Of a DNA stretch of 64,000 nucleotides, positions 1 to 64,000 are shown one piece after another. Numbering within the stretch: the stretch's first letter is position 1; each line of letters begins with the position of its first letter. A program made the position numbers and the translations under genes. The notes below the pieces were generated by a model. That model did no database searches. It was not told the DNA's origin and saw only the letters and a list, made by a program, of their open reading frames with translations. Source of the DNA: Rhizobium sp. Q54 (GTDB lineage: Bacteria > Pseudomonadota > Alphaproteobacteria > Rhizobiales > Xanthobacteraceae); the NCBI GenBank assembly GCA_945907045.1, contig CAMDSH010000003.1:94653-158652 (forward strand). The letters run 5' to 3'.

Positions 1-602
1 CGACCAAGGGCAACGTCGTTTACAAGGGGACAGTGATCGACGACGTCAACACCGACGTCGGCTACATGACGCAGAAAGACAATCTTCTGCCGTGGCGCAA
101 CGTGCGCGAGAACGTCGCGTTTCCGCTTGAGCTTGCGGGCGTTGCCAAGGCTGAGCGTGCGGATCGGGCCAATCAGGTGATCGAACACGTCGGCCTGCAA
201 GGCTTCGAGGATCGCTTTCCGACCGAGCTTTCCGGCGGCATGCGAAAACGCGCGTGCCTCGCGCGCATGCTGCTCTACGGGGCGGAAACCGCGTTGCTCG
301 ATGAGCCATTTGCCGCGCTCGACGCGCAGCTCAAACTCGCGATGCACGATCTGGTTTTGCGCCTCGCCGCCGAGAATGGGCAGACGGTGGTGCTGGTTAC
401 GCACGATCTGATGGAAGCCGTCACGCTGGCGGACCGCGTGCTCGTGTGCACGCGGCGGCCTGCGACGGTGGCGCTGGAGCAGCGGATCGATCTCAAGCGT
501 CCGCGCGACGTGTTGAACGTGCGCTTCACCAACGAGTTCAAGGAGCTTTACGACACGCTGTGGGAGAGGCTGCGCCTCGAATACCACGAGGAGCGCGTAT
601 GA
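1..602 (+). CDS. ABC transporter ATP-binding protein, NitT/TauT type (5' truncated)
   Basis: The frame is open from the window edge, so the N-terminus with the Walker A loop lies outside; the ATG at 33 in the ORF track is internal. What remains shows the Q-loop region (GYMTQKDNLLPW), the signature LSGGMRKRACLARML, Walker B TALLDEPFAALD and the H-loop LVTHD. These are the marks of an importer ATPase of the nitrate/sulfonate/pyrimidine class, which energises uptake at the inner membrane. The stop overlaps the next start (ATGA), so it is coupled to the permease. The substrate cannot be told from this fragment. Confidence 0.93.
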   Translation, partial: TKGNVVYKGTVIDDVNTDVGYMTQKDNLLPWRNVRENVAFPLELAGVAKAERADRANQVIEHVGLQGFEDRFPTELSGGMRKRACLARMLLYGAETALLDEPFAALDAQLKLAMHDLVLRLAAENGQTVVLVTHDLMEAVTLADRVLVCTRRPATVALEQRIDLKRPRDVLNVRFTNEFKELYDTLWERLRLEYHEERV

Positions 603-1435
603 CCGCGCCGGAAACCAATCTCGATACGCGCGCGGCGCTGGAGGTTGAGACTCCACGGCGCGCGCAGCCGCAGGAGATGGGCGGCGTCGGCATGTTGCTC
701 TGCCAGACGGCGCTCGGCATCGCGGTGCTGCTCATGTGGCAAGGCGCGTCGGGGCGGCTGGTCGACAACTTCTTCATCTCCAACCCGATTGATGTCGCTT
801 ACCGTCTCGCCGGCTGGACAATGGATGGATCGATTTTCCGCCACATCGGCGCGACCGTGCACGCAACGATGATGGGCTTTGCGATCGGTTCGGTCGGCGG
901 CGCCATTCTCGGCGTCTGGCTTGGCGTATCGCCGCTCGCGAGCCGGCTGCTCAATCCTTACTTGAACGCACTCAATGCGCTTCCCAAAGTCGCTCTGGCT
1001 CCGCTGTTCGTGCTGTGGTTCGGCCTCGGCATCGAATCGAAGATCGCGCTCGCCGCCGTGCTGGTGCTGTTCCTGGTGTTTCTCAACACATTCGCCGGCG
1101 TGCGCGAGGTCGATCAGGATCTGATCGACGGCGCGCGGCTGATGCGCGCGACGCGTGCGCAGGTCATCACCAAGGTCATCATCCCCTCGGCGATGTCGTG
1201 GGTCTTCGCTGGCCTGAAGATATCGGTTCCCTATGCCCTGATCGGCGCCGTGCTGGGCGAGATGATCGCGTCCAACCGCGGGCTTGGCTATCTGGTGCAA
1301 TTTTCCGGTTCGCAATTCGATACCGCCGGCGTGTTTGCAGTTCTGTTCGTGATCGCGCTGCTCGCGGTGGGACTTAATTATCTCGTTGAAATGGTGCAAA
1401 ATCGGATGGAACGCTGGCGGATCGTCAGCCGCTAA
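599..1435 (+). CDS. ABC transporter permease, NitT/TauT (SsuC/TauC-like) family
   Basis: A 278-residue inner-membrane permease. The start at 599 is chosen over the longer ORF (446) because it overlaps the ATPase stop as ATGA and gives a normal family length. About six hydrophobic segments are visible, with the cytoplasmic EAA-type loop near residues 165-190 (EVDQDLIDGARLMRATRAQ) that contacts the ATPase. The segment LNALPKVALAPLFVLWFGLG is typical of this family. It works with the preceding ATPase and the following binding protein. No substrate can be assigned from sequence alone. Confidence 0.93.
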   Translation: MTAPETNLDTRAALEVETPRRAQPQEMGGVGMLLCQTALGIAVLLMWQGASGRLVDNFFISNPIDVAYRLAGWTMDGSIFRHIGATVHATMMGFAIGSVGGAILGVWLGVSPLASRLLNPYLNALNALPKVALAPLFVLWFGLGIESKIALAAVLVLFLVFLNTFAGVREVDQDLIDGARLMRATRAQVITKVIIPSAMSWVFAGLKISVPYALIGAVLGEMIASNRGLGYLVQFSGSQFDTAGVFAVLFVIALLAVGLNYLVEMVQNRMERWRIVSR

Positions 1436-1461
1436 AACAAGAAACATTGGAGGAGCACGCT

Positions 1462-2454
1462 ATGAGGATCATGCGCATTCCAGTTGCCGCCGTCTGCGGC
1501 GTCCTGGCCTGGAGTCTTTGCAGCGCGGCCAACGCGGAGCCGGTGAAGATCGTCAATATCGGTCACGGCTATTATTCCGGCGCGCTCTATGTCGCCAAGC
1601 AGGAGAAGCTGTTCGAGAAATACGGTCTTGAGCCGGACATTTCATACGTGCAGGGCGGCGCGCTGGCGTTGCAGGCTGCGCTTACCAAGCAGGCGGACGT
1701 GAGCATCGTGAGCTACGAGCACATCCTCACCGCCGCGGTGCAGGGCAAGCGCGTGGTCGGTTTCTTCAATCTGTGCAACCGGCCGGTGAACAACGTCATC
1801 GCCAACGACAATCTCTATAACGGCTCCGAGAAACTCAACGTCGAGCAGAAGATCAAGCGGCTGAAAGGCATGCGCGTCGCGATGCCGTCGGCGAATGGTT
1901 CGGGCGAGAAAATGCTCGGTGTGCTGGCAAAGAAATACGGCCTCACGCTGCCGGGCGATATCAGCAGCGTTTATCTCGGCGCCGAGGCGCCGGCTTACGT
2001 TGCGGCCTTCCAGCGCGAGCTGATCGACGCGGCGCTTCCCTTCGAGCCGGCGGGCGTGCTGGTGCAGCAGGCGGGCAAGGGCAAAATCTACCTCAACATG
2101 ATGAACGGCGAGATTCCCGAATTCCGGGACATTCTCTTCATGGTGCTGGCGACGCACCCCGACATCATGAAGGAAAAACCTGAATTGCTCCGCAAGGTTG
2201 CAATGGTGTTCACGGAAGCCGCGAAGATTCTCAAAACCGACCCGAAGCGCGGCAAGGCGCTTATGGCGAAAGAATATCCGACCATGACGCCGGAAACGAA
2301 CGATCAGGCCTACGCGACGGTCAGCCAGATATGGACGAATAACGGCCGCATCAGCGAAGCGCAGGCAAAGGCGACGTTCGCCTATCTGCAGCCGGAGGGA
2401 ACCGTGCCGGTGAATTTCCCCTCCACCTTCACGAACGAATTCCTGCCGAAATGA
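1462..2454 (+). CDS. ABC transporter periplasmic substrate-binding protein, NMT1/SsuA-like
   Basis: A 330-residue secreted binding protein. The start at 1462 is preceded by GGAGGAG at good spacing, whereas the TTG at 1447 in the ORF track lies inside that site. A Sec signal peptide ends near residue 25 (AANAEP). The mature part begins VKIVNIGHGYYSGALYVAKQ and continues like NitT/TauT and NMT1 (pyrimidine-precursor) binding proteins. It delivers the ligand to the permease just upstream; the stop overlaps the next start (ATGA). The ligand is unknown; aromatic or sulfonate-like compounds are possible. Confidence 0.88.
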   Translation: MRIMRIPVAAVCGVLAWSLCSAANAEPVKIVNIGHGYYSGALYVAKQEKLFEKYGLEPDISYVQGGALALQAALTKQADVSIVSYEHILTAAVQGKRVVGFFNLCNRPVNNVIANDNLYNGSEKLNVEQKIKRLKGMRVAMPSANGSGEKMLGVLAKKYGLTLPGDISSVYLGAEAPAYVAAFQRELIDAALPFEPAGVLVQQAGKGKIYLNMMNGEIPEFRDILFMVLATHPDIMKEKPELLRKVAMVFTEAAKILKTDPKRGKALMAKEYPTMTPETNDQAYATVSQIWTNNGRISEAQAKATFAYLQPEGTVPVNFPSTFTNEFLPK

Positions 2455-3341
2455 ATGCGACCGGAATGAGTTTGTTCAACGTCGGCCAGGCCAGCATCGC
2501 TCGCATCGAGGAGACGTATAAGCCGGTTTATAAACCCGGCGATCTTTTTCCGGAGTGGAGCAACGACATCCTCGCCAAGCACCGGCATTGGCTCGCGCCT
2601 AACCACTATGATGAAGCGAGCGGGCTGATTTATCTGAGCGTGCAAAGCTGGCTGCTGCAGATCGGAAAGAAAAAAATCCTGATCGATTGCTGCTGCGGCA
2701 ATAACAAATCGCGGCCGACGCGCCCGTTCTGGAACATGCTGAACACTCCTTATCTCGACCGGCTCGCCGCCGCCGGCGCGCGGCCGGACGAGATCGACTT
2801 CGTGATGTGCACGCATCTGCATCACGATCACGTGGGGTGGAACACTCAGCTCAAGGATGGCCGCTGGGTGCCGACGTTCCCGAACGCGCGTTACGTATTC
2901 TCGAAACCGGATTTCGATTATTACCACAAACTGGACTCGGAGCCGGGCGCCGAGCCGGTGGAATTCGGCACATTCCGCGAATGCGTGCTGCCCATCGTCG
3001 ATGCAGGCCGCGCCGACCTCGTCACCGGGCCGCATAGGCTCAACGATCATCTTGAGATCATCCCGGCGCCGGGTCATTCGGCGGGGCATGTGGTGTTCAA
3101 GCTGGAAAGCGCCGGCCAGCACGCGATGTTCATTGGCGATGTGTTTCATCACCTCTTGCAGGTCTATTACCCGCACTGGAATTTCCCGAAGAATTCGGAT
3201 GCCGAGCAGGCGCGTGTCAGCCGCCGGATGATTTTGGAGCAATGCGCGTCTTCCGGCGCGCTGGTGTTTCCGGGCCATGTCGGCGCGCCCTTTGCGGGGC
3301 GTATCGAAGCCACAGGAACAGGCTTCGTGCCGCGCTTTTGA
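2451..3341 (+). CDS. Metallo-beta-lactamase-fold hydrolase
   Basis: A 296-residue MBL-fold protein. The metal motif THLHHDHVGWN (near residue 122) is the HxHxDH signature. A further His lies in APGHSAGHVVF (about residue 205), an Asp in FIGDVFHH (about 225) and a His in FPGHVGAPF near the C-terminus, so a two-metal site looks intact. The architecture resembles quorum-quenching lactonases and related hydrolases. The four-base overlap with the binding-protein gene suggests that it acts on the compound imported by that transporter; this is inference from context only. Confidence 0.88.
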   Translation: MNATGMSLFNVGQASIARIEETYKPVYKPGDLFPEWSNDILAKHRHWLAPNHYDEASGLIYLSVQSWLLQIGKKKILIDCCCGNNKSRPTRPFWNMLNTPYLDRLAAAGARPDEIDFVMCTHLHHDHVGWNTQLKDGRWVPTFPNARYVFSKPDFDYYHKLDSEPGAEPVEFGTFRECVLPIVDAGRADLVTGPHRLNDHLEIIPAPGHSAGHVVFKLESAGQHAMFIGDVFHHLLQVYYPHWNFPKNSDAEQARVSRRMILEQCASSGALVFPGHVGAPFAGRIEATGTGFVPRF

Positions 3342-3412
3342 CCGGCGCGGGCCTCTTCAACTCCGCCAGCCAAAATCTCTGAACGATTCCGGTCGCTTAT
3401 GAATCCGTGCGG

Positions 3413-3428
3413 TGGAACGGGTCTTGCA
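3413..3428 (+). promoter_or_regulatory. Candidate sigma-54 promoter for nasT-nasS
   Basis: TGGAAC-N5-TTGCA matches the -24/-12 consensus (TGGCAC-N5-TTGCW) with one mismatch, and the GG and GC dinucleotides have the correct 10-base gap. It lies about 87 bases before nasT, in the only intergenic stretch upstream of it. Sigma-54 with NtrC commonly drives nitrogen assimilation genes. Confidence 0.55.
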
Positions 3429-3514
3429 TCCTTTTGAGGCAAGGCTGGCCCCAATCTGCGGCAATCGCCGGGAGCCGGTACGTTCGAGACCGCCGCATGG
3501 ACTTAAAGTAGCGC

Positions 3515-4099
3515 ATGGACCCGGGCATCAAGATCGTCATCGTCGATGAAAGTCCGGTCCGGGCTGCGATCCTGGAGGACGGTCTGCGCGAGGCCGGCTT
3601 TACGCAGGTCGTGCGCATCAGCGAAATGGCGCACCTGCTCGCGCGCATCTACGCCATCGACCCCGACGTCATCCTGATCGACCTCGCCAACCCCAGCCGC
3701 GACGTGCTGGAGCAGATGTTTCAGGTCAGCCGCATCGTCAAGCGTCCGATCGCGATGTTCGTCGACCAGAGCGACACCGCCTCGATTCAGGCGTCGGTCG
3801 ACGCGGGCGTGTCGGCCTACATCGTCGATGGGCTGAAAAAAGAGCGCATGAAGAACATCCTCGATCTGTGCATCTCGCGCTTCAACGCATTTTCCCGATT
3901 ACAGGGCGAACTCGACCGCACCAAGACGGCGCTTGAGGATCGCAAGATCATCGACAGGGCGAAGGGCATTCTCATGAAAGCGAAGAATCTGTCTGAGGAG
4001 GACGCCTACGCGCTGATGCGCAACACGGCGATGAAGGAGAACAAGAAAATCGCCGAAGTCGCGCAGTCGGTCATCACCGCGGCGGAGATGTTCAAATGA
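3515..4099 (+). CDS. nasT: NasT-type ANTAR-domain transcription antiterminator
   Basis: A 194-residue protein. The N-terminal receiver-like domain (residues 1-120: IKIVIVDESPVRAAIL, conserved Asp in VILIDLANP) is followed by a coiled linker and a C-terminal ANTAR RNA-binding domain (about 130-190: RKIIDRAKGILMKAKNLSEE, then DAYALMRNTA). In this family the protein binds paired hexaloop hairpins in leader RNA and prevents termination. NasS holds it inactive without nitrate. Here it overlaps nasS by four bases and precedes the nrtA leader carrying such hairpins. The Shine-Dalgarno site is weak. Confidence 0.93.
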   Translation: MDPGIKIVIVDESPVRAAILEDGLREAGFTQVVRISEMAHLLARIYAIDPDVILIDLANPSRDVLEQMFQVSRIVKRPIAMFVDQSDTASIQASVDAGVSAYIVDGLKKERMKNILDLCISRFNAFSRLQGELDRTKTALEDRKIIDRAKGILMKAKNLSEEDAYALMRNTAMKENKKIAEVAQSVITAAEMFK

Positions 4100-5268
4100 G
4101 CACGTCCAACACGCGCCTGCGGATCGGTTTCATTCCGCTGGCGGACGCCACCGCCTTGCTCATCGCGGTCGACAAGGGATTTGCCGCCGCCGAGGGACTC
4201 GATATCGATCTGGTGCGCGAAGTCTCGTGGTCGAACGTGCGCGACAAGCTCAACATCGGCCTGTTCGACGCCGCGCACCTCATCGCGCCGGTCGCCATCG
4301 CCTCCAGCCTCGGCCTCGGCCACGTCAAGGTGCCGATCGTTGCGCCCTTTGGCCTGGGCGTGAATGGCAACGCAATTACTGTGTCGCCAGGCCTTTATGC
4401 GGCGATCGTCGCGGCGGCGGACGGCAACATCATCGATCCGATGGTGTCGGCGCGCGCGCTGGCGCGCGTTGTCGCCAATCGCAAAGCCAAGGGCGAAGAG
4501 CCGCTCACCTTCGGCATGACGTTTCCGTTCTCGACGCACAATTATCATCTGCGCTTCTGGATGGCGGCCGGCGGCGTCGATCCTGACGAGGATGTCCGGC
4601 TGGTGGTGCTGCCGCCGCCTTACATGGTCGAGAGTCTGGCCAACAGGCATGTCGATGGCTTTTGCGTTGGCGCACCGTGGAATTCCGTCGCGGTCGATCT
4701 CGGTATCGGCTTCATCCTGCATTTTGTTTCGGAAATTCTCTCGCGCGCAGTGGAAAAGGTGCTGGGTGTGCGCGGCCGCTGGGCGGAAGAAAATCCGGAT
4801 GTACTCGTCCGGCTTGTACGCGCGCATCATCGCGCTGCGGAGTTCGTCGAAGACCCGGCCAATCTCGACGAAGTCGCGGCGTTGCTCGCCGCGCCAAACC
4901 GGATCGGAGCCACCGCCGAGGTGATCCGCCGCACGCTTGTTGGCCGCATGAAGGTGGCACCCGACGGCACCACGCGCGTGAGCGAGCGTTATCTCCTTAT
5001 CGGGCGTAATGGCGCAGCGCGGCCCGATCCCGCGCAGGCGGCGTGGCTTTACGCGCAGATGGTGCGCTGGGGTCAGGCGCCGCTATCGGACGAATTTCTG
5101 GCGACAGCGAAGGCCGTCTTCCGGCCCGATCTGTATGACGCTGCCGTCGGTCCGGCAGCGCCGCTCCCATCAAGCGAACCTGCCGACGGTATCGGCGCTT
5201 TCACCGGTCCTGCGTTCGATCCAAACGACATCGGCGCGCATCTCGCGGTCTGGAAAATCCGGCGCTGA
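4096..5268 (+). CDS. nasS: NasS-type cytoplasmic nitrate sensor
   Basis: A 390-residue paralogue of the NrtA/CmpA binding proteins with no signal peptide (begins MSTSNTRLRIGFIPLADATA), so it stays in the cytoplasm. Family landmarks include DLVREVSWSNVRDKL, GMTFPFSTHNYHLRFWMAA and VDGFCVGAPWN, the nitrate-pocket region also seen in the secreted NrtA downstream. In NasS/NasT systems NasS sequesters NasT until nitrate or nitrite binds. The ATGA overlap with nasT fits stoichiometric production of the pair. Confidence 0.93.
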   Translation: MSTSNTRLRIGFIPLADATALLIAVDKGFAAAEGLDIDLVREVSWSNVRDKLNIGLFDAAHLIAPVAIASSLGLGHVKVPIVAPFGLGVNGNAITVSPGLYAAIVAAADGNIIDPMVSARALARVVANRKAKGEEPLTFGMTFPFSTHNYHLRFWMAAGGVDPDEDVRLVVLPPPYMVESLANRHVDGFCVGAPWNSVAVDLGIGFILHFVSEILSRAVEKVLGVRGRWAEENPDVLVRLVRAHHRAAEFVEDPANLDEVAALLAAPNRIGATAEVIRRTLVGRMKVAPDGTTRVSERYLLIGRNGAARPDPAQAAWLYAQMVRWGQAPLSDEFLATAKAVFRPDLYDAAVGPAAPLPSSEPADGIGAFTGPAFDPNDIGAHLAVWKIRR

Positions 5269-5302
5269 AAGCCGCTTGGCGTATCCCGCTGTTATCTTGC
5301 AC

Positions 5303-5319
5303 TGCACAATAATGTGTCA
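5303..5319 (+). promoter_or_regulatory. Possible NtrC-like dyad upstream of the nrtA promoter
   Basis: TGCACAATAATGTGTCA is an imperfect dyad resembling degenerate NtrC sites (TGCAC half-site). It lies about 110 bases upstream of the sigma-54 candidate at 5428, a usual enhancer distance. Weak evidence: only one half-site is good. Confidence 0.25.
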
Positions 5320-5427
5320 GATGCCACGTCCCGCCGCCGCATTGGCAGGCAAAGCCAAGTTATTAACAGACGCGGCTAAACGGACCATCTTATTGTTTTT
5401 ATTGGTTTTTATTCGATTTCGGCCAAC

Positions 5428-5442
5428 TGGCACGAAGCTTGT
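5428..5442 (+). promoter_or_regulatory. Candidate sigma-54 promoter for the nrt-nas-cys operon
   Basis: TGGCAC-N5-TTGT matches the -24 element exactly and the -12 element with one mismatch (T for the final C). Transcription would start near 5454, placing the two hairpins and terminator described below inside the 5' leader. The 364-base gap between nasS and nrtA holds this promoter and the leader; no other gene was seen in it. Confidence 0.55.
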
Positions 5443-5475
5443 AATGAGATGACCAAGGCGCCGGTGGCGCCGAAT

Positions 5476-5508
5476 GTCCAACGACGGGCTGACAGCAACG
5501 CCGCTGTC
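5476..5508 (+). promoter_or_regulatory. ANTAR target: tandem hexaloop hairpins (P1, P2) in the nrtA leader
   Basis: P1 pairs GTCC (5476-5479) with GGGC (5486-5489) around the loop AACGAC. P2 pairs GACAGC (5491-5496) with GCTGTC (5503-5508), a perfect 6-bp stem, around the loop AACGCC. Both loops have six bases with A at position 1 and G at position 4, which is the recognition pattern known for ANTAR proteins such as NasT, NasR and EutV. One base separates the hairpins. The loop and 3' arm of P2 are also used by the downstream terminator, so the two structures exclude each other. Confidence 0.75.
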
Positions 5509-5551
5509 CTGGGGAGCACGCAAAAGCGCGCCTCAGGCTGTGGCGTTTTTT
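5497..5551 (+). terminator. Leader terminator controlled by NasT
   Basis: AACGCC (5497-5502) pairs with GGCGTT (5542-5547). Further in, CCTGGGG (5508-5514) pairs with CCTCAGG (5531-5537, one G-T), and the apex is CGC-AAAA-GCG. A six-T run (5546-5551) follows at once. The 5' arm is the P2 hexaloop itself, so NasT stabilising P2 would block terminator folding. This is the expected antitermination layout. Confidence 0.7.
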
Positions 5552-5632
5552 CATTTGATCAGCCGGCGACGGGGAAACGGCAGGCGGGCGCATCGACCGG
5601 GTCACTCGAATTCCAGAAGGACGAAGACGCAC

Positions 5633-6961
5633 ATGACGAACGTGATCAGCAAGGGAACGAATAAACGCCGCGGCGTCAGCCGCCGCGCATTCCTGAAAGC
5701 CAGCGCAGGGACCGCCGCATTGCTCGGTGCGGTGAACACGCAATTCCCCTTCGGCGCGCACATCGCGCAAGCCGCCGGGCCGGAAGTGACCAAGGCCAAT
5801 CTCGGCTTCATCGCCTTGAGCGATGCAGGCCCGCTCTTCGTTGCCAAGGACAAGGGATTTTTCGCCAAGCACGGCATGCCCGATGTCGAGGTCGCGAAGC
5901 AGGCGTCATGGGGTGCGACACGCGACAATCTTGTGCTCGGCTCGGAAGGCAACGGCATCGACGGCGCGCACATTCTCACGCCGATGCCGTATCTCATCTC
6001 ATCCGGCAAGGTGACGCAGAATAACGTACCGACACCAATGTACATCCTGGCGCGGCTCAATCTCGACAGCCAGTGCATCTCGGTCGCGAAGGAATATGCC
6101 GATCTGAAACTCGGTCTCGATACCAGGCCGTTCAAAGCGGCGCTGGAGAAGAAAAAAGCATCCGGCAAAGCCATCAAGGCCGCCATGACCTTTCCCGGTG
6201 GCACGCATGATCTCTGGCTACGTTACTGGCTCGCCGCCGGCGGTATCGATCCGGACAAGGACATCGAAACGATTGTAGTGCCGCCGCCGCAGATGGTGGC
6301 GAACATGAAAGTTGGCACCATGGATTGCTTCTGCGTCGGTGAACCATGGAACCTGCAACTCATTCATCAGGACATTGGCTATACCGCCGTCAACACGGGC
6401 GAGATCTGGAACAAGCATCCAGAGAAGTCGCTCGGCATGCGCGCCGCCTGGGTGGATAAGTATCCAAATGCGGCGAAGGCGCTGCTGATGGCTGTGATGG
6501 AGGCCCAGCAATGGGCTGACAAGACCGAGAACAAGGTCGAACTCGCGGCCATCATGGGCAAACGGCAATGGATGAATTGCCCGGTCGAGGACGTCTACGA
6601 CCGCACGGCGGGAAAATTCGACTACGGCATTCCCGGCAAGGTGGTCGAGAACTCGCCCCACATCATGAAGTACTGGCGCGATCACGCCTCCTATCCGTTC
6701 CAGAGCCACGAACTCTGGTTCATGACCGAGGATATCCGCTGGGGCAAATACGAAGGCGGTTTCGACTCAAAGGCCCTGATCAAGAAGGTGAACCGCGAAG
6801 ATCTCTGGCGCGAAGCGGCGAAGGAGCTCGGCGTCCCCGCTGCCGATATCCCGACGTCCACCTCGCGCGGCAAGGAGACGTTCTTCGACGGCAAGGTTTT
6901 CGATCCCGAAAATCCGGCCGCTTACCTGAAGAGCCTCTCCATCAAGCGTGTCGAAGTGTGA
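5633..6961 (+). CDS. nrtA: Nitrate ABC transporter, periplasmic binding protein (Tat-exported)
   Basis: A 442-residue protein; the start at 5633 has AGAAGG upstream, and the longer frame from 5474 would run through the leader terminator. A twin-arginine signal (KRRGVSRRAFLKASAG) marks Tat export. The mature part matches NrtA/NasF: PEVTKANLGFIALSDAGPLF, AMTFPGGTHDLWLRYWLAA and MDCFCVGEPWN. It binds nitrate (and probably nitrite) in the periplasm and passes it to NrtB. It shares its fold and pocket segments with cytoplasmic NasS upstream. Confidence 0.95.
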   Translation: MTNVISKGTNKRRGVSRRAFLKASAGTAALLGAVNTQFPFGAHIAQAAGPEVTKANLGFIALSDAGPLFVAKDKGFFAKHGMPDVEVAKQASWGATRDNLVLGSEGNGIDGAHILTPMPYLISSGKVTQNNVPTPMYILARLNLDSQCISVAKEYADLKLGLDTRPFKAALEKKKASGKAIKAAMTFPGGTHDLWLRYWLAAGGIDPDKDIETIVVPPPQMVANMKVGTMDCFCVGEPWNLQLIHQDIGYTAVNTGEIWNKHPEKSLGMRAAWVDKYPNAAKALLMAVMEAQQWADKTENKVELAAIMGKRQWMNCPVEDVYDRTAGKFDYGIPGKVVENSPHIMKYWRDHASYPFQSHELWFMTEDIRWGKYEGGFDSKALIKKVNREDLWREAAKELGVPAADIPTSTSRGKETFFDGKVFDPENPAAYLKSLSIKRVEV

Positions 6962-6966
6962 GTCTG

Positions 6967-6992
6967 CGGGCCGCCCTTAACCGGGCGGCCCG
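6967..6992 (+). promoter_or_regulatory. 10-bp GC hairpin between nrtA and nrtB
   Basis: CGGGCCGCCC and GGGCGGCCCG form a perfect 10-bp stem with a six-base loop just after the nrtA stop. No T-run follows, so it is more likely an mRNA-stabilising or partial attenuation structure that raises NrtA over NrtB/NrtD than a full terminator. Confidence 0.55.
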
Positions 6993-7034
6993 TCCTTCTC
7001 GATCTCAAGCGCGATCCTTTGGAGACACACTGAA

Positions 7035-7937
7035 ATGAACATGCCGCAAGTCAAAACTGAAAAAGCGAAAGCAGTTGCCATGCCGCAACCGGCGCCGGCA
7101 GTTGTGTTGCCGCTTGAAATCAAGCGCTCGCAATTGGGTGAGAAAATTCTCGCGCGCCTCGGCGATATCGCCGCGCGTGTCATTCCTCCCGTGGTCGTTA
7201 TCGCCATCGCATTGATCGTATGGGAATTGCTGTGCCGCAAAGCCGGGGCCACGCTGCCGCCGCCCTCGCGAGTCTTGAAGGAGACACGGGAACTGATCCT
7301 CGATCCGTTCTTCGATCGCGGCGGTATCGACCGCGGGCTGTTCTGGCATCTCTCGGCGAGCCTGCAGCGCGTGGCGCTGGGCTATGCGCTTGCGTCCATC
7401 GTGGGCGTGGCGCTCGGCACGCTGGTTGGACAATCGATGTGGGCGATGCGCGGCCTCGATCCTATTTTCCAGGTTCTGCGCACGGTTCCGCCGCTCGCCT
7501 GGTTGCCACTTTCTTTGGCGGCATTCCGCGACGGCCAGCCTTCGGCGATCTTCGTCATTTTCATCACCGCGATCTGGCCGGTCATCATCAACACCGCCGT
7601 CGGTATTCGAAACATTCCGCAAGACTATCGCAACGTCGCGAAGGTGCTGCGGCTCAACCAGCTCGAGTTCTTCTGGAAAATCATGGTGCCGTCGGCGGCG
7701 CCGTACATTTTCACTGGATTGCGCATCGGCATCGGCCTGTCGTGGCTCGCGATCGTCGCGGCCGAAATGCTCATCGGCGGCGTCGGCATCGGCTTCTTCA
7801 TCTGGGATGCCTGGAATTCCTCGCACATCAGCGAAATCATCCTGGCGCTGATCTACGTCGGCATCATCGGTTTCGTTCTCGACCGGATGGTCGCGGGCGT
7901 ATCCAGCCTTGTCACCCGTGGCACCGCAGCCAACTGA
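7035..7937 (+). CDS. nrtB: Nitrate ABC transporter permease
   Basis: A 300-residue inner-membrane permease with a charged, Pro/Ala-rich cytoplasmic N-terminus (about 50 residues) and about six membrane segments. The EAA loop lies near residues 195-215 (GIRNIPQDYRNVAKVLRLNQ), and the stretch QVLRTVPPLAWLPLSLAAFRDG is characteristic of NrtB. It forms the nitrate channel together with NrtA and the ATPase at 7948. A purine-rich GGAGACAC site precedes the ATG. Confidence 0.94.
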   Translation: MNMPQVKTEKAKAVAMPQPAPAVVLPLEIKRSQLGEKILARLGDIAARVIPPVVVIAIALIVWELLCRKAGATLPPPSRVLKETRELILDPFFDRGGIDRGLFWHLSASLQRVALGYALASIVGVALGTLVGQSMWAMRGLDPIFQVLRTVPPLAWLPLSLAAFRDGQPSAIFVIFITAIWPVIINTAVGIRNIPQDYRNVAKVLRLNQLEFFWKIMVPSAAPYIFTGLRIGIGLSWLAIVAAEMLIGGVGIGFFIWDAWNSSHISEIILALIYVGIIGFVLDRMVAGVSSLVTRGTAAN

Positions 7938-7947
7938 GGAACGAAAA

Positions 7948-8742
7948 ATGACGGCCTATCTCAAAATCGATCACGTCGACAAAACTTTCGTTCGCGGTTC
8001 GACGGAAACCGAAGTGCTCAAAGACATCTCGCTCTCCATCGATCACGGCGAGTTCGTCTCCATCATCGGCCACTCCGGTTGCGGCAAGACCACGCTGCTC
8101 AATATCGTCGCCGGCCTGGTTCCGGTGACGGCGGGTTGCGTGTTGCTGGAAAACCGCGAAGTCAACGAACCGGGACCGGATCGCGCGGTGGTGTTCCAGA
8201 ACCACAGCCTGCTGCCGTGGCTCACGGTCTACGACAACGTGAAACTGGCGGTGGACAAAGTGTTCGCCGGCAAGAAATCTCGTGCCGAGCGCCACGCATG
8301 GACGCTGCATAATCTCGACCTCGTGCAGATGACGCATGCCAAGGACAAGCGCCCGGCGGAAATTTCCGGCGGCATGAAACAGCGTGTCGGGCTTGCCCGT
8401 GCGCTCGCGATGGAGCCGAAGGTATTGCTGCTCGATGAGCCGTTCGGAGCGCTCGATGCTCTCACCCGCGCGCATCTGCAGGATTCGGTGATGGCGCTGC
8501 ACCTGAAACTCAAAAACACGGTGCTGATGATCACGCACGACGTCGATGAAGCCGTGCTGCTTTCCGACCGCATCGTGATGATGACGAATGGGCCGTCGGC
8601 GCGCATCGGCGAAGTGCTGGACGTGCCGCTGCCACGCCCGCGCAAGCGGCTGGAATTGGCGGCGAACCAGACTTATCTCAAATGCCGCCAGCGCGTGCTT
8701 GAGTTCCTTTACGAGCGTCACCGCTTCGTCGAAGCGGCGTGA
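7948..8742 (+). CDS. nrtD: Nitrate ABC transporter ATP-binding protein
   Basis: A 264-residue ATPase with all motifs: Walker A GHSGCGKTT (about residue 42), Q-loop FQNHSLLPWL, signature ISGGMKQRVGLARAL, Walker B VLLLDEPFGALDAL and H-loop ITHD. It lacks the C-terminal NrtA-like extension of cyanobacterial NrtC, so this single gene supplies both ATPase copies (the same gene is called nrtC in Bradyrhizobium). The start at 7948 has TGAGGAAC upstream. Confidence 0.93.
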   Translation: MTAYLKIDHVDKTFVRGSTETEVLKDISLSIDHGEFVSIIGHSGCGKTTLLNIVAGLVPVTAGCVLLENREVNEPGPDRAVVFQNHSLLPWLTVYDNVKLAVDKVFAGKKSRAERHAWTLHNLDLVQMTHAKDKRPAEISGGMKQRVGLARALAMEPKVLLLDEPFGALDALTRAHLQDSVMALHLKLKNTVLMITHDVDEAVLLSDRIVMMTNGPSARIGEVLDVPLPRPRKRLELAANQTYLKCRQRVLEFLYERHRFVEAA

Positions 8743-8755
8743 GCGGCGCAGCGCC

Positions 8756-9970
8756 ATGAGCGAACCGCTCATCGTCATCGGCAACGGCATGGCCGCTGCG
8801 AAGTTCGTGGAAGAACTCGCCGCGCGCGCGCTTGGCCGTTACGCGGTGGCGGTGATCGGCGAGGAACCGCGGCTTGCCTATAACCGCGTGTTGCTGTCCT
8901 CGCTGTTGGCCGATGAAATCGGCGCATCCGATGTCGAAATGAAATCCGCGCAATGGTGGCAGGATCGCGGCGTCACGCTGCTTTATGGGCATGGCGCGAC
9001 TGCGATCGATACCTCGATCCGCCGCGTGCGGTTGGCCAGCGGCGCGACGCTTCCTTTCACCAAGCTCGTGCTCGCCACAGGCTCCAATCCGATCCGTCTC
9101 AATACGCCGGGGATGGGACTTCCCGGCGTTCTCACGTTCCGCAATCTCGGCGACGTTGCCGCCATTCGCAGCGCAGCCGGCAAAGGCAAACGCGCGGTCG
9201 TCATTGGCGGCGGGCTGCTCGGCCTCGAAGCCGCGCATGGGCTCGCCAAAACCGGCGCCAAAGTGACGCTGGTGCATCTGATGGACCGGCTGATGGAGCG
9301 CCAGCTCGACAAGCCGGCGGCGGAGATGCTCAAGCGCGACGTGGAGGCGAGGGGCGTCAATGTGCTGCTGGCGGCGGAGACGGCGCGCATTGGCGGGCGC
9401 CGCAAAGTTGAATCGGTCACGCTCACCGACGGTCGCATTATCCCCGCCGACATCGTCGTGGTCGCGGTCGGCGTTCGTCCGAATACCGAGCTTGCGCGTG
9501 CCGGCGGGCTCAACGTCAATCGCGGCATTGTCGTTGACGATGGAATGATGACGAGCATCGCCGGCATTCACGCCATCGGCGAATGCGCCGAACATCGCGC
9601 GCAGTGCTACGGCATCGTCGAGCCGGCCTATGAACAGGCGAAATTGCTGGCGCAGCGTTTCGCGGGCGAAGACGTTCGCTATGGCGGCAGCGTGCAGGCG
9701 ACAAATCTCAAAGTGTCCGGCGTCAATGTGTTTTCCGCCGGAGATTTTCTTGGAGTGGAAGGGACCGAGTCCGTCGTCTTGTCCGACCCCGGCTTCGGTA
9801 CTTACAAGAAAATCGTCATCCGCGACGGCCGCCTCATCGGCGCAGTGCTGTTCGGCGATACCGCCGATGGACTCTGGTATCTCGATCTCATCCGCACGGG
9901 AACGTCGGTGGAACACTTCCGCGACGACATCTTGTTCGGTCGAAAATTCGCCGAACGCGCGGCGGCCTGA
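8756..9970 (+). CDS. FAD/NAD-dependent oxidoreductase, NasB/NirB N-terminal type
   Basis: A 404-residue pyridine nucleotide-disulfide reductase-fold protein. The FAD Rossmann motif is at the N-terminus (LIVIGNGMAAAKFVEELA) and the NAD(P) motif near residue 145 (AVVIGGGLLGLEAA); a second FAD segment IHAIGECAEHR lies near 270. It matches the reductase part of NirB and the NasB-type subunit but lacks their Fe-S and siroheme domains. Its place between nrtD and nirA suggests that it passes NAD(P)H electrons to NasC, probably through the BFD-like cluster of NasC. Confidence 0.85.
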   Translation: MSEPLIVIGNGMAAAKFVEELAARALGRYAVAVIGEEPRLAYNRVLLSSLLADEIGASDVEMKSAQWWQDRGVTLLYGHGATAIDTSIRRVRLASGATLPFTKLVLATGSNPIRLNTPGMGLPGVLTFRNLGDVAAIRSAAGKGKRAVVIGGGLLGLEAAHGLAKTGAKVTLVHLMDRLMERQLDKPAAEMLKRDVEARGVNVLLAAETARIGGRRKVESVTLTDGRIIPADIVVVAVGVRPNTELARAGGLNVNRGIVVDDGMMTSIAGIHAIGECAEHRAQCYGIVEPAYEQAKLLAQRFAGEDVRYGGSVQATNLKVSGVNVFSAGDFLGVEGTESVVLSDPGFGTYKKIVIRDGRLIGAVLFGDTADGLWYLDLIRTGTSVEHFRDDILFGRKFAERAAA

Positions 9971-9977
9971 GGTATCC

Positions 9978-11744
9978 ATGTCCGGGGATTTCTCATCAGA
10001 ACAAAAAAGATACCTCGAAGGTTTCATGTCGGGGCTCAACGCAGCGCGCGCCGCGCGCGGTACGCTGGCGGGGGGCCAAGGCGCTTCGCAGCCTTCGGGA
10101 CCTGACGCGCCGCACATCGCCGCGCAGGATCGTGTCATCGCATCGGGACAAAAGCTGTCCGATCCGGAAAAGTTCAAACGCGAACAGCATCCGTTCGATG
10201 CCTATGAGCGGCTCAAAAGCCAGGCGGAAAAGAACGAAGCGCCGAAGCCCGCCGACAATTTCCGCTGGCGCTATTTCGGCCTGTTTTATGTTGCGCCCGC
10301 GCAGACCTCGTATATGTGCCGGCTGCGAATTCCAAACGGCATTCTCACGCACGCGCAATTCGCCGGCGTCGCCGATCTGGCCGAGCGCTACGGCGGCGGC
10401 TATTCGCACGTCACCACGCGCGCCAATCTGCAGATCCGCGAGGTCGAGCCGAAAAACGCGGCGGCTGTGGTTGAGACTATCCAGGATTTGGGCCTGTGCT
10501 CGCGCGGCTCCGGCGCCGACAATATCCGCAACGTTACCGGCACGCCGACTGCGGGAATTGACCGCCAAGAGTTGATCGACACGCGGCCCTATGCGCGCGA
10601 ATGGCATTTTCACATTCTCAACGAGCGCGTGCTGTACGGCTTGCCGCGCAAATTCAACGTCGCGTTCGACGGGGCGGGGATAATCCCGGTGCTGGAAGAC
10701 ACCAACGACATCGGCTTTCAGGCGGTCGAGGTGCGCGAGGGCTTCGGGCTTGCGCCTGGCGTTTGGTTTCGTCTGGCGCTTGGCGGCATTACCGGCCATC
10801 GCGATTTCGCGCGCGATACCGGCATCGTGGTCCGGCCGGAAGAAGCAACCCATGTTGCTGATGCCGTTGTTCGCGTCTTCATCGACCACGGCAACCGCAC
10901 CGACCGCAACAAGGCGCGGCTCAAATACGTGCTCGATCAATTCGGCATGGAAAAGTTCGTCACGCATGTCGAAGAGAAGCTGGGACGCAAACTCGACCGC
11001 GCGCCGGCCGAGGCGTTGGTGCCGCGCCCCCGTTTCGACCGCAGCGCGCATATCGGCGTGCATGCGCAGAAGCAGAAAGGTTTGAACTGGATCGGCGTCG
11101 TGCTGCCGGTTGGCAAGCTCACCGCCGAGCAGATGCGCGGGCTGGCGAAAATTTCACACGATCTTGGCGATGGCGATATCCGTCTCACCGTCTGGCAAAA
11201 TCTGCTGATCTCCGGCGTGGCGGACGCGCAGGTGAAAGTGGCGAAAGCCGCCATCGCGGCGCTCGGCCTCACCACGCAGGCAACGTCAATTCGTGCCGGG
11301 CTGGTGGCCTGCACCGGCAATGTCGGCTGCCGCTTTTCGGCCTCCGATACCAAGCGCCATGCCGAGGAAATCGCGCGCTGGTGCGAGGCGCGCGTGCAGC
11401 TCGACGGGCCGGTGAATATCCATCTCACCGGCTGCCATCATTCTTGCGCGCAGCATTACATCGGCGACATCGGATTGCTTGCCTGCAAAGTAGAGGTCAC
11501 GCCCGAGAGCGATCCGGTGGAGGGCTATCATGTGCTGGTCGGCGGTGGCTTCGGCCATGAAGCCGGGCTTGCGCGCGAGATTTATCGCGATGTGAAGGCG
11601 GAAGACGCGCCGAAAACCATCGAGCGCATGCTGTCGTCCTATCTCGTCAATCGCGCTGCGCCTGACGAAACATTCCTCGCTTTTTCCCGGCGGCATGAGA
11701 TCGACGCGCTTAAAACGATTTTCGCGGTGGAGGGCGAAGCATGA
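9978..11744 (+). CDS. nirA: Assimilatory nitrite reductase, NirA family (siroheme/4Fe-4S)
   Basis: A 588-residue siroheme reductase. The cluster ligands are visible as Cys-x5-Cys (ACTGNVGCRF, near residue 450) and Cys-x3-Cys (TGCHHSCAQHY, near 487). TTRANLQIREV and RNVTGTPTAG are further family motifs. The HHSCAQHYIGDIG form is that of nitrite reductases rather than CysI. It reduces nitrite to ammonium in the cytoplasm. The N-terminus carries EQKRYLEGFMSGLNAARA, a motif shared with the flavoprotein at 11741 and CysJ at 14797, and probably a docking element. The 3' end overlaps the next gene by four bases. Confidence 0.92.
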   Translation: MSGDFSSEQKRYLEGFMSGLNAARAARGTLAGGQGASQPSGPDAPHIAAQDRVIASGQKLSDPEKFKREQHPFDAYERLKSQAEKNEAPKPADNFRWRYFGLFYVAPAQTSYMCRLRIPNGILTHAQFAGVADLAERYGGGYSHVTTRANLQIREVEPKNAAAVVETIQDLGLCSRGSGADNIRNVTGTPTAGIDRQELIDTRPYAREWHFHILNERVLYGLPRKFNVAFDGAGIIPVLEDTNDIGFQAVEVREGFGLAPGVWFRLALGGITGHRDFARDTGIVVRPEEATHVADAVVRVFIDHGNRTDRNKARLKYVLDQFGMEKFVTHVEEKLGRKLDRAPAEALVPRPRFDRSAHIGVHAQKQKGLNWIGVVLPVGKLTAEQMRGLAKISHDLGDGDIRLTVWQNLLISGVADAQVKVAKAAIAALGLTTQATSIRAGLVACTGNVGCRFSASDTKRHAEEIARWCEARVQLDGPVNIHLTGCHHSCAQHYIGDIGLLACKVEVTPESDPVEGYHVLVGGGFGHEAGLAREIYRDVKAEDAPKTIERMLSSYLVNRAAPDETFLAFSRRHEIDALKTIFAVEGEA

Positions 11745-13360
11745 CGCAAGCCCCGCGCCCGCCGCTGCCGATGCTGGTTCCGGAAACCGCGCCGTTCAAC
11801 GAGGAACAGCGCACGTGGCTGAACGGTTTCTTCGCCGGTCTGGTTTCACTCGATACAGCGGGCGGGGTGACCGCGCTATCTCCCGAACAGTCCGCCTCGC
11901 TGCTGTCCGGCAACGCAAGCGCCGCGCAGGACGATGACGATGGCGCGCCCTGGCACGACCAGACGTTGCCGTTAGCCGAGCGCATGAAGCTTGCCGAAGG
12001 CCATCCGCTGCAACGGCGGATGATGGCAGCAATGGCGCAGCAGGATTGCGGCCAGTGCGGCTACGATTGCCACAACTATTCCAGTCTGATCGCGACCAAG
12101 AAAGAAGAGCGGCTGAATCTCTGCGTGCCGGGCGGCAAGGAAACCGCCCGCATGCTGAAAAAACTTTACGAGGAAGTTGGCGCTGCGCCGCCGCCGGCCC
12201 CCGCGATTTCATCTCCGGTTTCGGCGCCCGCCGCTGCGGTCTCCGCGCCGGGCCGCTCCCGCGATAATCCTGTCGAGGCGAAGCTGCTCTCCTGCACACT
12301 CTTGAACAAACCGGGTTCGGAGAAAGAAACCTGGCACGTCGAGTTCGATCTGTCGCAATGCGGACTGGACTACTCCGTTGGAGATTCTTTCGGCATTTTT
12401 CCGCGCAACGATCCGGTGCTGGTGGAAGCCGTCATCAAGGCAATCGGTGCGCCGCCGGAATTTCCCATCGGCGGGCGTACGCTGCGCGAGGTGCTCACCG
12501 ACGGTGCGTCGCTTAGCCCTGCGCCAGATATGCTGTTTCAGTTGATCTCCTACATCACCGGCGGCGAGCGCCGGAAAAAAGCAAGAGCATTCGCCGCCGG
12601 GGAAGACCCGGATGGAGACGCTGAAACGCTCGATGTGCTCGCGGCGCTGGAAAAATTCTCCTGCGTGCGGCCCGACCCGGAGGCTTTCGTCGAGGCACTT
12701 GATCCGTTGCAGCCGCGGCTCTATTCGATTTCATCGTCGCCCAAGGCGCATCCGGGGCGGCTATCGACGACGGTCGATACGGTTCGCTACACGATCGACG
12801 ATCGCACGCGGCTCGGCGTTGCGTCCACGTTTCTCGCCGAGCGCATCAAGCCCGGCGACACGTTGAAAATCTACGTGCAGAAGGCACACGCTTTCGGTCT
12901 GCCCGCCGATCCCTCGGTGCCGATCATCATGATCGGTCCCGGCACCGGCGTCGCACCGTTCCGTGCCTTTCTATATGAGCGCATGGCCACGAAGGCACCG
13001 GGCCGCAATTGGCTGTTCTTCGGCCATCAACGCCGGAATTGCGATTTCTTCTATGAGGACGAACTCGCCGGCATGAAAGCCGCCGGTGTGCTCACGCGTC
13101 TCTCGCTCGCATGGTCGCGCGACGACGTGCAGAAATTCTACGTGCAGGATCGCATGCGTGAAGTTGGCCGCGACCTGTGGTCGTGGCTTGCCGACGGCGC
13201 ACATATTTATGTCTGTGGCGATGCCAAGCGCATGGCGAAGGACGTGGAAGGCGCGCTGATCGAGATCGTCGCCGCGCACGGAGCGCGCTCCACCGATGAG
13301 GCGATTGCTTTCGTCACCGATCTCAAAAAACGCGGCCGCTATCAGCAGGACGTTTACTGA
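11741..13360 (+). CDS. CysJ-like FAD/NADPH flavoprotein with N-terminal 4Fe-4S module (probable NirA electron donor)
   Basis: A 539-residue protein. Residues 1-45 carry EEQRTWLNGFFAGLVSLD. Residues about 98-135 hold an RnfB-like 4Fe-4S module (DCGQCGYDCHNY then LCVPGGK). From about 180 on it is a CysJ/ferredoxin-NADP reductase module: RLYSISSSP (FAD), MIGPGTGVAPFRAFL (NADPH) and terminal RYQQDVY. The flavodoxin (FMN) domain of true CysJ is missing and the iron-sulfur module sits in its place. Overlap with nirA (ATGA) makes NirA the likely partner. It is often annotated simply as sulfite reductase alpha subunit. Confidence 0.85.
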   Translation: MTQAPRPPLPMLVPETAPFNEEQRTWLNGFFAGLVSLDTAGGVTALSPEQSASLLSGNASAAQDDDDGAPWHDQTLPLAERMKLAEGHPLQRRMMAAMAQQDCGQCGYDCHNYSSLIATKKEERLNLCVPGGKETARMLKKLYEEVGAAPPPAPAISSPVSAPAAAVSAPGRSRDNPVEAKLLSCTLLNKPGSEKETWHVEFDLSQCGLDYSVGDSFGIFPRNDPVLVEAVIKAIGAPPEFPIGGRTLREVLTDGASLSPAPDMLFQLISYITGGERRKKARAFAAGEDPDGDAETLDVLAALEKFSCVRPDPEAFVEALDPLQPRLYSISSSPKAHPGRLSTTVDTVRYTIDDRTRLGVASTFLAERIKPGDTLKIYVQKAHAFGLPADPSVPIIMIGPGTGVAPFRAFLYERMATKAPGRNWLFFGHQRRNCDFFYEDELAGMKAAGVLTRLSLAWSRDDVQKFYVQDRMREVGRDLWSWLADGAHIYVCGDAKRMAKDVEGALIEIVAAHGARSTDEAIAFVTDLKKRGRYQQDVY

Positions 13361-13564
13361 TGACGGCCTCAATGCACACGCCGCGCCTGTTGGAGGCCGA
13401 AAAACGGCGCGGGAGGCATTCTCCCGGCCCGCGGCAAAATAGGCAAGAAAACACCTCGTTTTGGCCATTAAAGGAAGAAAGTTCTTATTTTTTCAATGTT
13501 ATTGCCTTTAAAGGGAACAATATTCTAGTTGAGAGGATTGCGTCATTTTACGGGAGTCCTCTCC

Positions 13565-13690
13565 ATGTCCGATCAATCGCCGCATCAGCCTGGCGCGCGG
13601 CTGTTCACCCTCGACAGCTGGGCGGTGGCCGCCGCCGCCGTCTTCATTCTTCTGATTGTCGCCGGCGTATTGCCGCGCGTTCCCTGGTAA
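13565..13690 (+). CDS. 41-residue single-span membrane protein before the YeiH-type gene
   Basis: Too short for the ORF track. It encodes MSDQSPHQPGARLFTLDSW, then a hydrophobic span (AVAAAAVFILLIVAGVL), ending in PRVPW. A GGAG site lies nine bases before the ATG and the stop is six bases before the exporter gene. The tight spacing argues for a small partner or stabilising subunit of that transporter. The 204 bases upstream hold no other gene; they are AT-rich and include a GAGAGGA/TCCTCTC inverted repeat around the leader, so a separate promoter is possible. Confidence 0.6.
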   Translation: MSDQSPHQPGARLFTLDSWAVAAAAVFILLIVAGVLPRVPW

Positions 13691-13696
13691 CGCGCC

Positions 13697-14776
13697 ATGT
13701 CCATTTCAATCACCGCCGACGAACGCTTCTCGCTCCCCCGCCGCCTTGTCGAGTTGCTGCCCGGCATAGCGCTACTGTTTGTCATCGGCTTTCTCGGCAA
13801 GCTGATCGAGAACAGCATCGACGTTTACGGCAAGACGCATCATCTCGCGCTGCCCAAGATCGAATACGTGCTGTGGGCGATTTTGATCGGGTTGATCATC
13901 GCCAACACCGTCGGCGTGCCACGCATCTTCCGCGCCGGCGTCGACACTTACGAATTCTGGCTCAAAATTGGAATCGTGCTGCTGGGCGTGCGTTTCCTGC
14001 TGGGCGATGTACTCAAGCTCGGCGGCATCAGCCTGTTCGCGGTCGTCATGGAGTTGGGCATCGCCATCGGTTTGATGCTCTGGCTCGGCAATCTGTTCAA
14101 GCTCTCGCCCAAGCTCACCAGCCTGCTGGCGATAGGTTCCTCGATCTGCGGCGTGTCGGCGATCATCGCCGGCCGCGGCGCGATCAACGCGCGCGACGAG
14201 GATGCTTCGTTCGCGATCGCCGCGATTTTGGCGCTCGGCGCATTCGGCTTGTTCACCTATCCGCTGATTGCCGCAGCACTGGGAATGAACGATCACGCTT
14301 ATGGCCTGTGGGTGGGTCTTGCCATCGACAACACCGCGGAAGCGGCGGCGGCGGGCGCGCTATGGTCGGACGAAGCCGGCAAGGTCGCCGTGCTGGCGAA
14401 GACCACGCGCAACGCAATGATCGGCTTCGTGGTGCTCGGTTTCGCGCTCTATTGGGCGACGCGCGGCCAGGCTGCGAAAATCGAGAACAAGGCGCTTTTC
14501 CTGTGGGAGAAGTTTCCGAAGTTCGTGCTCGGCTTCCTCGTCGTCTCGCTCGCCGCGACCTTCGGCGCCTTCAGCAAGGAGCAGTCGGCCGACATCGCGA
14601 ACCTTTCGCGCTGGGCTTTCCTGCTGACCTTCGCGGGCGTCGGGCTGCGGACCGACTTTCGCGAGATGCGCAAGCAGGGCTTCTACCCGTTCGTCGTCGG
14701 CGCGATTGCGGAAATCGTGGTGACCATCGCGACGCTCATCATGGTTCTGCTGTTGCAGCCCTGGCTGCCGGCCTGA
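13697..14776 (+). CDS. YeiH/UPF0324 family putative sulfate/sulfite exporter
   Basis: A 359-residue polytopic membrane protein with about ten hydrophobic segments. Family landmarks are GIVLLGVRFLLGDVLKLGG, SSICGVSAIIAGRGAINARD and FLLTFAGVGLRTDFREMRKQG. Members are annotated as putative sulfate exporters, though direct evidence for the substrate is scant. Its place before cysJ-cysI suggests handling of sulfate, sulfite or a related anion. The long overlapping open frame from 13360 is a high-GC artefact. Confidence 0.85.
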   Translation: MSISITADERFSLPRRLVELLPGIALLFVIGFLGKLIENSIDVYGKTHHLALPKIEYVLWAILIGLIIANTVGVPRIFRAGVDTYEFWLKIGIVLLGVRFLLGDVLKLGGISLFAVVMELGIAIGLMLWLGNLFKLSPKLTSLLAIGSSICGVSAIIAGRGAINARDEDASFAIAAILALGAFGLFTYPLIAAALGMNDHAYGLWVGLAIDNTAEAAAAGALWSDEAGKVAVLAKTTRNAMIGFVVLGFALYWATRGQAAKIENKALFLWEKFPKFVLGFLVVSLAATFGAFSKEQSADIANLSRWAFLLTFAGVGLRTDFREMRKQGFYPFVVGAIAEIVVTIATLIMVLLLQPWLPA

Positions 14777-14796
14777 GGGGCGATCGTGAAACGAAC

Positions 14797-16545
14797 ATGA
14801 CCATCTCCACGATCCCGAAGACCGCTCCTTTCGGCGAGGAGGAGATCGCCATCCTCAACCGCGTGGTGGGGCCCGCGAATGCAACGCAACGTGCGTGGCT
14901 CGCGGGCTTCCTCGCGGGTCTTGATGCATCCACCGCGACGTTGCAGCCGGCGGCTCCAGCGCGTCCGGCAAAACCGCTGACGATTTTGTATGCCAGCGAG
15001 TCCGGGAATTGTGAGGGGCTCGCCGCTGACATGGCGAAGGCCGCACGCAAACAGGGTTTCAAGCCTTCACTCGTAGATTTCGCCGATCTCGATGTGTCGA
15101 CGTTGTCCGGCATGCGTCACCTCATCGTCATCGCGGCGACCTGGGGCGAGGGCGAAGCGCCTGCGCGTGCTGTGAACGCTTACGCCGATCTGATGAGCGA
15201 GAAGGCGCCGCGTCTCGATGGCGTCGAATACGGCGTGCTCGCGCTCGGCGACACCGCTTACGTGCAATTCTGCGCAATCGGCAAGGCAATCGACGAACGG
15301 CTCGCGGCGCTCGGTGCCAAACGCGTTGTCAATCGCATCGACTGCGATCTGGATTTCGCGGAGCCTGCGAAGCAATGGATCGATGCCGCGCTGGTAACGC
15401 TTGCGCCCGCCCCAGACCCGAATGCCGGCAGGGTGATCGAGGTCGATTTCGGCGCGAAGCTGGCAAGCGTTCAAAGTCTTGAGCCGATTGAGGCCGAGAT
15501 CATCGAGCGCATCAATCTCAACTCGTCGCGCTCGGACAAGGAAACTTTCCATCTCGAACTTGGCTTCGATGGCGAAGCGCCGGCCTACAAACCGGGAGAT
15601 TCGCTCGACCTTTATGCGCCGAACGATCCGGTTTACGTGGACGAACTATTGAAAATCACCGGTCTGACAGCGGATGCCACGTTGCGCGCGGAGCTGACAA
15701 AATCGCGCGACATCACGACGCTCTCGCTCAAGACCGTGGAAAGCTACGCCGCCGCCACCGGCCATCAATATGTGAAGACGCTGATCGAATCCGGCGAAGC
15801 TCCGGCCTGGATCGTTGGGCGGCAGCTTATCGATCTGCTTGCGATGTATCCGATTTCACTGACGGCCGAGCAGTTGCTCGGCGTCACGCGGCCACTCGCG
15901 CCGCGGGCCTATTCGATTGCGTCCTCGCGCCGCGAAGTTGGCGAGGAGGCGCATCTGCTTATCGCCGCCGTGCGTTACGAAAGTCATGGCCGCGCGCGCA
16001 AGGGCGTGGCGTCGATCTTTGTCGCCGAGCGGCTGAAAAAAGGCGACCGCGTGCGCGTGAAACTCAAGCCCAACAAGCATTTCGCGCTGCCGGCGCCAGA
16101 GCGCGACATCATCATGGTCGGTCCCGGCACCGGCGTTGCGCCGTTTCGCGCCTTTGTGCAGGAGCGGCGCGCGGCCGGCGCTTCGGGCCGCAGCTGGCTG
16201 TTCTTCGGCGATCGCCATTACACGCACGATTTTCTCTATCAGCTTGAGTGGCAGGACGCGCTCAAGGACGGCGGATTGACGCGGATGGATGTCGCGTTCT
16301 CGCGCGACACGCTGGAAAAGAATTACGTGCAGCACCGCATCTGGGATCGCCGCCGCGATCTCGTCGAATGGCTCGACGACGGCGCACACATTTATGTCTG
16401 CGGCGATGCGAAAGCGATGGCGAAAGACGTGCGTGCGATGCTGGTGCGCGCCATTGGTGACGTGAAGGGCCTCACGCCGGAAGCCGCCGAGGAGGCCGTG
16501 CGAACAATCGAAAAAGAACGGCGTTACCAGCAGGACGTTTACTAA
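14797..16545 (+). CDS. cysJ: Sulfite reductase (NADPH) flavoprotein alpha subunit
   Basis: A 582-residue protein; the start at 14797 is taken because the frame shared with the 1061-aa ORF upstream only becomes CysJ here. Residues 20-45 contain QRAWLAGFLAGLDAS, like the oligomerisation/docking region of E. coli CysJ. A flavodoxin domain (about 60-205: LTILYASESGNCEGLA, AATWGEGEAPARA) binds FMN. FAD (RAYSIASSR, about 369) and NADPH (MVGPGTGVAPFRAF, about 441) modules follow, with terminal RYQQDVY. It feeds NADPH electrons to CysI, four bases downstream. Confidence 0.92.
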   Translation: MTISTIPKTAPFGEEEIAILNRVVGPANATQRAWLAGFLAGLDASTATLQPAAPARPAKPLTILYASESGNCEGLAADMAKAARKQGFKPSLVDFADLDVSTLSGMRHLIVIAATWGEGEAPARAVNAYADLMSEKAPRLDGVEYGVLALGDTAYVQFCAIGKAIDERLAALGAKRVVNRIDCDLDFAEPAKQWIDAALVTLAPAPDPNAGRVIEVDFGAKLASVQSLEPIEAEIIERINLNSSRSDKETFHLELGFDGEAPAYKPGDSLDLYAPNDPVYVDELLKITGLTADATLRAELTKSRDITTLSLKTVESYAAATGHQYVKTLIESGEAPAWIVGRQLIDLLAMYPISLTAEQLLGVTRPLAPRAYSIASSRREVGEEAHLLIAAVRYESHGRARKGVASIFVAERLKKGDRVRVKLKPNKHFALPAPERDIIMVGPGTGVAPFRAFVQERRAAGASGRSWLFFGDRHYTHDFLYQLEWQDALKDGGLTRMDVAFSRDTLEKNYVQHRIWDRRRDLVEWLDDGAHIYVCGDAKAMAKDVRAMLVRAIGDVKGLTPEAAEEAVRTIEKERRYQQDVY

Positions 16546-16549
16546 GGCC

Positions 16550-18265
16550 ATGCCGCAAGAACTCTCGCGCAACGAACGAATTAAAGAAGCGAGCGATTAT
16601 CTGCGCGGTACGCTGGCCGAAGGCTTGGCCGAAGACATCACCGGCTCCATCGTCGAGGACGATGCGCAACTGGTGAAATTCCACGGCATGTATCTGCAGG
16701 ACGACCGCGACCTGCGCTCGGAACGCACGCGCAAGAAACTCGAGAAGGCGTTCGCCTTCATGATCCGCGTGCGAATTTCCGGCGGCGTGCTCACACCGCA
16801 GCAATGGCTCGCGCTCGACCGCGTCGCGCGTGTTTATGGCAACGGCACCATGCGCCTTACCACGCGGCAGACGGTTCAATTGCACGGCATCATCAAGTCG
16901 AATCTGAAATCGACCATGAAGGCCATCGACGCGGCGCTGTTGGGATCGATCGCGGCTTGTGGCGATGTCAACCGCAACGTGATGTGCAATCCCAATCCGT
17001 TCCAGTCGCGCGCGCATGCAGCGGCGCTGGAACTGGCGCGCGCCGTCTCCGATCATCTGACGCCGCGCACGCCCGCCTATCGCGAAATCTGGCTCGACGG
17101 CGAACGCATCGCCGGCGGCGAAGACGAAGTGATTGAGCCGATCTACGGCAAGACGTATCTGCCGCGAAAATTCAAAACCGTGGTAGCGGTGCCGCCGCAC
17201 AATGACGTGGATGTGTTCGCGCACGATCTTGGCTTCATCGCCATTCTCGATAATGAGGGCCATGTCGAAGGTTGGAACGTCACCGTCGGCGGCGGCATGG
17301 GCATGACGCACGGCGAGCCCGACACTTACCCGCGCACGGCCGACGTGATGGGTTTTTGCCGGACGCGCGATGCGCTTTCGATAGCGGAATCGGTTGTTAC
17401 CGTGCAGCGTGACTGGGGTGACCGCGCCAACCGCAAGCATGCGCGGCTTAAATATACCATCGAGGATCGCGGGCTGGCCGCGTTCCGTGCTGAGGTCGAG
17501 CGCCGCGCGGGCGTGTTGCTCGATGCATCACGGCCCTTCAAGTTCACCTCCACCTGCGATCGTTATGGCTGGAGCGCGGGCGAGAACGGGCGCGGCCATC
17601 TCACGTTGTTCGTCGAGAACGGGCGCATCTCTGACGTGAAAGGCGGCGCGCAGCAGCTCGCGGTTTTGCGAAAGATCGCCGAGAGCCATAGCGGCGACAT
17701 TCGCATCACCGCCAATCAGAATCTTATCATCGCCAATGTGCCGGTTGAGCGGCAGGCGGAAATCGAAAAACTCGCGGCGGATGCCGGATTGCTCGCGCCC
17801 TGGTCTGGCCTGCGCCGTAACGCGATGGCCTGCGTCGCGCTGCCGACCTGCGGTCTCGCGCTCGCCGAGAGCGAACGCTATCTGCCGGATCTGATCGGCG
17901 CGCTCGACGAGCGGCTGGCGGCGCATGGTCTTTCCGCCGACGACATCGTCATCCGCATGACTGGCTGCCCGAACGGTTGTGCGCGGCCTTATCTCGCCGA
18001 GATCGGTTTGGTCGGAAAAGGCCCCGGCCGCTACAATCTTTATCTCGGCGCGGCGTTCGATGGTTCGCGGCTTTCAAAACTCTATGCGGAAGACCTCGAT
18101 CACAAGGCGATCGTCGCCGCGCTCGATCCGCTGTTTGCCGCATATGCGGGACAACGGAACGCAGGCGAACGCTTCGGCGATTTCTGCATCCGCGCGGGAT
18201 TTATCGCGGCCACCACAAATGGCCGCGACTTCCACGCCAACGTCAAAGCGGGAACCGCGGCATGA
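16550..18265 (+). CDS. cysI: Sulfite reductase hemoprotein beta subunit
   Basis: A 571-residue siroheme/4Fe-4S reductase. Cys-x5-Cys (ACVALPTCGLA, near residue 425) and Cys-x3-Cys (TGCPNGCARPY, near 475) ligate the coupled cluster. TTRQTVQLHGIIK, GDVNRNVMCNPNP and VGKGPGRYNLYLG are CysI landmarks that set it apart from NirA at 9978. With CysJ it reduces sulfite to sulfide with six electrons. Its stop overlaps nasC (ATGA), which ties sulfite and nitrate reduction into one transcript. A role as second nitrite reductase cannot be excluded, as CysI enzymes also turn over nitrite. Confidence 0.92.
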   Translation: MPQELSRNERIKEASDYLRGTLAEGLAEDITGSIVEDDAQLVKFHGMYLQDDRDLRSERTRKKLEKAFAFMIRVRISGGVLTPQQWLALDRVARVYGNGTMRLTTRQTVQLHGIIKSNLKSTMKAIDAALLGSIAACGDVNRNVMCNPNPFQSRAHAAALELARAVSDHLTPRTPAYREIWLDGERIAGGEDEVIEPIYGKTYLPRKFKTVVAVPPHNDVDVFAHDLGFIAILDNEGHVEGWNVTVGGGMGMTHGEPDTYPRTADVMGFCRTRDALSIAESVVTVQRDWGDRANRKHARLKYTIEDRGLAAFRAEVERRAGVLLDASRPFKFTSTCDRYGWSAGENGRGHLTLFVENGRISDVKGGAQQLAVLRKIAESHSGDIRITANQNLIIANVPVERQAEIEKLAADAGLLAPWSGLRRNAMACVALPTCGLALAESERYLPDLIGALDERLAAHGLSADDIVIRMTGCPNGCARPYLAEIGLVGKGPGRYNLYLGAAFDGSRLSKLYAEDLDHKAIVAALDPLFAAYAGQRNAGERFGDFCIRAGFIAATTNGRDFHANVKAGTAA

Positions 18266-20967
18266 ACGCGCCCGCACAGCATCCGCCCGCCGTTCGTACG
18301 ACATGCCCTTATTGCGGCGTCGGTTGCGGCGTGCTGGCCAAGCCGGACGGCCGCGGCGGCGCGGTGATTGCCGGCGACCCCGCGCATCCGGCGAACTACG
18401 GCCGGTTGTGTTCGAAGGGTTCGGCGCTCGGCGAGACGCTCGGACTTGAAAGCCGTTTGCTGCATCCGATGCTTCGCCAAGCTGACGGCGCTTATGCGAA
18501 AGCCAGTTGGCCGGGCGCGCTCGATACGGTCGCCGATGGTTTCCGCCGGATCGTCGAGCGCGACGGGCCTAGCGCGGTCGCCTTCTATCTGTCGGGCCAG
18601 TTGCTGACGGAGGATTATTACGTCGCCAACAAGCTGATGAAGGGCTTCATCGGCAGCGCGAATGTCGACACCAATTCGCGCCTGTGCATGGCGTCTTCGG
18701 TTGCGGGCCATCGCCGCGCTTTCGGCGCCGACACCGTGCCGGGCATCTACGCCGACCTCGACGAGGCCGATTTGATCGTGCTCGTCGGCTCCAATGCCGC
18801 GTGGTGTCACCCCGTGCTGTTCCAGCGCATGGTGAAAAACCGGCAGGAACGCGGCGCGAAAATCGTGGTGATCGATCCGCGCCGCACGGCGACCGGCGAT
18901 GAGGCCGATCTTTTTCTCTCCGTCACGCCCGGCATGGATACAGCGTTGTTTAGTGGGCTGCTGGTGCATCTCGCGGAACATGGCGCGCTGGATGATAAAT
19001 ATATCGCCGCGTACACGGTCGGCTTTGATGCAGCTATCGCGCGCGCGCGCGAGATTGCGCCGGATGCCGCTGCCGCCGCCAAAGCCACCGGTCTCGCCGA
19101 ATCCGATGTCATCCGTTTCTTTGAATTGTTCCGGGCGACGCCGCGCGTTGTCACCTGTTTTTCGCAGGGCGTGAACCAGTCGGCGCAAGGCACCGACAAG
19201 GTCAACGCCATCATCAATTGTCATCTTGCGACGGGACGCATCGGCAAGCCCGGCATGGGCCCGTTTTCGCTCACCGGACAACCGAACGCGATGGGCGGCC
19301 GCGAGGTCGGCGGGCTTGCCAATCAGCTCGCCGCGCACATGGGATTTTCGCAAGAGGAAATCGACCGCGTTGGGTGCTTCTGGCATGCGCCGCGCATGGT
19401 GGCGGGCGAGGGCCTCAAGGCCGTGCAGATGTTCGATGCGATCGAGCGCGGAGAGATCAAGGCGCTGTGGGTGATGGCGACCAATCCGGCGGTATCGCTT
19501 CCGCGCGCCGGCGCCGTTCGCGAAGCACTGGGAAAGCTGGAACTTTTCGTCGTGTCCGAGAACGTGCTCTCCAACGACACGATGAACGCCGGGGCGCATG
19601 TGCTGCTCCCTGCAAGTGCGTGGGGCGAGAAGGACGGCACGGTGACAAATTCCGAGCGGTGCATATCTCGCCAGCGGCCATTTCTCCCGGCGCCTGGCGA
19701 GGCGAAGCCTGACTGGTGGATCGTCGCGCAAGTCGCGCGCCGCATGGGTTTTATCGAAGCGTTTGATTATCGAACCGCGGCGGACGTGTTCCGCGAACAC
19801 GCGGCGCTGTCAATGTTTGAAAACGATGGCGCGCGCGATTTCGACATTGGCGCCCTTGCGGCGATCCCGGATGAGAAATTCGATGCGCTCGATCCGGTGC
19901 TGTGGCCGTTGCGCGCTGGAGTGGAGAAGCAAAAGACGCGGTTTTTTGCGGATGGCGGCTTCTTCACGTCTGATCGCAAGGCCCGCTTCATCGCGCCGGA
20001 GCGCCCGTCGCCGCAGTCGGATACTTCCGCTGAATATTCATTGCGTCTGAACACTGGCCGCGTACGCGATCAGTGGCATACGATGACGCGTTCAGGCTTG
20101 AGCCCCCGCCTCGGCGCACATTCGCCGGAACCGTTTGTCGAGGTGAACCCTGCGGATGCAGATGCTGCGAATCTCATCAATGGTGAATTCGCGCAGGTGA
20201 CGACGCCGTATGGAAGCTGCCTGCTTAAGGTGATCGTCAGCGAAGGCCAGCAACGCGGTTCGCTGTTTGCGCCGATCCACTGGAGCGGCGAGACCGCTTC
20301 ATCGGCGCGCGTCGGTGAACTGGTGATGCCGACGACCGATCCGTTCTCCGGTCAGCCCGAAGCAAAGGCGACGCCGGTTTCCATTTCGCCGGTTGCGTTC
20401 CGTTATCGCGGCTTTGCGCTGGCGCGGGAAAAAGTTTCGTTTCCGTCAGGCACATGGTGGTCGCGCGTGGCGGTCTCGGGCGGCATCGGTTTCCTGTTCG
20501 CGACTGACGAGGCTCCCGCCGCCTGGAGCGCGCATGCCCGCGCCATGTTGGGCGCGGAAACGGAACTTGCCGAATACACGGATGTGCCGCGCGGGCTTTA
20601 TCGCGCGGCGGCGTTTAATGAAGGCCGGCTCGATGGATGTCTTTTCCTCGCGCCGTCCGGTTCCGCGCCAAACTGGGATGTGGTTCGCGCGCTGTTCGAG
20701 AGCGAAACGCTGGGCGAGACCGAGCGCCGCGTTCTTTTGTCGGGACGTTCGGCCGAAGGTTTAGTCGAATCCGGCCCTGTGATCTGCGCCTGCTTCGGTG
20801 TTGGGCTCGCCGTCATTCGCGACGCTATCTCAAGCGGAGCCGCATCGAGTGTCGAGGACATCGGCCGCGCGCTGAAAGCCGGAACGAATTGCGGTTCTTG
20901 TTTGCCGGAGCTTAAAAAGATTGTCGCCCAAAGGAAAAGCCATGAGCATCTCGCGCACGCCGTCTGA
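18262..20967 (+). CDS. nasC: Assimilatory nitrate reductase catalytic subunit
   Basis: A 901-residue molybdenum bis-MGD enzyme (also called nasA). The N-terminal 4Fe-4S site is TTCPYCGVGCGVL with the last Cys in LCSKGSALG. Catalytic-domain marks include NSRLCMASSVAGHRRAFG, VIDPRRTATGDEAD and QPNAMGGREVGG; a molybdopterin dinucleotide-binding domain lies near 690-800. The C-terminal 60 residues form a BFD-like [2Fe-2S] domain (VICACFGVG then TNCGSCLPELKKI), probably the entry for electrons from the FAD protein at 8756. It reduces nitrate to nitrite in the cytoplasm; no signal peptide is present. Confidence 0.94.
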   Translation: MNAPAQHPPAVRTTCPYCGVGCGVLAKPDGRGGAVIAGDPAHPANYGRLCSKGSALGETLGLESRLLHPMLRQADGAYAKASWPGALDTVADGFRRIVERDGPSAVAFYLSGQLLTEDYYVANKLMKGFIGSANVDTNSRLCMASSVAGHRRAFGADTVPGIYADLDEADLIVLVGSNAAWCHPVLFQRMVKNRQERGAKIVVIDPRRTATGDEADLFLSVTPGMDTALFSGLLVHLAEHGALDDKYIAAYTVGFDAAIARAREIAPDAAAAAKATGLAESDVIRFFELFRATPRVVTCFSQGVNQSAQGTDKVNAIINCHLATGRIGKPGMGPFSLTGQPNAMGGREVGGLANQLAAHMGFSQEEIDRVGCFWHAPRMVAGEGLKAVQMFDAIERGEIKALWVMATNPAVSLPRAGAVREALGKLELFVVSENVLSNDTMNAGAHVLLPASAWGEKDGTVTNSERCISRQRPFLPAPGEAKPDWWIVAQVARRMGFIEAFDYRTAADVFREHAALSMFENDGARDFDIGALAAIPDEKFDALDPVLWPLRAGVEKQKTRFFADGGFFTSDRKARFIAPERPSPQSDTSAEYSLRLNTGRVRDQWHTMTRSGLSPRLGAHSPEPFVEVNPADADAANLINGEFAQVTTPYGSCLLKVIVSEGQQRGSLFAPIHWSGETASSARVGELVMPTTDPFSGQPEAKATPVSISPVAFRYRGFALAREKVSFPSGTWWSRVAVSGGIGFLFATDEAPAAWSAHARAMLGAETELAEYTDVPRGLYRAAAFNEGRLDGCLFLAPSGSAPNWDVVRALFESETLGETERRVLLSGRSAEGLVESGPVICACFGVGLAVIRDAISSGAASSVEDIGRALKAGTNCGSCLPELKKIVAQRKSHEHLAHAV

Positions 20968-22417
20968 AACGCGTCCTCCCCGCATGGAAACGCTGGCGCG
21001 CTTGCCGGTGTTCTTCGCGCTTGAGGGCAAACGCGCCGTGGTCGCGGGCAACAGCGCGGCGGTCGCCTGGAAGGCGGAACTGCTGGCGGCGGCGGGCGCG
21101 GCGATCGATCTTTATGCGCCCCTCGCGAGTGAGGAACTTCGTGCGGTCGCGCGTGAATTCGATTTGATTCGTCTCAATCCACGTTCGTGGCAGGCTGGCG
21201 ATTTTGCAGGCGCGGCCATCGCGGTCGGCGGCTGCGACGATGAAGACGAGGCTGCCCGCTTCGCGGCTGCCGCGCGCGCTGCCGGGGTGCCGGTCAACGT
21301 CATCGACAAACCGGCGTTCTGCGATTTCGCTTTCGGCTCCATCGTCAATCGTTCTCCCCTGGTCATTAGCATCTCGACCGACGGTGCCGCGCCGGTTTTC
21401 GCGCAGGCGATCCGTGCCAAGCTCGAGGCAATGCTGCCGCACGGTTTCGCGTTGTGGGCGAAGGCCGCGCGCCGCTGGCGGGCAGGGGTGCAATCGTCCG
21501 GTTTGTCTTTCGCGGGCCGCCGCCGGTTCTGGCAGATTTTCACCGCGCATGCTTTGCGTAATCCCGGCAATGCGCCAACCGAATCCGACTTCGATTCGTT
21601 CGCGGGCGTTGCGCGGGCGGAAGGCGTTGCGGTGGACAGCGGTTCGGTCGTGCTTGTGGGCGCCGGCCCCGGCGATCCCGAATTGCTCACGCTGCGTGCC
21701 GTGCGCGCGCTGCAATCCGCCGACGTCATTCTGTTCGACGATCTCGTCGCGCCGGAAGTGCTCGACTTTGCCCGCCGTGAGGCGAAGAAAATGTTGGTCG
21801 GAAAAACCGGCGGCGGCCCGTCGTGCAAGCAGGCGGATATCAACGCGCTGATGGTCTCGCTCGCCAAAGGCGGCAAACGCGTCGTGCGCCTCAAGGGGGG
21901 CGACCCGATGATTTTCGGCCGGGCGGGGGAGGAGATCGCGGCCTGCCGCGCCGCCGGAATTTCCGTTGAAGTCGTGCCGGGCATCAGCGCCGCGCAAGGC
22001 GTCGCCAGCCGCCTCGGCGTCTCCCTCACCCATCGCCGCTACGCACGCCGTCTTCAATATGTCACCGGCCACGCCGAAAATGGTGGCCTGCCTGCGGATC
22101 TTGATTGGAAAAGTCTCGCCGATCCCGCCGCGACCACCGCCATCTATATGCCGAAAAAGACACTGGCCGAATTCGCCGCGAAGGCTATCGCGCATGGTCT
22201 CGATGCATCGACGCCGGCGATCGCAGTTTCGAAAGCAACGCGGCCCGATGAGACGATCGTTACCGGAACGCTCGGCAACCTGCCGGAGCGGCTTGTGGCT
22301 GCGGGCTTGAGCGGTCCGGTTATGGTATTGGTCGGCCGCGTTGCCGCCGATTACGCCGCGGATGCCACGCTCACAGCGCCGCGGTCGTCTGCACCTCGAC
22401 GAGAAATGCTTCGTTGA
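20942..22417 (+). CDS. cysG: Siroheme synthase (uroporphyrinogen methyltransferase/dehydrogenase/ferrochelatase)
   Basis: A 491-residue three-activity enzyme. Residues 20-220 are the precorrin-2 dehydrogenase/sirohydrochlorin ferrochelatase half (LPVFFALEGKRAVVAGNSAA; SPLVISISTDGAAPVFA). Residues about 235-480 are the SAM methyltransferase half (VLVGAGPGDPELLTLRAVRA; VVRLKGGDPMIFGRAGEE). It supplies siroheme to NirA and CysI, which explains its place at the end of the operon. The start at 20942 lies inside the nasC 3' end with AAGGAAAAG upstream. The 3' end overlaps ridA tail to tail by 47 bases. Confidence 0.93.
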   Translation: MSISRTPSETRPPRMETLARLPVFFALEGKRAVVAGNSAAVAWKAELLAAAGAAIDLYAPLASEELRAVAREFDLIRLNPRSWQAGDFAGAAIAVGGCDDEDEAARFAAAARAAGVPVNVIDKPAFCDFAFGSIVNRSPLVISISTDGAAPVFAQAIRAKLEAMLPHGFALWAKAARRWRAGVQSSGLSFAGRRRFWQIFTAHALRNPGNAPTESDFDSFAGVARAEGVAVDSGSVVLVGAGPGDPELLTLRAVRALQSADVILFDDLVAPEVLDFARREAKKMLVGKTGGGPSCKQADINALMVSLAKGGKRVVRLKGGDPMIFGRAGEEIAACRAAGISVEVVPGISAAQGVASRLGVSLTHRRYARRLQYVTGHAENGGLPADLDWKSLADPAATTAIYMPKKTLAEFAAKAIAHGLDASTPAIAVSKATRPDETIVTGTLGNLPERLVAAGLSGPVMVLVGRVAADYAADATLTAPRSSAPRREMLR

Positions 22418-22778
22418 CCAGACGGTCAACCATCAGCAGCGTGTTCGGCGGATAGACGCCGTTCGGAAACATTTTCGGAAATTCACGCAGACGGTATTTC
22501 ATGAATTTGGGAATGTCCTGCGAGTGCACGAGATAGGTCGTGAACTGCGCGACATTGCCCCATCCGGCGCCGACCGCACGCAACGCAGCCTCGATGTTGG
22601 CGAACACCTGCACGCATTGCGCGTCGAAGTCGTCGGCGCCGACGATCTTGCCGTCCTTGTCGGCCGAGAGCTGTCCGGCGATGAAGGCGAACTCGGACGC
22701 CTTCACCCGCGTTATATGGGAGTACTGCCCCATCGGCTTTGCGAGCGTGTCGGGATTGAAAATCTTCAGCTCGGCCAT
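22371..22778 (-). CDS. RidA family enamine/imine deaminase-like protein
   Basis: A 135-residue RidA/YjgF/UK114 protein; the start MAELKIFNPD is used rather than the longer frame, whose extra residues lie in the intergenic gap. VKASEFAFIAGQLSADKDG, QVFANIEAALRAVGAGW and PPNTLLMVDRLVNEAFLVEV match the family, although the usual catalytic Arg segment (NRPA.T or R.A) is changed around YPPNTL. Family members hydrolyse reactive enamines from PLP enzymes or serve in ring-cleavage pathways. It heads the set of catabolic genes on this strand with TTT, M24 and dehydrogenase genes. Confidence 0.85.
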   Translation of the reverse strand: MAELKIFNPDTLAKPMGQYSHITRVKASEFAFIAGQLSADKDGKIVGADDFDAQCVQVFANIEAALRAVGAGWGNVAQFTTYLVHSQDIPKFMKYRLREFPKMFPNGVYPPNTLLMVDRLVNEAFLVEVQTTAAL

Positions 22779-22807
22779 AGGGCAGTTTCCGTTTTGCGCG
22801 GTTGCGG

Positions 22808-23785
22808 CTAGTCGGCGGTCACGCCACTCGCCTTGATCGGCGCTTCCCACTTCTTGATTTCGCTGACCACAAACTTGCCGAGATATTCCGGGCTCTGCCG
22901 GTCTGGCGTCGCAACCGTGGCGCCGAGACCCTGCAGCTTTTCACGAACCGCCGGGGTTGTGATGGCGGCGACTGCGGCGGCATTAAGTTTTTTCACGATT
23001 GCGGCCGGCGCGCCTTTCGGCAGGAACAGTGAGCTCCAGGTATAAGCCTCGAGATTGTTGACGCCCTGCTCGCGGGCGGTCGGCAGATTCGGCAGCACCG
23101 GCGAGCGTTCCTTGGTCATGATCGCGAGCGCCTTGATGGTGCCGGCGTCGATCTGCGGCTTCGCGGTCGCGATGATCTCGCACAGGAAATCGATGCGGCC
23201 CGCATGCAGGTCCTGCATCGCCGGTCCGGTGCCGCGATACGGTACGTGGGTGATATTGGTGCCCATCGCGGTGTTGAGTACGACGCAGCCGAGATGCGTG
23301 GCCGAGCCCGCGCCGGCGGAGCCGAACTGCATCTTTGTTTGGTTTTCTTTGGCGTAAGCGATGAATTCTTTCAGATTGTTCGCTGGCAAGTCCTTGCGCA
23401 CGGTGAGCGCGATCGGCGTCTCGGCGAGGAAAGCAACGGGCGTGAAGTCTGTCGCCGCGTTATAGGCGGGCTTCTTGTAAAGCGTCTGGTTCTGCGCGTG
23501 CGTTCCGACGCTGCCGAGCACCATCGTGTAACCATCGGGTGCCGCATCGGCCACGCGCTTGGAGCCGGTCATGCCGCCGGCACCGCCGACGTTCTCGATC
23601 ACGATCTGCTGGCCCAGTACTTCGCCCATGCGCTGGGCGATGATGCGGCCGAGCGTGTCTTGCGGGCCGCCCGCCGCGAACGGGACCACCAGAGTCACCG
23701 GGCGGTTGGGGTAGTCTTGCCCGAAGGCGTTGGCGGTGAGCGCCAGCATGCCAGCGAGCGCGATACCGATGATTTTTTTCAGCAT
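22808..23785 (-). CDS. Tripartite tricarboxylate transporter (TTT) Bug-type substrate-binding protein
   Basis: A 325-residue periplasmic protein. The start MLKKIIGIALAG has GGAGGAAACC before it; a signal peptide ends near residue 22 (ANAFG). The mature start DYPNRPVTLVVPFAAGGPQD and the GSAGAGSATHLG and HVPYRGTGPAMQD motifs are diagnostic of Bug proteins (TctC/BugD type). No TctA/TctB membrane genes are present nearby, which is normal for orphan Bug genes. The ligand is likely a carboxylic acid degraded by the neighbouring enzymes. Confidence 0.92.
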   Translation of the reverse strand: MLKKIIGIALAGMLALTANAFGQDYPNRPVTLVVPFAAGGPQDTLGRIIAQRMGEVLGQQIVIENVGGAGGMTGSKRVADAAPDGYTMVLGSVGTHAQNQTLYKKPAYNAATDFTPVAFLAETPIALTVRKDLPANNLKEFIAYAKENQTKMQFGSAGAGSATHLGCVVLNTAMGTNITHVPYRGTGPAMQDLHAGRIDFLCEIIATAKPQIDAGTIKALAIMTKERSPVLPNLPTAREQGVNNLEAYTWSSLFLPKGAPAAIVKKLNAAAVAAITTPAVREKLQGLGATVATPDRQSPEYLGKFVVSEIKKWEAPIKASGVTAD

Positions 23786-23887
23786 GGTTTCCTCCACATA
23801 AACATGAGTATTTTTGATCTGTTGGAGCGCAGATTCGCCCCCTTGCGGGCGGCGGTCAAGCCGTCAAAAGCGGCACTTTAGTGCAAC

Positions 23888-25081
23888 TTAGCCAACTTCG
23901 ACGACTTCTTCCGGGAATTGATGCAGCCGGTCGCCGGGCCCGTTGCCGCCGATAATGTAATTGTCGCACAGCCAGTTGAGGTAACCGGCGTGGATATAAG
24001 TCGGGTGCACGACGATGTTCATGTTCTTCTCGATCATCATCGGCTCGTCGTGGCGCACCAGCGGCCGCTCGACCAGATCGTAGCCCTGGCCATGGCAATA
24101 AAGCCGCGCCTCGGCCGGACGGCCGTTCTTGCTCATGAATGTGTTGAACGCGTCCCAGATGTCCTTGCACGACGCGCCGGGCTTGAGCAGGTCGAGCGTC
24201 ATGCGGCGCGCTTCCATGCAGAAGGCGAGTTCGTCCTTCATCGCCTGCGGCACCTTGCCGACCACGCAGGAACGGCCGAGTTCGGTGTACATGCCGCCGG
24301 GGCCGTTGTCCTCGACGAGCAGCGCGATCTGGTCGCCCTTCTGGATGACGCGGTTTTGCAGATGGCGATTTGAAAATTTCGACGGCTTGCCGAGCGGCAT
24401 CGAGGCGCAAAGATAAATGCCGTTCTCGCTGCCGTGAGTTTGGCTGTAGAGTTGCGCAACAGCGGCGACTTCGACGTCGCGCATGCCGGGTTTCACGGCG
24501 GCGAACGCCGCGCGCATCGCGCCGTCCTGCATCAGCGCAGCGCGCTTGACCAGTTCCAGTTCTTCCGGACTTTTGATGACTTTAATTCTATCGACCATCT
24601 CTGAGGCATCGACGATGCGCGCGTTCGGGAATTTGCGTTTGACGTAATCCACCAGCGCGAACGACATCTGGTAGGTGCCGAGAATGCCGATGGTCGCTTT
24701 TGCAAACGGCTCCAGCGCCGTGGCGGCGAGTTCGGGATCGTAGTCCTTGGTGTAGTGCGCTGAGGCATAGCTCGGCGTGGTCAGCAGCCGCTTGACGCCG
24801 CGCCATGACTGATCGCCTTGCGCCGTCGCCTCGCTGCCGCCGAACGGACCCTGACAGACCACCGTCATCTCGTCGTCGCGCGGAAACACCACCGTGTTGG
24901 GATAGCCGTTGGTCGCCGGCATGTCGGTGAAATATTTGACGTAGCCGCCCATGTGATCGTTGTTGTTCTGCATCAGCAGAACGTCGATCTTTTCCTTTTG
25001 CATGGCGGTGCGCACCGCGGTCCAGCGGCGCTCGAGTTCGCCGGTCGAGACCGGCGTGTTCAATCGTTCCGACAAGGCCAT
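23888..25081 (-). CDS. M24 family (creatinase/Xaa-Pro dipeptidase-like) protein
   Basis: A 397-residue two-domain protein with a creatinase N-domain (1-160) and a pita-bread C-domain (165-397; EELELVKRAALMQDGAMRAA; CHGQGYDLVERPLV). The usual metal ligands are only partly there: VEDNGPGG keeps the first Asp, but TELGRS has Glu in the second Asp position and VHPTY has His where aminopeptidases have the EP glutamate. It may therefore be a metal-free hydrolase like creatinase rather than a peptidase. Its neighbours suggest a small amide or ring compound as substrate. It ends six bases short of the dehydrogenase start region's operon partner, so co-transcription is likely. Confidence 0.8.
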   Translation of the reverse strand: MALSERLNTPVSTGELERRWTAVRTAMQKEKIDVLLMQNNNDHMGGYVKYFTDMPATNGYPNTVVFPRDDEMTVVCQGPFGGSEATAQGDQSWRGVKRLLTTPSYASAHYTKDYDPELAATALEPFAKATIGILGTYQMSFALVDYVKRKFPNARIVDASEMVDRIKVIKSPEELELVKRAALMQDGAMRAAFAAVKPGMRDVEVAAVAQLYSQTHGSENGIYLCASMPLGKPSKFSNRHLQNRVIQKGDQIALLVEDNGPGGMYTELGRSCVVGKVPQAMKDELAFCMEARRMTLDLLKPGASCKDIWDAFNTFMSKNGRPAEARLYCHGQGYDLVERPLVRHDEPMMIEKNMNIVVHPTYIHAGYLNWLCDNYIIGGNGPGDRLHQFPEEVVEVG

Positions 25082-25085
25082 GCTG

Positions 25086-26057
25086 TTAAACTCCCCAGGA
25101 GGCGGGCTTGCGCACGATGTTGATCATAGCTTTGGGATCGCCGCCAAGAAACTTGCCCATATTGCCCGCGATGGTCGGCATCGCGCGGTCTTCGTAGCCA
25201 TGCGAATAGCCGCCGAGATGCGAAAAGATCATCAGGTTCTTGGTCTTCCATAACGGATTGTCGGCGGGAAGCGGCTCCTGCGCGAACACATCAAGCGCGG
25301 CGCCGGCGATTTCCCCAGCTTCGAGCGCCTTGATCAGCGCCGGCTCATCGACGACGCCACCGCGCGCGACATTCACGAGGTATGCAGAAGGCTTCATCGC
25401 GGCGAATACCTTGCCGCCGATGATGCCGCGCGTCTCGGCGGTGAGCGGCGTGAGCGCCACCAGATAATCGAGTTCGCCAGCTATTTTCACGAGATCGTCG
25501 CGATGCACCATGCGGTCAAAGTCAGTCGCGCTGCGCAACGAGGAACTTATGCCGATGACGGTCATGCCGAATTGCTTGCAGATCGGCGCGATATATTCCG
25601 CGATCAGGCCGACGCCGAGAATGCCGGCGGTTTTGCCATCGAGCAGGTTCGCCGGCCAGCGCTCCCACGCGCTCTTGCCTTGCGCGTGCGTGGCGCGCGG
25701 CAGGTCGCGTGCGAGCGAAAGCATGTAGGAGATGGCGGCTTCCGACACCGGCGGGCCGTGGATGCCGCGCACGTTGGTGACCAGCACCTCTTTGCCGAGC
25801 GAGGGCAGATCGACGATGTTATCGACGCCGGTGCCAAGGGCCTGGATCCATTTCAGCTTTGGCGCGTCGCGCACCACATGGTCGGCCATCGGCGGCGAAA
25901 AGCACAACAGGATGTCGGTTTCGGCAATGTAGGGCCCGACATCGTTATGATGTCCGACCACATTGATGGTCAGTTGCGGGTAACGCTCCAGCAGCATGGC
26001 CTTGTAACGGGCCCGCATCGCTTCCTGGACTTCGGTGAGGATCAGCACGTTTGGCAT
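25086..26057 (-). CDS. D-isomer-specific 2-hydroxyacid dehydrogenase
   Basis: A 323-residue protein; the start MPNVLILTEVQEA is preferred to the upstream ATG at 26105. The catalytic triad looks intact: Arg in NVARGGVVDEPAL, Glu in DVFAQEPLP and His in FSHLGGYSHG. The NAD-binding segment GILGVGLIAEYIA replaces the third Gly of GxGxxG by Ala. Such enzymes reduce 2-oxoacids or oxidise D-2-hydroxyacids with NAD(P). The gene is four bases from the M24 gene, so the two enzymes probably act in one pathway with the Bug protein bringing the acid in. Confidence 0.88.
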   Translation of the reverse strand: MPNVLILTEVQEAMRARYKAMLLERYPQLTINVVGHHNDVGPYIAETDILLCFSPPMADHVVRDAPKLKWIQALGTGVDNIVDLPSLGKEVLVTNVRGIHGPPVSEAAISYMLSLARDLPRATHAQGKSAWERWPANLLDGKTAGILGVGLIAEYIAPICKQFGMTVIGISSSLRSATDFDRMVHRDDLVKIAGELDYLVALTPLTAETRGIIGGKVFAAMKPSAYLVNVARGGVVDEPALIKALEAGEIAGAALDVFAQEPLPADNPLWKTKNLMIFSHLGGYSHGYEDRAMPTIAGNMGKFLGGDPKAMINIVRKPASWGV

Positions 26058-26188
26058 GGAGGCGCACGTATAGTGGCAAATCAGGTATGAGGAAATAACC
26101 GTCATGCGCAGGTGACCCGCATTGTGGGTCTGCGCTAATATCGGTGGAGCCCGCGCCTGAAGGCGCCCTGTGAGAAGGATGAATTGCC

Positions 26189-26401
26189 ATGCAGAACCTG
26201 CCGATCGATTTTGCGACCGTGAACTGGGTGTATGTCGGGGTTCTGGCGGTGTTCGCCTTCTTCGCTACCGTGGTCGGAAACCTGCTCTCGTTCAATCATC
26301 GCGGGTTGGCGGCCATCCTTGCAGCGGTGATTTTCGCCGCAATTTTCATCGCCTGGACATATTTTCCGCACGGCCTGCCGCTCCCGACCCGTCTGGGGTG
26401 A
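26189..26401 (+). CDS. Small two-span membrane protein, unknown function
   Basis: A 70-residue protein with two hydrophobic spans (WVYVGVLAVFAFFATVVGNLL and AAILAAVIFAAIFIAWTYF) joined by a short basic loop (SFNHRG). AGAAGGATG lies 10-15 bases upstream. I do not recognise a named family. It stands alone between divergent dehydrogenase genes and scoA. Confidence 0.65.
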   Translation: MQNLPIDFATVNWVYVGVLAVFAFFATVVGNLLSFNHRGLAAILAAVIFAAIFIAWTYFPHGLPLPTRLG

Positions 26402-26430
26402 TCCTTGGCTGATTTTGCGGCGGGGCCTTT

Positions 26431-26470
26431 TGCATAGGCCGGTTGACCTTTTGCGAGGTCCGGCTATGCA
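26431..26470. repeat. 40-base inverted repeat upstream of scoA
   Basis: TGCATAGGCCGG and CCGGCTATGCA face each other with an inner GACCT/AGGTC pair around TTTGCG. It sits between the 70-aa gene and the CoA transferase start. No T-run follows, so it could be an operator or transcript hairpin. Confidence 0.6.
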
Positions 26471-26504
26471 AGATGATCGTTGCCGGGATTTTTAGTGGTG
26501 TTGG

Positions 26505-27206
26505 ATGAAGAAAGTTTATCCCGACGCGCGTGCCGCGTTGTCAGGCCTGCTCAAGGACGGGATGCTGATCATGGCCGGAGGTTTCGGCCTGTGCGGCATT
26601 CCTGAAGCCTTGATCCTCGCCATTCGCGACTCCGGGGTGAAAAATCTCACGATCGTGTCCAACAACGCGGGCGTGGACGGCGCAGGCCTCGGCCTGCTGC
26701 TGGAGACGCGGCAGGTGAAGAAGATGATCTCGTCCTATGTGGGCGAGAACAAATTGTTCGCGCAGCAATACCTCGCCAAGGAACTGGAAATCGAATTCAA
26801 CCCGCAAGGCACGCTGGCCGAGCGCATCCGCGCGGGCGGCGCGGGCATTCCCGCCTTCTTCACGCGCACCGGCGCCGGCACGCTGATCGCCGAAGGCAAG
26901 GAAGAGCGCGAGTTCGACGGCGAGAAATACATCATGGAACGCGGGATCGTCGCGGACTTGTCGGTCGTGCATGCCTGGAAGGGCGATACCGAAGGCAATC
27001 TCGTTTACCGCAAGACCGCGCGCAATTTTAATCCGATGATGGCGACGGCCGGCAAGGTGACGGTCGCCGAGGTGGAAAATCTGGTGGAGCCCGGAAACGT
27101 CGATCCCGACCTCATCATCACGCCGGGTGTCTACGTCAAGCGCATCGTTCATGTGCCGGATGCTGTGAAGCACATCGAGCAGCGCACCGTGCGCAAGCGC
27201 GCGTGA
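26505..27206 (+). CDS. scoA: 3-oxoacid CoA-transferase subunit A
   Basis: A 233-residue alpha subunit of a family I CoA transferase. [16 protein letters not shown] (about residue 24) is the CoA-binding loop, and [18 protein letters not shown] is typical of succinyl-CoA:3-ketoacid transferases. With subunit B, 13 bases downstream, it moves CoA from succinyl-CoA to acetoacetate or 3-oxoadipate. PcaI is an alternative name if aromatic catabolism is the setting; no pca genes are present in the window. Confidence 0.9.
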
Positions 27207-27219
27207 AGGGAGATTAGGA

Positions 27220-27873
27220 ATGCCCTGGACCCGTGAGCAGATGGCCGAGCGCGCCGCGAAGGAATTGCGCGACGGCTTTTACGTCAATCTCGGCATCGGC
27301 ATTCCGACGCTGGTGTCGAATTACATTCCCGACGGCATGAGCGTGCAGCTGCAAAGCGAGAACGGCATGCTTGGGTTCGGCCCGTTTCCTTACGAAGGCG
27401 ACGAGGACCCCGACCTCATCAACGCCGGCAAGCAGACGATCACGGAATTGCCGACCACGAGCTTTTTCTCGTCAGCCGATTCATTTGCCATGATCCGCGG
27501 CGGCCACATCGACCTTTCCATCCTTGGCGCCATGCAGGTGGCGGAGAACGGCGATCTCGCCAACTGGATGATCCCCGGCAAGATGGTCAAGGGAATGGGC
27601 GGTGCGATGGACCTCGTCGCCGGCGTTAAAAAAGTCGTCGTGGTGATGGAGCACACCGCCAAGGACGATCCCAAACTATTGCAGAAATGCAATCTGCCGC
27701 TCACTGGAGCTGGCGTCGTCGATATGGTGGTCACCGATCTGGGCGTCTTCACCATCGACAAGAAGAACGCTGGTGGGATGACGCTGATCGAGCTTGCGCC
27801 CGACGTGACGCTCGACGAGATCAGGAAAAAGACTCAGGCGAAGTTCAAGGTCGACGCCAAGCTCAAGCACTAA
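27220..27873 (+). CDS. scoB: 3-oxoacid CoA-transferase subunit B
   Basis: A 217-residue beta subunit. The catalytic glutamate lies in [10 protein letters not shown] (about residue 47), with [13 protein letters not shown] before it and [14 protein letters not shown] after it. It pairs with scoA to form the active heteromer. AGGGAGA lies upstream of the ATG. The 3' end overlaps the convergent hydantoinase gene by four bases. Confidence 0.92.
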
Positions 27874-29282
27874 CGTGGCGCGGCGAGCGGCGATTTTGCG
27901 CGGCTGACGTACGAACCTGCGCCGGGCGCGCCGACCAGCGCACCATCGCGCACCACGAACTTGCCGCGCAGTATAGTCGAGACCGGCCAGCCTTTGACGC
28001 TGAGCCCTTCATACGGCGTGTAGTCGCATCCGCCGTGCATCAGCTTTTGCGAAATCGTCACCTCGCGCTCCGGATCCCAGATCGCAATGTCGGCATCGCT
28101 TCCCGCCGCTATCGCGCCCTTCTGCGGATAGAGTCCGTAGGTCTTGGCGTGGTTGGTGGATGTGAGCGCGACGAATTCGTTCAGGCTGATGCGGCCTTTG
28201 CCGACGCCTTCCGAGAACAAAATGGGCAGTCGTGTTTCAATGCCGGGAATTCCGTTCGGCACCCAGCGGAACGACGTGCGCCCTTTCGGGTGCAGCTTGC
28301 CGTGCGGATCGTCGTAGCGGAAAGGGCAGTGGTCGGACGAGAACAGCGAAAAAATGCCCTGCTGCAATCCCTCCCAGCACGCTTGCTGGCTTGGCTCGTC
28401 GCGCGGCGGCGGCGAGCAGACGTATTTCGCGCCCTCCATGTTGAGGCCGCCCAAATCTTTTTCGGTCAGCACCAGATATTGCGGGCAGGTCTCGCCGTAG
28501 ATTTTCAGGCCGCGCGCCTGCGCTCGCGCGATCTCCTCCATCGCCGCGCGGTTAGAAACGTGCACGATCATGATCGGCACATCGACAATTTCCGCGAGCG
28601 AGATGGCGCGGTGCGTCGCCTCGCGCTCAACCGGAATAGGCCGCGACGCGGCGTGGAATTTCGGCGCGGTGTTGCCGGCGCGCTCCAGCCGGTCGGTAAG
28701 GAAGCGGATGGCATCGTAGTTTTCCGCGTGCACCATCACCAGCGCGCCGGTCTCGCGCGCCACGCTCATGACGTTGAGCATTTCCAGATCGGAAAGCGCG
28801 AGGCCCTCGTATGTCATGAACACCTTGAACGAGGTGTAGCCATCTTCCACTAGCGCGGGTAGTTCCTGACCCAGCACACGCTCGGTGGCGTCCGCGATGA
28901 TGAGATGGAAAGAGACATCGACGTAACATTTGCCGTCGGCCTTGGCGTGATAGTCCTTCACCACCTGACGCAATGACTCGCCCTTCTGCTGAAGTGCGAA
29001 GGGGAGCACCATTGTGTTGCCGCCGAATGCCGCCGCGCGCGTGCCCGAGGCAAAATCGTCCGCCATGACGATGCCGGGCGCAGAGGGCTGCGCGAGATGC
29101 ACGTGTGAATCGATGCCACCCGGCATCACCAGTTTGCCGGCCGCGTCCACCACCTCGCGCGCGTCGCTTAAGTTCTCGCCGAGTTCAGCGACTTTTCCGC
29201 CGCTGATGCCGACATCGCATTGCAACGTCTCGGTGTCGGTAACGACCGTGCCGCCGCGAATGATGGTGTCGAAGGTAATCAT
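27870..29282 (-). CDS. Dihydropyrimidinase/hydantoinase family amidohydrolase
   Basis: A 470-residue cyclic amidohydrolase. Metal and substrate motifs are in order: [12 protein letters not shown] (two His), the carboxylated Lys in [11 protein letters not shown] (about residue 150), [17 protein letters not shown] and [11 protein letters not shown] (Asp). It opens dihydrouracil, hydantoin or related rings. Length and motif order match dihydropyrimidinases more than allantoinases. The near neighbour OHCU/HIU hydrolase gene points to nitrogen salvage from purines and pyrimidines in this part of the chromosome. Confidence 0.9.
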
Positions 29283-29300
29283 GCCGATGTCTTTTTACCT

Positions 29301-29387
29301 GTCATCACCGGGCTTGTCCCGGTGATCCCGCTTAGGAGGGGATGTGCCTTCCCGATCGGGATGGCCGGAACAAGTCCGGCCATGACG
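29301..29387. repeat. Paired palindromic intergenic elements (REP/BIME-like)
   Basis: Two palindromes face each other: TCACCGGGCTTGTCCCGGTGA and TGGCCGGAACAAGTCCGGCCA. Both carry a CGG-x-TTGT-CCG-type core read in opposite directions. Such pairs are common between genes in Bradyrhizobium-like genomes. Here they fill the gap between the hydantoinase and DUF1993 genes. Confidence 0.7.
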
Positions 29388-29407
29388 GACTCAGTTTATT
29401 GCCGTGA

Positions 29408-29917
29408 TTACATCCCGCTGCCGAGGAAATCCCGCTTGCCGAGTTCGATGCCGTTGTGACGCAGGATGGCGTAGGTGGTGGCGAGATGGAAATAGAAATT
29501 CGGCAGTGCGAAACCAATCAGATAAGCCTGCCCCTTGAACGTCATCGGCTTGCCGCCGATGGGGAGCGTGATCTCGCGCTCTTCCGAGCCGTCGATCTGC
29601 GCCGGCTTGATGCTTTTCACGAATTCCACCGTCTTGGCGATGCGCGCCTGAAATTCATCGAAGCTGGTCTCGGTATCGGCGAATTTCGGAACCTCGACGC
29701 CGGCCAGCCGCGCCGTGGTGTTCTTGGCAAAATCGGCGGCGATTTGAATCTGCTTGGTCAGCGGCAGCATGTCGGGCGCAATCCGTGAGTTCAGAAACAC
29801 AGCGGGCTCGATCTTGCGTGCGGCGGCATTGGCCGCGGCCTTCTCGAGGATGGCGGAAAGCACGGCGAGCATTTGCAGGAACGCCGGAACCGACGCCTGG
29901 TACATGGAAAGCGGCAT
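29408..29917 (-). CDS. DUF1993 family protein
   Basis: A 169-residue protein; the start MPLSMYQASVPAF is the family start, and the longer frame from 30010 would run into the next gene's 3' end. The fold is an all-helical DinB-like bundle: LTKQIQIAADFAKNTTARLAG and GFALPNFYFHLATTYAILRHNG, with His residues that could bind metal. No reaction is known for the family. Co-directional with the urate enzyme gene upstream. Confidence 0.85.
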   Translation of the reverse strand: MPLSMYQASVPAFLQMLAVLSAILEKAAANAAARKIEPAVFLNSRIAPDMLPLTKQIQIAADFAKNTTARLAGVEVPKFADTETSFDEFQARIAKTVEFVKSIKPAQIDGSEEREITLPIGGKPMTFKGQAYLIGFALPNFYFHLATTYAILRHNGIELGKRDFLGSGM

Positions 29918-29979
29918 GATGGTTTTGATCCGATACTGTTGTGAGATGCGTTTATAGCAGGGCCTTGTGGCCGCCGCGA

Positions 29980-30861
29980 TCAACTTCCGCGGTAGGTGGT
30001 GTAGCTCCACGGTGTGACGATGAGTGGCACATGGTAATGCCCTTCCGGTTCGGCAAGGGCGAAGCGCACCGATACGATACCGAGAAATTTTTCCATATCG
30101 CCGAAATAGTGGCCGATGTTGAATTGCAGCTCATAAGTCCCGATGCGCAGCGGCTCGTCCGCGATCAGCGGGTTGTCCGTACGGCCTTGGGCATTGGTGG
30201 TGCTGTCCGCCAGTAATCCGCGCGCGCTGACGCCCACCTCATACAGTGCGACACGAACGCCTTGCGCCGGGCGCCCCCGCATTATGTCGAGCACATGCGT
30301 GGAAAGCCGCCCATCGGTTTGCGGCTTGCCCGGTCCATCCACTTTTGCGTTCAGCCGCAGCCGCGTGATCAGCGCGATTTCATCCAGCGCTGTGCCGCGC
30401 TCGGCGGCGATGCCGTTCGCCAACCGCCGCTCGAACTGCCGCAATATGGAATCGCGCGTGTGCCGCCGCACGCAAATGATGAAGGGAAATCCGAATTTCG
30501 CGCCATAAGCCGCATTCAACTTCTCGAAACGGGCAAACTCATCCGCGCTCAAGCGGTCAAGGCCGAGGCTGCCTTGTTCGGCCTGCGAGTCCTTCGTCAA
30601 TTCCGCGCGGGCAACCTTGCTGCCGAGTTCCGGGTGGTTGCGGATGAAACCTAGCTGTGCGTCCGGCGTCGCCGTGTGCACCGCCGCCATCATCGCGTCG
30701 TGCATCGCGGCGACGGTGGTGAATGGGCGCGATCCCAACGCGGCCTCGGCGACCCAGGGCGCGTGTTCGAACACATCGGCCAGCGCCGCCACAAAGCCGC
30801 TGCGCGGCAGCGCGTTCAGGCGGTCGAGCGTCATGTCCGGGGATGCCATCTTTTTGAGCAT
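29980..30861 (-). CDS. OHCU decarboxylase/5-hydroxyisourate hydrolase fusion
   Basis: A 293-residue bifunctional protein. Residues 1-170 are the OHCU decarboxylase (LNALPRSGFVAALADVFEHA, FIRNHPELGSK with catalytic His, FGFPFIICVRRHTRDSIL). Residues about 180-293 are the transthyretin-like HIU hydrolase (LSTHVLDIMRGRPAQGV, ending YHVPLIVTPWSYTTYRGS). Together they convert 5-hydroxyisourate to S-allantoin; the domain order equals the plant allantoin synthase. The start MLKKMASPDM is chosen; the upstream part of the ORF overlaps the promoter region of livG. No urate oxidase gene is in the window. Confidence 0.9.
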   Translation of the reverse strand: MLKKMASPDMTLDRLNALPRSGFVAALADVFEHAPWVAEAALGSRPFTTVAAMHDAMMAAVHTATPDAQLGFIRNHPELGSKVARAELTKDSQAEQGSLGLDRLSADEFARFEKLNAAYGAKFGFPFIICVRRHTRDSILRQFERRLANGIAAERGTALDEIALITRLRLNAKVDGPGKPQTDGRLSTHVLDIMRGRPAQGVRVALYEVGVSARGLLADSTTNAQGRTDNPLIADEPLRIGTYELQFNIGHYFGDMEKFLGIVSVRFALAEPEGHYHVPLIVTPWSYTTYRGS

Positions 30862-30970
30862 AAACGATTTTTGGCCTGCGTTGATTTGCTTTGCCGTATA
30901 AGGCTTTAGTGGCGCTGGACGGGCCGCGAAAACATGCAGACAATGCATTCCGTTGGGGAACACAAGCGTA

Positions 30971-31726
30971 ATGAGTGCTGACATCATCCTCGAAACCGAG
31001 GATCTCACAAAGGAATTCGCCGGTTTCGTCGCGGTCAATGGCGTCGGCCTGAAGGTCGAGCGCGGGACGATTCACGCGCTGATCGGACCCAACGGCGCGG
31101 GCAAAACCACCTGCTTCAATCTGCTGACGAAGTTTTTGAGTCCGACGCGCGGGCGCATTCTGTTCAAGGGCCGCGATATCACTTCATTACCACCGGCGGA
31201 CGTCGCGCAGCTTGGCCTGGTGCGCTCGTTTCAAATCTCGGCGGTATTTCTGCACATGAGCGTGCTGGAAAACGTGCGCATCGCCTTGCAGCGCAAGCGC
31301 GGCGGCTCGTTCGATTTCTGGCGTTCGGCTGCCTCGCTGGATGAATTCAATGACCGTGCGATGACGCTGATCGCCGATGTCGGTCTTGCATCATTCGTGA
31401 ATTGGATGGCTGTGGAGCTGCCCTATGGCCGCAAGCGCGCGCTGGAGATCGCGACGACGCTGGCGCTCGATCCGGAGATGATGCTTCTGGACGAGCCGAC
31501 CGCCGGCATGGGGCATGAGGATATCGAGCGCATCAGCGCACTGATCAAGACGGTCGCTGCCGACCGCACTGTGCTGATGGTCGAACATAATCTCTCGGTG
31601 GTGGAGAATTTGTGCGACCGCATTACCGTGCTCACGCGCGGCCGCGTGCTCGCCGAGGGCAATTACGACACGGTGTCCAAAAACGCCGAGGTGCGCGAAG
31701 CCTATATGGGGGTGGGGCATGCTTGA
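30971..31726 (+). CDS. livG: Branched-chain amino acid-type ABC transporter ATP-binding protein
   Basis: A 251-residue LivG-type ATPase: Walker A GPNGAGKTT (about residue 37), signature region VELPYGRKRALEIATTLA (a divergent LSGG), Walker B MMLLDEPTAGMG, H-loop VEHN. The C-terminal extension RGRVLAEGNYDTVSKNAEVR is typical of LivG. It overlaps livF by eight bases. The substrate may be an amide, urea or amino acid given the neighbouring hydantoinase and allantoin-forming enzymes; this is inference. Confidence 0.92.
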   Translation: MSADIILETEDLTKEFAGFVAVNGVGLKVERGTIHALIGPNGAGKTTCFNLLTKFLSPTRGRILFKGRDITSLPPADVAQLGLVRSFQISAVFLHMSVLENVRIALQRKRGGSFDFWRSAASLDEFNDRAMTLIADVGLASFVNWMAVELPYGRKRALEIATTLALDPEMMLLDEPTAGMGHEDIERISALIKTVAADRTVLMVEHNLSVVENLCDRITVLTRGRVLAEGNYDTVSKNAEVREAYMGVGHA

Positions 31727-32435
31727 TACCCACTCGCCCCTTCTCGCGATCAAGGAGTTGCAGGCTTGGTACGGCGAGTCGCACATCCTGCATGGCGTGA
31801 ATTTCGACGTGCAGCCGGGCGAAGTCGTCACGCTGCTCGGGCGCAATGGCGCGGGCAAGACCACGACGCTGAAATCGGTGATGGGCATTGTCGCGCGGCG
31901 CACCGGCTCGATCCGTTTCGAGGGACAAGAGCAGATCGCGCGCTCGTCGGATCAGATCGCCCGCGCCGGCATCGCCTTCTGTCCGGAAGAGCGCGGCATC
32001 TTTGCGAGCCTGGACGTGCAGGAAAACCTGTTGCTGCCGCCGGTGATCCGGCCGGGCGGGCTATCGCTCGATCGCATTTTTGAATTGTTCCCGAATCTGA
32101 AGGAGCGGCTCGGTTCCAGCCAAGGAACGAAATTATCCGGCGGCGAGCAGCAGATGCTGGCGATCGGCCGTATTTTACGCACCGGCGCGCGGCTTTTGCT
32201 GCTGGACGAGCCGACTGAGGGTCTCGCGCCCGTCATAATTCAGCAAATCGGCAAGACCATCCGCACGCTCAAGGAGCAGGGCTTTACCATCTTGCTGGTG
32301 GAGCAGAATTTCCGCTTCGCCGCCACGGTTGCGGACCGGTACTATGTGATGGAACATGGGCGTATTATCGACCAGTTCGCCAATTCGGAACTGGACGCCA
32401 ATGTGGAGAAGCTCCACGACTATCTCGGAGTCTAA
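31719..32435 (+). CDS. livF: Branched-chain amino acid-type ABC transporter ATP-binding protein
   Basis: A 238-residue LivF-type ATPase: Walker A GRNGAGKTT, signature LSGGEQQMLAIGRIL, Walker B LLLLDEPTEGLAP, H-loop VEQN. It pairs with LivG beneath the LivHM channel. The LAPVIIQQIGKTIRTLKEQG stretch is typical of LivF. Translationally coupled to livG by overlap. Confidence 0.93.
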   Translation: MLDTHSPLLAIKELQAWYGESHILHGVNFDVQPGEVVTLLGRNGAGKTTTLKSVMGIVARRTGSIRFEGQEQIARSSDQIARAGIAFCPEERGIFASLDVQENLLLPPVIRPGGLSLDRIFELFPNLKERLGSSQGTKLSGGEQQMLAIGRILRTGARLLLLDEPTEGLAPVIIQQIGKTIRTLKEQGFTILLVEQNFRFAATVADRYYVMEHGRIIDQFANSELDANVEKLHDYLGV

Positions 32436-32476
32436 GTAAAAGTGCCCGCAGGGTGCACAAACAAGGAGGAATGCCA

Positions 32477-33688
32477 ATGAAACGTTTCTTAGGTACGGCC
32501 GCGCTGGCAGTCGTGCTGGCCGCCGGCACCGCGCAAGCGCAACAGGTTACCGTCAAGATCGGCGTGCTCAGCGACATGTCGAGCCTCTATGCCGACATCG
32601 GCGGCCCGGGCTCGGTTGCCTCGGCCAAGATGGCGATCGCCGACTTCGCCGCAAAGAACAAGGACATCAAAGTCGAGCTCGTTTCCGGCGATCATCAGAA
32701 CAAGCCCGACATCGGCTCGCAGATTGCGAACCAGTGGGCCGACGTCGATAAGGTCGATCTGATCATCGACACGCCGAACTCCGGCGTGGCGCTGGCGGTG
32801 AGCCAGGTCGTGGCCACCAAGAACAAGCTCTTCATCGTGTCCGGCGCGGCTGCTTCCGATCTCACCGGTCCGAAGTGCAACGCCAACACCATTCACTGGA
32901 CCTACGATACCTGGATGCTCGCCAACGGCACCGGCAAGGCGCTGGTGAAGACCGGCGGCGATAGCTGGTTCTTCCTCACCGCCGACTACGCCTTCGGTCA
33001 CGCGCTTGAGCGCGACACGATGGCGGTTGTCGAAAAGAACGGCGGCAAGGTGCTCGGCAAGGTCCGTCACCCGCTCAACACCAACGACTTCTCGTCGTTC
33101 CTGCTGCAGGCTCAGGCGTCGAAGGCCAAGGTCATCGGCCTTGCCAACGCCGGCGGCGACACCATCAACTCGATCAAGCAGGCGGCCGAATTCGGTATCG
33201 TCAAGGGCGGACAGAGCCTCGCAGGCCTGCTCGTGTTCTCGAGCGACGTGAACGCACTCGGCTTGCAGACCGCGCAAGGTCTGGTGCTGACCGAGACCTG
33301 GTACTGGGATGCGAATGATATCAATCGCGCCTGGACCAAGCGCTGGCAGACGGAGCGTGGCGCGGCGGGTAAGTTCCCGACCATGATCCACGCCGGCGTC
33401 TATTCCGGCATCACGCATTACCTCAAGGCTGTCGCGGCTCTCAAGAGCGCCGCTGACGGCAAGGCGGTGGCTGCGAAAATGAAGGAAATGCCGACCGACG
33501 ATCCGCTGTTCGGCAAGGGAACCGTTCGCGCCGATGGCCGCAAGATCCACGACGCGTATTTGTTCGAGGTGAAGAAGCCGGCGGAATCCAAGTATCCGGG
33601 CGACTTCTACAAGCTGCGCGCCACCATCCCGGCGGCGGAAGCTTTCCGTCCGCTCAAGGAAGGCAACTGCCCGCTGGTTGGCAGCTGA
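32477..33688 (+). CDS. ABC transporter substrate-binding protein, LivK/Peripla_BP_6 type
   Basis: A 403-residue periplasmic protein. The ATG at 32477 is seven bases after AAGGAGGA, better spaced than the ATG at 32471. The signal peptide ends AGTAQAQQ (about residue 21). Mature landmarks: VTVKIGVLSDMSSLYADIGG, LIIDTPNSGVALAVSQV and HWTYDTWMLANGTGKAL. It captures the ligand for LivHMGF. A strong terminator follows at once, so it is probably made in excess over the membrane parts. Confidence 0.93.
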   Translation: MKRFLGTAALAVVLAAGTAQAQQVTVKIGVLSDMSSLYADIGGPGSVASAKMAIADFAAKNKDIKVELVSGDHQNKPDIGSQIANQWADVDKVDLIIDTPNSGVALAVSQVVATKNKLFIVSGAAASDLTGPKCNANTIHWTYDTWMLANGTGKALVKTGGDSWFFLTADYAFGHALERDTMAVVEKNGGKVLGKVRHPLNTNDFSSFLLQAQASKAKVIGLANAGGDTINSIKQAAEFGIVKGGQSLAGLLVFSSDVNALGLQTAQGLVLTETWYWDANDINRAWTKRWQTERGAAGKFPTMIHAGVYSGITHYLKAVAALKSAADGKAVAAKMKEMPTDDPLFGKGTVRADGRKIHDAYLFEVKKPAESKYPGDFYKLRATIPAAEAFRPLKEGNCPLVGS

Positions 33689-33705
33689 TAAGCACGTAAC
33701 ACGGC

Positions 33706-33734
33706 AAGGGGCGGGCTTCGGCCCGCCCCTTTTT
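33706..33734 (+). terminator. Intra-operon rho-independent terminator after the liv binding-protein gene
   Basis: AAGGGGCGGGC and GCCCGCCCCTT form a perfect 11-bp stem with a TTCG tetraloop, followed by TTTT. It lies between the binding-protein gene and the livH GTG start 18 bases on. Read-through or an internal promoter must supply livHM. Confidence 0.85.
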
Positions 33735-33751
33735 CCGGGCGGAGTAGACGC

Positions 33752-34639
33752 GTGTTCGAAATCTTCGGCATCCCCTCGCAGGCGCTGTTTGGGCAGCTGT
33801 TAATCGGCCTGATTAACGGCTCATTCTATGCGCTGCTGAGTCTGGGTCTCGCCGTCATCTTCGGCATGCTCAACATCATCAATTTCACGCATGGCGCCCA
33901 ATACATGATGGGTGCCTTCGCGGCGTATCTTCTGCTGCAGCACACCGGGATCGGCTATTGGCCGGCGCTGATCGTGGCGCCGATCCTGGTCGGCATCACC
34001 GGCATGATCGTTGAGCGCACGATGCTGCAGTGGCTCTACAAGCTGGACCATCTCTACGGGCTGCTGCTCACCTTTGGCCTCGCACTCATCATTGAGGGTG
34101 TCGCCCGCAATTATTACGGCTCCGCCGGTCTGCCTTATACCGTGCCGGAATCTCTGCAGGGCGGGCGTAATCTCGGTTTCATGTTTCTTCCTAATTACCG
34201 GGCATGGGTCGTCGTGGCTTCACTGACGATCTGCCTTGGCACCTGGTTCGTGATCGAGCGCACCCGGCTTGGCGCCAACCTGCGCGCCGCGACGGAAAAT
34301 CCGACGCTGGTGCGGGCCTTCGGCATCAACGTGCCGCGCATGATTACGCTCACTTACGGTTTTGGCGTCGCGCTTGCCGCCTTCGCCGGCGTGATGGCCG
34401 CGCCGATCTATAACGTTTCGCCGCAGATGGGCGCCGAGTTGATCATCGTGGTGTTCGCGGTGGTCGTCATCGGAGGCATGGGCTCTATCCTTGGCGCCAT
34501 CATCACCGGCTTCGGCCTTGGCGTGATCGAGGGTCTGACGAAGGTGTTCTTCCCGGAAGCTTCCAACACCGTGATCTTCGTCATCATGGCGATCGTGTTG
34601 CTGGTGCGTCCCGCTGGCCTGTTCGGGCGGAGGGCGTGA
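33752..34639 (+). CDS. livH: Branched-chain amino acid-type ABC transporter permease
   Basis: A 295-residue permease with GTG start and GGAG ten bases before. About eight hydrophobic segments; LINGSFYALLSLGLAVIFGM near the N-terminus and VVVIGGMGSILGAIITGFGLG near residue 240 are LivH landmarks. Overlaps livM at TGATG, so the two channel subunits are coupled. Confidence 0.93.
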   Translation: MFEIFGIPSQALFGQLLIGLINGSFYALLSLGLAVIFGMLNIINFTHGAQYMMGAFAAYLLLQHTGIGYWPALIVAPILVGITGMIVERTMLQWLYKLDHLYGLLLTFGLALIIEGVARNYYGSAGLPYTVPESLQGGRNLGFMFLPNYRAWVVVASLTICLGTWFVIERTRLGANLRAATENPTLVRAFGINVPRMITLTYGFGVALAAFAGVMAAPIYNVSPQMGAELIIVVFAVVVIGGMGSILGAIITGFGLGVIEGLTKVFFPEASNTVIFVIMAIVLLVRPAGLFGRRA

Positions 34640-35607
34640 TGGAGCGCCTGGTAGATCCCACCATTCGCGCCGAATCGGCGTGGCGCGCAAACAGCGAGAA
34701 AATCGCATTCGCTGTCATGGTGGCGGCGCTGATCGTTGCGCCGTTTTTCGCCTATCCGCTGTTCCTGATGCAGGCGCTATGCTTCGCGTTGTTCGCCTGC
34801 GCTTTCAACGTGCTGATCGGTTATGTCGGCCTGTTGTCGTTCGGGCATGCCCTCTATTTCGGTTGGGCCAGCTATCTGGCGGCCCATGCCGCGAAGGTGT
34901 GGGGGTTCACGCCGGAGCTTGCGATTCTCACGGGCACATTCGCGGCTGCTGCGCTGGGTCTCGTCGCAGGATCGCTCGCCATTCGCCGCCAGGGCATTTA
35001 TTTCGCGATGGTAACGTTGGCGTTGGCGCAGATGATGTATTTCGTCGCGCTGCAGGCGAAATTCACCGGTGGCGAAGACGGAATCCAGGCGGTGCCGCGC
35101 GGCAAACTGTTCGGACTCATCGATCTTACCAACGTGATGACGATGTACGTCGTCGTGGTTGTCATTTTCCTCGCTGGTTTCGTGTTCATCTATCGCATCA
35201 TCCACTCGCCGTTCGGCGAGGTGCTCAAGGCGATCCGCGAAAACGAAGCGCGCGCGATTTCGCTCGGCTACAAGACCGACCGTTACAAGCTTTTGGCCTT
35301 CGTGCTTTCGGCAACGCTTGCTGGCGTCGCCGGCTCCACCAAGGCGATCGTGTTCCAGATTGCTTCGCTCACGGACGTGTATTGGACGATGTCTGGCGAA
35401 GTCGTGCTGATGACTCTGGTGGGCGGCCTCGGAACTATTTTTGGGCCGGTCGCCGGTGCGTTCATTATCATCGCGATGCAGAACTACCTCAACGACCTCG
35501 ATCAGTGGGTGCTGGTGATCCAGGGCGTGATCTTCGTCGCCTGCGTGTTGCTGTTCCGCCGCGGCATCGTCGGCGAGATTGCGCATCTGCTGCGCATCAA
35601 GCTGTAA
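34639..35607 (+). CDS. livM: Branched-chain amino acid-type ABC transporter permease
   Basis: A 322-residue permease; the ATG at 34639 (TGATG with the livH stop) is used rather than the GTG at 34636. Family marks: NVLIGYVGLLSFGHALYFG, GIYFAMVTLALAQMMYF and GEVVLMTLVGGLGTIFGPVA. With LivH it makes the translocation path. It closes the liv operon; a 24-bp palindrome follows. Confidence 0.93.
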   Translation: MERLVDPTIRAESAWRANSEKIAFAVMVAALIVAPFFAYPLFLMQALCFALFACAFNVLIGYVGLLSFGHALYFGWASYLAAHAAKVWGFTPELAILTGTFAAAALGLVAGSLAIRRQGIYFAMVTLALAQMMYFVALQAKFTGGEDGIQAVPRGKLFGLIDLTNVMTMYVVVVVIFLAGFVFIYRIIHSPFGEVLKAIRENEARAISLGYKTDRYKLLAFVLSATLAGVAGSTKAIVFQIASLTDVYWTMSGEVVLMTLVGGLGTIFGPVAGAFIIIAMQNYLNDLDQWVLVIQGVIFVACVLLFRRGIVGEIAHLLRIKL

Positions 35608-35653
35608 CCGCCTACGTCATTCAATAATCTGACGAAACTGCAAGGCCCGCGCG

Positions 35654-35677
35654 GGTTATGCACACGTGTGCATAACC
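35654..35677. repeat. 24-bp perfect palindrome after livM
   Basis: GGTTATGCACACGTGTGCATAACC is an exact palindrome; flanking CAAGG and CCTTG extend the symmetry with a gap. It lies 46 bases after livM and 72 before the TIGR03809 gene. It could be an operator for the genes downstream or a bidirectional transcript hairpin. Confidence 0.7.
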
Positions 35678-35748
35678 TTGATTGCCGTGGCCGAGCGCGC
35701 GGATGACGATCCGCGCTGCCGGATTCCGGCGCTTCTCGCGGACCATCC

Positions 35749-35985
35749 ATGCCAGGGCCATGCCAGCCTCCCTATGACGCGATTGCGCGTAAATGGTGCG
35801 CACTCGCGCTGCGGCGGCGCGCGCATTTCGTCGATCTTTACCGGACCGGCCGCTGGACGCGTTACTACGGCAAGGAGCAGTTCTTCGTGCAGTTGCGCAG
35901 CGCGTTCGTGAATGCCGATGCCTGGGCCGCGCTCGCCGGCATTGAGCTTACCGACCGCGAGCTGGAAGCGCAGATGGTGCCATGA
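35749..35985 (+). CDS. TIGR03809-like small conserved protein
   Basis: A 78-residue protein. The layout YDAIARKWCALALRRRAHFVDLYRTGRWTRYY resembles the TIGR03809 family found in Bradyrhizobium and relatives. No function is known. It overlaps the cytochrome gene by four bases, so the two are co-translated. The true start could be slightly upstream. Confidence 0.7.
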   Translation: MPGPCQPPYDAIARKWCALALRRRAHFVDLYRTGRWTRYYGKEQFFVQLRSAFVNADAWAALAGIELTDRELEAQMVP

Positions 35986-36299
35986 GATTTGTGTTTGCCG
36001 CGTTGTTCTGCTTCGCAGCGGCGGGCTATGCCGTGGCTGCCGATGGCGATGTCAAACGCGGGGAGACGCTGCTCACGCGCCACTGCGCCACCTGCCATGC
36101 CGTGGGCCGCGTGGGAGCGGGGCTCAATCCGCAGGCGCCGCCGTTTCGCTCGCTTGGGACCCGCTATCCGATTGACGCTCTGGAAGAAGCGCTGGGTGAG
36201 GGCCTAATGACCGGTCATCCCGACATGCCGGAATTTCAATTCTCCGCGCCGGACGTGGGCGCCATTATCGCCTATCTGAAATCGATCCAGCAGCGCTGA
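35982..36299 (+). CDS. Class I c-type cytochrome, small periplasmic
   Basis: A 105-residue protein with signal peptide ending near residue 20 (GYAVAADG). The heme site is CATCH (about residue 37) and the distal Met is likely in HPDMPEFQF (about 80). It is a short mono-heme electron carrier. Coupled to the preceding TIGR03809-like gene; no partner oxidoreductase is evident next door. Confidence 0.9.
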   Translation: MRFVFAALFCFAAAGYAVAADGDVKRGETLLTRHCATCHAVGRVGAGLNPQAPPFRSLGTRYPIDALEEALGEGLMTGHPDMPEFQFSAPDVGAIIAYLKSIQQR

Positions 36300-36372
36300 G
36301 AGGAAGGGTTGCCGCGCCAGCGCGGGGCTCTATGATCCGCCTCCCGCCGCATTTGAACCCTCACGGTTTCCC

Positions 36373-37470
36373 ATGAGTGTCTTGTTTTCGCCGACCCGGC
36401 TTGCCGGTCTGGAGCTTGCCAACCGCATCGTCGTCTCGCCGATGTGCCAGTACAGCGCCGACGACGGCTGCGCCAACGAATGGCATCTCGTTCATCTCGG
36501 CATGCTTGCGAATTCCGGCGCCTCGTTGCTGGTGGTGGAAGCGACCCATGTCGAGCGGCAAGGCCGCATCACGCACGGCTGCCTCGGGCTTTACTCAGAT
36601 GCGTGCGAAGCAGCACTCGGCCGTGTGCTGGCGCAGGCGCGCCGCATGGGGAGCGCGAAGTTTGCCATTCAGCTCGCGCATTCGGGCCGCAAGGGTTCGG
36701 CGCAGAAACCCTGGGACGGCGGGCAGGCGCTCAAGGCCGCCGGCGATCCGTGGGAGACGATCGCGGCCTCTAGCATTCCATTCGGAGACGGATGGCATAC
36801 CCCGCGCGAGGTCACTGAAGCAGACATGGCGCGCGTGACGGAGGCTTTCGTGTCGGCTGTAAAACGTGCGTTGCGCATCGGCTTTGAGGCCATCGAACTG
36901 CACATGGCGCATGGCTATTTGTTGCACGGTTTTATCTCGCCGATTTCCAACAAGCGCACCGACGGCTATGGCGGCTCCTTTGAAAATCGCCTGCGTTTCC
37001 CATTGCAGGTTTTCAAAGCGGTGCGCGCCGCGGTCCCGAAGGGTACGCCGCTCGGCGCGCGGATCACGGGAAGCGATTGGCGCGAGGGCGGGCTTGGCCC
37101 GGCGGACGCCGTCACCACCGCCAAGGCGCTCAAAGCCGCGGGTCTCGATTATGTCTGCGTCTCTTCGGGCGGCGTCACCGCCGACACCCGCAATCCCAGC
37201 GAGCCCGGCTACAACGTTCCGCTCGCGGAGCAAGTCCGCCGCGAGACAGGTCTTGCGACGCGCACGGTCGGGTTGATCCTCAAGCCGGAGCAGGCCGAAG
37301 CTATTGTCGCGGAGAACAAGGCAGACATGGTGTCGCTGGCGCGCGCGTTGCTCGACGATCCGCACTGGGGCTGGCATGCGGCCAAAGCGCTCGGTGCCGA
37401 GGTGGCCCGTCCGCCGCAATATCAACGCGTCGGACCGAAGTTGTGGGCGCCCGCGGCGGCGAAAGGCTGA
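36373..37470 (+). CDS. Old Yellow Enzyme family NADH:flavin oxidoreductase (YqjM/NamA class)
   Basis: A 365-residue FMN-binding TIM barrel. VVSPMCQYSADDG carries the redox-tuning Cys of the YqjM subclass; HSGRKGS (about residue 100) and the catalytic pair in HMAHGYLLHGF (about 177) are present, with SNKRTDGYGGSFENR and C-terminal FMN-phosphate residues. It reduces activated alkenes such as enones with NAD(P)H. Ten bases from the EamA gene, so probably co-transcribed. Confidence 0.92.
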   Translation: MSVLFSPTRLAGLELANRIVVSPMCQYSADDGCANEWHLVHLGMLANSGASLLVVEATHVERQGRITHGCLGLYSDACEAALGRVLAQARRMGSAKFAIQLAHSGRKGSAQKPWDGGQALKAAGDPWETIAASSIPFGDGWHTPREVTEADMARVTEAFVSAVKRALRIGFEAIELHMAHGYLLHGFISPISNKRTDGYGGSFENRLRFPLQVFKAVRAAVPKGTPLGARITGSDWREGGLGPADAVTTAKALKAAGLDYVCVSSGGVTADTRNPSEPGYNVPLAEQVRRETGLATRTVGLILKPEQAEAIVAENKADMVSLARALLDDPHWGWHAAKALGAEVARPPQYQRVGPKLWAPAAAKG

Positions 37471-37479
37471 TCGCGCGCG

Positions 37480-38325
37480 ATGGATACATTTGTCTTCGTT
37501 GCCGTGCTGTTCGCCGCCGCATGTCATGCCGGCTGGAACGCGCTCATTAAAGTCGGCCTCGATCCGCTCTCGACAACGACTCTCATTTCAATTGGCGCTG
37601 CCGCTGTCGCGCTGCCGTTCATTCCCTATTTCGGCATGCCGGCTGCCGCTGCCTGGCCGTGGCTGATCGCCTCGGTGGTCATCCACCTGTTTTATTTTGC
37701 CTCGCTGATCGAGAGCTACCGCACCGGCGATCTGGGGCAGGTCTATCCGATTGCGCGCGGCTCGGCGCCTTTGATGACCGCGAGCGTTACGACACTCTAT
37801 ATCGGCGAGCAACTCAGTCTGATTGGCTGGGCCGGCATCCTCGCGCTCGTCGCCGGGGTGTTCCTTCTGTCAGCGCGCGGCGGGCGCGAACTCGCCAAGC
37901 TCGACCGCCGCTCTATTGGCTTCGCGCTGTTCACGGCGCTCACCATCTGCGCCTATTCGGTTGTCGATGGCATTGGCGGGCGGCTCGCGGGAAATCCGCA
38001 CGCCTATTCGCTGTCGCTGTTCGTTGGCATGGCGGCGATCATGGTTCCGTACGCATTGTACCGGAACGGCGTTGCGGTCATTCCGGTGATGCAAAAAAAC
38101 TGGACGCGCGGCCTGCTCGGCGGCGCGATGCAATTGTTTTCTTACGGCATTGCGATCTGGGCGATGACGGTGGCGCCGATTGCGATCATCGCGGCGTTGC
38201 GCGAAACCAGCGTGCTGTTCGGCGCGGCGATCGCGGTGGTGGTGCTGAAAGAACCGCTGCGCCCCGCGCGCATCTTCGCGGCGATACTGATTGTGTGCGG
38301 GCTAACGATGATCCGGGTTCAGTAG
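37480..38325 (+). CDS. EamA/DMT family transporter
   Basis: A 281-residue inner-membrane protein with about ten hydrophobic segments in two EamA repeats (first: GWNALIKVGLDPLSTTTLIS; second: YSVVDGIGGRLAGNPHAYSL; end: RETSVLFGAAIAVVVLKEPL). Metabolite exporters are common in this family; no substrate can be named. The stop codon touches the repeat that follows. Confidence 0.9.
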   Translation: MDTFVFVAVLFAAACHAGWNALIKVGLDPLSTTTLISIGAAAVALPFIPYFGMPAAAAWPWLIASVVIHLFYFASLIESYRTGDLGQVYPIARGSAPLMTASVTTLYIGEQLSLIGWAGILALVAGVFLLSARGGRELAKLDRRSIGFALFTALTICAYSVVDGIGGRLAGNPHAYSLSLFVGMAAIMVPYALYRNGVAVIPVMQKNWTRGLLGGAMQLFSYGIAIWAMTVAPIAIIAALRETSVLFGAAIAVVVLKEPLRPARIFAAILIVCGLTMIRVQ

Positions 38326-38397
38326 CGCATGATCCCGAAAAGCATGCCCTCGGACTTGGTCCGTGGGTGGAACCGGTTTTCGGATAAGATCATGCGC
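38325..38397. repeat. Rhizobiales-type intergenic palindromic repeat
   Basis: Terminal inverted repeat GCGCATGATC ... GATCATGCGC with inner CCGAAAA/TTTTCGG and CCCTCGGACT/ phased pairs. Elements with ends of this type occur in many copies between genes in Bradyrhizobium and related genomes. It sits between two convergent genes and may act as a bidirectional hairpin. Confidence 0.75.
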
Positions 38398-38404
38398 CAG
38401 AAAA

Positions 38405-39190
38405 TTAACGCGCGAGCGCGCTTGGCACCAATGCCTCAGCGCCGATGCGCCCGAAGCCTGGCAGCTTCACGCCGGGATTGCGCAGATCGAGTCCGGCGAC
38501 GAGGCCGAGCAGGTTGAACTCGACGCCTTCGACCCAGCCGATCTTCACGCCGGCAAAACCCCACAAATTAAGCTCGACGCCGGTGCGGCTGTCGGTCAGT
38601 CCCGCATAGAAACCCTCGCGGAAATCGCGGCCGATGGCGTTGGGCGGCAACGCTGCGCCAAGCTCCGGCACCGCGCGCAGCACGGCGGCGGTGAAGCTGT
38701 TGCTGTTCGGCCCCGGCCAGATGCGGTAGTCGCCCGCGTGGCTAAATCTATAGCCGGTGATGGTGGCCTCGATTTTCGGAATGATAGCGGCGGCCTGCGC
38801 GCCACGCACGTCTACGACGACCTTTGGGCTGTCGCCGAACCAGCGCCCGTCCGGCGCCCAGCCGTTGGTGCGAACCGGATTGCCCCAGCCGACCACATCG
38901 TAGCGCGTCCAGGTCTTCGCGTTCTCGCGCTTGATGACGGCCCAGCTGTGAACCGCGATCACGCCTTTCCAGCCGCCGGTGCGGCCGGAAAATACGATGA
39001 CGCGCGCCTCGGGGTGTTGTGTCGCGGGCGGAAGCGAACCGATGCTCGACCAGTCGGCATCGCGCCAGCTATGCGGGCCGCCGCTATAGGCGAACAGCGC
39101 GGCGCGCGCGGCGACCGGCAACAGGAATAAACAGAGAATGGTGAGCATGAGGGTCTTGCGGCGGGTGCGGGTTTGCGGGGCGGGCTGCAT
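38405..39190 (-). CDS. DUF3750 family protein
   Basis: A 261-residue protein; the start MQPAPQTRTRRK is followed by a hydrophobic signal or anchor (LMLTILCLFLLPVAARAALFA). The mature part (VIVFSGRTGGWKGVIAVHSW, WTRYDVVGWGNPVR, YRIWPGPNSNSFTAAVLR) matches DUF3750, which resembles cysteine-type peptidase folds with a His and Ser/Asn-rich pocket. Function is unknown. It stands 53 bases after the pcp gene on the same strand. Confidence 0.82.
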   Translation of the reverse strand: MQPAPQTRTRRKTLMLTILCLFLLPVAARAALFAYSGGPHSWRDADWSSIGSLPPATQHPEARVIVFSGRTGGWKGVIAVHSWAVIKRENAKTWTRYDVVGWGNPVRTNGWAPDGRWFGDSPKVVVDVRGAQAAAIIPKIEATITGYRFSHAGDYRIWPGPNSNSFTAAVLRAVPELGAALPPNAIGRDFREGFYAGLTDSRTGVELNLWGFAGVKIGWVEGVEFNLLGLVAGLDLRNPGVKLPGFGRIGAEALVPSALAR

Positions 39191-39243
39191 GGTGTGACGA
39201 CTATAGATGGCTTCCGGGCCGAATCGTGGCAAGGCCGCGCCGG

Positions 39244-39897
39244 CTAATTCTTTGCAGCATTAACATTCGGCAATGCACGCGCCGCGGCTGTGAGCGCGAC
39301 AAGCAGCGCGCTGCCGGTGCGAACGAGATCGGCCTGCGCGAGCTTGCGTCTCTTTCCCCGCCTGCGGGACGCGCCGCGCAGCTTGGGCACATGGATGAAG
39401 GCCGCAAGCGAGGGCCCGACTGCGCCGCAAATTTCGACCGCTCGCCAGCAAAGGTAATTGCACAGATAGCTTCCCGCATCGCGCGAGAGCTTCGCCGGCC
39501 CGCGCGCCGTCCGCGCCGCCGCCAGCAGCCTCTGCGCCGGAAATGGCAGCATGAGCGATGATGCGCCGTTGAGCGCGATGGCGCGCTGCTTTGGCGCGGC
39601 GCGATCCGCACCTGCGAGGAGGGCTATCGCATTGCGCGCGCGGGTTTCGATGCGGATATGCGGCGTTCGAGTGGCGAGCCCGAACATCAGCAGGGCGTCC
39701 GGTTTGTGTTCTTTAACAAGTGCGGGCAGGTCACGATCGACCGCGGCGTAACTGGTGCGGAACACATGCGCGATCAGCCGCGCATCTGCCAGCGCCGGAC
39801 GCCGCAACTTTGCGAGGCGCTGCGCCAGCGGTCCGGTCGGATTGATCGCCGCGCCGGGAAACGGCCCGAAGCCGGTGATGAGGACGGTGACGCCCAT
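39244..39897 (-). CDS. Pyroglutamyl-peptidase I-like (C15) cysteine peptidase
   Basis: A 217-residue protein starting MGVTVLITGFGPFPG. The catalytic Cys lies in SRDAGSYLCNYLCW (about residue 140) and the His in AAFIHVPKL (about 163); an acidic residue follows HIRIETRARN near 80. It removes N-terminal pyroglutamate from peptides. The start overlaps the meaB stop (ATGA). Its C-terminal 40 residues are Lys/Arg/Ala-rich and less typical. Confidence 0.82.
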   Translation of the reverse strand: MGVTVLITGFGPFPGAAINPTGPLAQRLAKLRRPALADARLIAHVFRTSYAAVDRDLPALVKEHKPDALLMFGLATRTPHIRIETRARNAIALLAGADRAAPKQRAIALNGASSLMLPFPAQRLLAAARTARGPAKLSRDAGSYLCNYLCWRAVEICGAVGPSLAAFIHVPKLRGASRRRGKRRKLAQADLVRTGSALLVALTAAARALPNVNAAKN

Positions 39898-40886
39898 CAA
39901 ACGCCCAGCATCTGCGCGATCTGCTCGACCGCGAGCGAAGGCGCGAGCTTGCCGGCGGCGACGGCGCTTTCCATTTGCTTGAGTTTGGATTTCACCGATG
40001 CATCGCTGCGCAGCCGCGCGGTGAGGCGCTCTTCGAGCATCGTCCACATCCATTTCACCTGCTGCTCGCGCCGCCGCGTGGCAAGTTCGCCAGCGCCCGT
40101 CATCTTTTCGCGGTGCACGAGAATTTGCTCCCACAGCGCGCCGATGCCGTCACCCGTGAGCGCCGAATAGGTCATCACCGGCGGCGTCCACACCGCCGAG
40201 TGCGGCATCAGAATGCTCAGCGCCGCGCGATATTCGGCAGCAGCTTGCGTGGCGCGCTTGATGTTGTCTCCGTCCGCCTTGTTCACCGCGATCATGTCGG
40301 CGAGTTCGACGATGCCTTTTTTCAGGCCCTGCAATTCATCGCCGGCACCCGGCAGCATCAGCACCAGGAAAAAATCCGTCATGTCCGCGACCGCGGTTTC
40401 CGACTGGCCGATGCCGACGGTTTCCACCAGCACCACGTCGTATCCCGCCGCTTCGCAAATCAGCATGGTCTCGCGCGTCTTGGCGGCAACGCCGCCGAGC
40501 GTGCCGGAAGCGGGCGAGGGGCGCACGAAGGCAGCCTCATCCATCGCGAGCCGGGCCATGCGCGTCTTGTCGCCGAGGATGGAGCCGCCGGTGCGCGTCG
40601 AGGACGGATCGACCGCCAGCACCGCGACCTTGTGGCCCTTGCCTGTCAAATAAGTGCCGAGCGCATCGATGGTGGTGGATTTGCCGGCGCCCGGCGCTCC
40701 CGTGATGCCGACGCGCACGGCCTTGCCCGTGAGCGGCAGCAGTTCCTGCACGAGATGATGCGCGCTGCTGCGGTGGTCGGCGCGTTTGCTCTCGATCAGG
40801 GTGATGGCGCGCGCGAGCGTCGCCCGGTCGCCCGCCCGGATGCCGCGGGCGATGTCAGCATGCGGCGATGGCGCAGGCCGCGCCAC
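39897..40886 (-). CDS. meaB: Methylmalonyl-CoA mutase-associated GTPase MeaB
   Basis: A 329-residue G3E-type GTPase. Walker A GITGAPGAGKSTTIDAL (about residue 58), Walker B VLAVDPSSTRTGGSILGDK, switch VLVETVGIGQSE and base motif AVNKADGDN are all present. MeaB gates cofactor loading and protects methylmalonyl-CoA mutase, whose subunits are encoded just upstream on this strand. It overlaps the lipoprotein gene stop by one base and the pcp start by four. Confidence 0.94.
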   Translation of the reverse strand: MARPAPSPHADIARGIRAGDRATLARAITLIESKRADHRSSAHHLVQELLPLTGKAVRVGITGAPGAGKSTTIDALGTYLTGKGHKVAVLAVDPSSTRTGGSILGDKTRMARLAMDEAAFVRPSPASGTLGGVAAKTRETMLICEAAGYDVVLVETVGIGQSETAVADMTDFFLVLMLPGAGDELQGLKKGIVELADMIAVNKADGDNIKRATQAAAEYRAALSILMPHSAVWTPPVMTYSALTGDGIGALWEQILVHREKMTGAGELATRRREQQVKWMWTMLEERLTARLRSDASVKSKLKQMESAVAAGKLAPSLAVEQIAQMLGV

Positions 40887-41458
40887 TAGCGCCGCCGGGG
40901 CGGCGGGGCGCTGCGGTCGGGCTCGCTGCGGCCGGTGCCAACCCGCAACGCGATCGCGCCGCGCTGATGCGAACGCGCCGCCGTAGCGCGCGCAAATGCC
41001 AACAGCTGATCGCGCGTCTCGATGCGGCAGAGGACGCCGGACGCTTTCTTGCAGTAGTCGGTGCGGGTCGCCTCGTCCGCGTCGGCTTCGTCGATGGCGA
41101 CGACGAAAAATACGCCGTCCATCAATTTATGCGCCAGCGCGTATTCGGTGATTTGCGGGCGCTTGACCGACACCGTCTGAATGATGAAATCGCCGTTCTC
41201 GAAGGGATGGAAACTGAGCGCGCTGAGATCGCGTAAGCCACCGCCGCCGGCATGCACATAGAGCCCGCCGTTCCATTGCAATGTGAGCGTCTGCGGATCG
41301 CGCACCGCGCCGTCGCGCAGGCTGTAAAGTTGAAACTGCACGCGCTCGCCAAATTCCGGCTGCGGGGTCGGGAGAATTGGCGCGCTGGATTCGATGCAGC
41401 CCGCCAGCGTAAAAGCAGCAAGGCAGATCGCAGCGATGCGGACGGACAAGTGCTTCAC
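40886..41458 (-). CDS. Hypothetical lipoprotein between mutB and meaB
   Basis: A 190-residue protein with signal and lipobox ([12 protein letters not shown]), so it is anchored by acylated Cys-20. The middle has a beta-rich stretch ([20 protein letters not shown]) and [17 protein letters not shown]-like acidic segments; the C-terminus is Arg/Pro-rich (SAPPPRRR). I do not recognise a family. The overlap with mutB (four bases) and meaB (one base) forces co-translation with a cytoplasmic pathway, an odd setting for a lipoprotein. Confidence 0.75.
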
Positions 41459-43611
41459 TCCGCCGCCTCTTTGCCGTGGCCGAGCCGCTTGGTGAGCTTG
41501 GTGAGCAGCGATGACGCGGCGTCCGCGATCACCGTGCCGGGCGGGAAGATCGCCTCCGCGCCGGCTTTGAGCAGCGTGTCATAATCCTGCGATGGCACGA
41601 CGCCGCCGACGACGATCATGATGTCGCCGCGGCCCTGCTTCGTCAGTTCGGTTTTCAGCTCCGGCACCAGCGTGAGATGCGCCGCCGCAAGCGAGGACAC
41701 GCCGAGAATGTGCACGTCATTCTCCACCGCCTGCCGCGCGGCCTCCGAAGGCGTTGCGAACAGCGGCCCGATATCCACATCGAAGCCCAGATCGGCGAAA
41801 GCCGAAGCGATCACCTTCTGCCCGCGGTCGTGGCCGTCCTGGCCGATCTTGGCGACCAGCAGGCGCGGCCTGCGGCCCTCCGCGGCTTCAAACGCCTCGA
41901 CCTGAACGCGTACACGCTCGACGGCGCCGGTCATGCCGACCTCCCGCTTGTAGACGCCGGAGATCGCCTTGATCTCCGCGCGGTGGCGCCCGAATATTTT
42001 TTCCAGCGCCATTGAGATTTCGCCCACCGTGGCTTTTGCACGCGCAGCATCAATCGCCAAGGCCAGCAGGTTGCCGTTGCCGCCGTCGGCGGCGCGCGTG
42101 AGCGCAGCGAGCGCCTCGTCCACCGCGCTCTGGCTGCGCTCCGCCTTGAGCCGCTTGAGCTTGTCGATCTGCATCTGCCGCACGGCGGAGTTGTCGACCT
42201 TGAGCACGTCGATCGGGGCTTCGCTCTCGGGCCGGTATTTGTTGACGCCGATCATCGATTGCACGCCTGCGTCGATGCGCGCCTGCGTCTTCGCGGCGGC
42301 TTCCTCGATGCGGAGTTTTGGGATGCTGGCCTCAATGGCTTTGGCCATTCCGCCGAGTTCCTCGACTTCCTCGATGTGGCCCCAGGCCTTGCGCGCAAGC
42401 TCGTATGTGAGCCGCTCGACGTAGAACGAGCCGCCCCACGGGTCGACGATGCGCGTTGCGCCGGCTTCCTGCTGCAGGACAATTTGCGTATTGCGCGCGA
42501 TGCGGGCGGAAAAGTCCGTCGGCAGCGCCAGCGCCTCGTCGAGCGCGTTGGTGTGCAGCGATTGCGTCTGACCCTGCACCGCGGCCATCGCCTCGATCAT
42601 GGTGCGCGGCACGTTGTTGAACACATCCTGCGCCGCGAGCGACCAGCCCGACGTCTGGCAATGCGTGCGTAATGAAAGCGAGCGCGCGTCCTGCGGGTTG
42701 AACGGTTTCATCAGTTTCGCCCACAACAGGCGGGCCGCGCGCAGCTTGGCGACCTCCATGAAATAATTCATTCCGATCGCCCAGAAGAACGACACGCGCG
42801 GCGCAAACTGGTCGATGGTCAGGCCCGCCTTCAATCCTGCGCGCACATATTCGACGCCGTCGGCGAGCGTGTAGGCAAGCTCGAGGTCCTGCGTCGCGCC
42901 CGCCTCCTGCATGTGATAGCCGGAGACCGAAATCGAATTGAACTTCGGCATGTGCTCGGAGGTGTAGGCGAAGATGTCGGAGATGATGCGCAGGCTGGGG
43001 CTGGGCGGATAAATGTAGGTGTTGCGCACCATGAATTCTTTGAGGATGTCGTTCTGAATCGTGCCGGAGAGCTGTTCCGGCTTCACGCCCTGTTCTTCCG
43101 CAGCGACAACATACAGCGCGAGGATGGGCAGCACCGCGCCGTTCATGGTCATCGACACGCTCATCTTGTCGAGCGGGATGCCGGAGAACAGCGTGCGCAT
43201 GTCGTAGATGGAATCGATCGCCACGCCCGCCATGCCGACGTCGCCCGACACGCGCGGATGATCGGAATCGTAGCCGCGATGGGTGGCGAGATCGAAGGCG
43301 ATGGAAAGGCCCTTCTGCCCGGCGGCGAGGTTGCGGCGGTAGAAGGCGTTGGAATCCTCCGCCGTCGAGAACCCGGCATATTGCCGGATGGTCCAGGGCT
43401 GCGTTGCGTACATCGCCGGGTAAGGCCCGCGCAGGTAGGGGGCCTTGCCGGGATAGGTGTCGAGGAAATCGAGCCCGGCCATGTCGGCCTCGCCATAGGA
43501 AGGCTTCACGGGAATGCCTTCCGGCGTCATCCACGGCGTAGCGGCGCCTTCCGCCGGGGCTGGCGGGGCCTCGGCGAATTCGACCTTGGCGAAGTTGGGA
43601 ATCTGACTCAT
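41455..43611 (-). CDS. mutB: Methylmalonyl-CoA mutase large (catalytic) subunit
   Basis: A 718-residue enzyme. The N-terminal TIM barrel ([40 protein letters not shown]) binds CoA ester. The C-terminal cobalamin domain has the base-off motif [18 protein letters not shown] (about residue 605) plus [12 protein letters not shown] and [11 protein letters not shown]. It interconverts succinyl-CoA and methylmalonyl-CoA with adenosylcobalamin, linking propionate and odd-chain metabolism to the TCA cycle. Overlaps mutA by four bases. Confidence 0.96.
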
Positions 43612-45473
43612 TTCACGCCCAGAATATCATGTGCCGCGTTCAACGTCGCCAGCACATCACAGCCTGTAAATATGAAAGTTTTTACACCGGCGGCCTGCCA
43701 GGCCGCCTCGTGGTCGCCCGGCCGCCCTGCGAGATGCGCGGTTGCGCCCGCAGCCGAGAGCGCCTTGGCGGCGCCGGCGGCTTCTGTTTCATAGATCTTA
43801 TCCGAGGAGCAAATGCAGGCGAGCTTGGCGCCTGACTTCTTGTATGCGGCGATCATGTCATCGCGGTTTTTGAAACCATCGCTGGTCACCGCCTCGATGC
43901 CGCCGGCTTCGTAGAAATTCCGCGCGAAACTAGCGCGTGCGGTGAATTCGGAAAGCTTGCCCAGGTTGGCAAGGAAGACTTTTGGCCGTGAGCCGGTTTT
44001 CGCCAGAACGCGGTCGGACGCATCGCGCAGCTTTTCGAAAGGCTCGGCGAGGCGGTGACTGCTGAGCGCCGGGAACGTGATCGCAGCGGGCAGTGGCGGA
44101 ACATTGACGCACGGCACATCGAGCACAGCCGCCGGTGCTTCGGTGAGATGCGCATAATCGCTGGTGCCGGTGAGCGTCTCCTTGCGGCGTGCGATGGCGG
44201 CTTCGTGCGCAGCGCGGGTGGCCGCGACTTTGTTCTGGATGAGGCCTGCTTCGAGCGCGGCGGAGGCGCCGCCTGCGGCTTCGATCTCCTGAAACAGCGC
44301 CCAGGCGGAATGACAAATTTTATCGGTGAGGTCCTCAATGCCGCCGGAACCTGCCGCCGGATCCATGACTCGCGCCAGATTGGATTCTTCCAGCAAAATG
44401 AGCTGCGTGTTGCGCGCGGTGCGTCGTGCGAAGCGCTCGGGCAAGCCAAGCGCCATCGTGAAGGGCAAAGTAGTGATGGCGTCGGCGCCACCGAGTCCTG
44501 CGGCGGTCACCGCGATCGTCGTGCGCAGCATATTCACGTGCGGGTCGCGCCGCGTCATCATCCGCCATGCAGTCTCGGCGGAGACGAAGGCGCGTTCCGG
44601 TTTGAGGCCGCAGGCTTCTTCGACACGCGCCCATAATTTCCGAAGGCTGCGGAACTTGGCGATGGTGAGGAACAAATCGGCGTCGGCGGCCAATTTGAAA
44701 AAGATCATCCGCCGCGCATCGTCGAGCTTGATGCCGGCGCCGGTAAACACACGCAGATAAGCCACCGCGCAGGCCAGCGCGAAGGCAAGCTCCGGCGCTT
44801 CCGAGCCGCCCGCGGCGTGGATCAGCCGCCCGTTCGGGGCCGCGAACGGCCCCTTGAAACCTTGCCCGAGCAAGCCGGTGACGATGACGCCGAAAATCTT
44901 GTCGATCTCGGCCGCGGGCAGCGGCGAGGAACCGGCGGCGGCTTTCGCGCCGATGGGATCATAACCGAAACGAATTTGCGTATCGGCGGGCGCAATGCCG
45001 CGTTGCTTGATCAGCGCTGCAAGAATATGTCCTGCATCTTTGTGCTGCGCGCTCAAGTCCAATTCGACGGCCACGCCCGCTTCGAGATAGACGCCATCGA
45101 ATACGCGCGCGACGGCGGCTTCCGATCCAGCGAGGCCATAGCCGTAAGAATTGGGCGCGCCGGCAAAGATGACCGCGAGGCCTGTCGCGCCGTTTTGCAA
45201 TTCGTGCAGTGCCTCGGCATTCGCGGCGGCAGGACCGGGATGATCAACGCGCGCCATGATTTGCCACGGCGCGGCGGTTCGCCCGGCGACTGGCTTGGCG
45301 CCTGCGGCGCGGGGATACAGCGGCTCGATGCGCAGGCCGTCGTAGCTCTGGCTCACCAGCCGCTTGTCGAATGGCGCGCCTTTAAGCGCGGCATCGACAA
45401 GCTTGCGCCATTCCGCGGCATCGGTGGGCGGAAACTCGGCGGCGAGGACAAGTGGATCGAAGGGTTCGGTCAT
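43608..45473 (-). CDS. mutA: Methylmalonyl-CoA mutase small (non-catalytic) subunit
   Basis: A 621-residue MutA; the ATG at 45473 is taken over the TTG nine bases earlier. The TIM-barrel part keeps [20 protein letters not shown] and the family length. The C-terminal domain lacks the DxHxxG cobalamin motif ([18 protein letters not shown] instead), as expected for the structural subunit. It forms the heterodimer with MutB. Confidence 0.93.
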
Positions 45474-45491
45474 TGCCTGCAAAGTAGCAAA

Positions 45492-45989
45492 TTACACGCC
45501 AACACGCGCTGGCAGGTGTTCGATACCGGCGGCATCGATCTTGGCCGCAGCCTCTCGTACAAGGCGGCCGCCGATCATGCGCTCCGGCGCGATTTCGGCC
45601 AGCGGCAGCAGCACGAAGGCGCGCTCGAACAAAAGCGGGTGCGGCAGCGTCAGGCCGGGCTCATTCAGGGCGAGATCGTCATAGGCGATGATGTCGATGT
45701 CCGCCGTGCGCGGCCCCCAGCGCTGCTCCTTGGCGCGGTTGCGCCCGAGGGCGTATTCCACGCCTTGCGCGCGATGGAGCAACGCTCGCGGATCGAGCGA
45801 GGTTTCGGCCGAGATGCACAAATTGATGAAGGGCGGCTGGTCCGTAACGCCCCAGGCGGGGGTGCGGTAATCGGATGAGCGCGCCAGCAATCGCACGTCC
45901 AGCCCGTCGCACAACATCGCGACCGCGCGGGCGAGAATAGAGCGGCTGTCGCCGACATTGCCGCCGAGCGCCAGCAGCGCCTGCGCCAT
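45492..45989 (-). CDS. folK: 6-hydroxymethyl-7,8-dihydropterin pyrophosphokinase (HPPK)
   Basis: A 165-residue HPPK. LLALGGNVGDSRSIL at the start, SSDYRTPAWG, and the metal/ATP motif RWGPRTADIDIIAYDD (about residue 90) followed by LPHPLLFERAFVLLPLAEIAP are all diagnostic. It pyrophosphorylates the dihydropterin before FolP. Three bases separate it from folB. Confidence 0.95.
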   Translation of the reverse strand: MAQALLALGGNVGDSRSILARAVAMLCDGLDVRLLARSSDYRTPAWGVTDQPPFINLCISAETSLDPRALLHRAQGVEYALGRNRAKEQRWGPRTADIDIIAYDDLALNEPGLTLPHPLLFERAFVLLPLAEIAPERMIGGRLVREAAAKIDAAGIEHLPARVGV

Positions 45990-45992
45990 CGC

Positions 45993-46361
45993 TCAAGCCT
46001 TGCGCGTGCGCACCAGCGTTACGCCGACGTCCTGGAAGATGGCGGCGATGGGCGCATGCGGCTTGTGAATGGTGACGTGAACAACGCGGATGCGGGGGAA
46101 CCGCGCGAGGATGGCGTCGGCCACCGCGCCGGCCGCGGCTTCGATCAGCCGGTAGCGTTGCGCGTTGAACGCCTTGCTCGCGGCATCGACAACCTGATCG
46201 TAGGACACGGTATCGACTACCTTGTCCGAGCGCGCGGAGGCAGCAAGGTCGATATCCAGTTGCAGGTCGATGGTGAACGACTGCCCGACCTTCGCTTCGT
46301 GCGGCATTACGCCGTGGTAGGCGTGCAGCGCCAGGCCTTTGACGAAAATACTGTCGCTCAT
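45993..46361 (-). CDS. folB: Dihydroneopterin aldolase
   Basis: A 122-residue DHNA. VKGLALHAYHGVMPHEAKVGQ carries the pterin-site residues, and the Lys near the C-terminus (VTIHKPHAPI) is the catalytic one. It makes the substrate of FolK. Its start overlaps folP by four bases; order folP-folB-folK is common in alphaproteobacteria. Confidence 0.94.
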   Translation of the reverse strand: MSDSIFVKGLALHAYHGVMPHEAKVGQSFTIDLQLDIDLAASARSDKVVDTVSYDQVVDAASKAFNAQRYRLIEAAAGAVADAILARFPRIRVVHVTIHKPHAPIAAIFQDVGVTLVRTRKA

Positions 46362-47218
46362 CGGGAACCCTTGATGGCGGCGGCGACGCGCAGTGCCTGC
46401 ACGGTCTCGGCCACGTCGTGCGCGCGGATGATCGCCGCGCCGCCTTCCACTGCCAGCACGTGCGCGGCAATCGATCCGGCGAGCCGTTCGTCCGGCTGCG
46501 AAGGGATGACCGTGCTGATGAATTTCTTGCGTGAGGCGCCGACGAGCAGCGGCAGGCCGAAACTTTTGAACGCGTCGAGCCGCGCGATGCAGGTCATGCT
46601 TTGCTCCGGCGTCTTGCCGAAGCCGATGCCGGGATCGAGCACGATGTTCTCGCGCTTTATTCCGGCGCGCGCTGCGATCTCCAGCGAGCGGGAAAAGAAC
46701 GCGGTCACGTCCATAACAATGTCGATTGCAGGATCGGCCGCCTCACGATTGTGCATGACAATGACGGGCGCGCCGTAATCGGCGGCGACCCGCGCCATGT
46801 CGGGATCGCGCTGCAATCCCCACACATCGTTCATGACCGAAGCACCTAGTTCGAGCGCCCAGGCGGCCATTTTCGCTTTAATCGTGTCGATCGATACCGG
46901 AACGTCCATCGCCAGCACGGCGGGCAACACGGGCGCGAGCCGCGACTTTTCGTCGTCCAGCGAGACCGGCGTCGCGCCGCCATAGGGCCGCGTCGATTCC
47001 GCGCCGATGTCGAGGATATCCGCGCCTTCATCCGCCATGCGGCGGGCATGCGCGATGGCGATTGCGGGATCGAGGAACTGCCCGCCATCGGAAAAGGAAT
47101 CCGGCGTGACGTTGAGAATGCCCATCACCAGCGGGCGGCCTTTTGCGAGCAAGGCGGCGAGCGGCGCGGCGCCGGGCGCTGCGGCAAGGGGCTTTTGAGC
47201 GGGACGGGCGGGGCTCAT
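46358..47218 (-). CDS. folP: Dihydropteroate synthase
   Basis: A 286-residue TIM-barrel enzyme; the start MSPARPAQK at 47218 is used because the longer frame reads antisense of the upstream DUF4332 gene. PABA/pterin motifs: VMGILNVTPDSFSDGG, DIGAESTRPYGGATP, MHNREA, LDPGIGFGKTPEQS and LVGASRKKFI. It condenses pterin pyrophosphate with p-aminobenzoate; sulfonamides act here. Confidence 0.95.
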   Translation of the reverse strand: MSPARPAQKPLAAAPGAAPLAALLAKGRPLVMGILNVTPDSFSDGGQFLDPAIAIAHARRMADEGADILDIGAESTRPYGGATPVSLDDEKSRLAPVLPAVLAMDVPVSIDTIKAKMAAWALELGASVMNDVWGLQRDPDMARVAADYGAPVIVMHNREAADPAIDIVMDVTAFFSRSLEIAARAGIKRENIVLDPGIGFGKTPEQSMTCIARLDAFKSFGLPLLVGASRKKFISTVIPSQPDERLAGSIAAHVLAVEGGAAIIRAHDVAETVQALRVAAAIKGSR

Positions 47219-47274
47219 GCGGTCGCTTTGCGCGGTCGGCGCGATGCTGTCAAGCGTCCGGAATAACAGGGGTT

Positions 47275-47682
47275 TTAGTAGCTGATCTTGAGCTGAAGCT
47301 TTTTGGCGTGGTCGATCCAGCGCACCACGACCTTCTCGGAGGGCAGCAAACGCACCAATTTGCGCTTCTTGTTGGCTTCCGCCATCGCCTGCGCGAGCTT
47401 GCCCGGATTGCGGAACTTGAGTTCCTTCACCGTATCGACGCCGGCGGCCTGCAACAGCTCGGCGTATTCCTTGCCCATGCCCTTGATGCGCATGCGATCG
47501 GCCTGGTTGGCCCAGCACAAAATGCGTTTTTCCTCCAAGCCGGTCTTGGCGGCGAGCGTTTTGCGGTCCTTCGGGCTTTTCGCGCGCTCCAAAAGCTTGT
47601 GCGTCGACCGGATTCCCTCCGACTTGAGCGCGCTGGCCACCGCCGCGTCGATGCCTTCAATGTCAGTGAGGGGGTAGGACAT
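47275..47682 (-). CDS. DUF4332 family helix-hairpin-helix protein
   Basis: A 135-residue protein made of two helix-hairpin-helix-like repeats (DIEGIDAAVASALKSEGI; MRIKGMGKEYAELLQAAGV), as in DUF4332. Such domains bind DNA or act as helical adaptors. The C-terminus is basic (EANKKRKLVRLLPSEK). Function is not known. Confidence 0.85.
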   Translation of the reverse strand: MSYPLTDIEGIDAAVASALKSEGIRSTHKLLERAKSPKDRKTLAAKTGLEEKRILCWANQADRMRIKGMGKEYAELLQAAGVDTVKELKFRNPGKLAQAMAEANKKRKLVRLLPSEKVVVRWIDHAKKLQLKISY

Positions 47683-47742
47683 GAACTTCTCTGACTTCGC
47701 TTTTCTTTTCTTCTAACCCTCTCCGCCGCGGCGGAGCAACAC

Positions 47743-48105
47743 TCAAACGAACTGGCTCAGGCCCGGAATCGCGCCGACGATTTCGCCAAGAGCGTCTTCG
47801 CCCGCCTTTTCGCGTGCGTAACCGATGACTTCGCGCGTAACGCCTTGCACCTGACCCATACTCAATCCCGCGGCCATCATCTTCGTGCCGGCGCCCATCA
47901 GGCCGCCCATGCTGAACATGCCGCCGCCGGTGTCTCCATGCGCCTGCAACAATGCCTCGGCGCCGGGTAACAAGGCGAGCAACGCTTGCACTTTGTCGGG
48001 AGGACCTTCTTTGCGCAGGAAGTCGAGGATGATGCCGACGGCTTTCTCGGCGACTCCCCGCTCGATCCCTACGTTGGCGACGAGGCGCCCCAGCAACTCG
48101 TCCAT
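47743..48105 (-). CDS. Conserved small hypothetical protein (DUF2267/YidB-like)
   Basis: A 120-residue protein; the start MDELLGRLVANVGI is preceded by GAGGGG, while the longer frame lies in non-coding sequence. A helical N-part (VAEKAVGIILDFLRKEGP) is followed by a Gly/Met-rich linker (GGGMFSMGGLMGAGTKMM) and a helical C-part. Similar proteins are widespread in Bradyrhizobium relatives. Function unknown. Confidence 0.75.
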   Translation of the reverse strand: MDELLGRLVANVGIERGVAEKAVGIILDFLRKEGPPDKVQALLALLPGAEALLQAHGDTGGGMFSMGGLMGAGTKMMAAGLSMGQVQGVTREVIGYAREKAGEDALGEIVGAIPGLSQFV

Positions 48106-48685
48106 TGACCCCTCGCTTGTCCCGCACTGTTGGCGGGTTGCAGATATATTGAACGTGAGTTTTGCAGAAGACAAGCGTGTCGATGCATGTACAGTTGAAC
48201 TTGATGCGCTCTCGCGCGCTTTTTGCACCGTGGTGTCAAGCAAAAACTTTTCCGCGTGCATCGGCGAGAGCAATCGTGCGCGCCGCGTCGCGCGAAAATG
48301 CCGCGCTGCATCTCGTTAGCTAGGTAAATCGATGATCGCCGCTGGTCTTGCGGCAAGATTGGGACTTTTCCAAATCAATTCACGAACAACTTGAGCAAAG
48401 TTCATAGAAAAACCATCAGTACTCTTCCCGCTGCACGATGGTTGAGCACTGCTATGCTTCAAAAGTTGTGAATCGAAAAACAAAAATCGTCCGAACAGGC
48501 TTGCCGCCGGTTTTTCAACTCAACGATGCGGATGGGTGGCCTGTGCGTCTCGTGAGGGTTGTCGCGGCGCGTGAATGCCATCGAGCGGCTGTGCCGCTGT
48601 CCGCCAGGTTATGCGCCATAACTTCTGCGTTAACATTTGTTCCGGGCGTTGCTAGGTTGTCCGTCTGCCAACAAGGAGCCGGAGC
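48106..48685. other. 580-base gap without a convincing gene
   Basis: The reading frames here (83 aa at 48438, 95 aa at 48069) show no family features, ribosome site or normal codon pattern. The stretch is AT-richer than its flanks near 48350-48500 and probably holds the promoters for the divergent genes on both sides. An AAGGAG site before 48686 serves the M20 gene. Confidence 0.6.
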
Positions 48686-50080
48686 ATGAGCACGCTTGAG
48701 GCGGTGCTAAGCCGCATCGACCAGGATATCGACAAGAGCCTCGAGCGGTTGTTCGCGCTGTTGCGCATCGCCTCGGTCTCCACCGATCCCGCCTACAAGG
48801 ACCAGTGCCGGGCAGCCGCCGAGTATATGGCGGCGGACTTGGCTACCATCGGTTTTGCCACCGAAGTCCGCCCGACTGCCGGCCACCCCGTCGTGGTGGG
48901 CAAGGCCAATGGTCATGCCGCCGCCAAGACGCCGCGCGTGTTGTTTTACGGGCATTACGACGTGCAGCCGGTGGACCCGCTCGACCTCTGGAAGACGCCG
49001 CCGTTTGAACCGCGCATCGAAACGCTCCCCGGCGGGCGCAAGATCATCATCGCGCGCGGCGCCTGCGACGATAAAGGGCAGGCGATGACCTTCGTCGAGG
49101 CCTGCCGTGCCTACCATGCGGTCACCGGCAAGCTGCCGCTGCCGATCACCATGATGATCGAGGGCGAGGAAGAATGCGGCTCGATGAATCTGTTCAAGTT
49201 CGTTCGCGACAACGCCGAGGAATTCAAGCTCGACCTTGCGCTGGTGTGCGACACCGCCATGTGGGACGCCGAGACGCCGTCGGTGACGACCTCGCTGCGC
49301 GGGCTCGTCTATGAGGATGTAAAACTCACCTGCGCCGACCGCGACCTGCATTCCGGGGTGTTCGGCGGCGCCGCGCAAAATCCGATCCGGATCTTGACGA
49401 AAATCCTCTCCGCCATGTGGGACGACAATGGCCGCGTCACCATTCCCGGTTTCTATGACGGCGTGAAGGAATTGCCCGCCGACATCAAATCCGACCTCAA
49501 GGGGCTCAATCTCACGGCAGACAAGTTCCTCGGCCAGGTCGGCTTGAAAGTTCCGGCCGGCGAGAAGGACCGCATGCTGATCGAGCAGATCACCACGCGG
49601 CCGACCGCCGAGATCAATGGCATCGTCGGTGGCTACACCGGCGAGGGCGCGAAGACCGTCATCCCCGGACAGGCGTCCGGCAAAGTGTCGTTCCGGCTCG
49701 TTGGCGCGCAGGACCCGGTGAAAATCCGCGACGCCTTCCATGCCTTCGTGCGTGCGCGCCTGCCGGCGGACTGCCAGGTTGAATTCGCCAGCTTTGCCGG
49801 CTCGCCTGCGGTTCAACTCTCGTTCGACAATCCGGCGCTCAACAAGGCGCGTAATGCGCTCGCCGAAGAATGGGGCAAGAAGGCACTGGCGGTCGGCGCC
49901 GGCGGCTCGATCCCGATTGTCGATGACTTCAAGCGCGTGCTGGGAATGGATTCATTGCTGGTCGGCTTCGCGCTCGACGACGACCGCGTGCATTCGCCGA
50001 ACGAGAAGTTCGATCTCAAATGCTTCCACAAGGGCATCCGCTCGTGGGCGCGGATTTTGGATGCGCTGTCGCGAGCGTGA
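48686..50080 (+). CDS. M20 family dipeptidase (CNDP/PepV-like)
   Basis: A 464-residue zinc peptidase. Metal ligands in order: VLFYGHYDVQPVD (His, Asp), RGACDDKGQ (Asp), MIEGEEECGSMN (Glu pair), VCDTAMW (Asp) and a late His in DDRVHSPNEKFDL. The dimerisation lobe is inserted (DLHSGVFGGAAQNP). These enzymes cleave dipeptides or N-acyl amino acids. Stands alone with its own ribosome site. Confidence 0.93.
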   Translation: MSTLEAVLSRIDQDIDKSLERLFALLRIASVSTDPAYKDQCRAAAEYMAADLATIGFATEVRPTAGHPVVVGKANGHAAAKTPRVLFYGHYDVQPVDPLDLWKTPPFEPRIETLPGGRKIIIARGACDDKGQAMTFVEACRAYHAVTGKLPLPITMMIEGEEECGSMNLFKFVRDNAEEFKLDLALVCDTAMWDAETPSVTTSLRGLVYEDVKLTCADRDLHSGVFGGAAQNPIRILTKILSAMWDDNGRVTIPGFYDGVKELPADIKSDLKGLNLTADKFLGQVGLKVPAGEKDRMLIEQITTRPTAEINGIVGGYTGEGAKTVIPGQASGKVSFRLVGAQDPVKIRDAFHAFVRARLPADCQVEFASFAGSPAVQLSFDNPALNKARNALAEEWGKKALAVGAGGSIPIVDDFKRVLGMDSLLVGFALDDDRVHSPNEKFDLKCFHKGIRSWARILDALSRA

Positions 50081-50109
50081 ACTTATGGCGATGGCGCCGG
50101 CGCGCGCTC

Positions 50110-50625
50110 TTATTGTTTCACAGCCGTGAAAGTGCAGCCGCCGCTGAACGATCCCTGCATCCTCGAACCTCTTACCGTCGCAGTCCAGGTTCGCGCATAC
50201 ATGTAGTAGCTCTCGAAGGTCACGCTATCGCCATCGAATTTTCCATTTGAGATCGTGCCGCGATCCCAGCTGTTGGTATTGCCGAAGGCGCCAGCAAATT
50301 CGCCAGGGGAGGTCTCTCTCAAGGTGAACAGGCCGTTGCCCGGTCCGCCGGTGCAGGCCGCATCCCAGCGCCATGTCCCGACGAGAGATCGGAGTGAGCC
50401 TGTCGTGGCCGAGCTCGTCGCGACATTTCTGTTGGGCCGCTGCTGGCGCGGCTGGGTGGAAGGGGGCGGACTATTATCCGAACCGGAAGCGGATTTCCCC
50501 TGTTTGCCGATGTTGCCGCCGACCGAACCGGCCTGACCGAGCGCCGGGGCGCCTGCCATGAACAATGCAAGCATCGCCGAGGCCGCGGTTATTAAATTCA
50601 AAGTCTTTGTCCGGCTCACGTTCAT
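50110..50625 (-). CDS. Secreted hypothetical protein, unknown function
   Basis: A 171-residue protein with signal peptide ending near residue 30 (GAPALGQAGS). A low-complexity Ser/Pro/Gln linker (SGSDNSPPPSTQPRQQRPNR) leads to a beta-rich domain (LVGTWRWDAACTGG, GAFGNTNSWDRGTISNG, MQGSFSGGCTF) with two Cys that could form a disulfide. It is reminiscent of the secreted protein at 52285 in layout but not clearly homologous. Confidence 0.75.
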   Translation of the reverse strand: MNVSRTKTLNLITAASAMLALFMAGAPALGQAGSVGGNIGKQGKSASGSDNSPPPSTQPRQQRPNRNVATSSATTGSLRSLVGTWRWDAACTGGPGNGLFTLRETSPGEFAGAFGNTNSWDRGTISNGKFDGDSVTFESYYMYARTWTATVRGSRMQGSFSGGCTFTAVKQ

Positions 50626-50689
50626 TCCCCATCCTTTGCAAGCTGCGTTTCAAGAGTAACCGCTGCCTTACCGGTTGCAACCGTAGGCC

Positions 50690-51349
50690 CTATCCAAAAG
50701 ACGACGCCAAGCCGCCGAGATCGCCGATTGCCTCTAGCGGCGCCTGATCGGGATATTCCTCCGGCATCTTGCCGCGATTGACCCAGAGCGCACGAAAGCC
50801 GAACGACATCGCGCCCATCACATCCCAGCGGTTGGACGAGACGAACGTCACATCGGCGGGCGCGCATTTGAAGCGGTCGGTCACCAGCGCGTAAACCTCC
50901 GGGCGCGGCTTATACATGCGCAGCACATCGACCGAGAGCGAGGCGTCGAGATCGCCGCCGATGCCGGCGCCATCGACCGCGCCCTTGAGCATGGCGGGCG
51001 AGCCGTTGGACAGGATCGCGGTTTTGTGGCCGCGCTCTTTTAGCTGGCGCAGCACCGCGCGCGCATCCGGAAATGCGTCGAGCTTGAAATAGGCGTCGAG
51101 CAGTTTGGGCCTGAGCGCCTTGTCGATTGAAGGCGTGCAGGCGAGCGCGAAATCGAGTGCGCGCCCGGTCAACTCCCAAAAATCCGCGTAATGGCCGGCG
51201 AGCGTCAGCGTCCAGGTATATTCGAGTTGTTTTGTCCGCCAGATATCCGACATGCGCTCGGCGTCGGGGCCCGTGCTGTATCGCCGGATCGCCGCATGCA
51301 CATCGAACAGCGTGCCATAGGCGTCGAAGACAAAAATTTTGGACGGCAT
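50690..51349 (-). CDS. HAD superfamily, haloacid dehalogenase type II
   Basis: A 219-residue HAD hydrolase. The nucleophile Asp lies in FVFDAYGTLFDVHA (about residue 8); motif II AILSNGSPAM, motif III Lys in RMYKPRPEVY and motif IV VSSNRWDVMGA follow. The DAYGTLFD start and SSNxWD motif are those of L-2-haloacid dehalogenases. Natural substrate unknown. Confidence 0.9.
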   Translation of the reverse strand: MPSKIFVFDAYGTLFDVHAAIRRYSTGPDAERMSDIWRTKQLEYTWTLTLAGHYADFWELTGRALDFALACTPSIDKALRPKLLDAYFKLDAFPDARAVLRQLKERGHKTAILSNGSPAMLKGAVDGAGIGGDLDASLSVDVLRMYKPRPEVYALVTDRFKCAPADVTFVSSNRWDVMGAMSFGFRALWVNRGKMPEEYPDQAPLEAIGDLGGLASSFG

Positions 51350-51417
51350 TGGCGAAATCTCCCGGCGGCGCTAAAGAATGGTCGCAAAGAGCCAGTTGAG
51401 TGACAAGGGTGAGTGAA

Positions 51418-52281
51418 ATGGCAGCCGGACAGGGGTGGTCGAAAACCTGGACATTTTTCGAGGGCGATTGGCACGAGGGCAACATCCCGATCATGGGCGT
51501 GCGCTCGCATGCCGCCTGGCTGTGCTCCTCGGTGTTCGACGGCGCGCGCGCGTTCGAGGGCGTAACCCCGGATCTCGATTTGCATAGCGCGCGGGTGAAT
51601 GCGTCGGCCACAACCATGCATCTCAAGCCGGCGGTGTCCGCCGAGCAATGGATGGCGCTCACGCTGGACGGCATCAAGCGCTTCGACAAGAACGCGCCGC
51701 TTTACATCCGGCCGATGTACTGGGCCGAGCAGAGCGGCGCGCTGCTGGTCGCGCCCGATCCGGAATCGACGCGCTGGTGCCTGTCGCTTTACGAAGCGCC
51801 GATGCGCACGCCGGAAGGCTTTTCCATCACGCTCTCGCCGTATCGCAAGCCGAGCAAGGAGTGCATGCCGGTCGATGCGAAAGCCGGCTGCCTCTACCCC
51901 AACAACGCGCGAGCGCTGATCGAGGCGAATTCGCGCGGCTTTGCCAACGCCGCGGTGCTTGATCTGCTTGGCAACGTCGCGGAACTCGCCACAGCCAATT
52001 TGTTCATCGGCAGGGACGGCGTCGTGTTCACGCCGGCGCCGAACGGCACGTTTCTCAACGGCATCACGCGCCAGCGCGTCATCAAGCTGTTGCGTAATGC
52101 GGGCGTCAGCGTGATCGAGACCACGCTGCAATACAGCGACCTGGAAACCGCCGACGAAATTTTCTCGTCCGGCAATTATTCCAAGGTCATGCCGGTCAAT
52201 CGCATCGACGAGCGCTCATTGCAGCCGGGGCCGCTCTATCGCAAGGCGCGTGAGCTTTACTGGGCCTTCGCGCATTCCTGA
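51418..52281 (+). CDS. Branched-chain aminotransferase-like PLP enzyme (fold type IV)
   Basis: A 287-residue class IV aminotransferase; the ATG at 51418 is favoured over the ATG/ACG region at 51400. AWLCSSVFDGARAFEGVTPD binds the substrate side; the PLP Lys is in VDAKAGCLYPNNARALIEAN (about residue 152), and VAELATANLFI carries the pyridine-contacting Glu. The family transaminates leucine, isoleucine, valine or related D-amino acids. Confidence 0.9.
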   Translation: MAAGQGWSKTWTFFEGDWHEGNIPIMGVRSHAAWLCSSVFDGARAFEGVTPDLDLHSARVNASATTMHLKPAVSAEQWMALTLDGIKRFDKNAPLYIRPMYWAEQSGALLVAPDPESTRWCLSLYEAPMRTPEGFSITLSPYRKPSKECMPVDAKAGCLYPNNARALIEANSRGFANAAVLDLLGNVAELATANLFIGRDGVVFTPAPNGTFLNGITRQRVIKLLRNAGVSVIETTLQYSDLETADEIFSSGNYSKVMPVNRIDERSLQPGPLYRKARELYWAFAHS

Positions 52282-52284
52282 GCG

Positions 52285-52992
52285 CTACCGGTTCGGCACC
52301 AGGTTCTCGCTGGCCCTGCCGTTGGCCCACTTGCCTCGTAGCGTGCCATCGTCGCCGACCTGATAGATGACGGGGTATTGTTGTCCCCAATCCACAGAGA
52401 GCGTTTTGCCGCGCAGCCTGCCCTTGCCTCTGTAGGTGTCGCCGTTGGAAATCCGCCAGCGAAAATCATAAACGCCGCCATCGACCGTGATGTTCACCTC
52501 GCCGCCGTAGGTGGAGCCGTTAGGGTTGGCGCCCTCGATCGAATACCGGCCAGCAATATTATCCGTTGGAGATGCCGGGCTGACCGCCGAGCTGGATGAG
52601 CCGCCGGACTTTTCAGAGGAAGCCGGCCCGCTTGGCGCCGCCGCGGCGGGAGCGGCGCCGCTCAGAGAAGCCGTGAAGCTGTCCCTGATCGCATTCATAT
52701 AACGGCTGGCTTCCTTGCCTATCGGACCGGCAATGACGACGTAAGCCATGCCCTTGTCCGCTGCGCAGCGCAGCAAGGCCGTGTAGTCGCCAAGCTCGCC
52801 GTAGATCGACGAGTTTCCCAGCGTCTCGAACCGGGTGGTAAAGCTGTTCCCCCGCACGGCAGCTTCGCCGCGCCGTACGCATTCGTCCTGATCGATGGTG
52901 ATGGAGGACCATGCCGAACTCATGCTCGGCCCGGCGGCGGCGGCGATTAGCATTGCGAGATAAAACGGAAGCGCGACCAAAGCGCGAAGCAT
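52285..52992 (-). CDS. Secreted hypothetical protein, unknown function
   Basis: A 235-residue protein; start MLRALVALPFYLAML (GGGGGG upstream) gives a signal peptide ending near residue 27. The first domain (SSITIDQDECVRRGEAAV, YTALLRCAADKGMAYVV) has two Cys and resembles small periplasmic sensor-like domains. A Ser/Ala/Pro linker (GGSSSSAVSPASP) leads to a beta-barrel-like C-part (GEVNITVDGGVYDFRWRISN). I do not recognise a family. Confidence 0.72.
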   Translation of the reverse strand: MLRALVALPFYLAMLIAAAAGPSMSSAWSSITIDQDECVRRGEAAVRGNSFTTRFETLGNSSIYGELGDYTALLRCAADKGMAYVVIAGPIGKEASRYMNAIRDSFTASLSGAAPAAAAPSGPASSEKSGGSSSSAVSPASPTDNIAGRYSIEGANPNGSTYGGEVNITVDGGVYDFRWRISNGDTYRGKGRLRGKTLSVDWGQQYPVIYQVGDDGTLRGKWANGRASENLVPNR

Positions 52993-53100
52993 GACATGTC
53001 CCCCCAGACGATGAATTAGTGCAGCAAGCATTAGACAAACGGCGAAGGATCAGTTTTTCAAACTATTCGCGTCTGTCAATGGCGTCCGGGGGCGTAGCGC

Positions 53101-54765
53101 TCAGGGCGGCGGTTCGGTCAGCAATTTCGGCACCGGGCCGCCGCGGATGTCGTAGACGCGGGCATAATCGATACCCTCGCGCGTGATCTCGATCAGCAGC
53201 GGCGCTTTCAAGTCGCGGCAATAATAAGTACCGAGCATCATCGCAAAATCCGCGCGTTTGCGGTCCCAGGTGGTTTCGAAATCGGGTCCGAGCGCCAATT
53301 CGGCCGGGCGTTGCGGCCCGCAGATTTCGATAATCCAGCGCCTGCCCGGCGGCGGCTTGAGCGGGATGGCATCGAGCCGCGCGCGCAACGCTTCGCCCGC
53401 CTGTTTGAACGCGAGGCCCCAATAATCGAGCATGTATTTGTCGTGCGCCATCTGCACGCCGCCGGAGGCCCAGTTGAACGTTGTGTATTGGTATGGATGC
53501 AGCCGCACCATGTCGCTCACCGGCAGCGCAATGCAGCCTGCGAAAGCTACGGCGAGGGCCGCGGGCGCTGCTTTGCCGTACACGCGCAGGCGTTCGGCGA
53601 GCCAGCCGCAGGCGATGCCGCCGAGCACCGCGAATGGCGGAACCACGAAAATAAAATGGCGCACGCCGTTATAGAGCGCAGGGCGCATCAACATGGCGAT
53701 GACGATGGGGAGCAGCGCAGCCAGCGTCACCGCCAGCAGGCTGGCGCGCCGGTTAAGCGGCACATTGGCGCGCGTCACGGCAACGAATGCGCCGGCGGCG
53801 CCGGAGAGCCCCAGCAGCAGCATGATTTCCGGCAGCTTGAGCGAGAAGAGATGCGGCAGGTAACTCGCCGGCATGTCCGGCACCGAAATCAGCCGGCCCT
53901 GGTACAATTCGCGCCACGGTTTTTCGAAAAAGTTGGAGAAATATTCGGTGGCATAGACCGGATTGAGCGGCGAGAGGATCGACCACGGCCACAGCAGCCC
54001 CATGATCAGGTATCCGACCAGCACAGCCGGCAGCATCAGCCAGACGAAGCGCACCAGCCGCGTCAAAGCCGGGCGCAAGCGGTTCGCGCTGCTGTCCTCC
54101 GCCAGGATCAGCAACATGCCGGCCACCGTATAAAGCACGGCGACGCCGGCCAGAATGCGCGAGCCGAAGGCGATGCCGATGCCCACGCCGACGAACAGCA
54201 CAGTGCGCCGGCCGGGGTTGGGATACTCATCGAGCGCGTGCACAATCGCCCACAGCAGCACGATCATCGCCACCGCGAAGGGCGCGTCCTTCGGGTTCAT
54301 GAACATGTGCCCGTAGTAGAGCGGGCAGGTTGCCAGCAGGACTAGCGCGGCGAGGCCGGCAATAGGGCCGCCCAGACGCCGGCCCAGCCGCCAGGTTGCG
54401 ATCAGGCCGATCAGCCCCACCCCAGCGCCGATGAGACGCCGCGTTTCGAACAGGTCGAAGGGCAGCACTTTGGCGGCAAGCGCCGCCGCCATGTCGAAGC
54501 CGCCGCCGTAGAAATAGAGATTGACGAAGGAGAGCGCGCGCTGGTCCTTGAAACCGGAGGCGTAGAGCGCGAGCAACAGCTCGCCATATTGCGAATGGGT
54601 GTAGTCGTCCCAGCTCAGCCCGTAGTCGCGGAATGTCATGACCGCGATCAGCGCGACCAGCACCAATACGCAGATAGCAATGCGATCGGCCAATGGGCTG
54701 GCCGATCGCATGGCGCGGGTCGCCTTTTTGGAGGCCGCGCGGCGGTTACTTCGCCGCCGCTTCAT
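53101..54765 (-). CDS. GT39/PMT-like polytopic glycosyltransferase
   Basis: A 554-residue membrane protein with a strongly basic cytoplasmic N-terminus (MKRRRSNRRAASKK) and about eleven spans. GLSWDDYTHSQYGELL (Asp pair in the first loop) and GHMFMNPKDAPFAVAM are typical of lipid-linked sugar transferases of the PMT/ArnT superfamily. A soluble C-terminal part of about 120 residues is likely periplasmic. Acceptor unknown. The N-terminal coding end overlaps sodB by 20 bases. Confidence 0.82.
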   Translation of the reverse strand: MKRRRSNRRAASKKATRAMRSASPLADRIAICVLVLVALIAVMTFRDYGLSWDDYTHSQYGELLLALYASGFKDQRALSFVNLYFYGGGFDMAAALAAKVLPFDLFETRRLIGAGVGLIGLIATWRLGRRLGGPIAGLAALVLLATCPLYYGHMFMNPKDAPFAVAMIVLLWAIVHALDEYPNPGRRTVLFVGVGIGIAFGSRILAGVAVLYTVAGMLLILAEDSSANRLRPALTRLVRFVWLMLPAVLVGYLIMGLLWPWSILSPLNPVYATEYFSNFFEKPWRELYQGRLISVPDMPASYLPHLFSLKLPEIMLLLGLSGAAGAFVAVTRANVPLNRRASLLAVTLAALLPIVIAMLMRPALYNGVRHFIFVVPPFAVLGGIACGWLAERLRVYGKAAPAALAVAFAGCIALPVSDMVRLHPYQYTTFNWASGGVQMAHDKYMLDYWGLAFKQAGEALRARLDAIPLKPPPGRRWIIEICGPQRPAELALGPDFETTWDRKRADFAMMLGTYYCRDLKAPLLIEITREGIDYARVYDIRGGPVPKLLTEPPP

Positions 54766-55348
54766 ACATCTCCGCGACGTAGTCCCAGTTCACGAGATGA
54801 TCGAGGAAGGCCTTGAGATAATCGGGACGGCGATTGCGGTAATCGATGTAATAGGAGTGCTCCCACACATCGCAGCCGAGGATCGGCTTGGCGCCATGCA
54901 CCAGCGGGCTCTCGCCGTTGGCGGTTTTGGTGATGACGATCTTGCCGTCCTTCACCGCGAGCCAGCACCAGCCGGAACCGAACTGGGTGACGCCGGCATT
55001 GGCGAAGTCTTCCTTCATCTTCGCCACGCCGCCGAGATCGGAATCTATTTTTTTCTGCAGGGCGCCCGGAATCTTGTCGCCGCCGCCGTTCGGCTTCATC
55101 CATTTCCAAAAGTGCATGTGGTTGTAGTGCTGGCCGGCATTGTTGAAGAGCCCGGCGTTCTTGCCGAACGAGGCTTTCACGATCTCTTCCAGCGGCTTGC
55201 CTTCCAGCCCGCTGCCTTCCAGCAGCTTGTTGCCGTTATTCACGTAAGCGAGGTGATGCTTGTCGTGGTGATATTCGAGCGTCTCGCGCGACATGTAAGG
55301 GGCGAGGGCGTCGTGGGCGTAGGGCAGGTCGGGCAGCTTGAACGTCAT
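54746..55348 (-). CDS. sodB: Superoxide dismutase, iron type
   Basis: A 200-residue SOD. Metal ligands: EYHHDKHH (His-26 type), NHMHFW (His), GCDVWEHSYYIDY (Asp and His). NNAGQHYNH has the Gln typical of Fe-SOD at this position, whereas Mn-SODs carry Gly/His there and Gln in the second domain (here TANGES). It dismutates superoxide in the cytoplasm. AGGAGA lies six bases before the ATG. Confidence 0.94.
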   Translation of the reverse strand: MTFKLPDLPYAHDALAPYMSRETLEYHHDKHHLAYVNNGNKLLEGSGLEGKPLEEIVKASFGKNAGLFNNAGQHYNHMHFWKWMKPNGGGDKIPGALQKKIDSDLGGVAKMKEDFANAGVTQFGSGWCWLAVKDGKIVITKTANGESPLVHGAKPILGCDVWEHSYYIDYRNRRPDYLKAFLDHLVNWDYVAEMYEAAAK

Positions 55349-55757
55349 TGGTGTTCTCCTGGAACGACAAAAGACTGGACGAATTGAGTGTCACTGATGC
55401 AACCGGCGGGCGCTGAACGAGTTCCATTTTATTAGGCCCTGGCGGGGGACGGGGCAACGGCTCGATAAGGCCTGCTGCCACGGGTTTTGCGGCGAGGGGC
55501 GGCTTAACGCAGGGGTTGAGTACGTGATAGGTATAGCGGCGCTGGCTTTAGCGTAATGCCGCAATGCCCCATAACAGAACGCAATATAGAGGTATGTTAC
55601 TACGGGCACCGCTCCAGCAGCGTTAATCAAGTTTGAATGAGCTTGGCGGTAGTTTTAACTTTAATTCTTGCGGCAGACCGCACGAGAGGCCAAAGTTCTT
55701 GGCCAATCGCGTGTCTCCGCGACGGCAAGTCTCGGCGAGGAGAGGATTTTGACGCGT
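55349..55757. other. 409-base gap upstream of sodB and the repeat-bearing membrane protein
   Basis: This divergent intergenic region holds the sodB ribosome site and, toward 55758, GAGGAGAGGA. No RNA gene, CDS or strong repeat was found. ORFs listed here are short and lack family features. Confidence 0.6.
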
Positions 55758-56792
55758 ATGTCTCTTGTGTTGTTTGTACTTGGTTTCATCGGCGTCATAG
55801 CGGGCCTCGCCATGATCGGGTTCGGCATCCCGATCAACGAATTCAGCCTCGGAAACACACTTATATTCGCCGGCACCACCGCTCTCACGGGCGGGTTTAT
55901 CCTGATCGGGCTTGGCGCGGCGGTTGCCCAGCTCCAGCGCATCGTCGATGCGCTGGCGGCGCGCCCGATGCCGCGTGCCGGCCGGACTGAACCCGCCGAG
56001 CCGCAGGTGTCCGGCGGCAGCCGTTCGTCCGGCCAGGGCGGCGGGCGAAACTTCCCACCAAAGACAACCCCCGGCTGGCCCGGCAACGAAGCGCAATCGA
56101 TGGATCCGCATTACTCCGGCGCGCCGTCTTACGATGCCGGCTACGACCAGCACGACCGCCCGGCGTCGAATTACGCGCCGATGCCGCGTCATCCGAACGA
56201 CCCGCAGGCTTACGCGCCCGAATACGACGAGGCGCCGCTCGCACCGGCGCGGCAGATACCTGCGCAGGCGCAAGCCTACGCGCCGCAGTCCTATGCGCCC
56301 CAATCTCATGCGCCGCAGTCTTACGCGCCGCAGCGTCACAACGAAATTCCCGAGGACACGTATCGCGCGCCCAATGCAACGCCGCGCGCGCACGGGCTGA
56401 ACGGATCGGGCGCACGGCATGAGCCCAGTCTCGATGCCGCCGCGTGGCGCGCCGCGCCGCCGCTCGACCGTCCGCCGCATGCGGCCAACTTCGACGCCAT
56501 GTATCCGGGCGAGCCGCGCCAGAACGAACCGCGGCAGGCAAAAGCGCCCGAGCCCGCCGCGCGCCAGCAAAAGCAGCCTGAGCCGGCCGCCGAGCCGAGA
56601 CGCAGCGAGCAGGTCGCGGCCTTACGCCCGAGCAGCGAGCCGCGCGCGGTCGCCGTTCTCAAAACCGGCGTCGTCGATGGCATGAATTACACGCTCTACG
56701 TCGACGGCTCGATCGAAGCCGACCTGCCGCAAGGCATGTTGCGGTTCGCGTCGATCAACGATCTTCGCAACCACCTCGAAAAGAATCCGTAA
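55758..56792 (+). CDS. Membrane-anchored protein with low-complexity linker
   Basis: A 344-residue protein; the start MSLVLFVLGFIGVIAG is the first that puts the hydrophobic region at the N-terminus. Two spans (LVLFVLGFIGVIAGLAMIGFG; NTLIFAGTTALTGGFILIGLG) are followed by a helical stretch and about 190 residues rich in Pro, Ala, Gln, Arg and Tyr, including four tandem YAPQS/HAPQS units. The C-terminal 50 residues are ordered (DGMNYTLYVDGSIEADLPQG). Function unknown; similar proteins with this C-terminal block occur in Bradyrhizobium relatives. Confidence 0.78.
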   Translation: MSLVLFVLGFIGVIAGLAMIGFGIPINEFSLGNTLIFAGTTALTGGFILIGLGAAVAQLQRIVDALAARPMPRAGRTEPAEPQVSGGSRSSGQGGGRNFPPKTTPGWPGNEAQSMDPHYSGAPSYDAGYDQHDRPASNYAPMPRHPNDPQAYAPEYDEAPLAPARQIPAQAQAYAPQSYAPQSHAPQSYAPQRHNEIPEDTYRAPNATPRAHGLNGSGARHEPSLDAAAWRAAPPLDRPPHAANFDAMYPGEPRQNEPRQAKAPEPAARQQKQPEPAAEPRRSEQVAALRPSSEPRAVAVLKTGVVDGMNYTLYVDGSIEADLPQGMLRFASINDLRNHLEKNP

Positions 56793-57072
56793 CGCGAACG
56801 CGTGAAGCGCGTCGCGGGCGCCCCTGACGCGGGCGCTCGTGCCGGCGCGCGCGTTTTCCGGTGCGGCAAATGGCGGCGGCGGGCTGGCTTTGGATGCTCT
56901 TGATCGTCCCAAAGTATACAGCAATATTACAATAATCGGCGCGGCTGCATTCAAAGAACTTCTTGCCGTCATTGAACGACATCAGTACAGTTTAAGGAAT
57001 TTCAGGCTTTCGCGCTCTTGTTCACGTTACTTGGCTATTGTCCGCAGCGTTCAGATCAGGGGTTCCCGTCCG

Positions 57073-57492
57073 ATGGCCGACACTCCCGTAAGCGGAAACT
57101 TTATCGAGCTGACGGCGGAAATCGTCTCGGCCTATGTGAGCAACAACACGGTGCCGGCGAGCGACATCCCTGCGCTGATCAGTCAGGTGCATGGCGCGCT
57201 GGCGCGCGTTTCCGGCGGCTTGAGCGATACGCCGAGCGAGCCGCTAAAGCCCGCGGTGTCGGTGAAGAAGTCGATCACGCCGGAACACATCGTCTGCCTT
57301 GAGGACGGAAAGAAATTCAAGTCGCTCAAGCGCCATCTGCGCACGCAATACAACATGACGCCGGAGCAGTATCGCGACAAATGGAGCCTCGGCGCGGACT
57401 ATCCGATGGTGGCGCCGAATTACGCCGCCGCGCGCTCCCAGCTCGCCAAGCAGATGGGCCTCGGCCAGCAGCGCAGGCGCAGGGCGAAGTAA
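57073..57492 (+). CDS. MucR/Ros family transcriptional regulator
   Basis: A 139-residue protein; the start [18 protein letters not shown] is the family start. The C-terminal half holds the Ros/MucR finger ([23 protein letters not shown]) and [10 protein letters not shown]. The second Cys of the usual zinc site is Asp, and the last His is Gln (RTQYN for RTHYN), so zinc binding is probably lost or altered, as known for some Mesorhizobium homologues. MucR proteins are global repressors binding AT-rich DNA. The 280 bases upstream are AT-rich near 56910-57010 and may hold an autoregulatory site. Confidence 0.92.
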
Positions 57493-57635
57493 GGCGCAAT
57501 CGAAGTTTCTTTGACTCGGTCCGCGGCCGTGATTGGTTATTTGGAAAACGCTCCAGCGATTAATATCAGCGTAGTTTTATCGAAATTTGATATCTCTGAG
57601 TTTAATGAGGGCCCGCCGACAGGTAGGAAAATTTG

Positions 57636-58115
57636 ATGGCTGCGTCTAACCACCCTAAACAGCAGCTCGCCGACCGCGCGAAAATAAGCGGCCTAAATAA
57701 ACTTGGACAGTTTCGGTTCGCTCGCTGGGCAAACCGCCGTCAAATCGAATGGAAAATTTCGGCATCTGTGTGGGCGTTTCTCGTGGCCATATCTTCGGCA
57801 ATGGCATTCAAAAACCTCAGCGCTCCACTGTGTCCTTTGGCAGCTTTTTTGCTGTTCATTGTTGTCGGTCATTTTTGGTGGGTACACCAAAATTGGGTGC
57901 GAAACCGGGAGGACATCAAGGTGGCCTTCGATTATTTTGAGGAGATTCATAATCTAGCGTCGTCAACCTCACTGCCGAAAAGACAAAGGCAGGATCCGCG
58001 ATTTATGTTTCAGGACGCAGTGCCGACACTTGAATTCGGAATCACGGTGCTGCTGTCGATCGGAGTGCTCTACTTGGCCCACGCCCTGCCAATTGCGGCA
58101 GCCACCTCAAAGTAA
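57636..58115 (+). CDS. Hypothetical three-span membrane protein
   Basis: A 159-residue protein; ATG at 57636 with AGGTAGGA nine bases before. Spans are seen near 45-62 (SVWAFLVAISSAMAF), 68-86 (LAAFLLFIVVGHFWW) and 133-152 (ITVLLSIGVLYLAHAL), with a charged loop (NREDIKVAFDYFEEIH) between. Base composition drops here compared with upstream genes, marking entry into the accessory island. No family recognised. Confidence 0.7.
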   Translation: MAASNHPKQQLADRAKISGLNKLGQFRFARWANRRQIEWKISASVWAFLVAISSAMAFKNLSAPLCPLAAFLLFIVVGHFWWVHQNWVRNREDIKVAFDYFEEIHNLASSTSLPKRQRQDPRFMFQDAVPTLEFGITVLLSIGVLYLAHALPIAAATSK

Positions 58116-58159
58116 TCTTATAGCTTTTTCCTTTTGCCAGTTTTCATTTCTGAGTGCGA

Positions 58160-58412
58160 CTAAAGCGGACTTAAGAGCATCTTCCGCATAATACTGTCAC
58201 GCGGCTGAGCTACCTTGGGGCAAGATTCAATCTCGGCCTCGATCCGTTCGCGGGTATGCTTCTGAAGCGCGATTATAAATGCGGATAAAAATCCTATTTC
58301 TGTGGACAAGTATTCCCGCTTCAGGCGGTCTTCGCGACCAAATATATGAGAATTCAACAACTTAGTCTGGCAGCGAGGATTTATCCCCGCTGCCCTGATT
58401 TCGGCGAAGATG
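58160..58412 (-). pseudogene. Gene remnant cut by the left end of the first IS1595 element
   Basis: The minus-strand frame (58160-58456 in the track) starts inside the IS promoter region. Only the part outside the IS (AAGINPRCQTKLLNSHIFG to the stop) looks native: it is helical and charged (RLKREYLSTEIGFLSAFIIA; RERIEAEIESCP). Codon use fits a real gene whose 5' end was removed by insertion. No family recognised. Confidence 0.5.
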
Positions 58413-58437
58413 TAGGTAATTAATCCTATATATATCG

Positions 58438-58466
58438 TTGACACCCCAAACCTCAAATGCTAGTAT
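58438..58466 (+). promoter_or_regulatory. Promoter of IS1595 transposase copy 1
   Basis: TTGACA - 17 bases - TAGTAT, a near-consensus sigma-70 promoter, 27 bases before the start. Copy 2 has the same boxes and spacing. Confidence 0.75.
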
Positions 58467-58492
58467 CTGGCCATTGGATAGGAACGATGGTC

Positions 58493-59431
58493 ATGAAAAG
58501 CACATTCGCTGCCACACACTTCCAGAACGATGAGGACGCGAGGAAGGTTCTAGAGGCGGTCCTATGGCCGGAAGGCCCGATCTGCGCTCACTGCGGCGTT
58601 ATCAACCACGCCTACCCTACCAAGCGCGCGGGTGTTTGGCGCTGTGCGGAGTCGAAGTGCCGCAAAGATTTCAGCGTGACCATGAAGACGGTCATGGAGC
58701 GTTCCCATATTGCCTTGCACAAGTGGCTACAAGCGTTCCACCTGATGACTAGCAGCAAGAAGGGCGTGAGCGCTCACCAGCTACACCGCACGTTGAATAT
58801 TACTTATCGGTCCGCATGGTTCATGGCCCATCGCGTTCGCGAAGCTATGCGCGCTGGCGGTCTTGGCCCGCTTGGCGGCGAAGGCAAGATTGTGGAAGCG
58901 GATGAAACTTATTTCGGCCCAACTGAAAAGCCGCGTCCGTCTAAGCAGCGCGGCAATCGCCCGTACAAAGTTGGTTCGCGCGGGCCTCGTGATAAGCGAC
59001 CCATAGTTTCACTCGTTGAGCGCGGTGGTAACGTGCGCTCATTCCATGTTCCAGTTGCTGACAAGGCGACTGTCTCGCAGATCGTGGTCGATAACATTCT
59101 GCGCGAGAGCCGTTTGCACACCGATGAAAGTCGCCTCTATCACGGCGCGGACACGCACTTTGCTTCGCATGAAACCGTGAAGCACAGCGCGAAGGAATAT
59201 GTGCGCGGTGACGTTCACACGAACTCAGCCGAAGGATATTTCTCGATTTTCAAGCGCGGAATGCGCGGTGTTTATCAGCATTGCAAAGAGAAACATTTGC
59301 ATCGGTATCTGGCCGAATACGATTTTCGTTACAACCACCGCTCCGCGCTCGGTATCGAGGACGGGGAACGTGCGACACTCGCCATTGTAAATGCGTCTGG
59401 CAAGCGTCTCACGTACCGTTGCACTCACTAA
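58493..59431 (+). CDS. IS1595 family transposase, copy 1
   Basis: A 312-residue DDE transposase with N-terminal zinc ribbon (CAHCGVINHAYPT then CAESKCRKDF). The catalytic region shows VEADETYFGP (first Asp), RLHTDESRLY (second Asp) and HTNSAEGYFSIFKRG (Asn/Glu), then YDFRYNHRSALG. The ATG at 58493 is best spaced from AGGA (58480-58483); 58487 is the alternative. The reading frame is intact. It is clearly related to, but not identical with, the copy at 61699. Confidence 0.92.
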   Translation: MKSTFAATHFQNDEDARKVLEAVLWPEGPICAHCGVINHAYPTKRAGVWRCAESKCRKDFSVTMKTVMERSHIALHKWLQAFHLMTSSKKGVSAHQLHRTLNITYRSAWFMAHRVREAMRAGGLGPLGGEGKIVEADETYFGPTEKPRPSKQRGNRPYKVGSRGPRDKRPIVSLVERGGNVRSFHVPVADKATVSQIVVDNILRESRLHTDESRLYHGADTHFASHETVKHSAKEYVRGDVHTNSAEGYFSIFKRGMRGVYQHCKEKHLHRYLAEYDFRYNHRSALGIEDGERATLAIVNASGKRLTYRCTH

Positions 59432-59484
59432 CCCAACCTTCAAATATCAGGCGGCTCGTTTCGTGCGGTGGCGGAAGAAACAAT

Positions 59485-59664
59485 CTAAGCGGAAGCCGTA
59501 GTTTTCTTACGCAGCTTTCGTTTCAATTTTGGCCGTTTAGGAATCATGCCTTTAAACGGTTGTGCTTGGGCTAATTTTGCGCCGCGTAAAGCAGCTTCAA
59601 AGCGCTGAGCCGCTTCATTCACGGGGTATTGGTCTTCCATTTTTTTCTTCGTCGCGCGCGTCAT
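59485..59664 (-). CDS. Small Lys/Arg-rich protein antisense to the IS1595 tail (copy 1)
   Basis: A 59-residue basic protein: MTRATKKKMEDQYPVNEAAQ, then RFEAALRGAKLAQAQ and a strongly basic end with PKRPKLKRKLRKK. It shares the pattern MT-K-x-D-Y, E-xx-R, AL-x-GA-xx-A and PKRPK with the 53-residue ORF at 63207, which also lies antisense downstream of an IS1595 transposase. It follows the TOPRIM-like gene by 26 bases and may be transcribed with it. Function unknown. Confidence 0.6.
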   Translation of the reverse strand: MTRATKKKMEDQYPVNEAAQRFEAALRGAKLAQAQPFKGMIPKRPKLKRKLRKKTTASA

Positions 59665-59690
59665 ACTGGCCATGTCATTCGTTATATGTG

Positions 59691-60423
59691 TCAGGCGCTT
59701 TCGACACCTTCGCAAAAAGCCTTCAACTCTTCCGCCAGAGGCTTAAAAACATCATCCCCGATATCAATGGCAGCGGGTTTATTTTTTGCTTTAGAAAAGG
59801 CGGTTCCTGTTGATCTTGAAGGATCTGGTTCATAGGTCGCCGCTATCATGCAACGTAAACGCGCCTTGTCATAACGCTCTGTTTTCCACTTTGCAAAATC
59901 GGTAGGGCAACATTTGAAAAAACTCTCCATGCACTTTGCCTCGGCATCAAATTTCTTAGCCATTGCCTCAACACATAAGCTTTCCAAGCTGCCTTTTTTT
60001 CCATCGGCAGAAACAACGATAATAGATAGCGCTGGCCGAGTAGAGCTTTTTGCAATCTCTTGCGGCTTGTTTGGGACGCCAAACTCGCCGGCATCCGCGA
60101 CCTGTTTTTTTACAGCTTGAAATGTTTCGTCGGCATTTTCGGCAGCATCAACTGCAAGAAGTATTCCTTTCATTCTGGCATTAAGTTCTGGAACTAATTT
60201 GAAATAGTCATTTAACCTCGTGAGCATATTGATAAAGCCATCCCTTCCATGAAGGGCAGGTGCTCCGTCAACGACAAATTTGGGGTGAGGGGGAAATGGA
60301 AAAGAGAAGGGTGGGAGTTTATTTTTTTCTATTAGCCGTTCAAAAAATTCATTATCAGATGCCCCCCTCACAGAGCATCACCAAATTTGCTTCTAGGCGA
60401 TGAGGCTCTGGTAGCTCAACCAT
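59691..60423 (-). CDS. TOPRIM-like (DUF3226-type) protein with apparent frameshift
   Basis: The track gives a 226-aa ORF from a GTG at 60371. The true start is more likely the ATG at 60423, three bases after the ATPase stop: it reads MVELPEPHRLEANLVMLCEG, then shifts frame in a G6 run (60362-60367). With one G less the protein continues CEGASDNEFFERLIEKN, which restores a TOPRIM-like first motif (EG..D..F), giving 243 residues. ILLAVDAAENADE (about residue 96) resembles the second acidic motif. The companion of an AAA15 ATPase in this form recalls PARIS- and OLD-type defence pairs. The indel may be a mutation, a sequencing error or a frameshift site. Confidence 0.7.
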
Positions 60424-60426
60424 TTT

Positions 60427-61539
60427 TTACACTCTTAACTCAAGCCCAGCTTCAATGAGTTCAACGCCCTTTGCTCCATCAATTATTGCAGCTTTACCAA
60501 CCTCGTTTTCTTGAAAAATTCGTATAAATGTAAAATCCTGCGGATGTTTTTTGATCACCGGCACTACGGATTTTAAAAATTCTGAACTATGTGTGGAAGC
60601 AAATACTTGAGTGTTATATTCGCGTGCAAAAGTCAAAATCTGTTCAGCCATTTTTTCGTGACGAGAAAAATGGATTCCGTTTTCTAACTCATCGACATAT
60701 GTTGCCGTCCGTTCAGAATGGGCAATGTGCAAAAGAATTGTGAGTATTTTATTCATCCCTTCGGACACTAAATTTATTGGTATCCTTCTTTTGGCCTTTT
60801 TATATTTAATGAATACCGTGTTTTTTCCCAACTCAATTTCTGTTCGAACATCTTCAATTTCAGGAAATTGCTCCTGCAAGGATTTTATAAATCGCCCCTC
60901 ATTGGTCTGCTTGCTCATATCCGAAAACCACTTCGCATTTTCGGATGAATTGAACGGCGACCGCGCTGCCAAGAATGTTGGGTCAACTCCGCGCGGCGGG
61001 GTTGGACTGCTCGCAAGTGTCCCATTAGGTTGAGTTTGCAGCATTGATTTTGTTGTCTTGCCTGTCGAGTCTGTCCACTCAAAAGCTACGGGGGAATATA
61101 ATTGACCAAGTTGCGGCGGCAGATTCTGATCTGTGAGAGGCAATAAGACAGGAGCGCCCGTATCGTAGTAAAATTTCAAAGTCCGCGTGTCTTCTTCTGA
61201 CCCCTTGAGAATAATTGAACCGACACGTCCTCGTTCAAAATTATGAAATAGGCTCAGATACAGCCCGTCATATAATTCTTGCGGCGATCCAGGCCCCATT
61301 TCCATGCTACGCCACACACGAAACCGTGCGCCTATTTCAGCATTGCTCACGCCAGCCACAAACAGTGCTTCTAAAAAACTAGTTTTCCCAGCGCCGTTGT
61401 CTCCGACAACTAAGTTGACGCGCCGGAAGCCCTTCAGGCTTAGACTTTCAAACAGTCTGAAATTCTGAATCTCGGCAGACTCAATCATTAGATATTCGGA
61501 CCGATGAGCCGGGCCTCCCTTTTTTGTTGGGAGAGTCAT
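60427..61539 (-). CDS. AAA15/AAA_21 family (SMC/ABC-like) ATPase
   Basis: A 370-residue ATPase. Walker A VVGDNGAGKTSFLEAL (about residue 50), a long variable insert (100-235), signature-like INLVSEGMNKILTILLH (about 255), Walker B ATYVDELENGIHF and a late QVFASTHSSEFL switch. This is the single-gene ATPase type found with OLD, PARIS and retron effectors. GGGGGTG lies before the ATG. Low GC versus the flanks. It is followed at three bases by the TOPRIM-like gene, so the pair is one operon reading against both transposases. Confidence 0.88.
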   Translation of the reverse strand: MTLPTKKGGPAHRSEYLMIESAEIQNFRLFESLSLKGFRRVNLVVGDNGAGKTSFLEALFVAGVSNAEIGARFRVWRSMEMGPGSPQELYDGLYLSLFHNFERGRVGSIILKGSEEDTRTLKFYYDTGAPVLLPLTDQNLPPQLGQLYSPVAFEWTDSTGKTTKSMLQTQPNGTLASSPTPPRGVDPTFLAARSPFNSSENAKWFSDMSKQTNEGRFIKSLQEQFPEIEDVRTEIELGKNTVFIKYKKAKRRIPINLVSEGMNKILTILLHIAHSERTATYVDELENGIHFSRHEKMAEQILTFAREYNTQVFASTHSSEFLKSVVPVIKKHPQDFTFIRIFQENEVGKAAIIDGAKGVELIEAGLELRV

Positions 61540-61642
61540 AGCACACCCCCAAAGCCTCTAGCGCCGCCCTGTCGGACAGAATCTAGCCCTAGCGGGCTGT
61601 GGTGTAAACAATATATATAGGTAATTAATCCCAATTCTATGG

Positions 61643-61671
61643 TTGACACCACAAGCCACAAATGCTAGTAT
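61643..61671 (+). promoter_or_regulatory. Promoter of IS1595 transposase copy 2
   Basis: TTGACA - 17 bases - TAGTAT. The spacer differs from copy 1 at only three or four positions, and the boxes are identical. Confidence 0.75.
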
Positions 61672-61698
61672 CTGACCATCAGATAGGGATTGGTGGTC

Positions 61699-62634
61699 AT
61701 GGACCGTTTCAGCGAAACCCGATTTCACGACGATGTCGCCGCTAGGGATTACCTAGAAGCGGTGCTGTGGCCTGATGGCCCGGTATGCGCTCATTGCGGC
61801 GTGATCGGCCATGCCTACAAGACGAAACGCCCCGGCGTGTTCCGCTGTGCCGAACCCAAGTGCCGCAAAGATTTCAGCGTCACCATGAACACGGTTATGG
61901 AGCGCTCCAAGATCGCCCTGCATAAATGGATGCAGGCTTTCCACCTGATGTGTTCAAGCAAGAAGGGCATCAGCGCGCATCAGATGCACCGCACGATGGA
62001 CATTACTTACGAAGCCGCGTGGTTCATGGCTATGCGTATCCGTAAGGCGATGGAAGCTGGGGGCCTCAGCCCTCTGGGCGGTGAAGGCAAGATCGTTGAG
62101 GCGGACGAAACCTATTTCGGCCCGACTGAAAAACCGCGCGTCTCAAAACAGCGCAAGGGTCGTCCTTACAAAGTCGGCTCCCGTGGCCCGCGTGACAAGC
62201 GCCCGATTGTTTCGCTTGTCGAACGCGGCGGTAACGTGCGTTCCTTTCATGTGGCCGTGGCCGACAAAGTGAACGTGCAGGCAATCGTCGCCGCGAACAT
62301 TGCGAAAGAGAGCCGCCTGCATACGGACGAAAGCCGTCTTTACACTGGCGCTGACACTTACTTTGCTTCGCATGAAACCGTGAAGCACAGCGCGAAAGAG
62401 TACGTGCGCGGCGATGTACATACGAATAGCGCGGAAGGTTATTTCTCAATCTTCAAACGCGGCATGAAAGGCACTTATCAGTTTTGCAAAGAGAAACACC
62501 TGCATCGGTATCTCGCGGAATTTGATTTCCGTTACAATCACCGAATCGCGCTTGGCTTTAGTGATGGCGAACGTGCCGCGCTTGCTGTGAAGGCTTCGGC
62601 TGGCAAGCGTCTCACGTATCGGGGGTCTCACTAG
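61699..62634 (+). CDS. IS1595 family transposase, copy 2
   Basis: A 311-residue DDE transposase with the same zinc ribbon (CAHCGVIGHAYKT) and catalytic motifs (VEADETYFGP; RLHTDESRLY; HTNSAEGYFSIFKRG) as copy 1. The ATG at 61699 has ATAGGG upstream; the TTG at 61690 is not needed. Substitutions are spread along its length and the frame is intact, so it is not a recent tandem duplicate of copy 1. Confidence 0.92.
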   Translation: MDRFSETRFHDDVAARDYLEAVLWPDGPVCAHCGVIGHAYKTKRPGVFRCAEPKCRKDFSVTMNTVMERSKIALHKWMQAFHLMCSSKKGISAHQMHRTMDITYEAAWFMAMRIRKAMEAGGLSPLGGEGKIVEADETYFGPTEKPRVSKQRKGRPYKVGSRGPRDKRPIVSLVERGGNVRSFHVAVADKVNVQAIVAANIAKESRLHTDESRLYTGADTYFASHETVKHSAKEYVRGDVHTNSAEGYFSIFKRGMKGTYQFCKEKHLHRYLAEFDFRYNHRIALGFSDGERAALAVKASAGKRLTYRGSH

Positions 62635-62689
62635 TCCCGCTTTCAAACATCAGGCCGCGCGGTTTATGCGGTGGCGCAAGCGGAATAGG

Positions 62690-63148
62690 TCACGCACCTA
62701 GATTATCAAGCGCGCGAGCAAGAGATTCTCGCAATTCGTTTTTGACGGGTGTGTGACCATTCCCGTGGCGCTCAATTAGTCCGTCTCCCGTAAACTGGCT
62801 CAAGAATGGGTCAGAAATTGAATTTGGATTGCGTGTATTCAACAGCCGGCGAAGCGCCGCACGCGTTTCAATCGTATACTTGGCCACAATGCCGTGAATG
62901 TGTTTGTCTAGTTCTAGATCACGAGGAGATAAGACCAAATCAATCTGCGCCAATCCCTGCAACAGAAAGCCCCCCGCAGGCAGCCGCCCAATAAATGCCT
63001 CGGTGCCTTTAGGAGCGCGGCCCCAAACAATAAAAAATAGTGCCAAGATGGCCAAAGGAAATTGCAGCCAAATGTATTCCCTGGCGCTCACGGCCAACAT
63101 CGCCACGATAAGTCCGATCCCCAATGTCGTTCTGTCGCGGCTAGCCAT
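62690..63148 (-). CDS. Hypothetical membrane protein with soluble C-terminal domain
   Basis: A 152-residue protein. Two hydrophobic segments lie near 8-22 (LGIGLIVAMLAVSA) and 27-43 (LQFPLAILALFFIVW), then a cytoplasmic part (LAQIDLVLSPRDLELDKHIHG; TIETRAALRRLLNTRN; GDGLIERHGNGHTPVKNELR). The C-part could be a winged-helix-like fold, but this is a guess. It lies between transposase copy 2 and the small basic ORF. No family recognised. Confidence 0.65.
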   Translation of the reverse strand: MASRDRTTLGIGLIVAMLAVSAREYIWLQFPLAILALFFIVWGRAPKGTEAFIGRLPAGGFLLQGLAQIDLVLSPRDLELDKHIHGIVAKYTIETRAALRRLLNTRNPNSISDPFLSQFTGDGLIERHGNGHTPVKNELRESLARALDNLGA

Positions 63149-63206
63149 ATGTGCAGGCTAGTGCCACCGCAGTACATAGGGCGAGTCATTTTTAGGTCTA
63201 CGCCGG

Positions 63207-63368
63207 TCACTTGGCTTTCTTAATTTTAGGCCGTTGTGCCTTAGGCCGCTTCGGAGTCAGACTTTCTTTGTGCTGTGGTCCAGCAATGCGAGCGCCCAGC
63301 AGCGCGGAGCGCATGCGGGCATTTGTTTCTTTTGCGTTGTAATCGTCAGACGATTTGGATTTTGTCAT
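63207..63368 (-). CDS. Small Lys/Arg-rich protein antisense downstream of IS1595 (copy 2)
   Basis: A 53-residue protein MTKSKSSDDYNAKETNARMR, then SALLGARIAGPQHKE and the basic tail TPKRPKAQRPKIKKAK. It is a divergent relative of the ORF at 59485. Its ATG shares the CATG tetramer with the plus-strand start at 63367, so the two genes are divergent with overlapping start codons. Function unknown. Confidence 0.6.
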   Translation of the reverse strand: MTKSKSSDDYNAKETNARMRSALLGARIAGPQHKESLTPKRPKAQRPKIKKAK

Positions 63369-63903
63369 GAAAGCAAAAACCTTATTAGGGACGATCACCA
63401 CAGCCGAAGGGAAGAAATTTCCGGTTTACACTTTAAGCCGCTCAGAAGCCATGGCGACTTTTCGTCCCTATGGAGCCGCACTAGGCCAACTCGCTTTTTC
63501 TTGGAATACTCTTCATGACGCGCTTTCTGGAATTTTCAAATTTGTTGTTCTTTCGCCTAACATAAAAATTCCGTCAGCAATTTGGTTTTCATCTGATAGT
63601 GACTTCGCGCAACGAAAAATGCTTCGAGAAGCCCTACAAGTCGCTGACCACCTACCCAAAAAGCAATCAGACGATCTCATGTGGCTGCTCAATAAAATTG
63701 ACGAGTCGCTCAGGCATAAACGGAATGACGTTATTCACGTCCCAGTTAGCATCACCCGGGGTGTTCTTAATGATAAACTGCGCGCATGGGTGACAGCAAA
63801 CATGCAGTCCGACAATCCGCGTGCCAAACGATTTTTCACAAATGGGGCGAACAGAGCCGGTCCCGGGAATCTGCACAGGACGATAAGTGGAATTTCTGCC
63901 TGA
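63367..63903 (+). CDS. Hypothetical protein with HEPN-like RNDVIH motif, possibly truncated
   Basis: A 178-residue, mainly helical protein. KIDESLRHKRNDVIHVPVS (about residue 118-123) holds an R-N-x3-H motif of the kind found at HEPN ribonuclease sites, preceded by helical segments (ALGQLAFSWNTLHDALSG; SDFAQRKMLREALQVADH). Low GC. The start at 63367 shares CATG with the divergent small gene. It ends 37 bases before an IS3 orfA, so the C-terminus may be cut by that insertion. HEPN assignment is by motif only. Confidence 0.6.
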   Translation: MKAKTLLGTITTAEGKKFPVYTLSRSEAMATFRPYGAALGQLAFSWNTLHDALSGIFKFVVLSPNIKIPSAIWFSSDSDFAQRKMLREALQVADHLPKKQSDDLMWLLNKIDESLRHKRNDVIHVPVSITRGVLNDKLRAWVTANMQSDNPRAKRFFTNGANRAGPGNLHRTISGISA

Positions 63904-63940
63904 CGGCGGGCACGCTGTGCCCTGCGAATCAGGAGAGACC

Positions 63941-64000
63941 ATGACAAGACGACCCCGTCGGAACCACACACCGGCCTTCAAGGCTAAGGTGGTGCTTGCC
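63941..64000 (+). CDS. IS3 family transposase OrfA, 3' truncated by window edge
   Basis: Only the first 20 codons are in the window (MTRRPRRNHTPAFKAKVVLA). This is the standard start of IS3-family helix-turn-helix OrfA proteins. CAGGAGAGACC precedes the ATG. The IS left end must lie between about 63900 and 63930. Confidence 0.82.
   Translation, partial: MTRRPRRNHTPAFKAKVVLA

Follow-up and report, generated by a model that had tools for sequence, protein, structure and literature searches.

Rhizobium sp. Q54 carries, within the 64,000-nt stretch of DNA analysed here (the window), the regulatory genes nasT and nasS, a short structured leader, and a long series of genes for nitrate assimilation into which genes for sulfite reduction are interposed. 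This arrangement raises two questions: whether the leader is an RNA target through which NasT controls transcription, and how far along the operon such control would extend. Judged from sequence, the leader is in all likelihood a NasT-dependent (ANTAR) transcription attenuator upstream of a nitrate-assimilation operon, an identity supported by its anatomy, by covariation, and by co-occurrence with nasT. The dual-hexaloop NasT leader is a member of an already known, well-understood class. The less ordinary part of the locus is a sulfite cassette, with what is very probably its own conserved promoter block, lodged within the nitrate operon.

Leader anatomy and folding

The regulatory genes and the elements of the leader are as follows.

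3515..4099, + strand: nasT, response-regulator receiver plus ANTAR RNA-binding domain (PF03861, 74 bits; PF00072, 34 bits)
4096..5268, + strand: nasS, nitrate/nitrite sensor with a substrate-binding-protein fold (PF13379, 239 bits)
5428..5443, + strand: sigma-54 promoter, -24/-12 TGGCAC-N5-TTGTA (exact match; same place by pattern in most leaders inspected)
5457..5471, + strand: GC-rich hairpin GGCGCC-ggt-GGCGCC, 5' of P1 (fold, sequences)
5476..5489, + strand: P1 hairpin gtcc-AACGAC-gggc, hexaloop AACGAC at 5480-5485 with A1 and G4 (sequence, fold; two-sided pair changes in relatives)
5491..5508, + strand: P2 antiterminator hairpin gacagc-AACGCC-gctgtc, hexaloop AACGCC at 5497-5502 with A1 and G4 (sequence, fold; loop nearly invariant in 32 leaders)
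5497..5551, + strand: intrinsic terminator, 5' arm starting with the P2 loop, T6 at 5546-5551 (fold -30.1 kcal/mol, RNAalifold consensus, covariation)

The genes nasT and nasS overlap by 4 nt and lie directly upstream of the leader, so that a REC-ANTAR NasT adjoins a substrate-binding-like NasS, the arrangement of the NasS-NasT two-component system. A genome search gave one match to an ANTAR protein, and NasT is thus the sole one detected. Read from the sequence, TGGCACGAAGCTTGTA (5428-5443, + strand) forms a sigma-54 box 5' of the two hairpins; it fits TGGCAC-N5-TTGYW exactly, with TTGTA as the -12 element, and its position is conserved. The pattern has 1 exact match in 64 kb, and 3.3 matches would be expected if one mismatch were allowed. 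A one-mismatch sigma-54-like site, TGGAACGGGTCTTGCA, lies at 3413-3428, about 90 nt before nasT, and a pattern search places similar sites ahead of nasT in only 6 of 71 relatives. At 5303-5318, TGCACAATAATGTGTC has 2 mismatches to the NtrC pattern, which at 3 mismatches gives 334 matches versus 319, the chance frequency.

The P1 stem has 4 pairs and the P2 stem 6, where a dual-hexaloop element calls for at least 3. The terminator at 5497-5551 runs from AACGCC to GGCGTTTTTT; the P2 loop AACGCC pairs with GGCGTT, and the loop and 3' arm of P2 are common to P2 and the terminator. The end of the T-run is about 80 nt upstream of the nrtA start. Tandem hairpins, A1/G4 hexaloops, overlap of P2 with a terminator, and an ANTAR protein in the genome, which are among the defining features of ANTAR target RNAs (Ramesh et al. 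2012), are all found here. The initial annotation had read the AACGAC and AACGCC loops of adjacent hairpins as a fit to the ANTAR A1/G4 code, which is correct to the base, and had identified the P2 loop with the 5' arm of a terminator ending in T6, which can be read directly at 5497-5551; nasT-nasS directly upstream and a sigma-54 promoter before the leader were both present as it described.

Tandem A1/G4 hexaloop hairpins arose in 25 of 20,000 dinucleotide-preserving shuffles of 5444-5560, and in none of the 20,000 did the second hexaloop also belong to the arm of a terminator with a T-run. When segments were slid along the entire window on both strands, the combination of hexaloops and terminator was unique to the leader site. 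The RNAfold minimum for 5450-5560 consists of P1 plus the terminator (-47.9 kcal/mol, against -40.1 for shuffles with an sd of 3.7; z -2.1), and the nascent RNA to 5515 folds as P1 plus P2 (-13.7 kcal/mol). This succession, with P1 and P2 in the nascent RNA and P1 and the terminator in the complete RNA, is the order of events expected of an attenuator. Because the fold only moderately beats the shuffles, it is the specific arrangement and the comparison, not the energy, that carry the argument.

Leaders in related genomes

Loci of relatives were obtained by fetching nasT homologues from genome collections. Dozens of genomes within the Hyphomicrobiales share this layout between nasS and nrtA, and P1 and the terminator stem show compensatory changes among them. 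Among 49 leaders inspected (window included), 42 have, by pattern, a sigma-54 box, followed by hairpins and usually by a T-run terminator; an analogue of the GC-rich hairpin 5' of P1, with a different sequence, is found in many relatives. A strict search for P1/P2 hairpins in 80 relatives gave few matches, because many stems are short or interrupted; its place was taken by a search anchored on the P2 core and a covariance model. The Rfam covariance search proposed for an ANTAR/nasT-type motif, run on the window at gathering and relaxed thresholds, returned nothing relevant (the weak matches were to unrelated families) and was uninformative; the model built here was used instead.

Given 32 aligned leaders and no supplied structure, RNAalifold returned P1 plus the terminator as the consensus. 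Across the named pairs of these leaders, 87% of cells are paired and 26 cells are changed on both sides, versus 9.5 when columns are shuffled and no more than 11 when the register is slid; variable pairs in P1 show CG, UG, UA, GC, and AU alternatives. G4 is invariant in both loops, and A1 is present in 32/32 leaders in P2 and 30/32 in P1; the P2 conservation is partly by construction, because the P2 core served to select the aligned sequences, and the P1 figure is somewhat favourable, because leaders without a recognisable P1 were mostly left out. The inner pairs of the P2 stem hardly vary, variation being confined to loop-distal positions, so that support for the antiterminator form comes more from the conserved loop than from covariation. 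P1 itself is kept in most relatives and is degenerate or missing in some.

Of 33 genomes with a strong nasT match, 32 give a covariance-model match to the leader (E < 1e-6); of the 28 that lack a strong nasT match, only 1 does. In this tally many of the leaders found, and none of the absences, belonged to the model's training set. In the only nasT genome lacking a leader (G007), the contig stops 240 bp beyond nasT. In the draft genome G028, where no nasT was detected, a full sigma-54 and hexaloop/terminator leader (L185, G028:C433:12893-12977, minus strand) directly follows cysI-cysG; it may be an orphan, or nasTS may lie on a missing contig. The genome of the window contains one copy of the leader (E 1.4e-14; next match 0.25), and the covariance-model search found no further NasT targets there below E 0.2.

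Several relatives depart from the common layout. In Bradyrhizobium loci among L009-L081, the leaders next to nasTS retain the sigma-54 box and, in the roughly 100 nt that follow it, a CAGC-AACGAA-GCTG hexaloop; P1 is altered or deleted, and no T-run terminator lies nearby. NasT control may differ at these loci. Two others (L018, L036) have a sigma-54 box, a strong GC hairpin holding AACG(C/T)C, no clear P1, and a weak T-run, and are possible one-hexaloop variants. One nitrate operon (L186, about 840-945; G041:C23:168849-168940) contains a second leader with its own sigma-54-like box, flanked by an nrtC-like gene and the gene for the FAD oxidoreductase.

Two other accounts of the leader can be weighed against this comparison. 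Its position 3' of nasS and its intrinsic-terminator form would suit a plain terminator of the nasTS transcript with coincidental hexaloops. A sigma-54 promoter intervenes between nasS and the terminator, however, members of different families retain P1 and the two A1/G4 loops and show compensatory substitutions in the stems, no shuffle reproduced the overlap, and the leader is almost confined to nasT genomes; coincidence is accordingly the least probable account, and would be very surprising. Alternatively, the hairpins might act after initiation without antitermination (e.g., by affecting RNA stability or translation), and NasT might bind P2 only. EutV is able to bind a single hexaloop (PMC8934654), and L018, L036, and the Bradyrhizobium loci retain only one clear hexaloop; yet the leader here ends some 80 nt short of nrtA and overlaps a strong T-run terminator, and most relatives retain P1, which makes this account highly improbable, if slightly less so than coincidence. 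The NasT-dependent attenuator remains the preferred reading.

The nitrate operon and its sulfite cassette

Behind the leader, the operon comprises the following features.

5633..6961, + strand: nrtA, nitrate ABC transporter substrate-binding protein with Tat signal (PF13379, 356 bits; TIGR01409)
7035..7937, + strand: nrtB, nitrate ABC permease (TIGR01183 above cut-off)
7909..8742, + strand: nrtC/D, nitrate ABC ATPase (TIGR01184 above cut-off)
8753..9970, + strand: FAD/NAD(P)H oxidoreductase, like the NirB N-terminal part, start approximate (profile matches, synteny)
9960..11744, + strand: nirA, assimilatory nitrite reductase, start approximate (NF007126, 1021 bits, cut-off 523)
11741..13360, + strand: cysJ1, cysJ-like flavoprotein accompanying nirA in relatives (NF004859, 895 bits; synteny)
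13484..13527, + strand: promoter-like block CTTATTT-N9-TATTGC-N17-TTCTA at the start of the sulfite cassette (20/41 genus genomes)
13565..14776, + strand: 41-aa membrane peptide (13565-13690) and yeiH (13697-14776; PF03601)
14797..18265, + strand: cysJ (14797-16545) and cysI (16550-18265), NADPH sulfite reductase (TIGR02041 above cut-off)
18280..22417, + strand: nasA, nitrate reductase (about 18280-20967), and cysG, siroheme synthase (to 22417) (profile matches, synteny)

Two candidate reading frames were rejected. An apparent 1061-aa fusion at 13360-16545 owes its 480-aa N-terminus to reading the gap and yeiH out of frame, which yields an Arg-rich sequence, and the ORF at 22341-22811 has no family match.

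The sulfite cassette (the 41-aa membrane peptide, yeiH, cysJ, and cysI) is inserted in the window between cysJ1 and nasA. The typical nas operon of the genus consists of nrtABC or a variant, the FAD oxidoreductase, nirA, cysJ1, nasA, and cysG, and cysI is absent from it in most nasTS relatives, whose cysI sits elsewhere in the genome (e.g., about 150 kb away in G004). The cassette is preceded by a gap of 336 nt (13361-13696) with a core at 13470-13560 of 34% GC, versus 61% overall. Within the gap is a 44-nt block that recurs with exact spacing in 20 of the 41 genus genomes, matching once in each (0 for a reversed control pattern); in the loci inspected it sits upstream of cysJI, mostly far from nasT. 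Its TATTGC and TTCTA(T), 17 nt apart, resemble promoter hexamers with an upstream activator element, and the block at 13484-13527 is probably the promoter/operator of the cassette. Because the AT-rich gap carries this exactly spaced, conserved block, the yeiH-cysJ-cysI cassette is very probably served by a promoter of its own at about 13484-13527. The 41-aa peptide, MSDQSPHQPGARLFTLDSWAVAAAAVFILLIVAGVLPRVPW (13565-13690), has a single membrane segment and is conserved between the block and yeiH, with similar forms at L146, L147, L190, and L197. In Salmonella, YeiH is a sulfite-resistance factor controlled by the LysR regulator YeiE (PMC12880088).

The initial annotation had suggested that one RNA could control 17 kb, with genes for sulfite reduction among those reached. 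The genes do run in the same direction behind the NasT leader, but the nearest are nrtABC, the FAD oxidoreductase gene, nirA, and the cysJ-like gene, and those of sulfite reduction proper follow only afterwards, in a separate cassette with its own gap and conserved block. In its strongest form the suggestion would make one transcript under NasT control, running for about 17 kb between 5455 and 22417, the only expression route and would place yeiH-cysJ-cysI under nitrate control. All genes do lie on one strand with tight or overlapping junctions except at 13361-13696, terminator-like sites in between occur at the chance level (23 found versus 20.6 expected), CysI and NirA of this cluster (one each) are the only NIR_SIR proteins detected in the genome, and an internal promoter is compatible with read-through. 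Against an exclusive transcript stand the 336-nt gap with its AT-rich core, the occurrence of the 44-nt block mostly where cysJI is not near nasT, and the lack of the cassette in the nas operon of relatives. Such a transcript is therefore doubtful as the only route, and sole control of the sulfite genes by the leader is unlikely; the cassette is probably expressed also, or mainly, from its own promoter, and transcription that reads through the NasT leader may contribute.

No match to PF01507 (PAPS reductase/CysD) was found in the genome of the window (G000), where cysJI is present, and 35 of 41 genus genomes have one; the absence is only suggestive, because the host assembly is a draft genome and 91% complete. 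It suggests that sulfite comes from sulfonates, not sulfate, the alternative being the incomplete draft. A more speculative proposal, against which the balance also leans, though somewhat less heavily than against the exclusive transcript, is that the nitrate operon has acquired the only sulfite reductase detected in the genome by relocation, that nitrate (by NasT read-through) and a separate sulfur signal (by the block at 13484-13527) would jointly set sulfite reduction, and that the sulfur signal would also feed nasA and cysG.

Known systems and a proposed sequence of events

Azotobacter vinelandii, in which a nas leader is reportedly under NasT/NasS control, is counted among the closest systems. 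As here, nasTS is directly upstream in Paracoccus and at Bradyrhizobium nirA (PMC3795266, PMC5424462, PMC4724949, PMC6759348), and the nas leaders of both have hairpins between nasS and the structural genes, with nitrate-assimilation genes downstream. The operon content differs, with nrtABC and nirA here in contrast to nasABGHC. Unlike these NasT/NasS systems, this locus has a clear sigma-54 box between nasS and the leader, and a sulfite cassette inserted downstream. The nasF leader of Klebsiella oxytoca is alike in its ANTAR protein, nitrate signal, A1/G4 hexaloop, and terminator overlap, and nasF expression responds in addition to general nitrogen (Ntr) control (PMC3369931, PMC5424462); Klebsiella NasR senses nitrate itself via a NIT domain, whereas here the sensor NasS and the antiterminator NasT are separate.

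The eut leaders of Enterococcus faecalis, targets of EutV, share the P1/P2 dual hexaloop, A1/G4, and a P2 buried in the terminator (PMC3369931, PMC8934654); the EutV REC domain is phosphorylated by EutW, unlike the situation here. Loop-to-loop spacing is about 18 nt in eutP as numbered in the published work (A29/G32, A53/G56), compared with 11 nt here and 10-16 nt in relatives. The P1-P2 linker is 5-12 nt in the E. faecalis eut leaders, 1 nt between full stems here, and 0-7 nt in most relatives; the general definition of ANTAR targets permits a variable linker (PMC3369931).

Anatomy and homology together suggest a sequence of events. Under nitrogen limitation, sigma-54 RNA polymerase would start near 5455. 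Without nitrate, NasS would hold NasT, the terminator (-30 kcal/mol) would prevail over P2 (-9 kcal/mol), and transcription would stop at about 5551. Nitrate or nitrite would free NasT to bind the A1/G4 loops of the nascent RNA, P1 and then P2; by keeping P2 folded, NasT would let the polymerase enter nrtABC-nirA-cysJ1, and proceed further if no other stop intervenes. The operon would thus respond to two serial inputs: nitrogen limitation would act through the sigma-54 promoter, and nitrate through the terminator. These steps have precedents in characterized systems. In Paracoccus denitrificans, nitrate or nitrite releases NasT from NasS and NasT binds the nasA leader RNA (PMC3795266), the nas leader hairpins having also been studied (PMC5424462). 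EutV is a dual-hexaloop antiterminator that requires A1 and G4 (PMC3369931), and from its structure successive binding of P1 and then P2 was proposed (PMC8934654). In Bradyrhizobium, nirA is induced by nitrate, nirA and nasC induction depends on NasT (PMC4724949), and a NasT hairpin is predicted upstream of nirA (PMC6759348).

Covariation and co-occurrence across genomes support a sigma-54-driven NasT attenuator in Hyphomicrobiales nitrate operons, and a covariance model for the leader now exists where Rfam returned none. The sulfite cassette within the nitrate operon offers a natural test of two regulatory inputs that share siroheme-dependent reductases.
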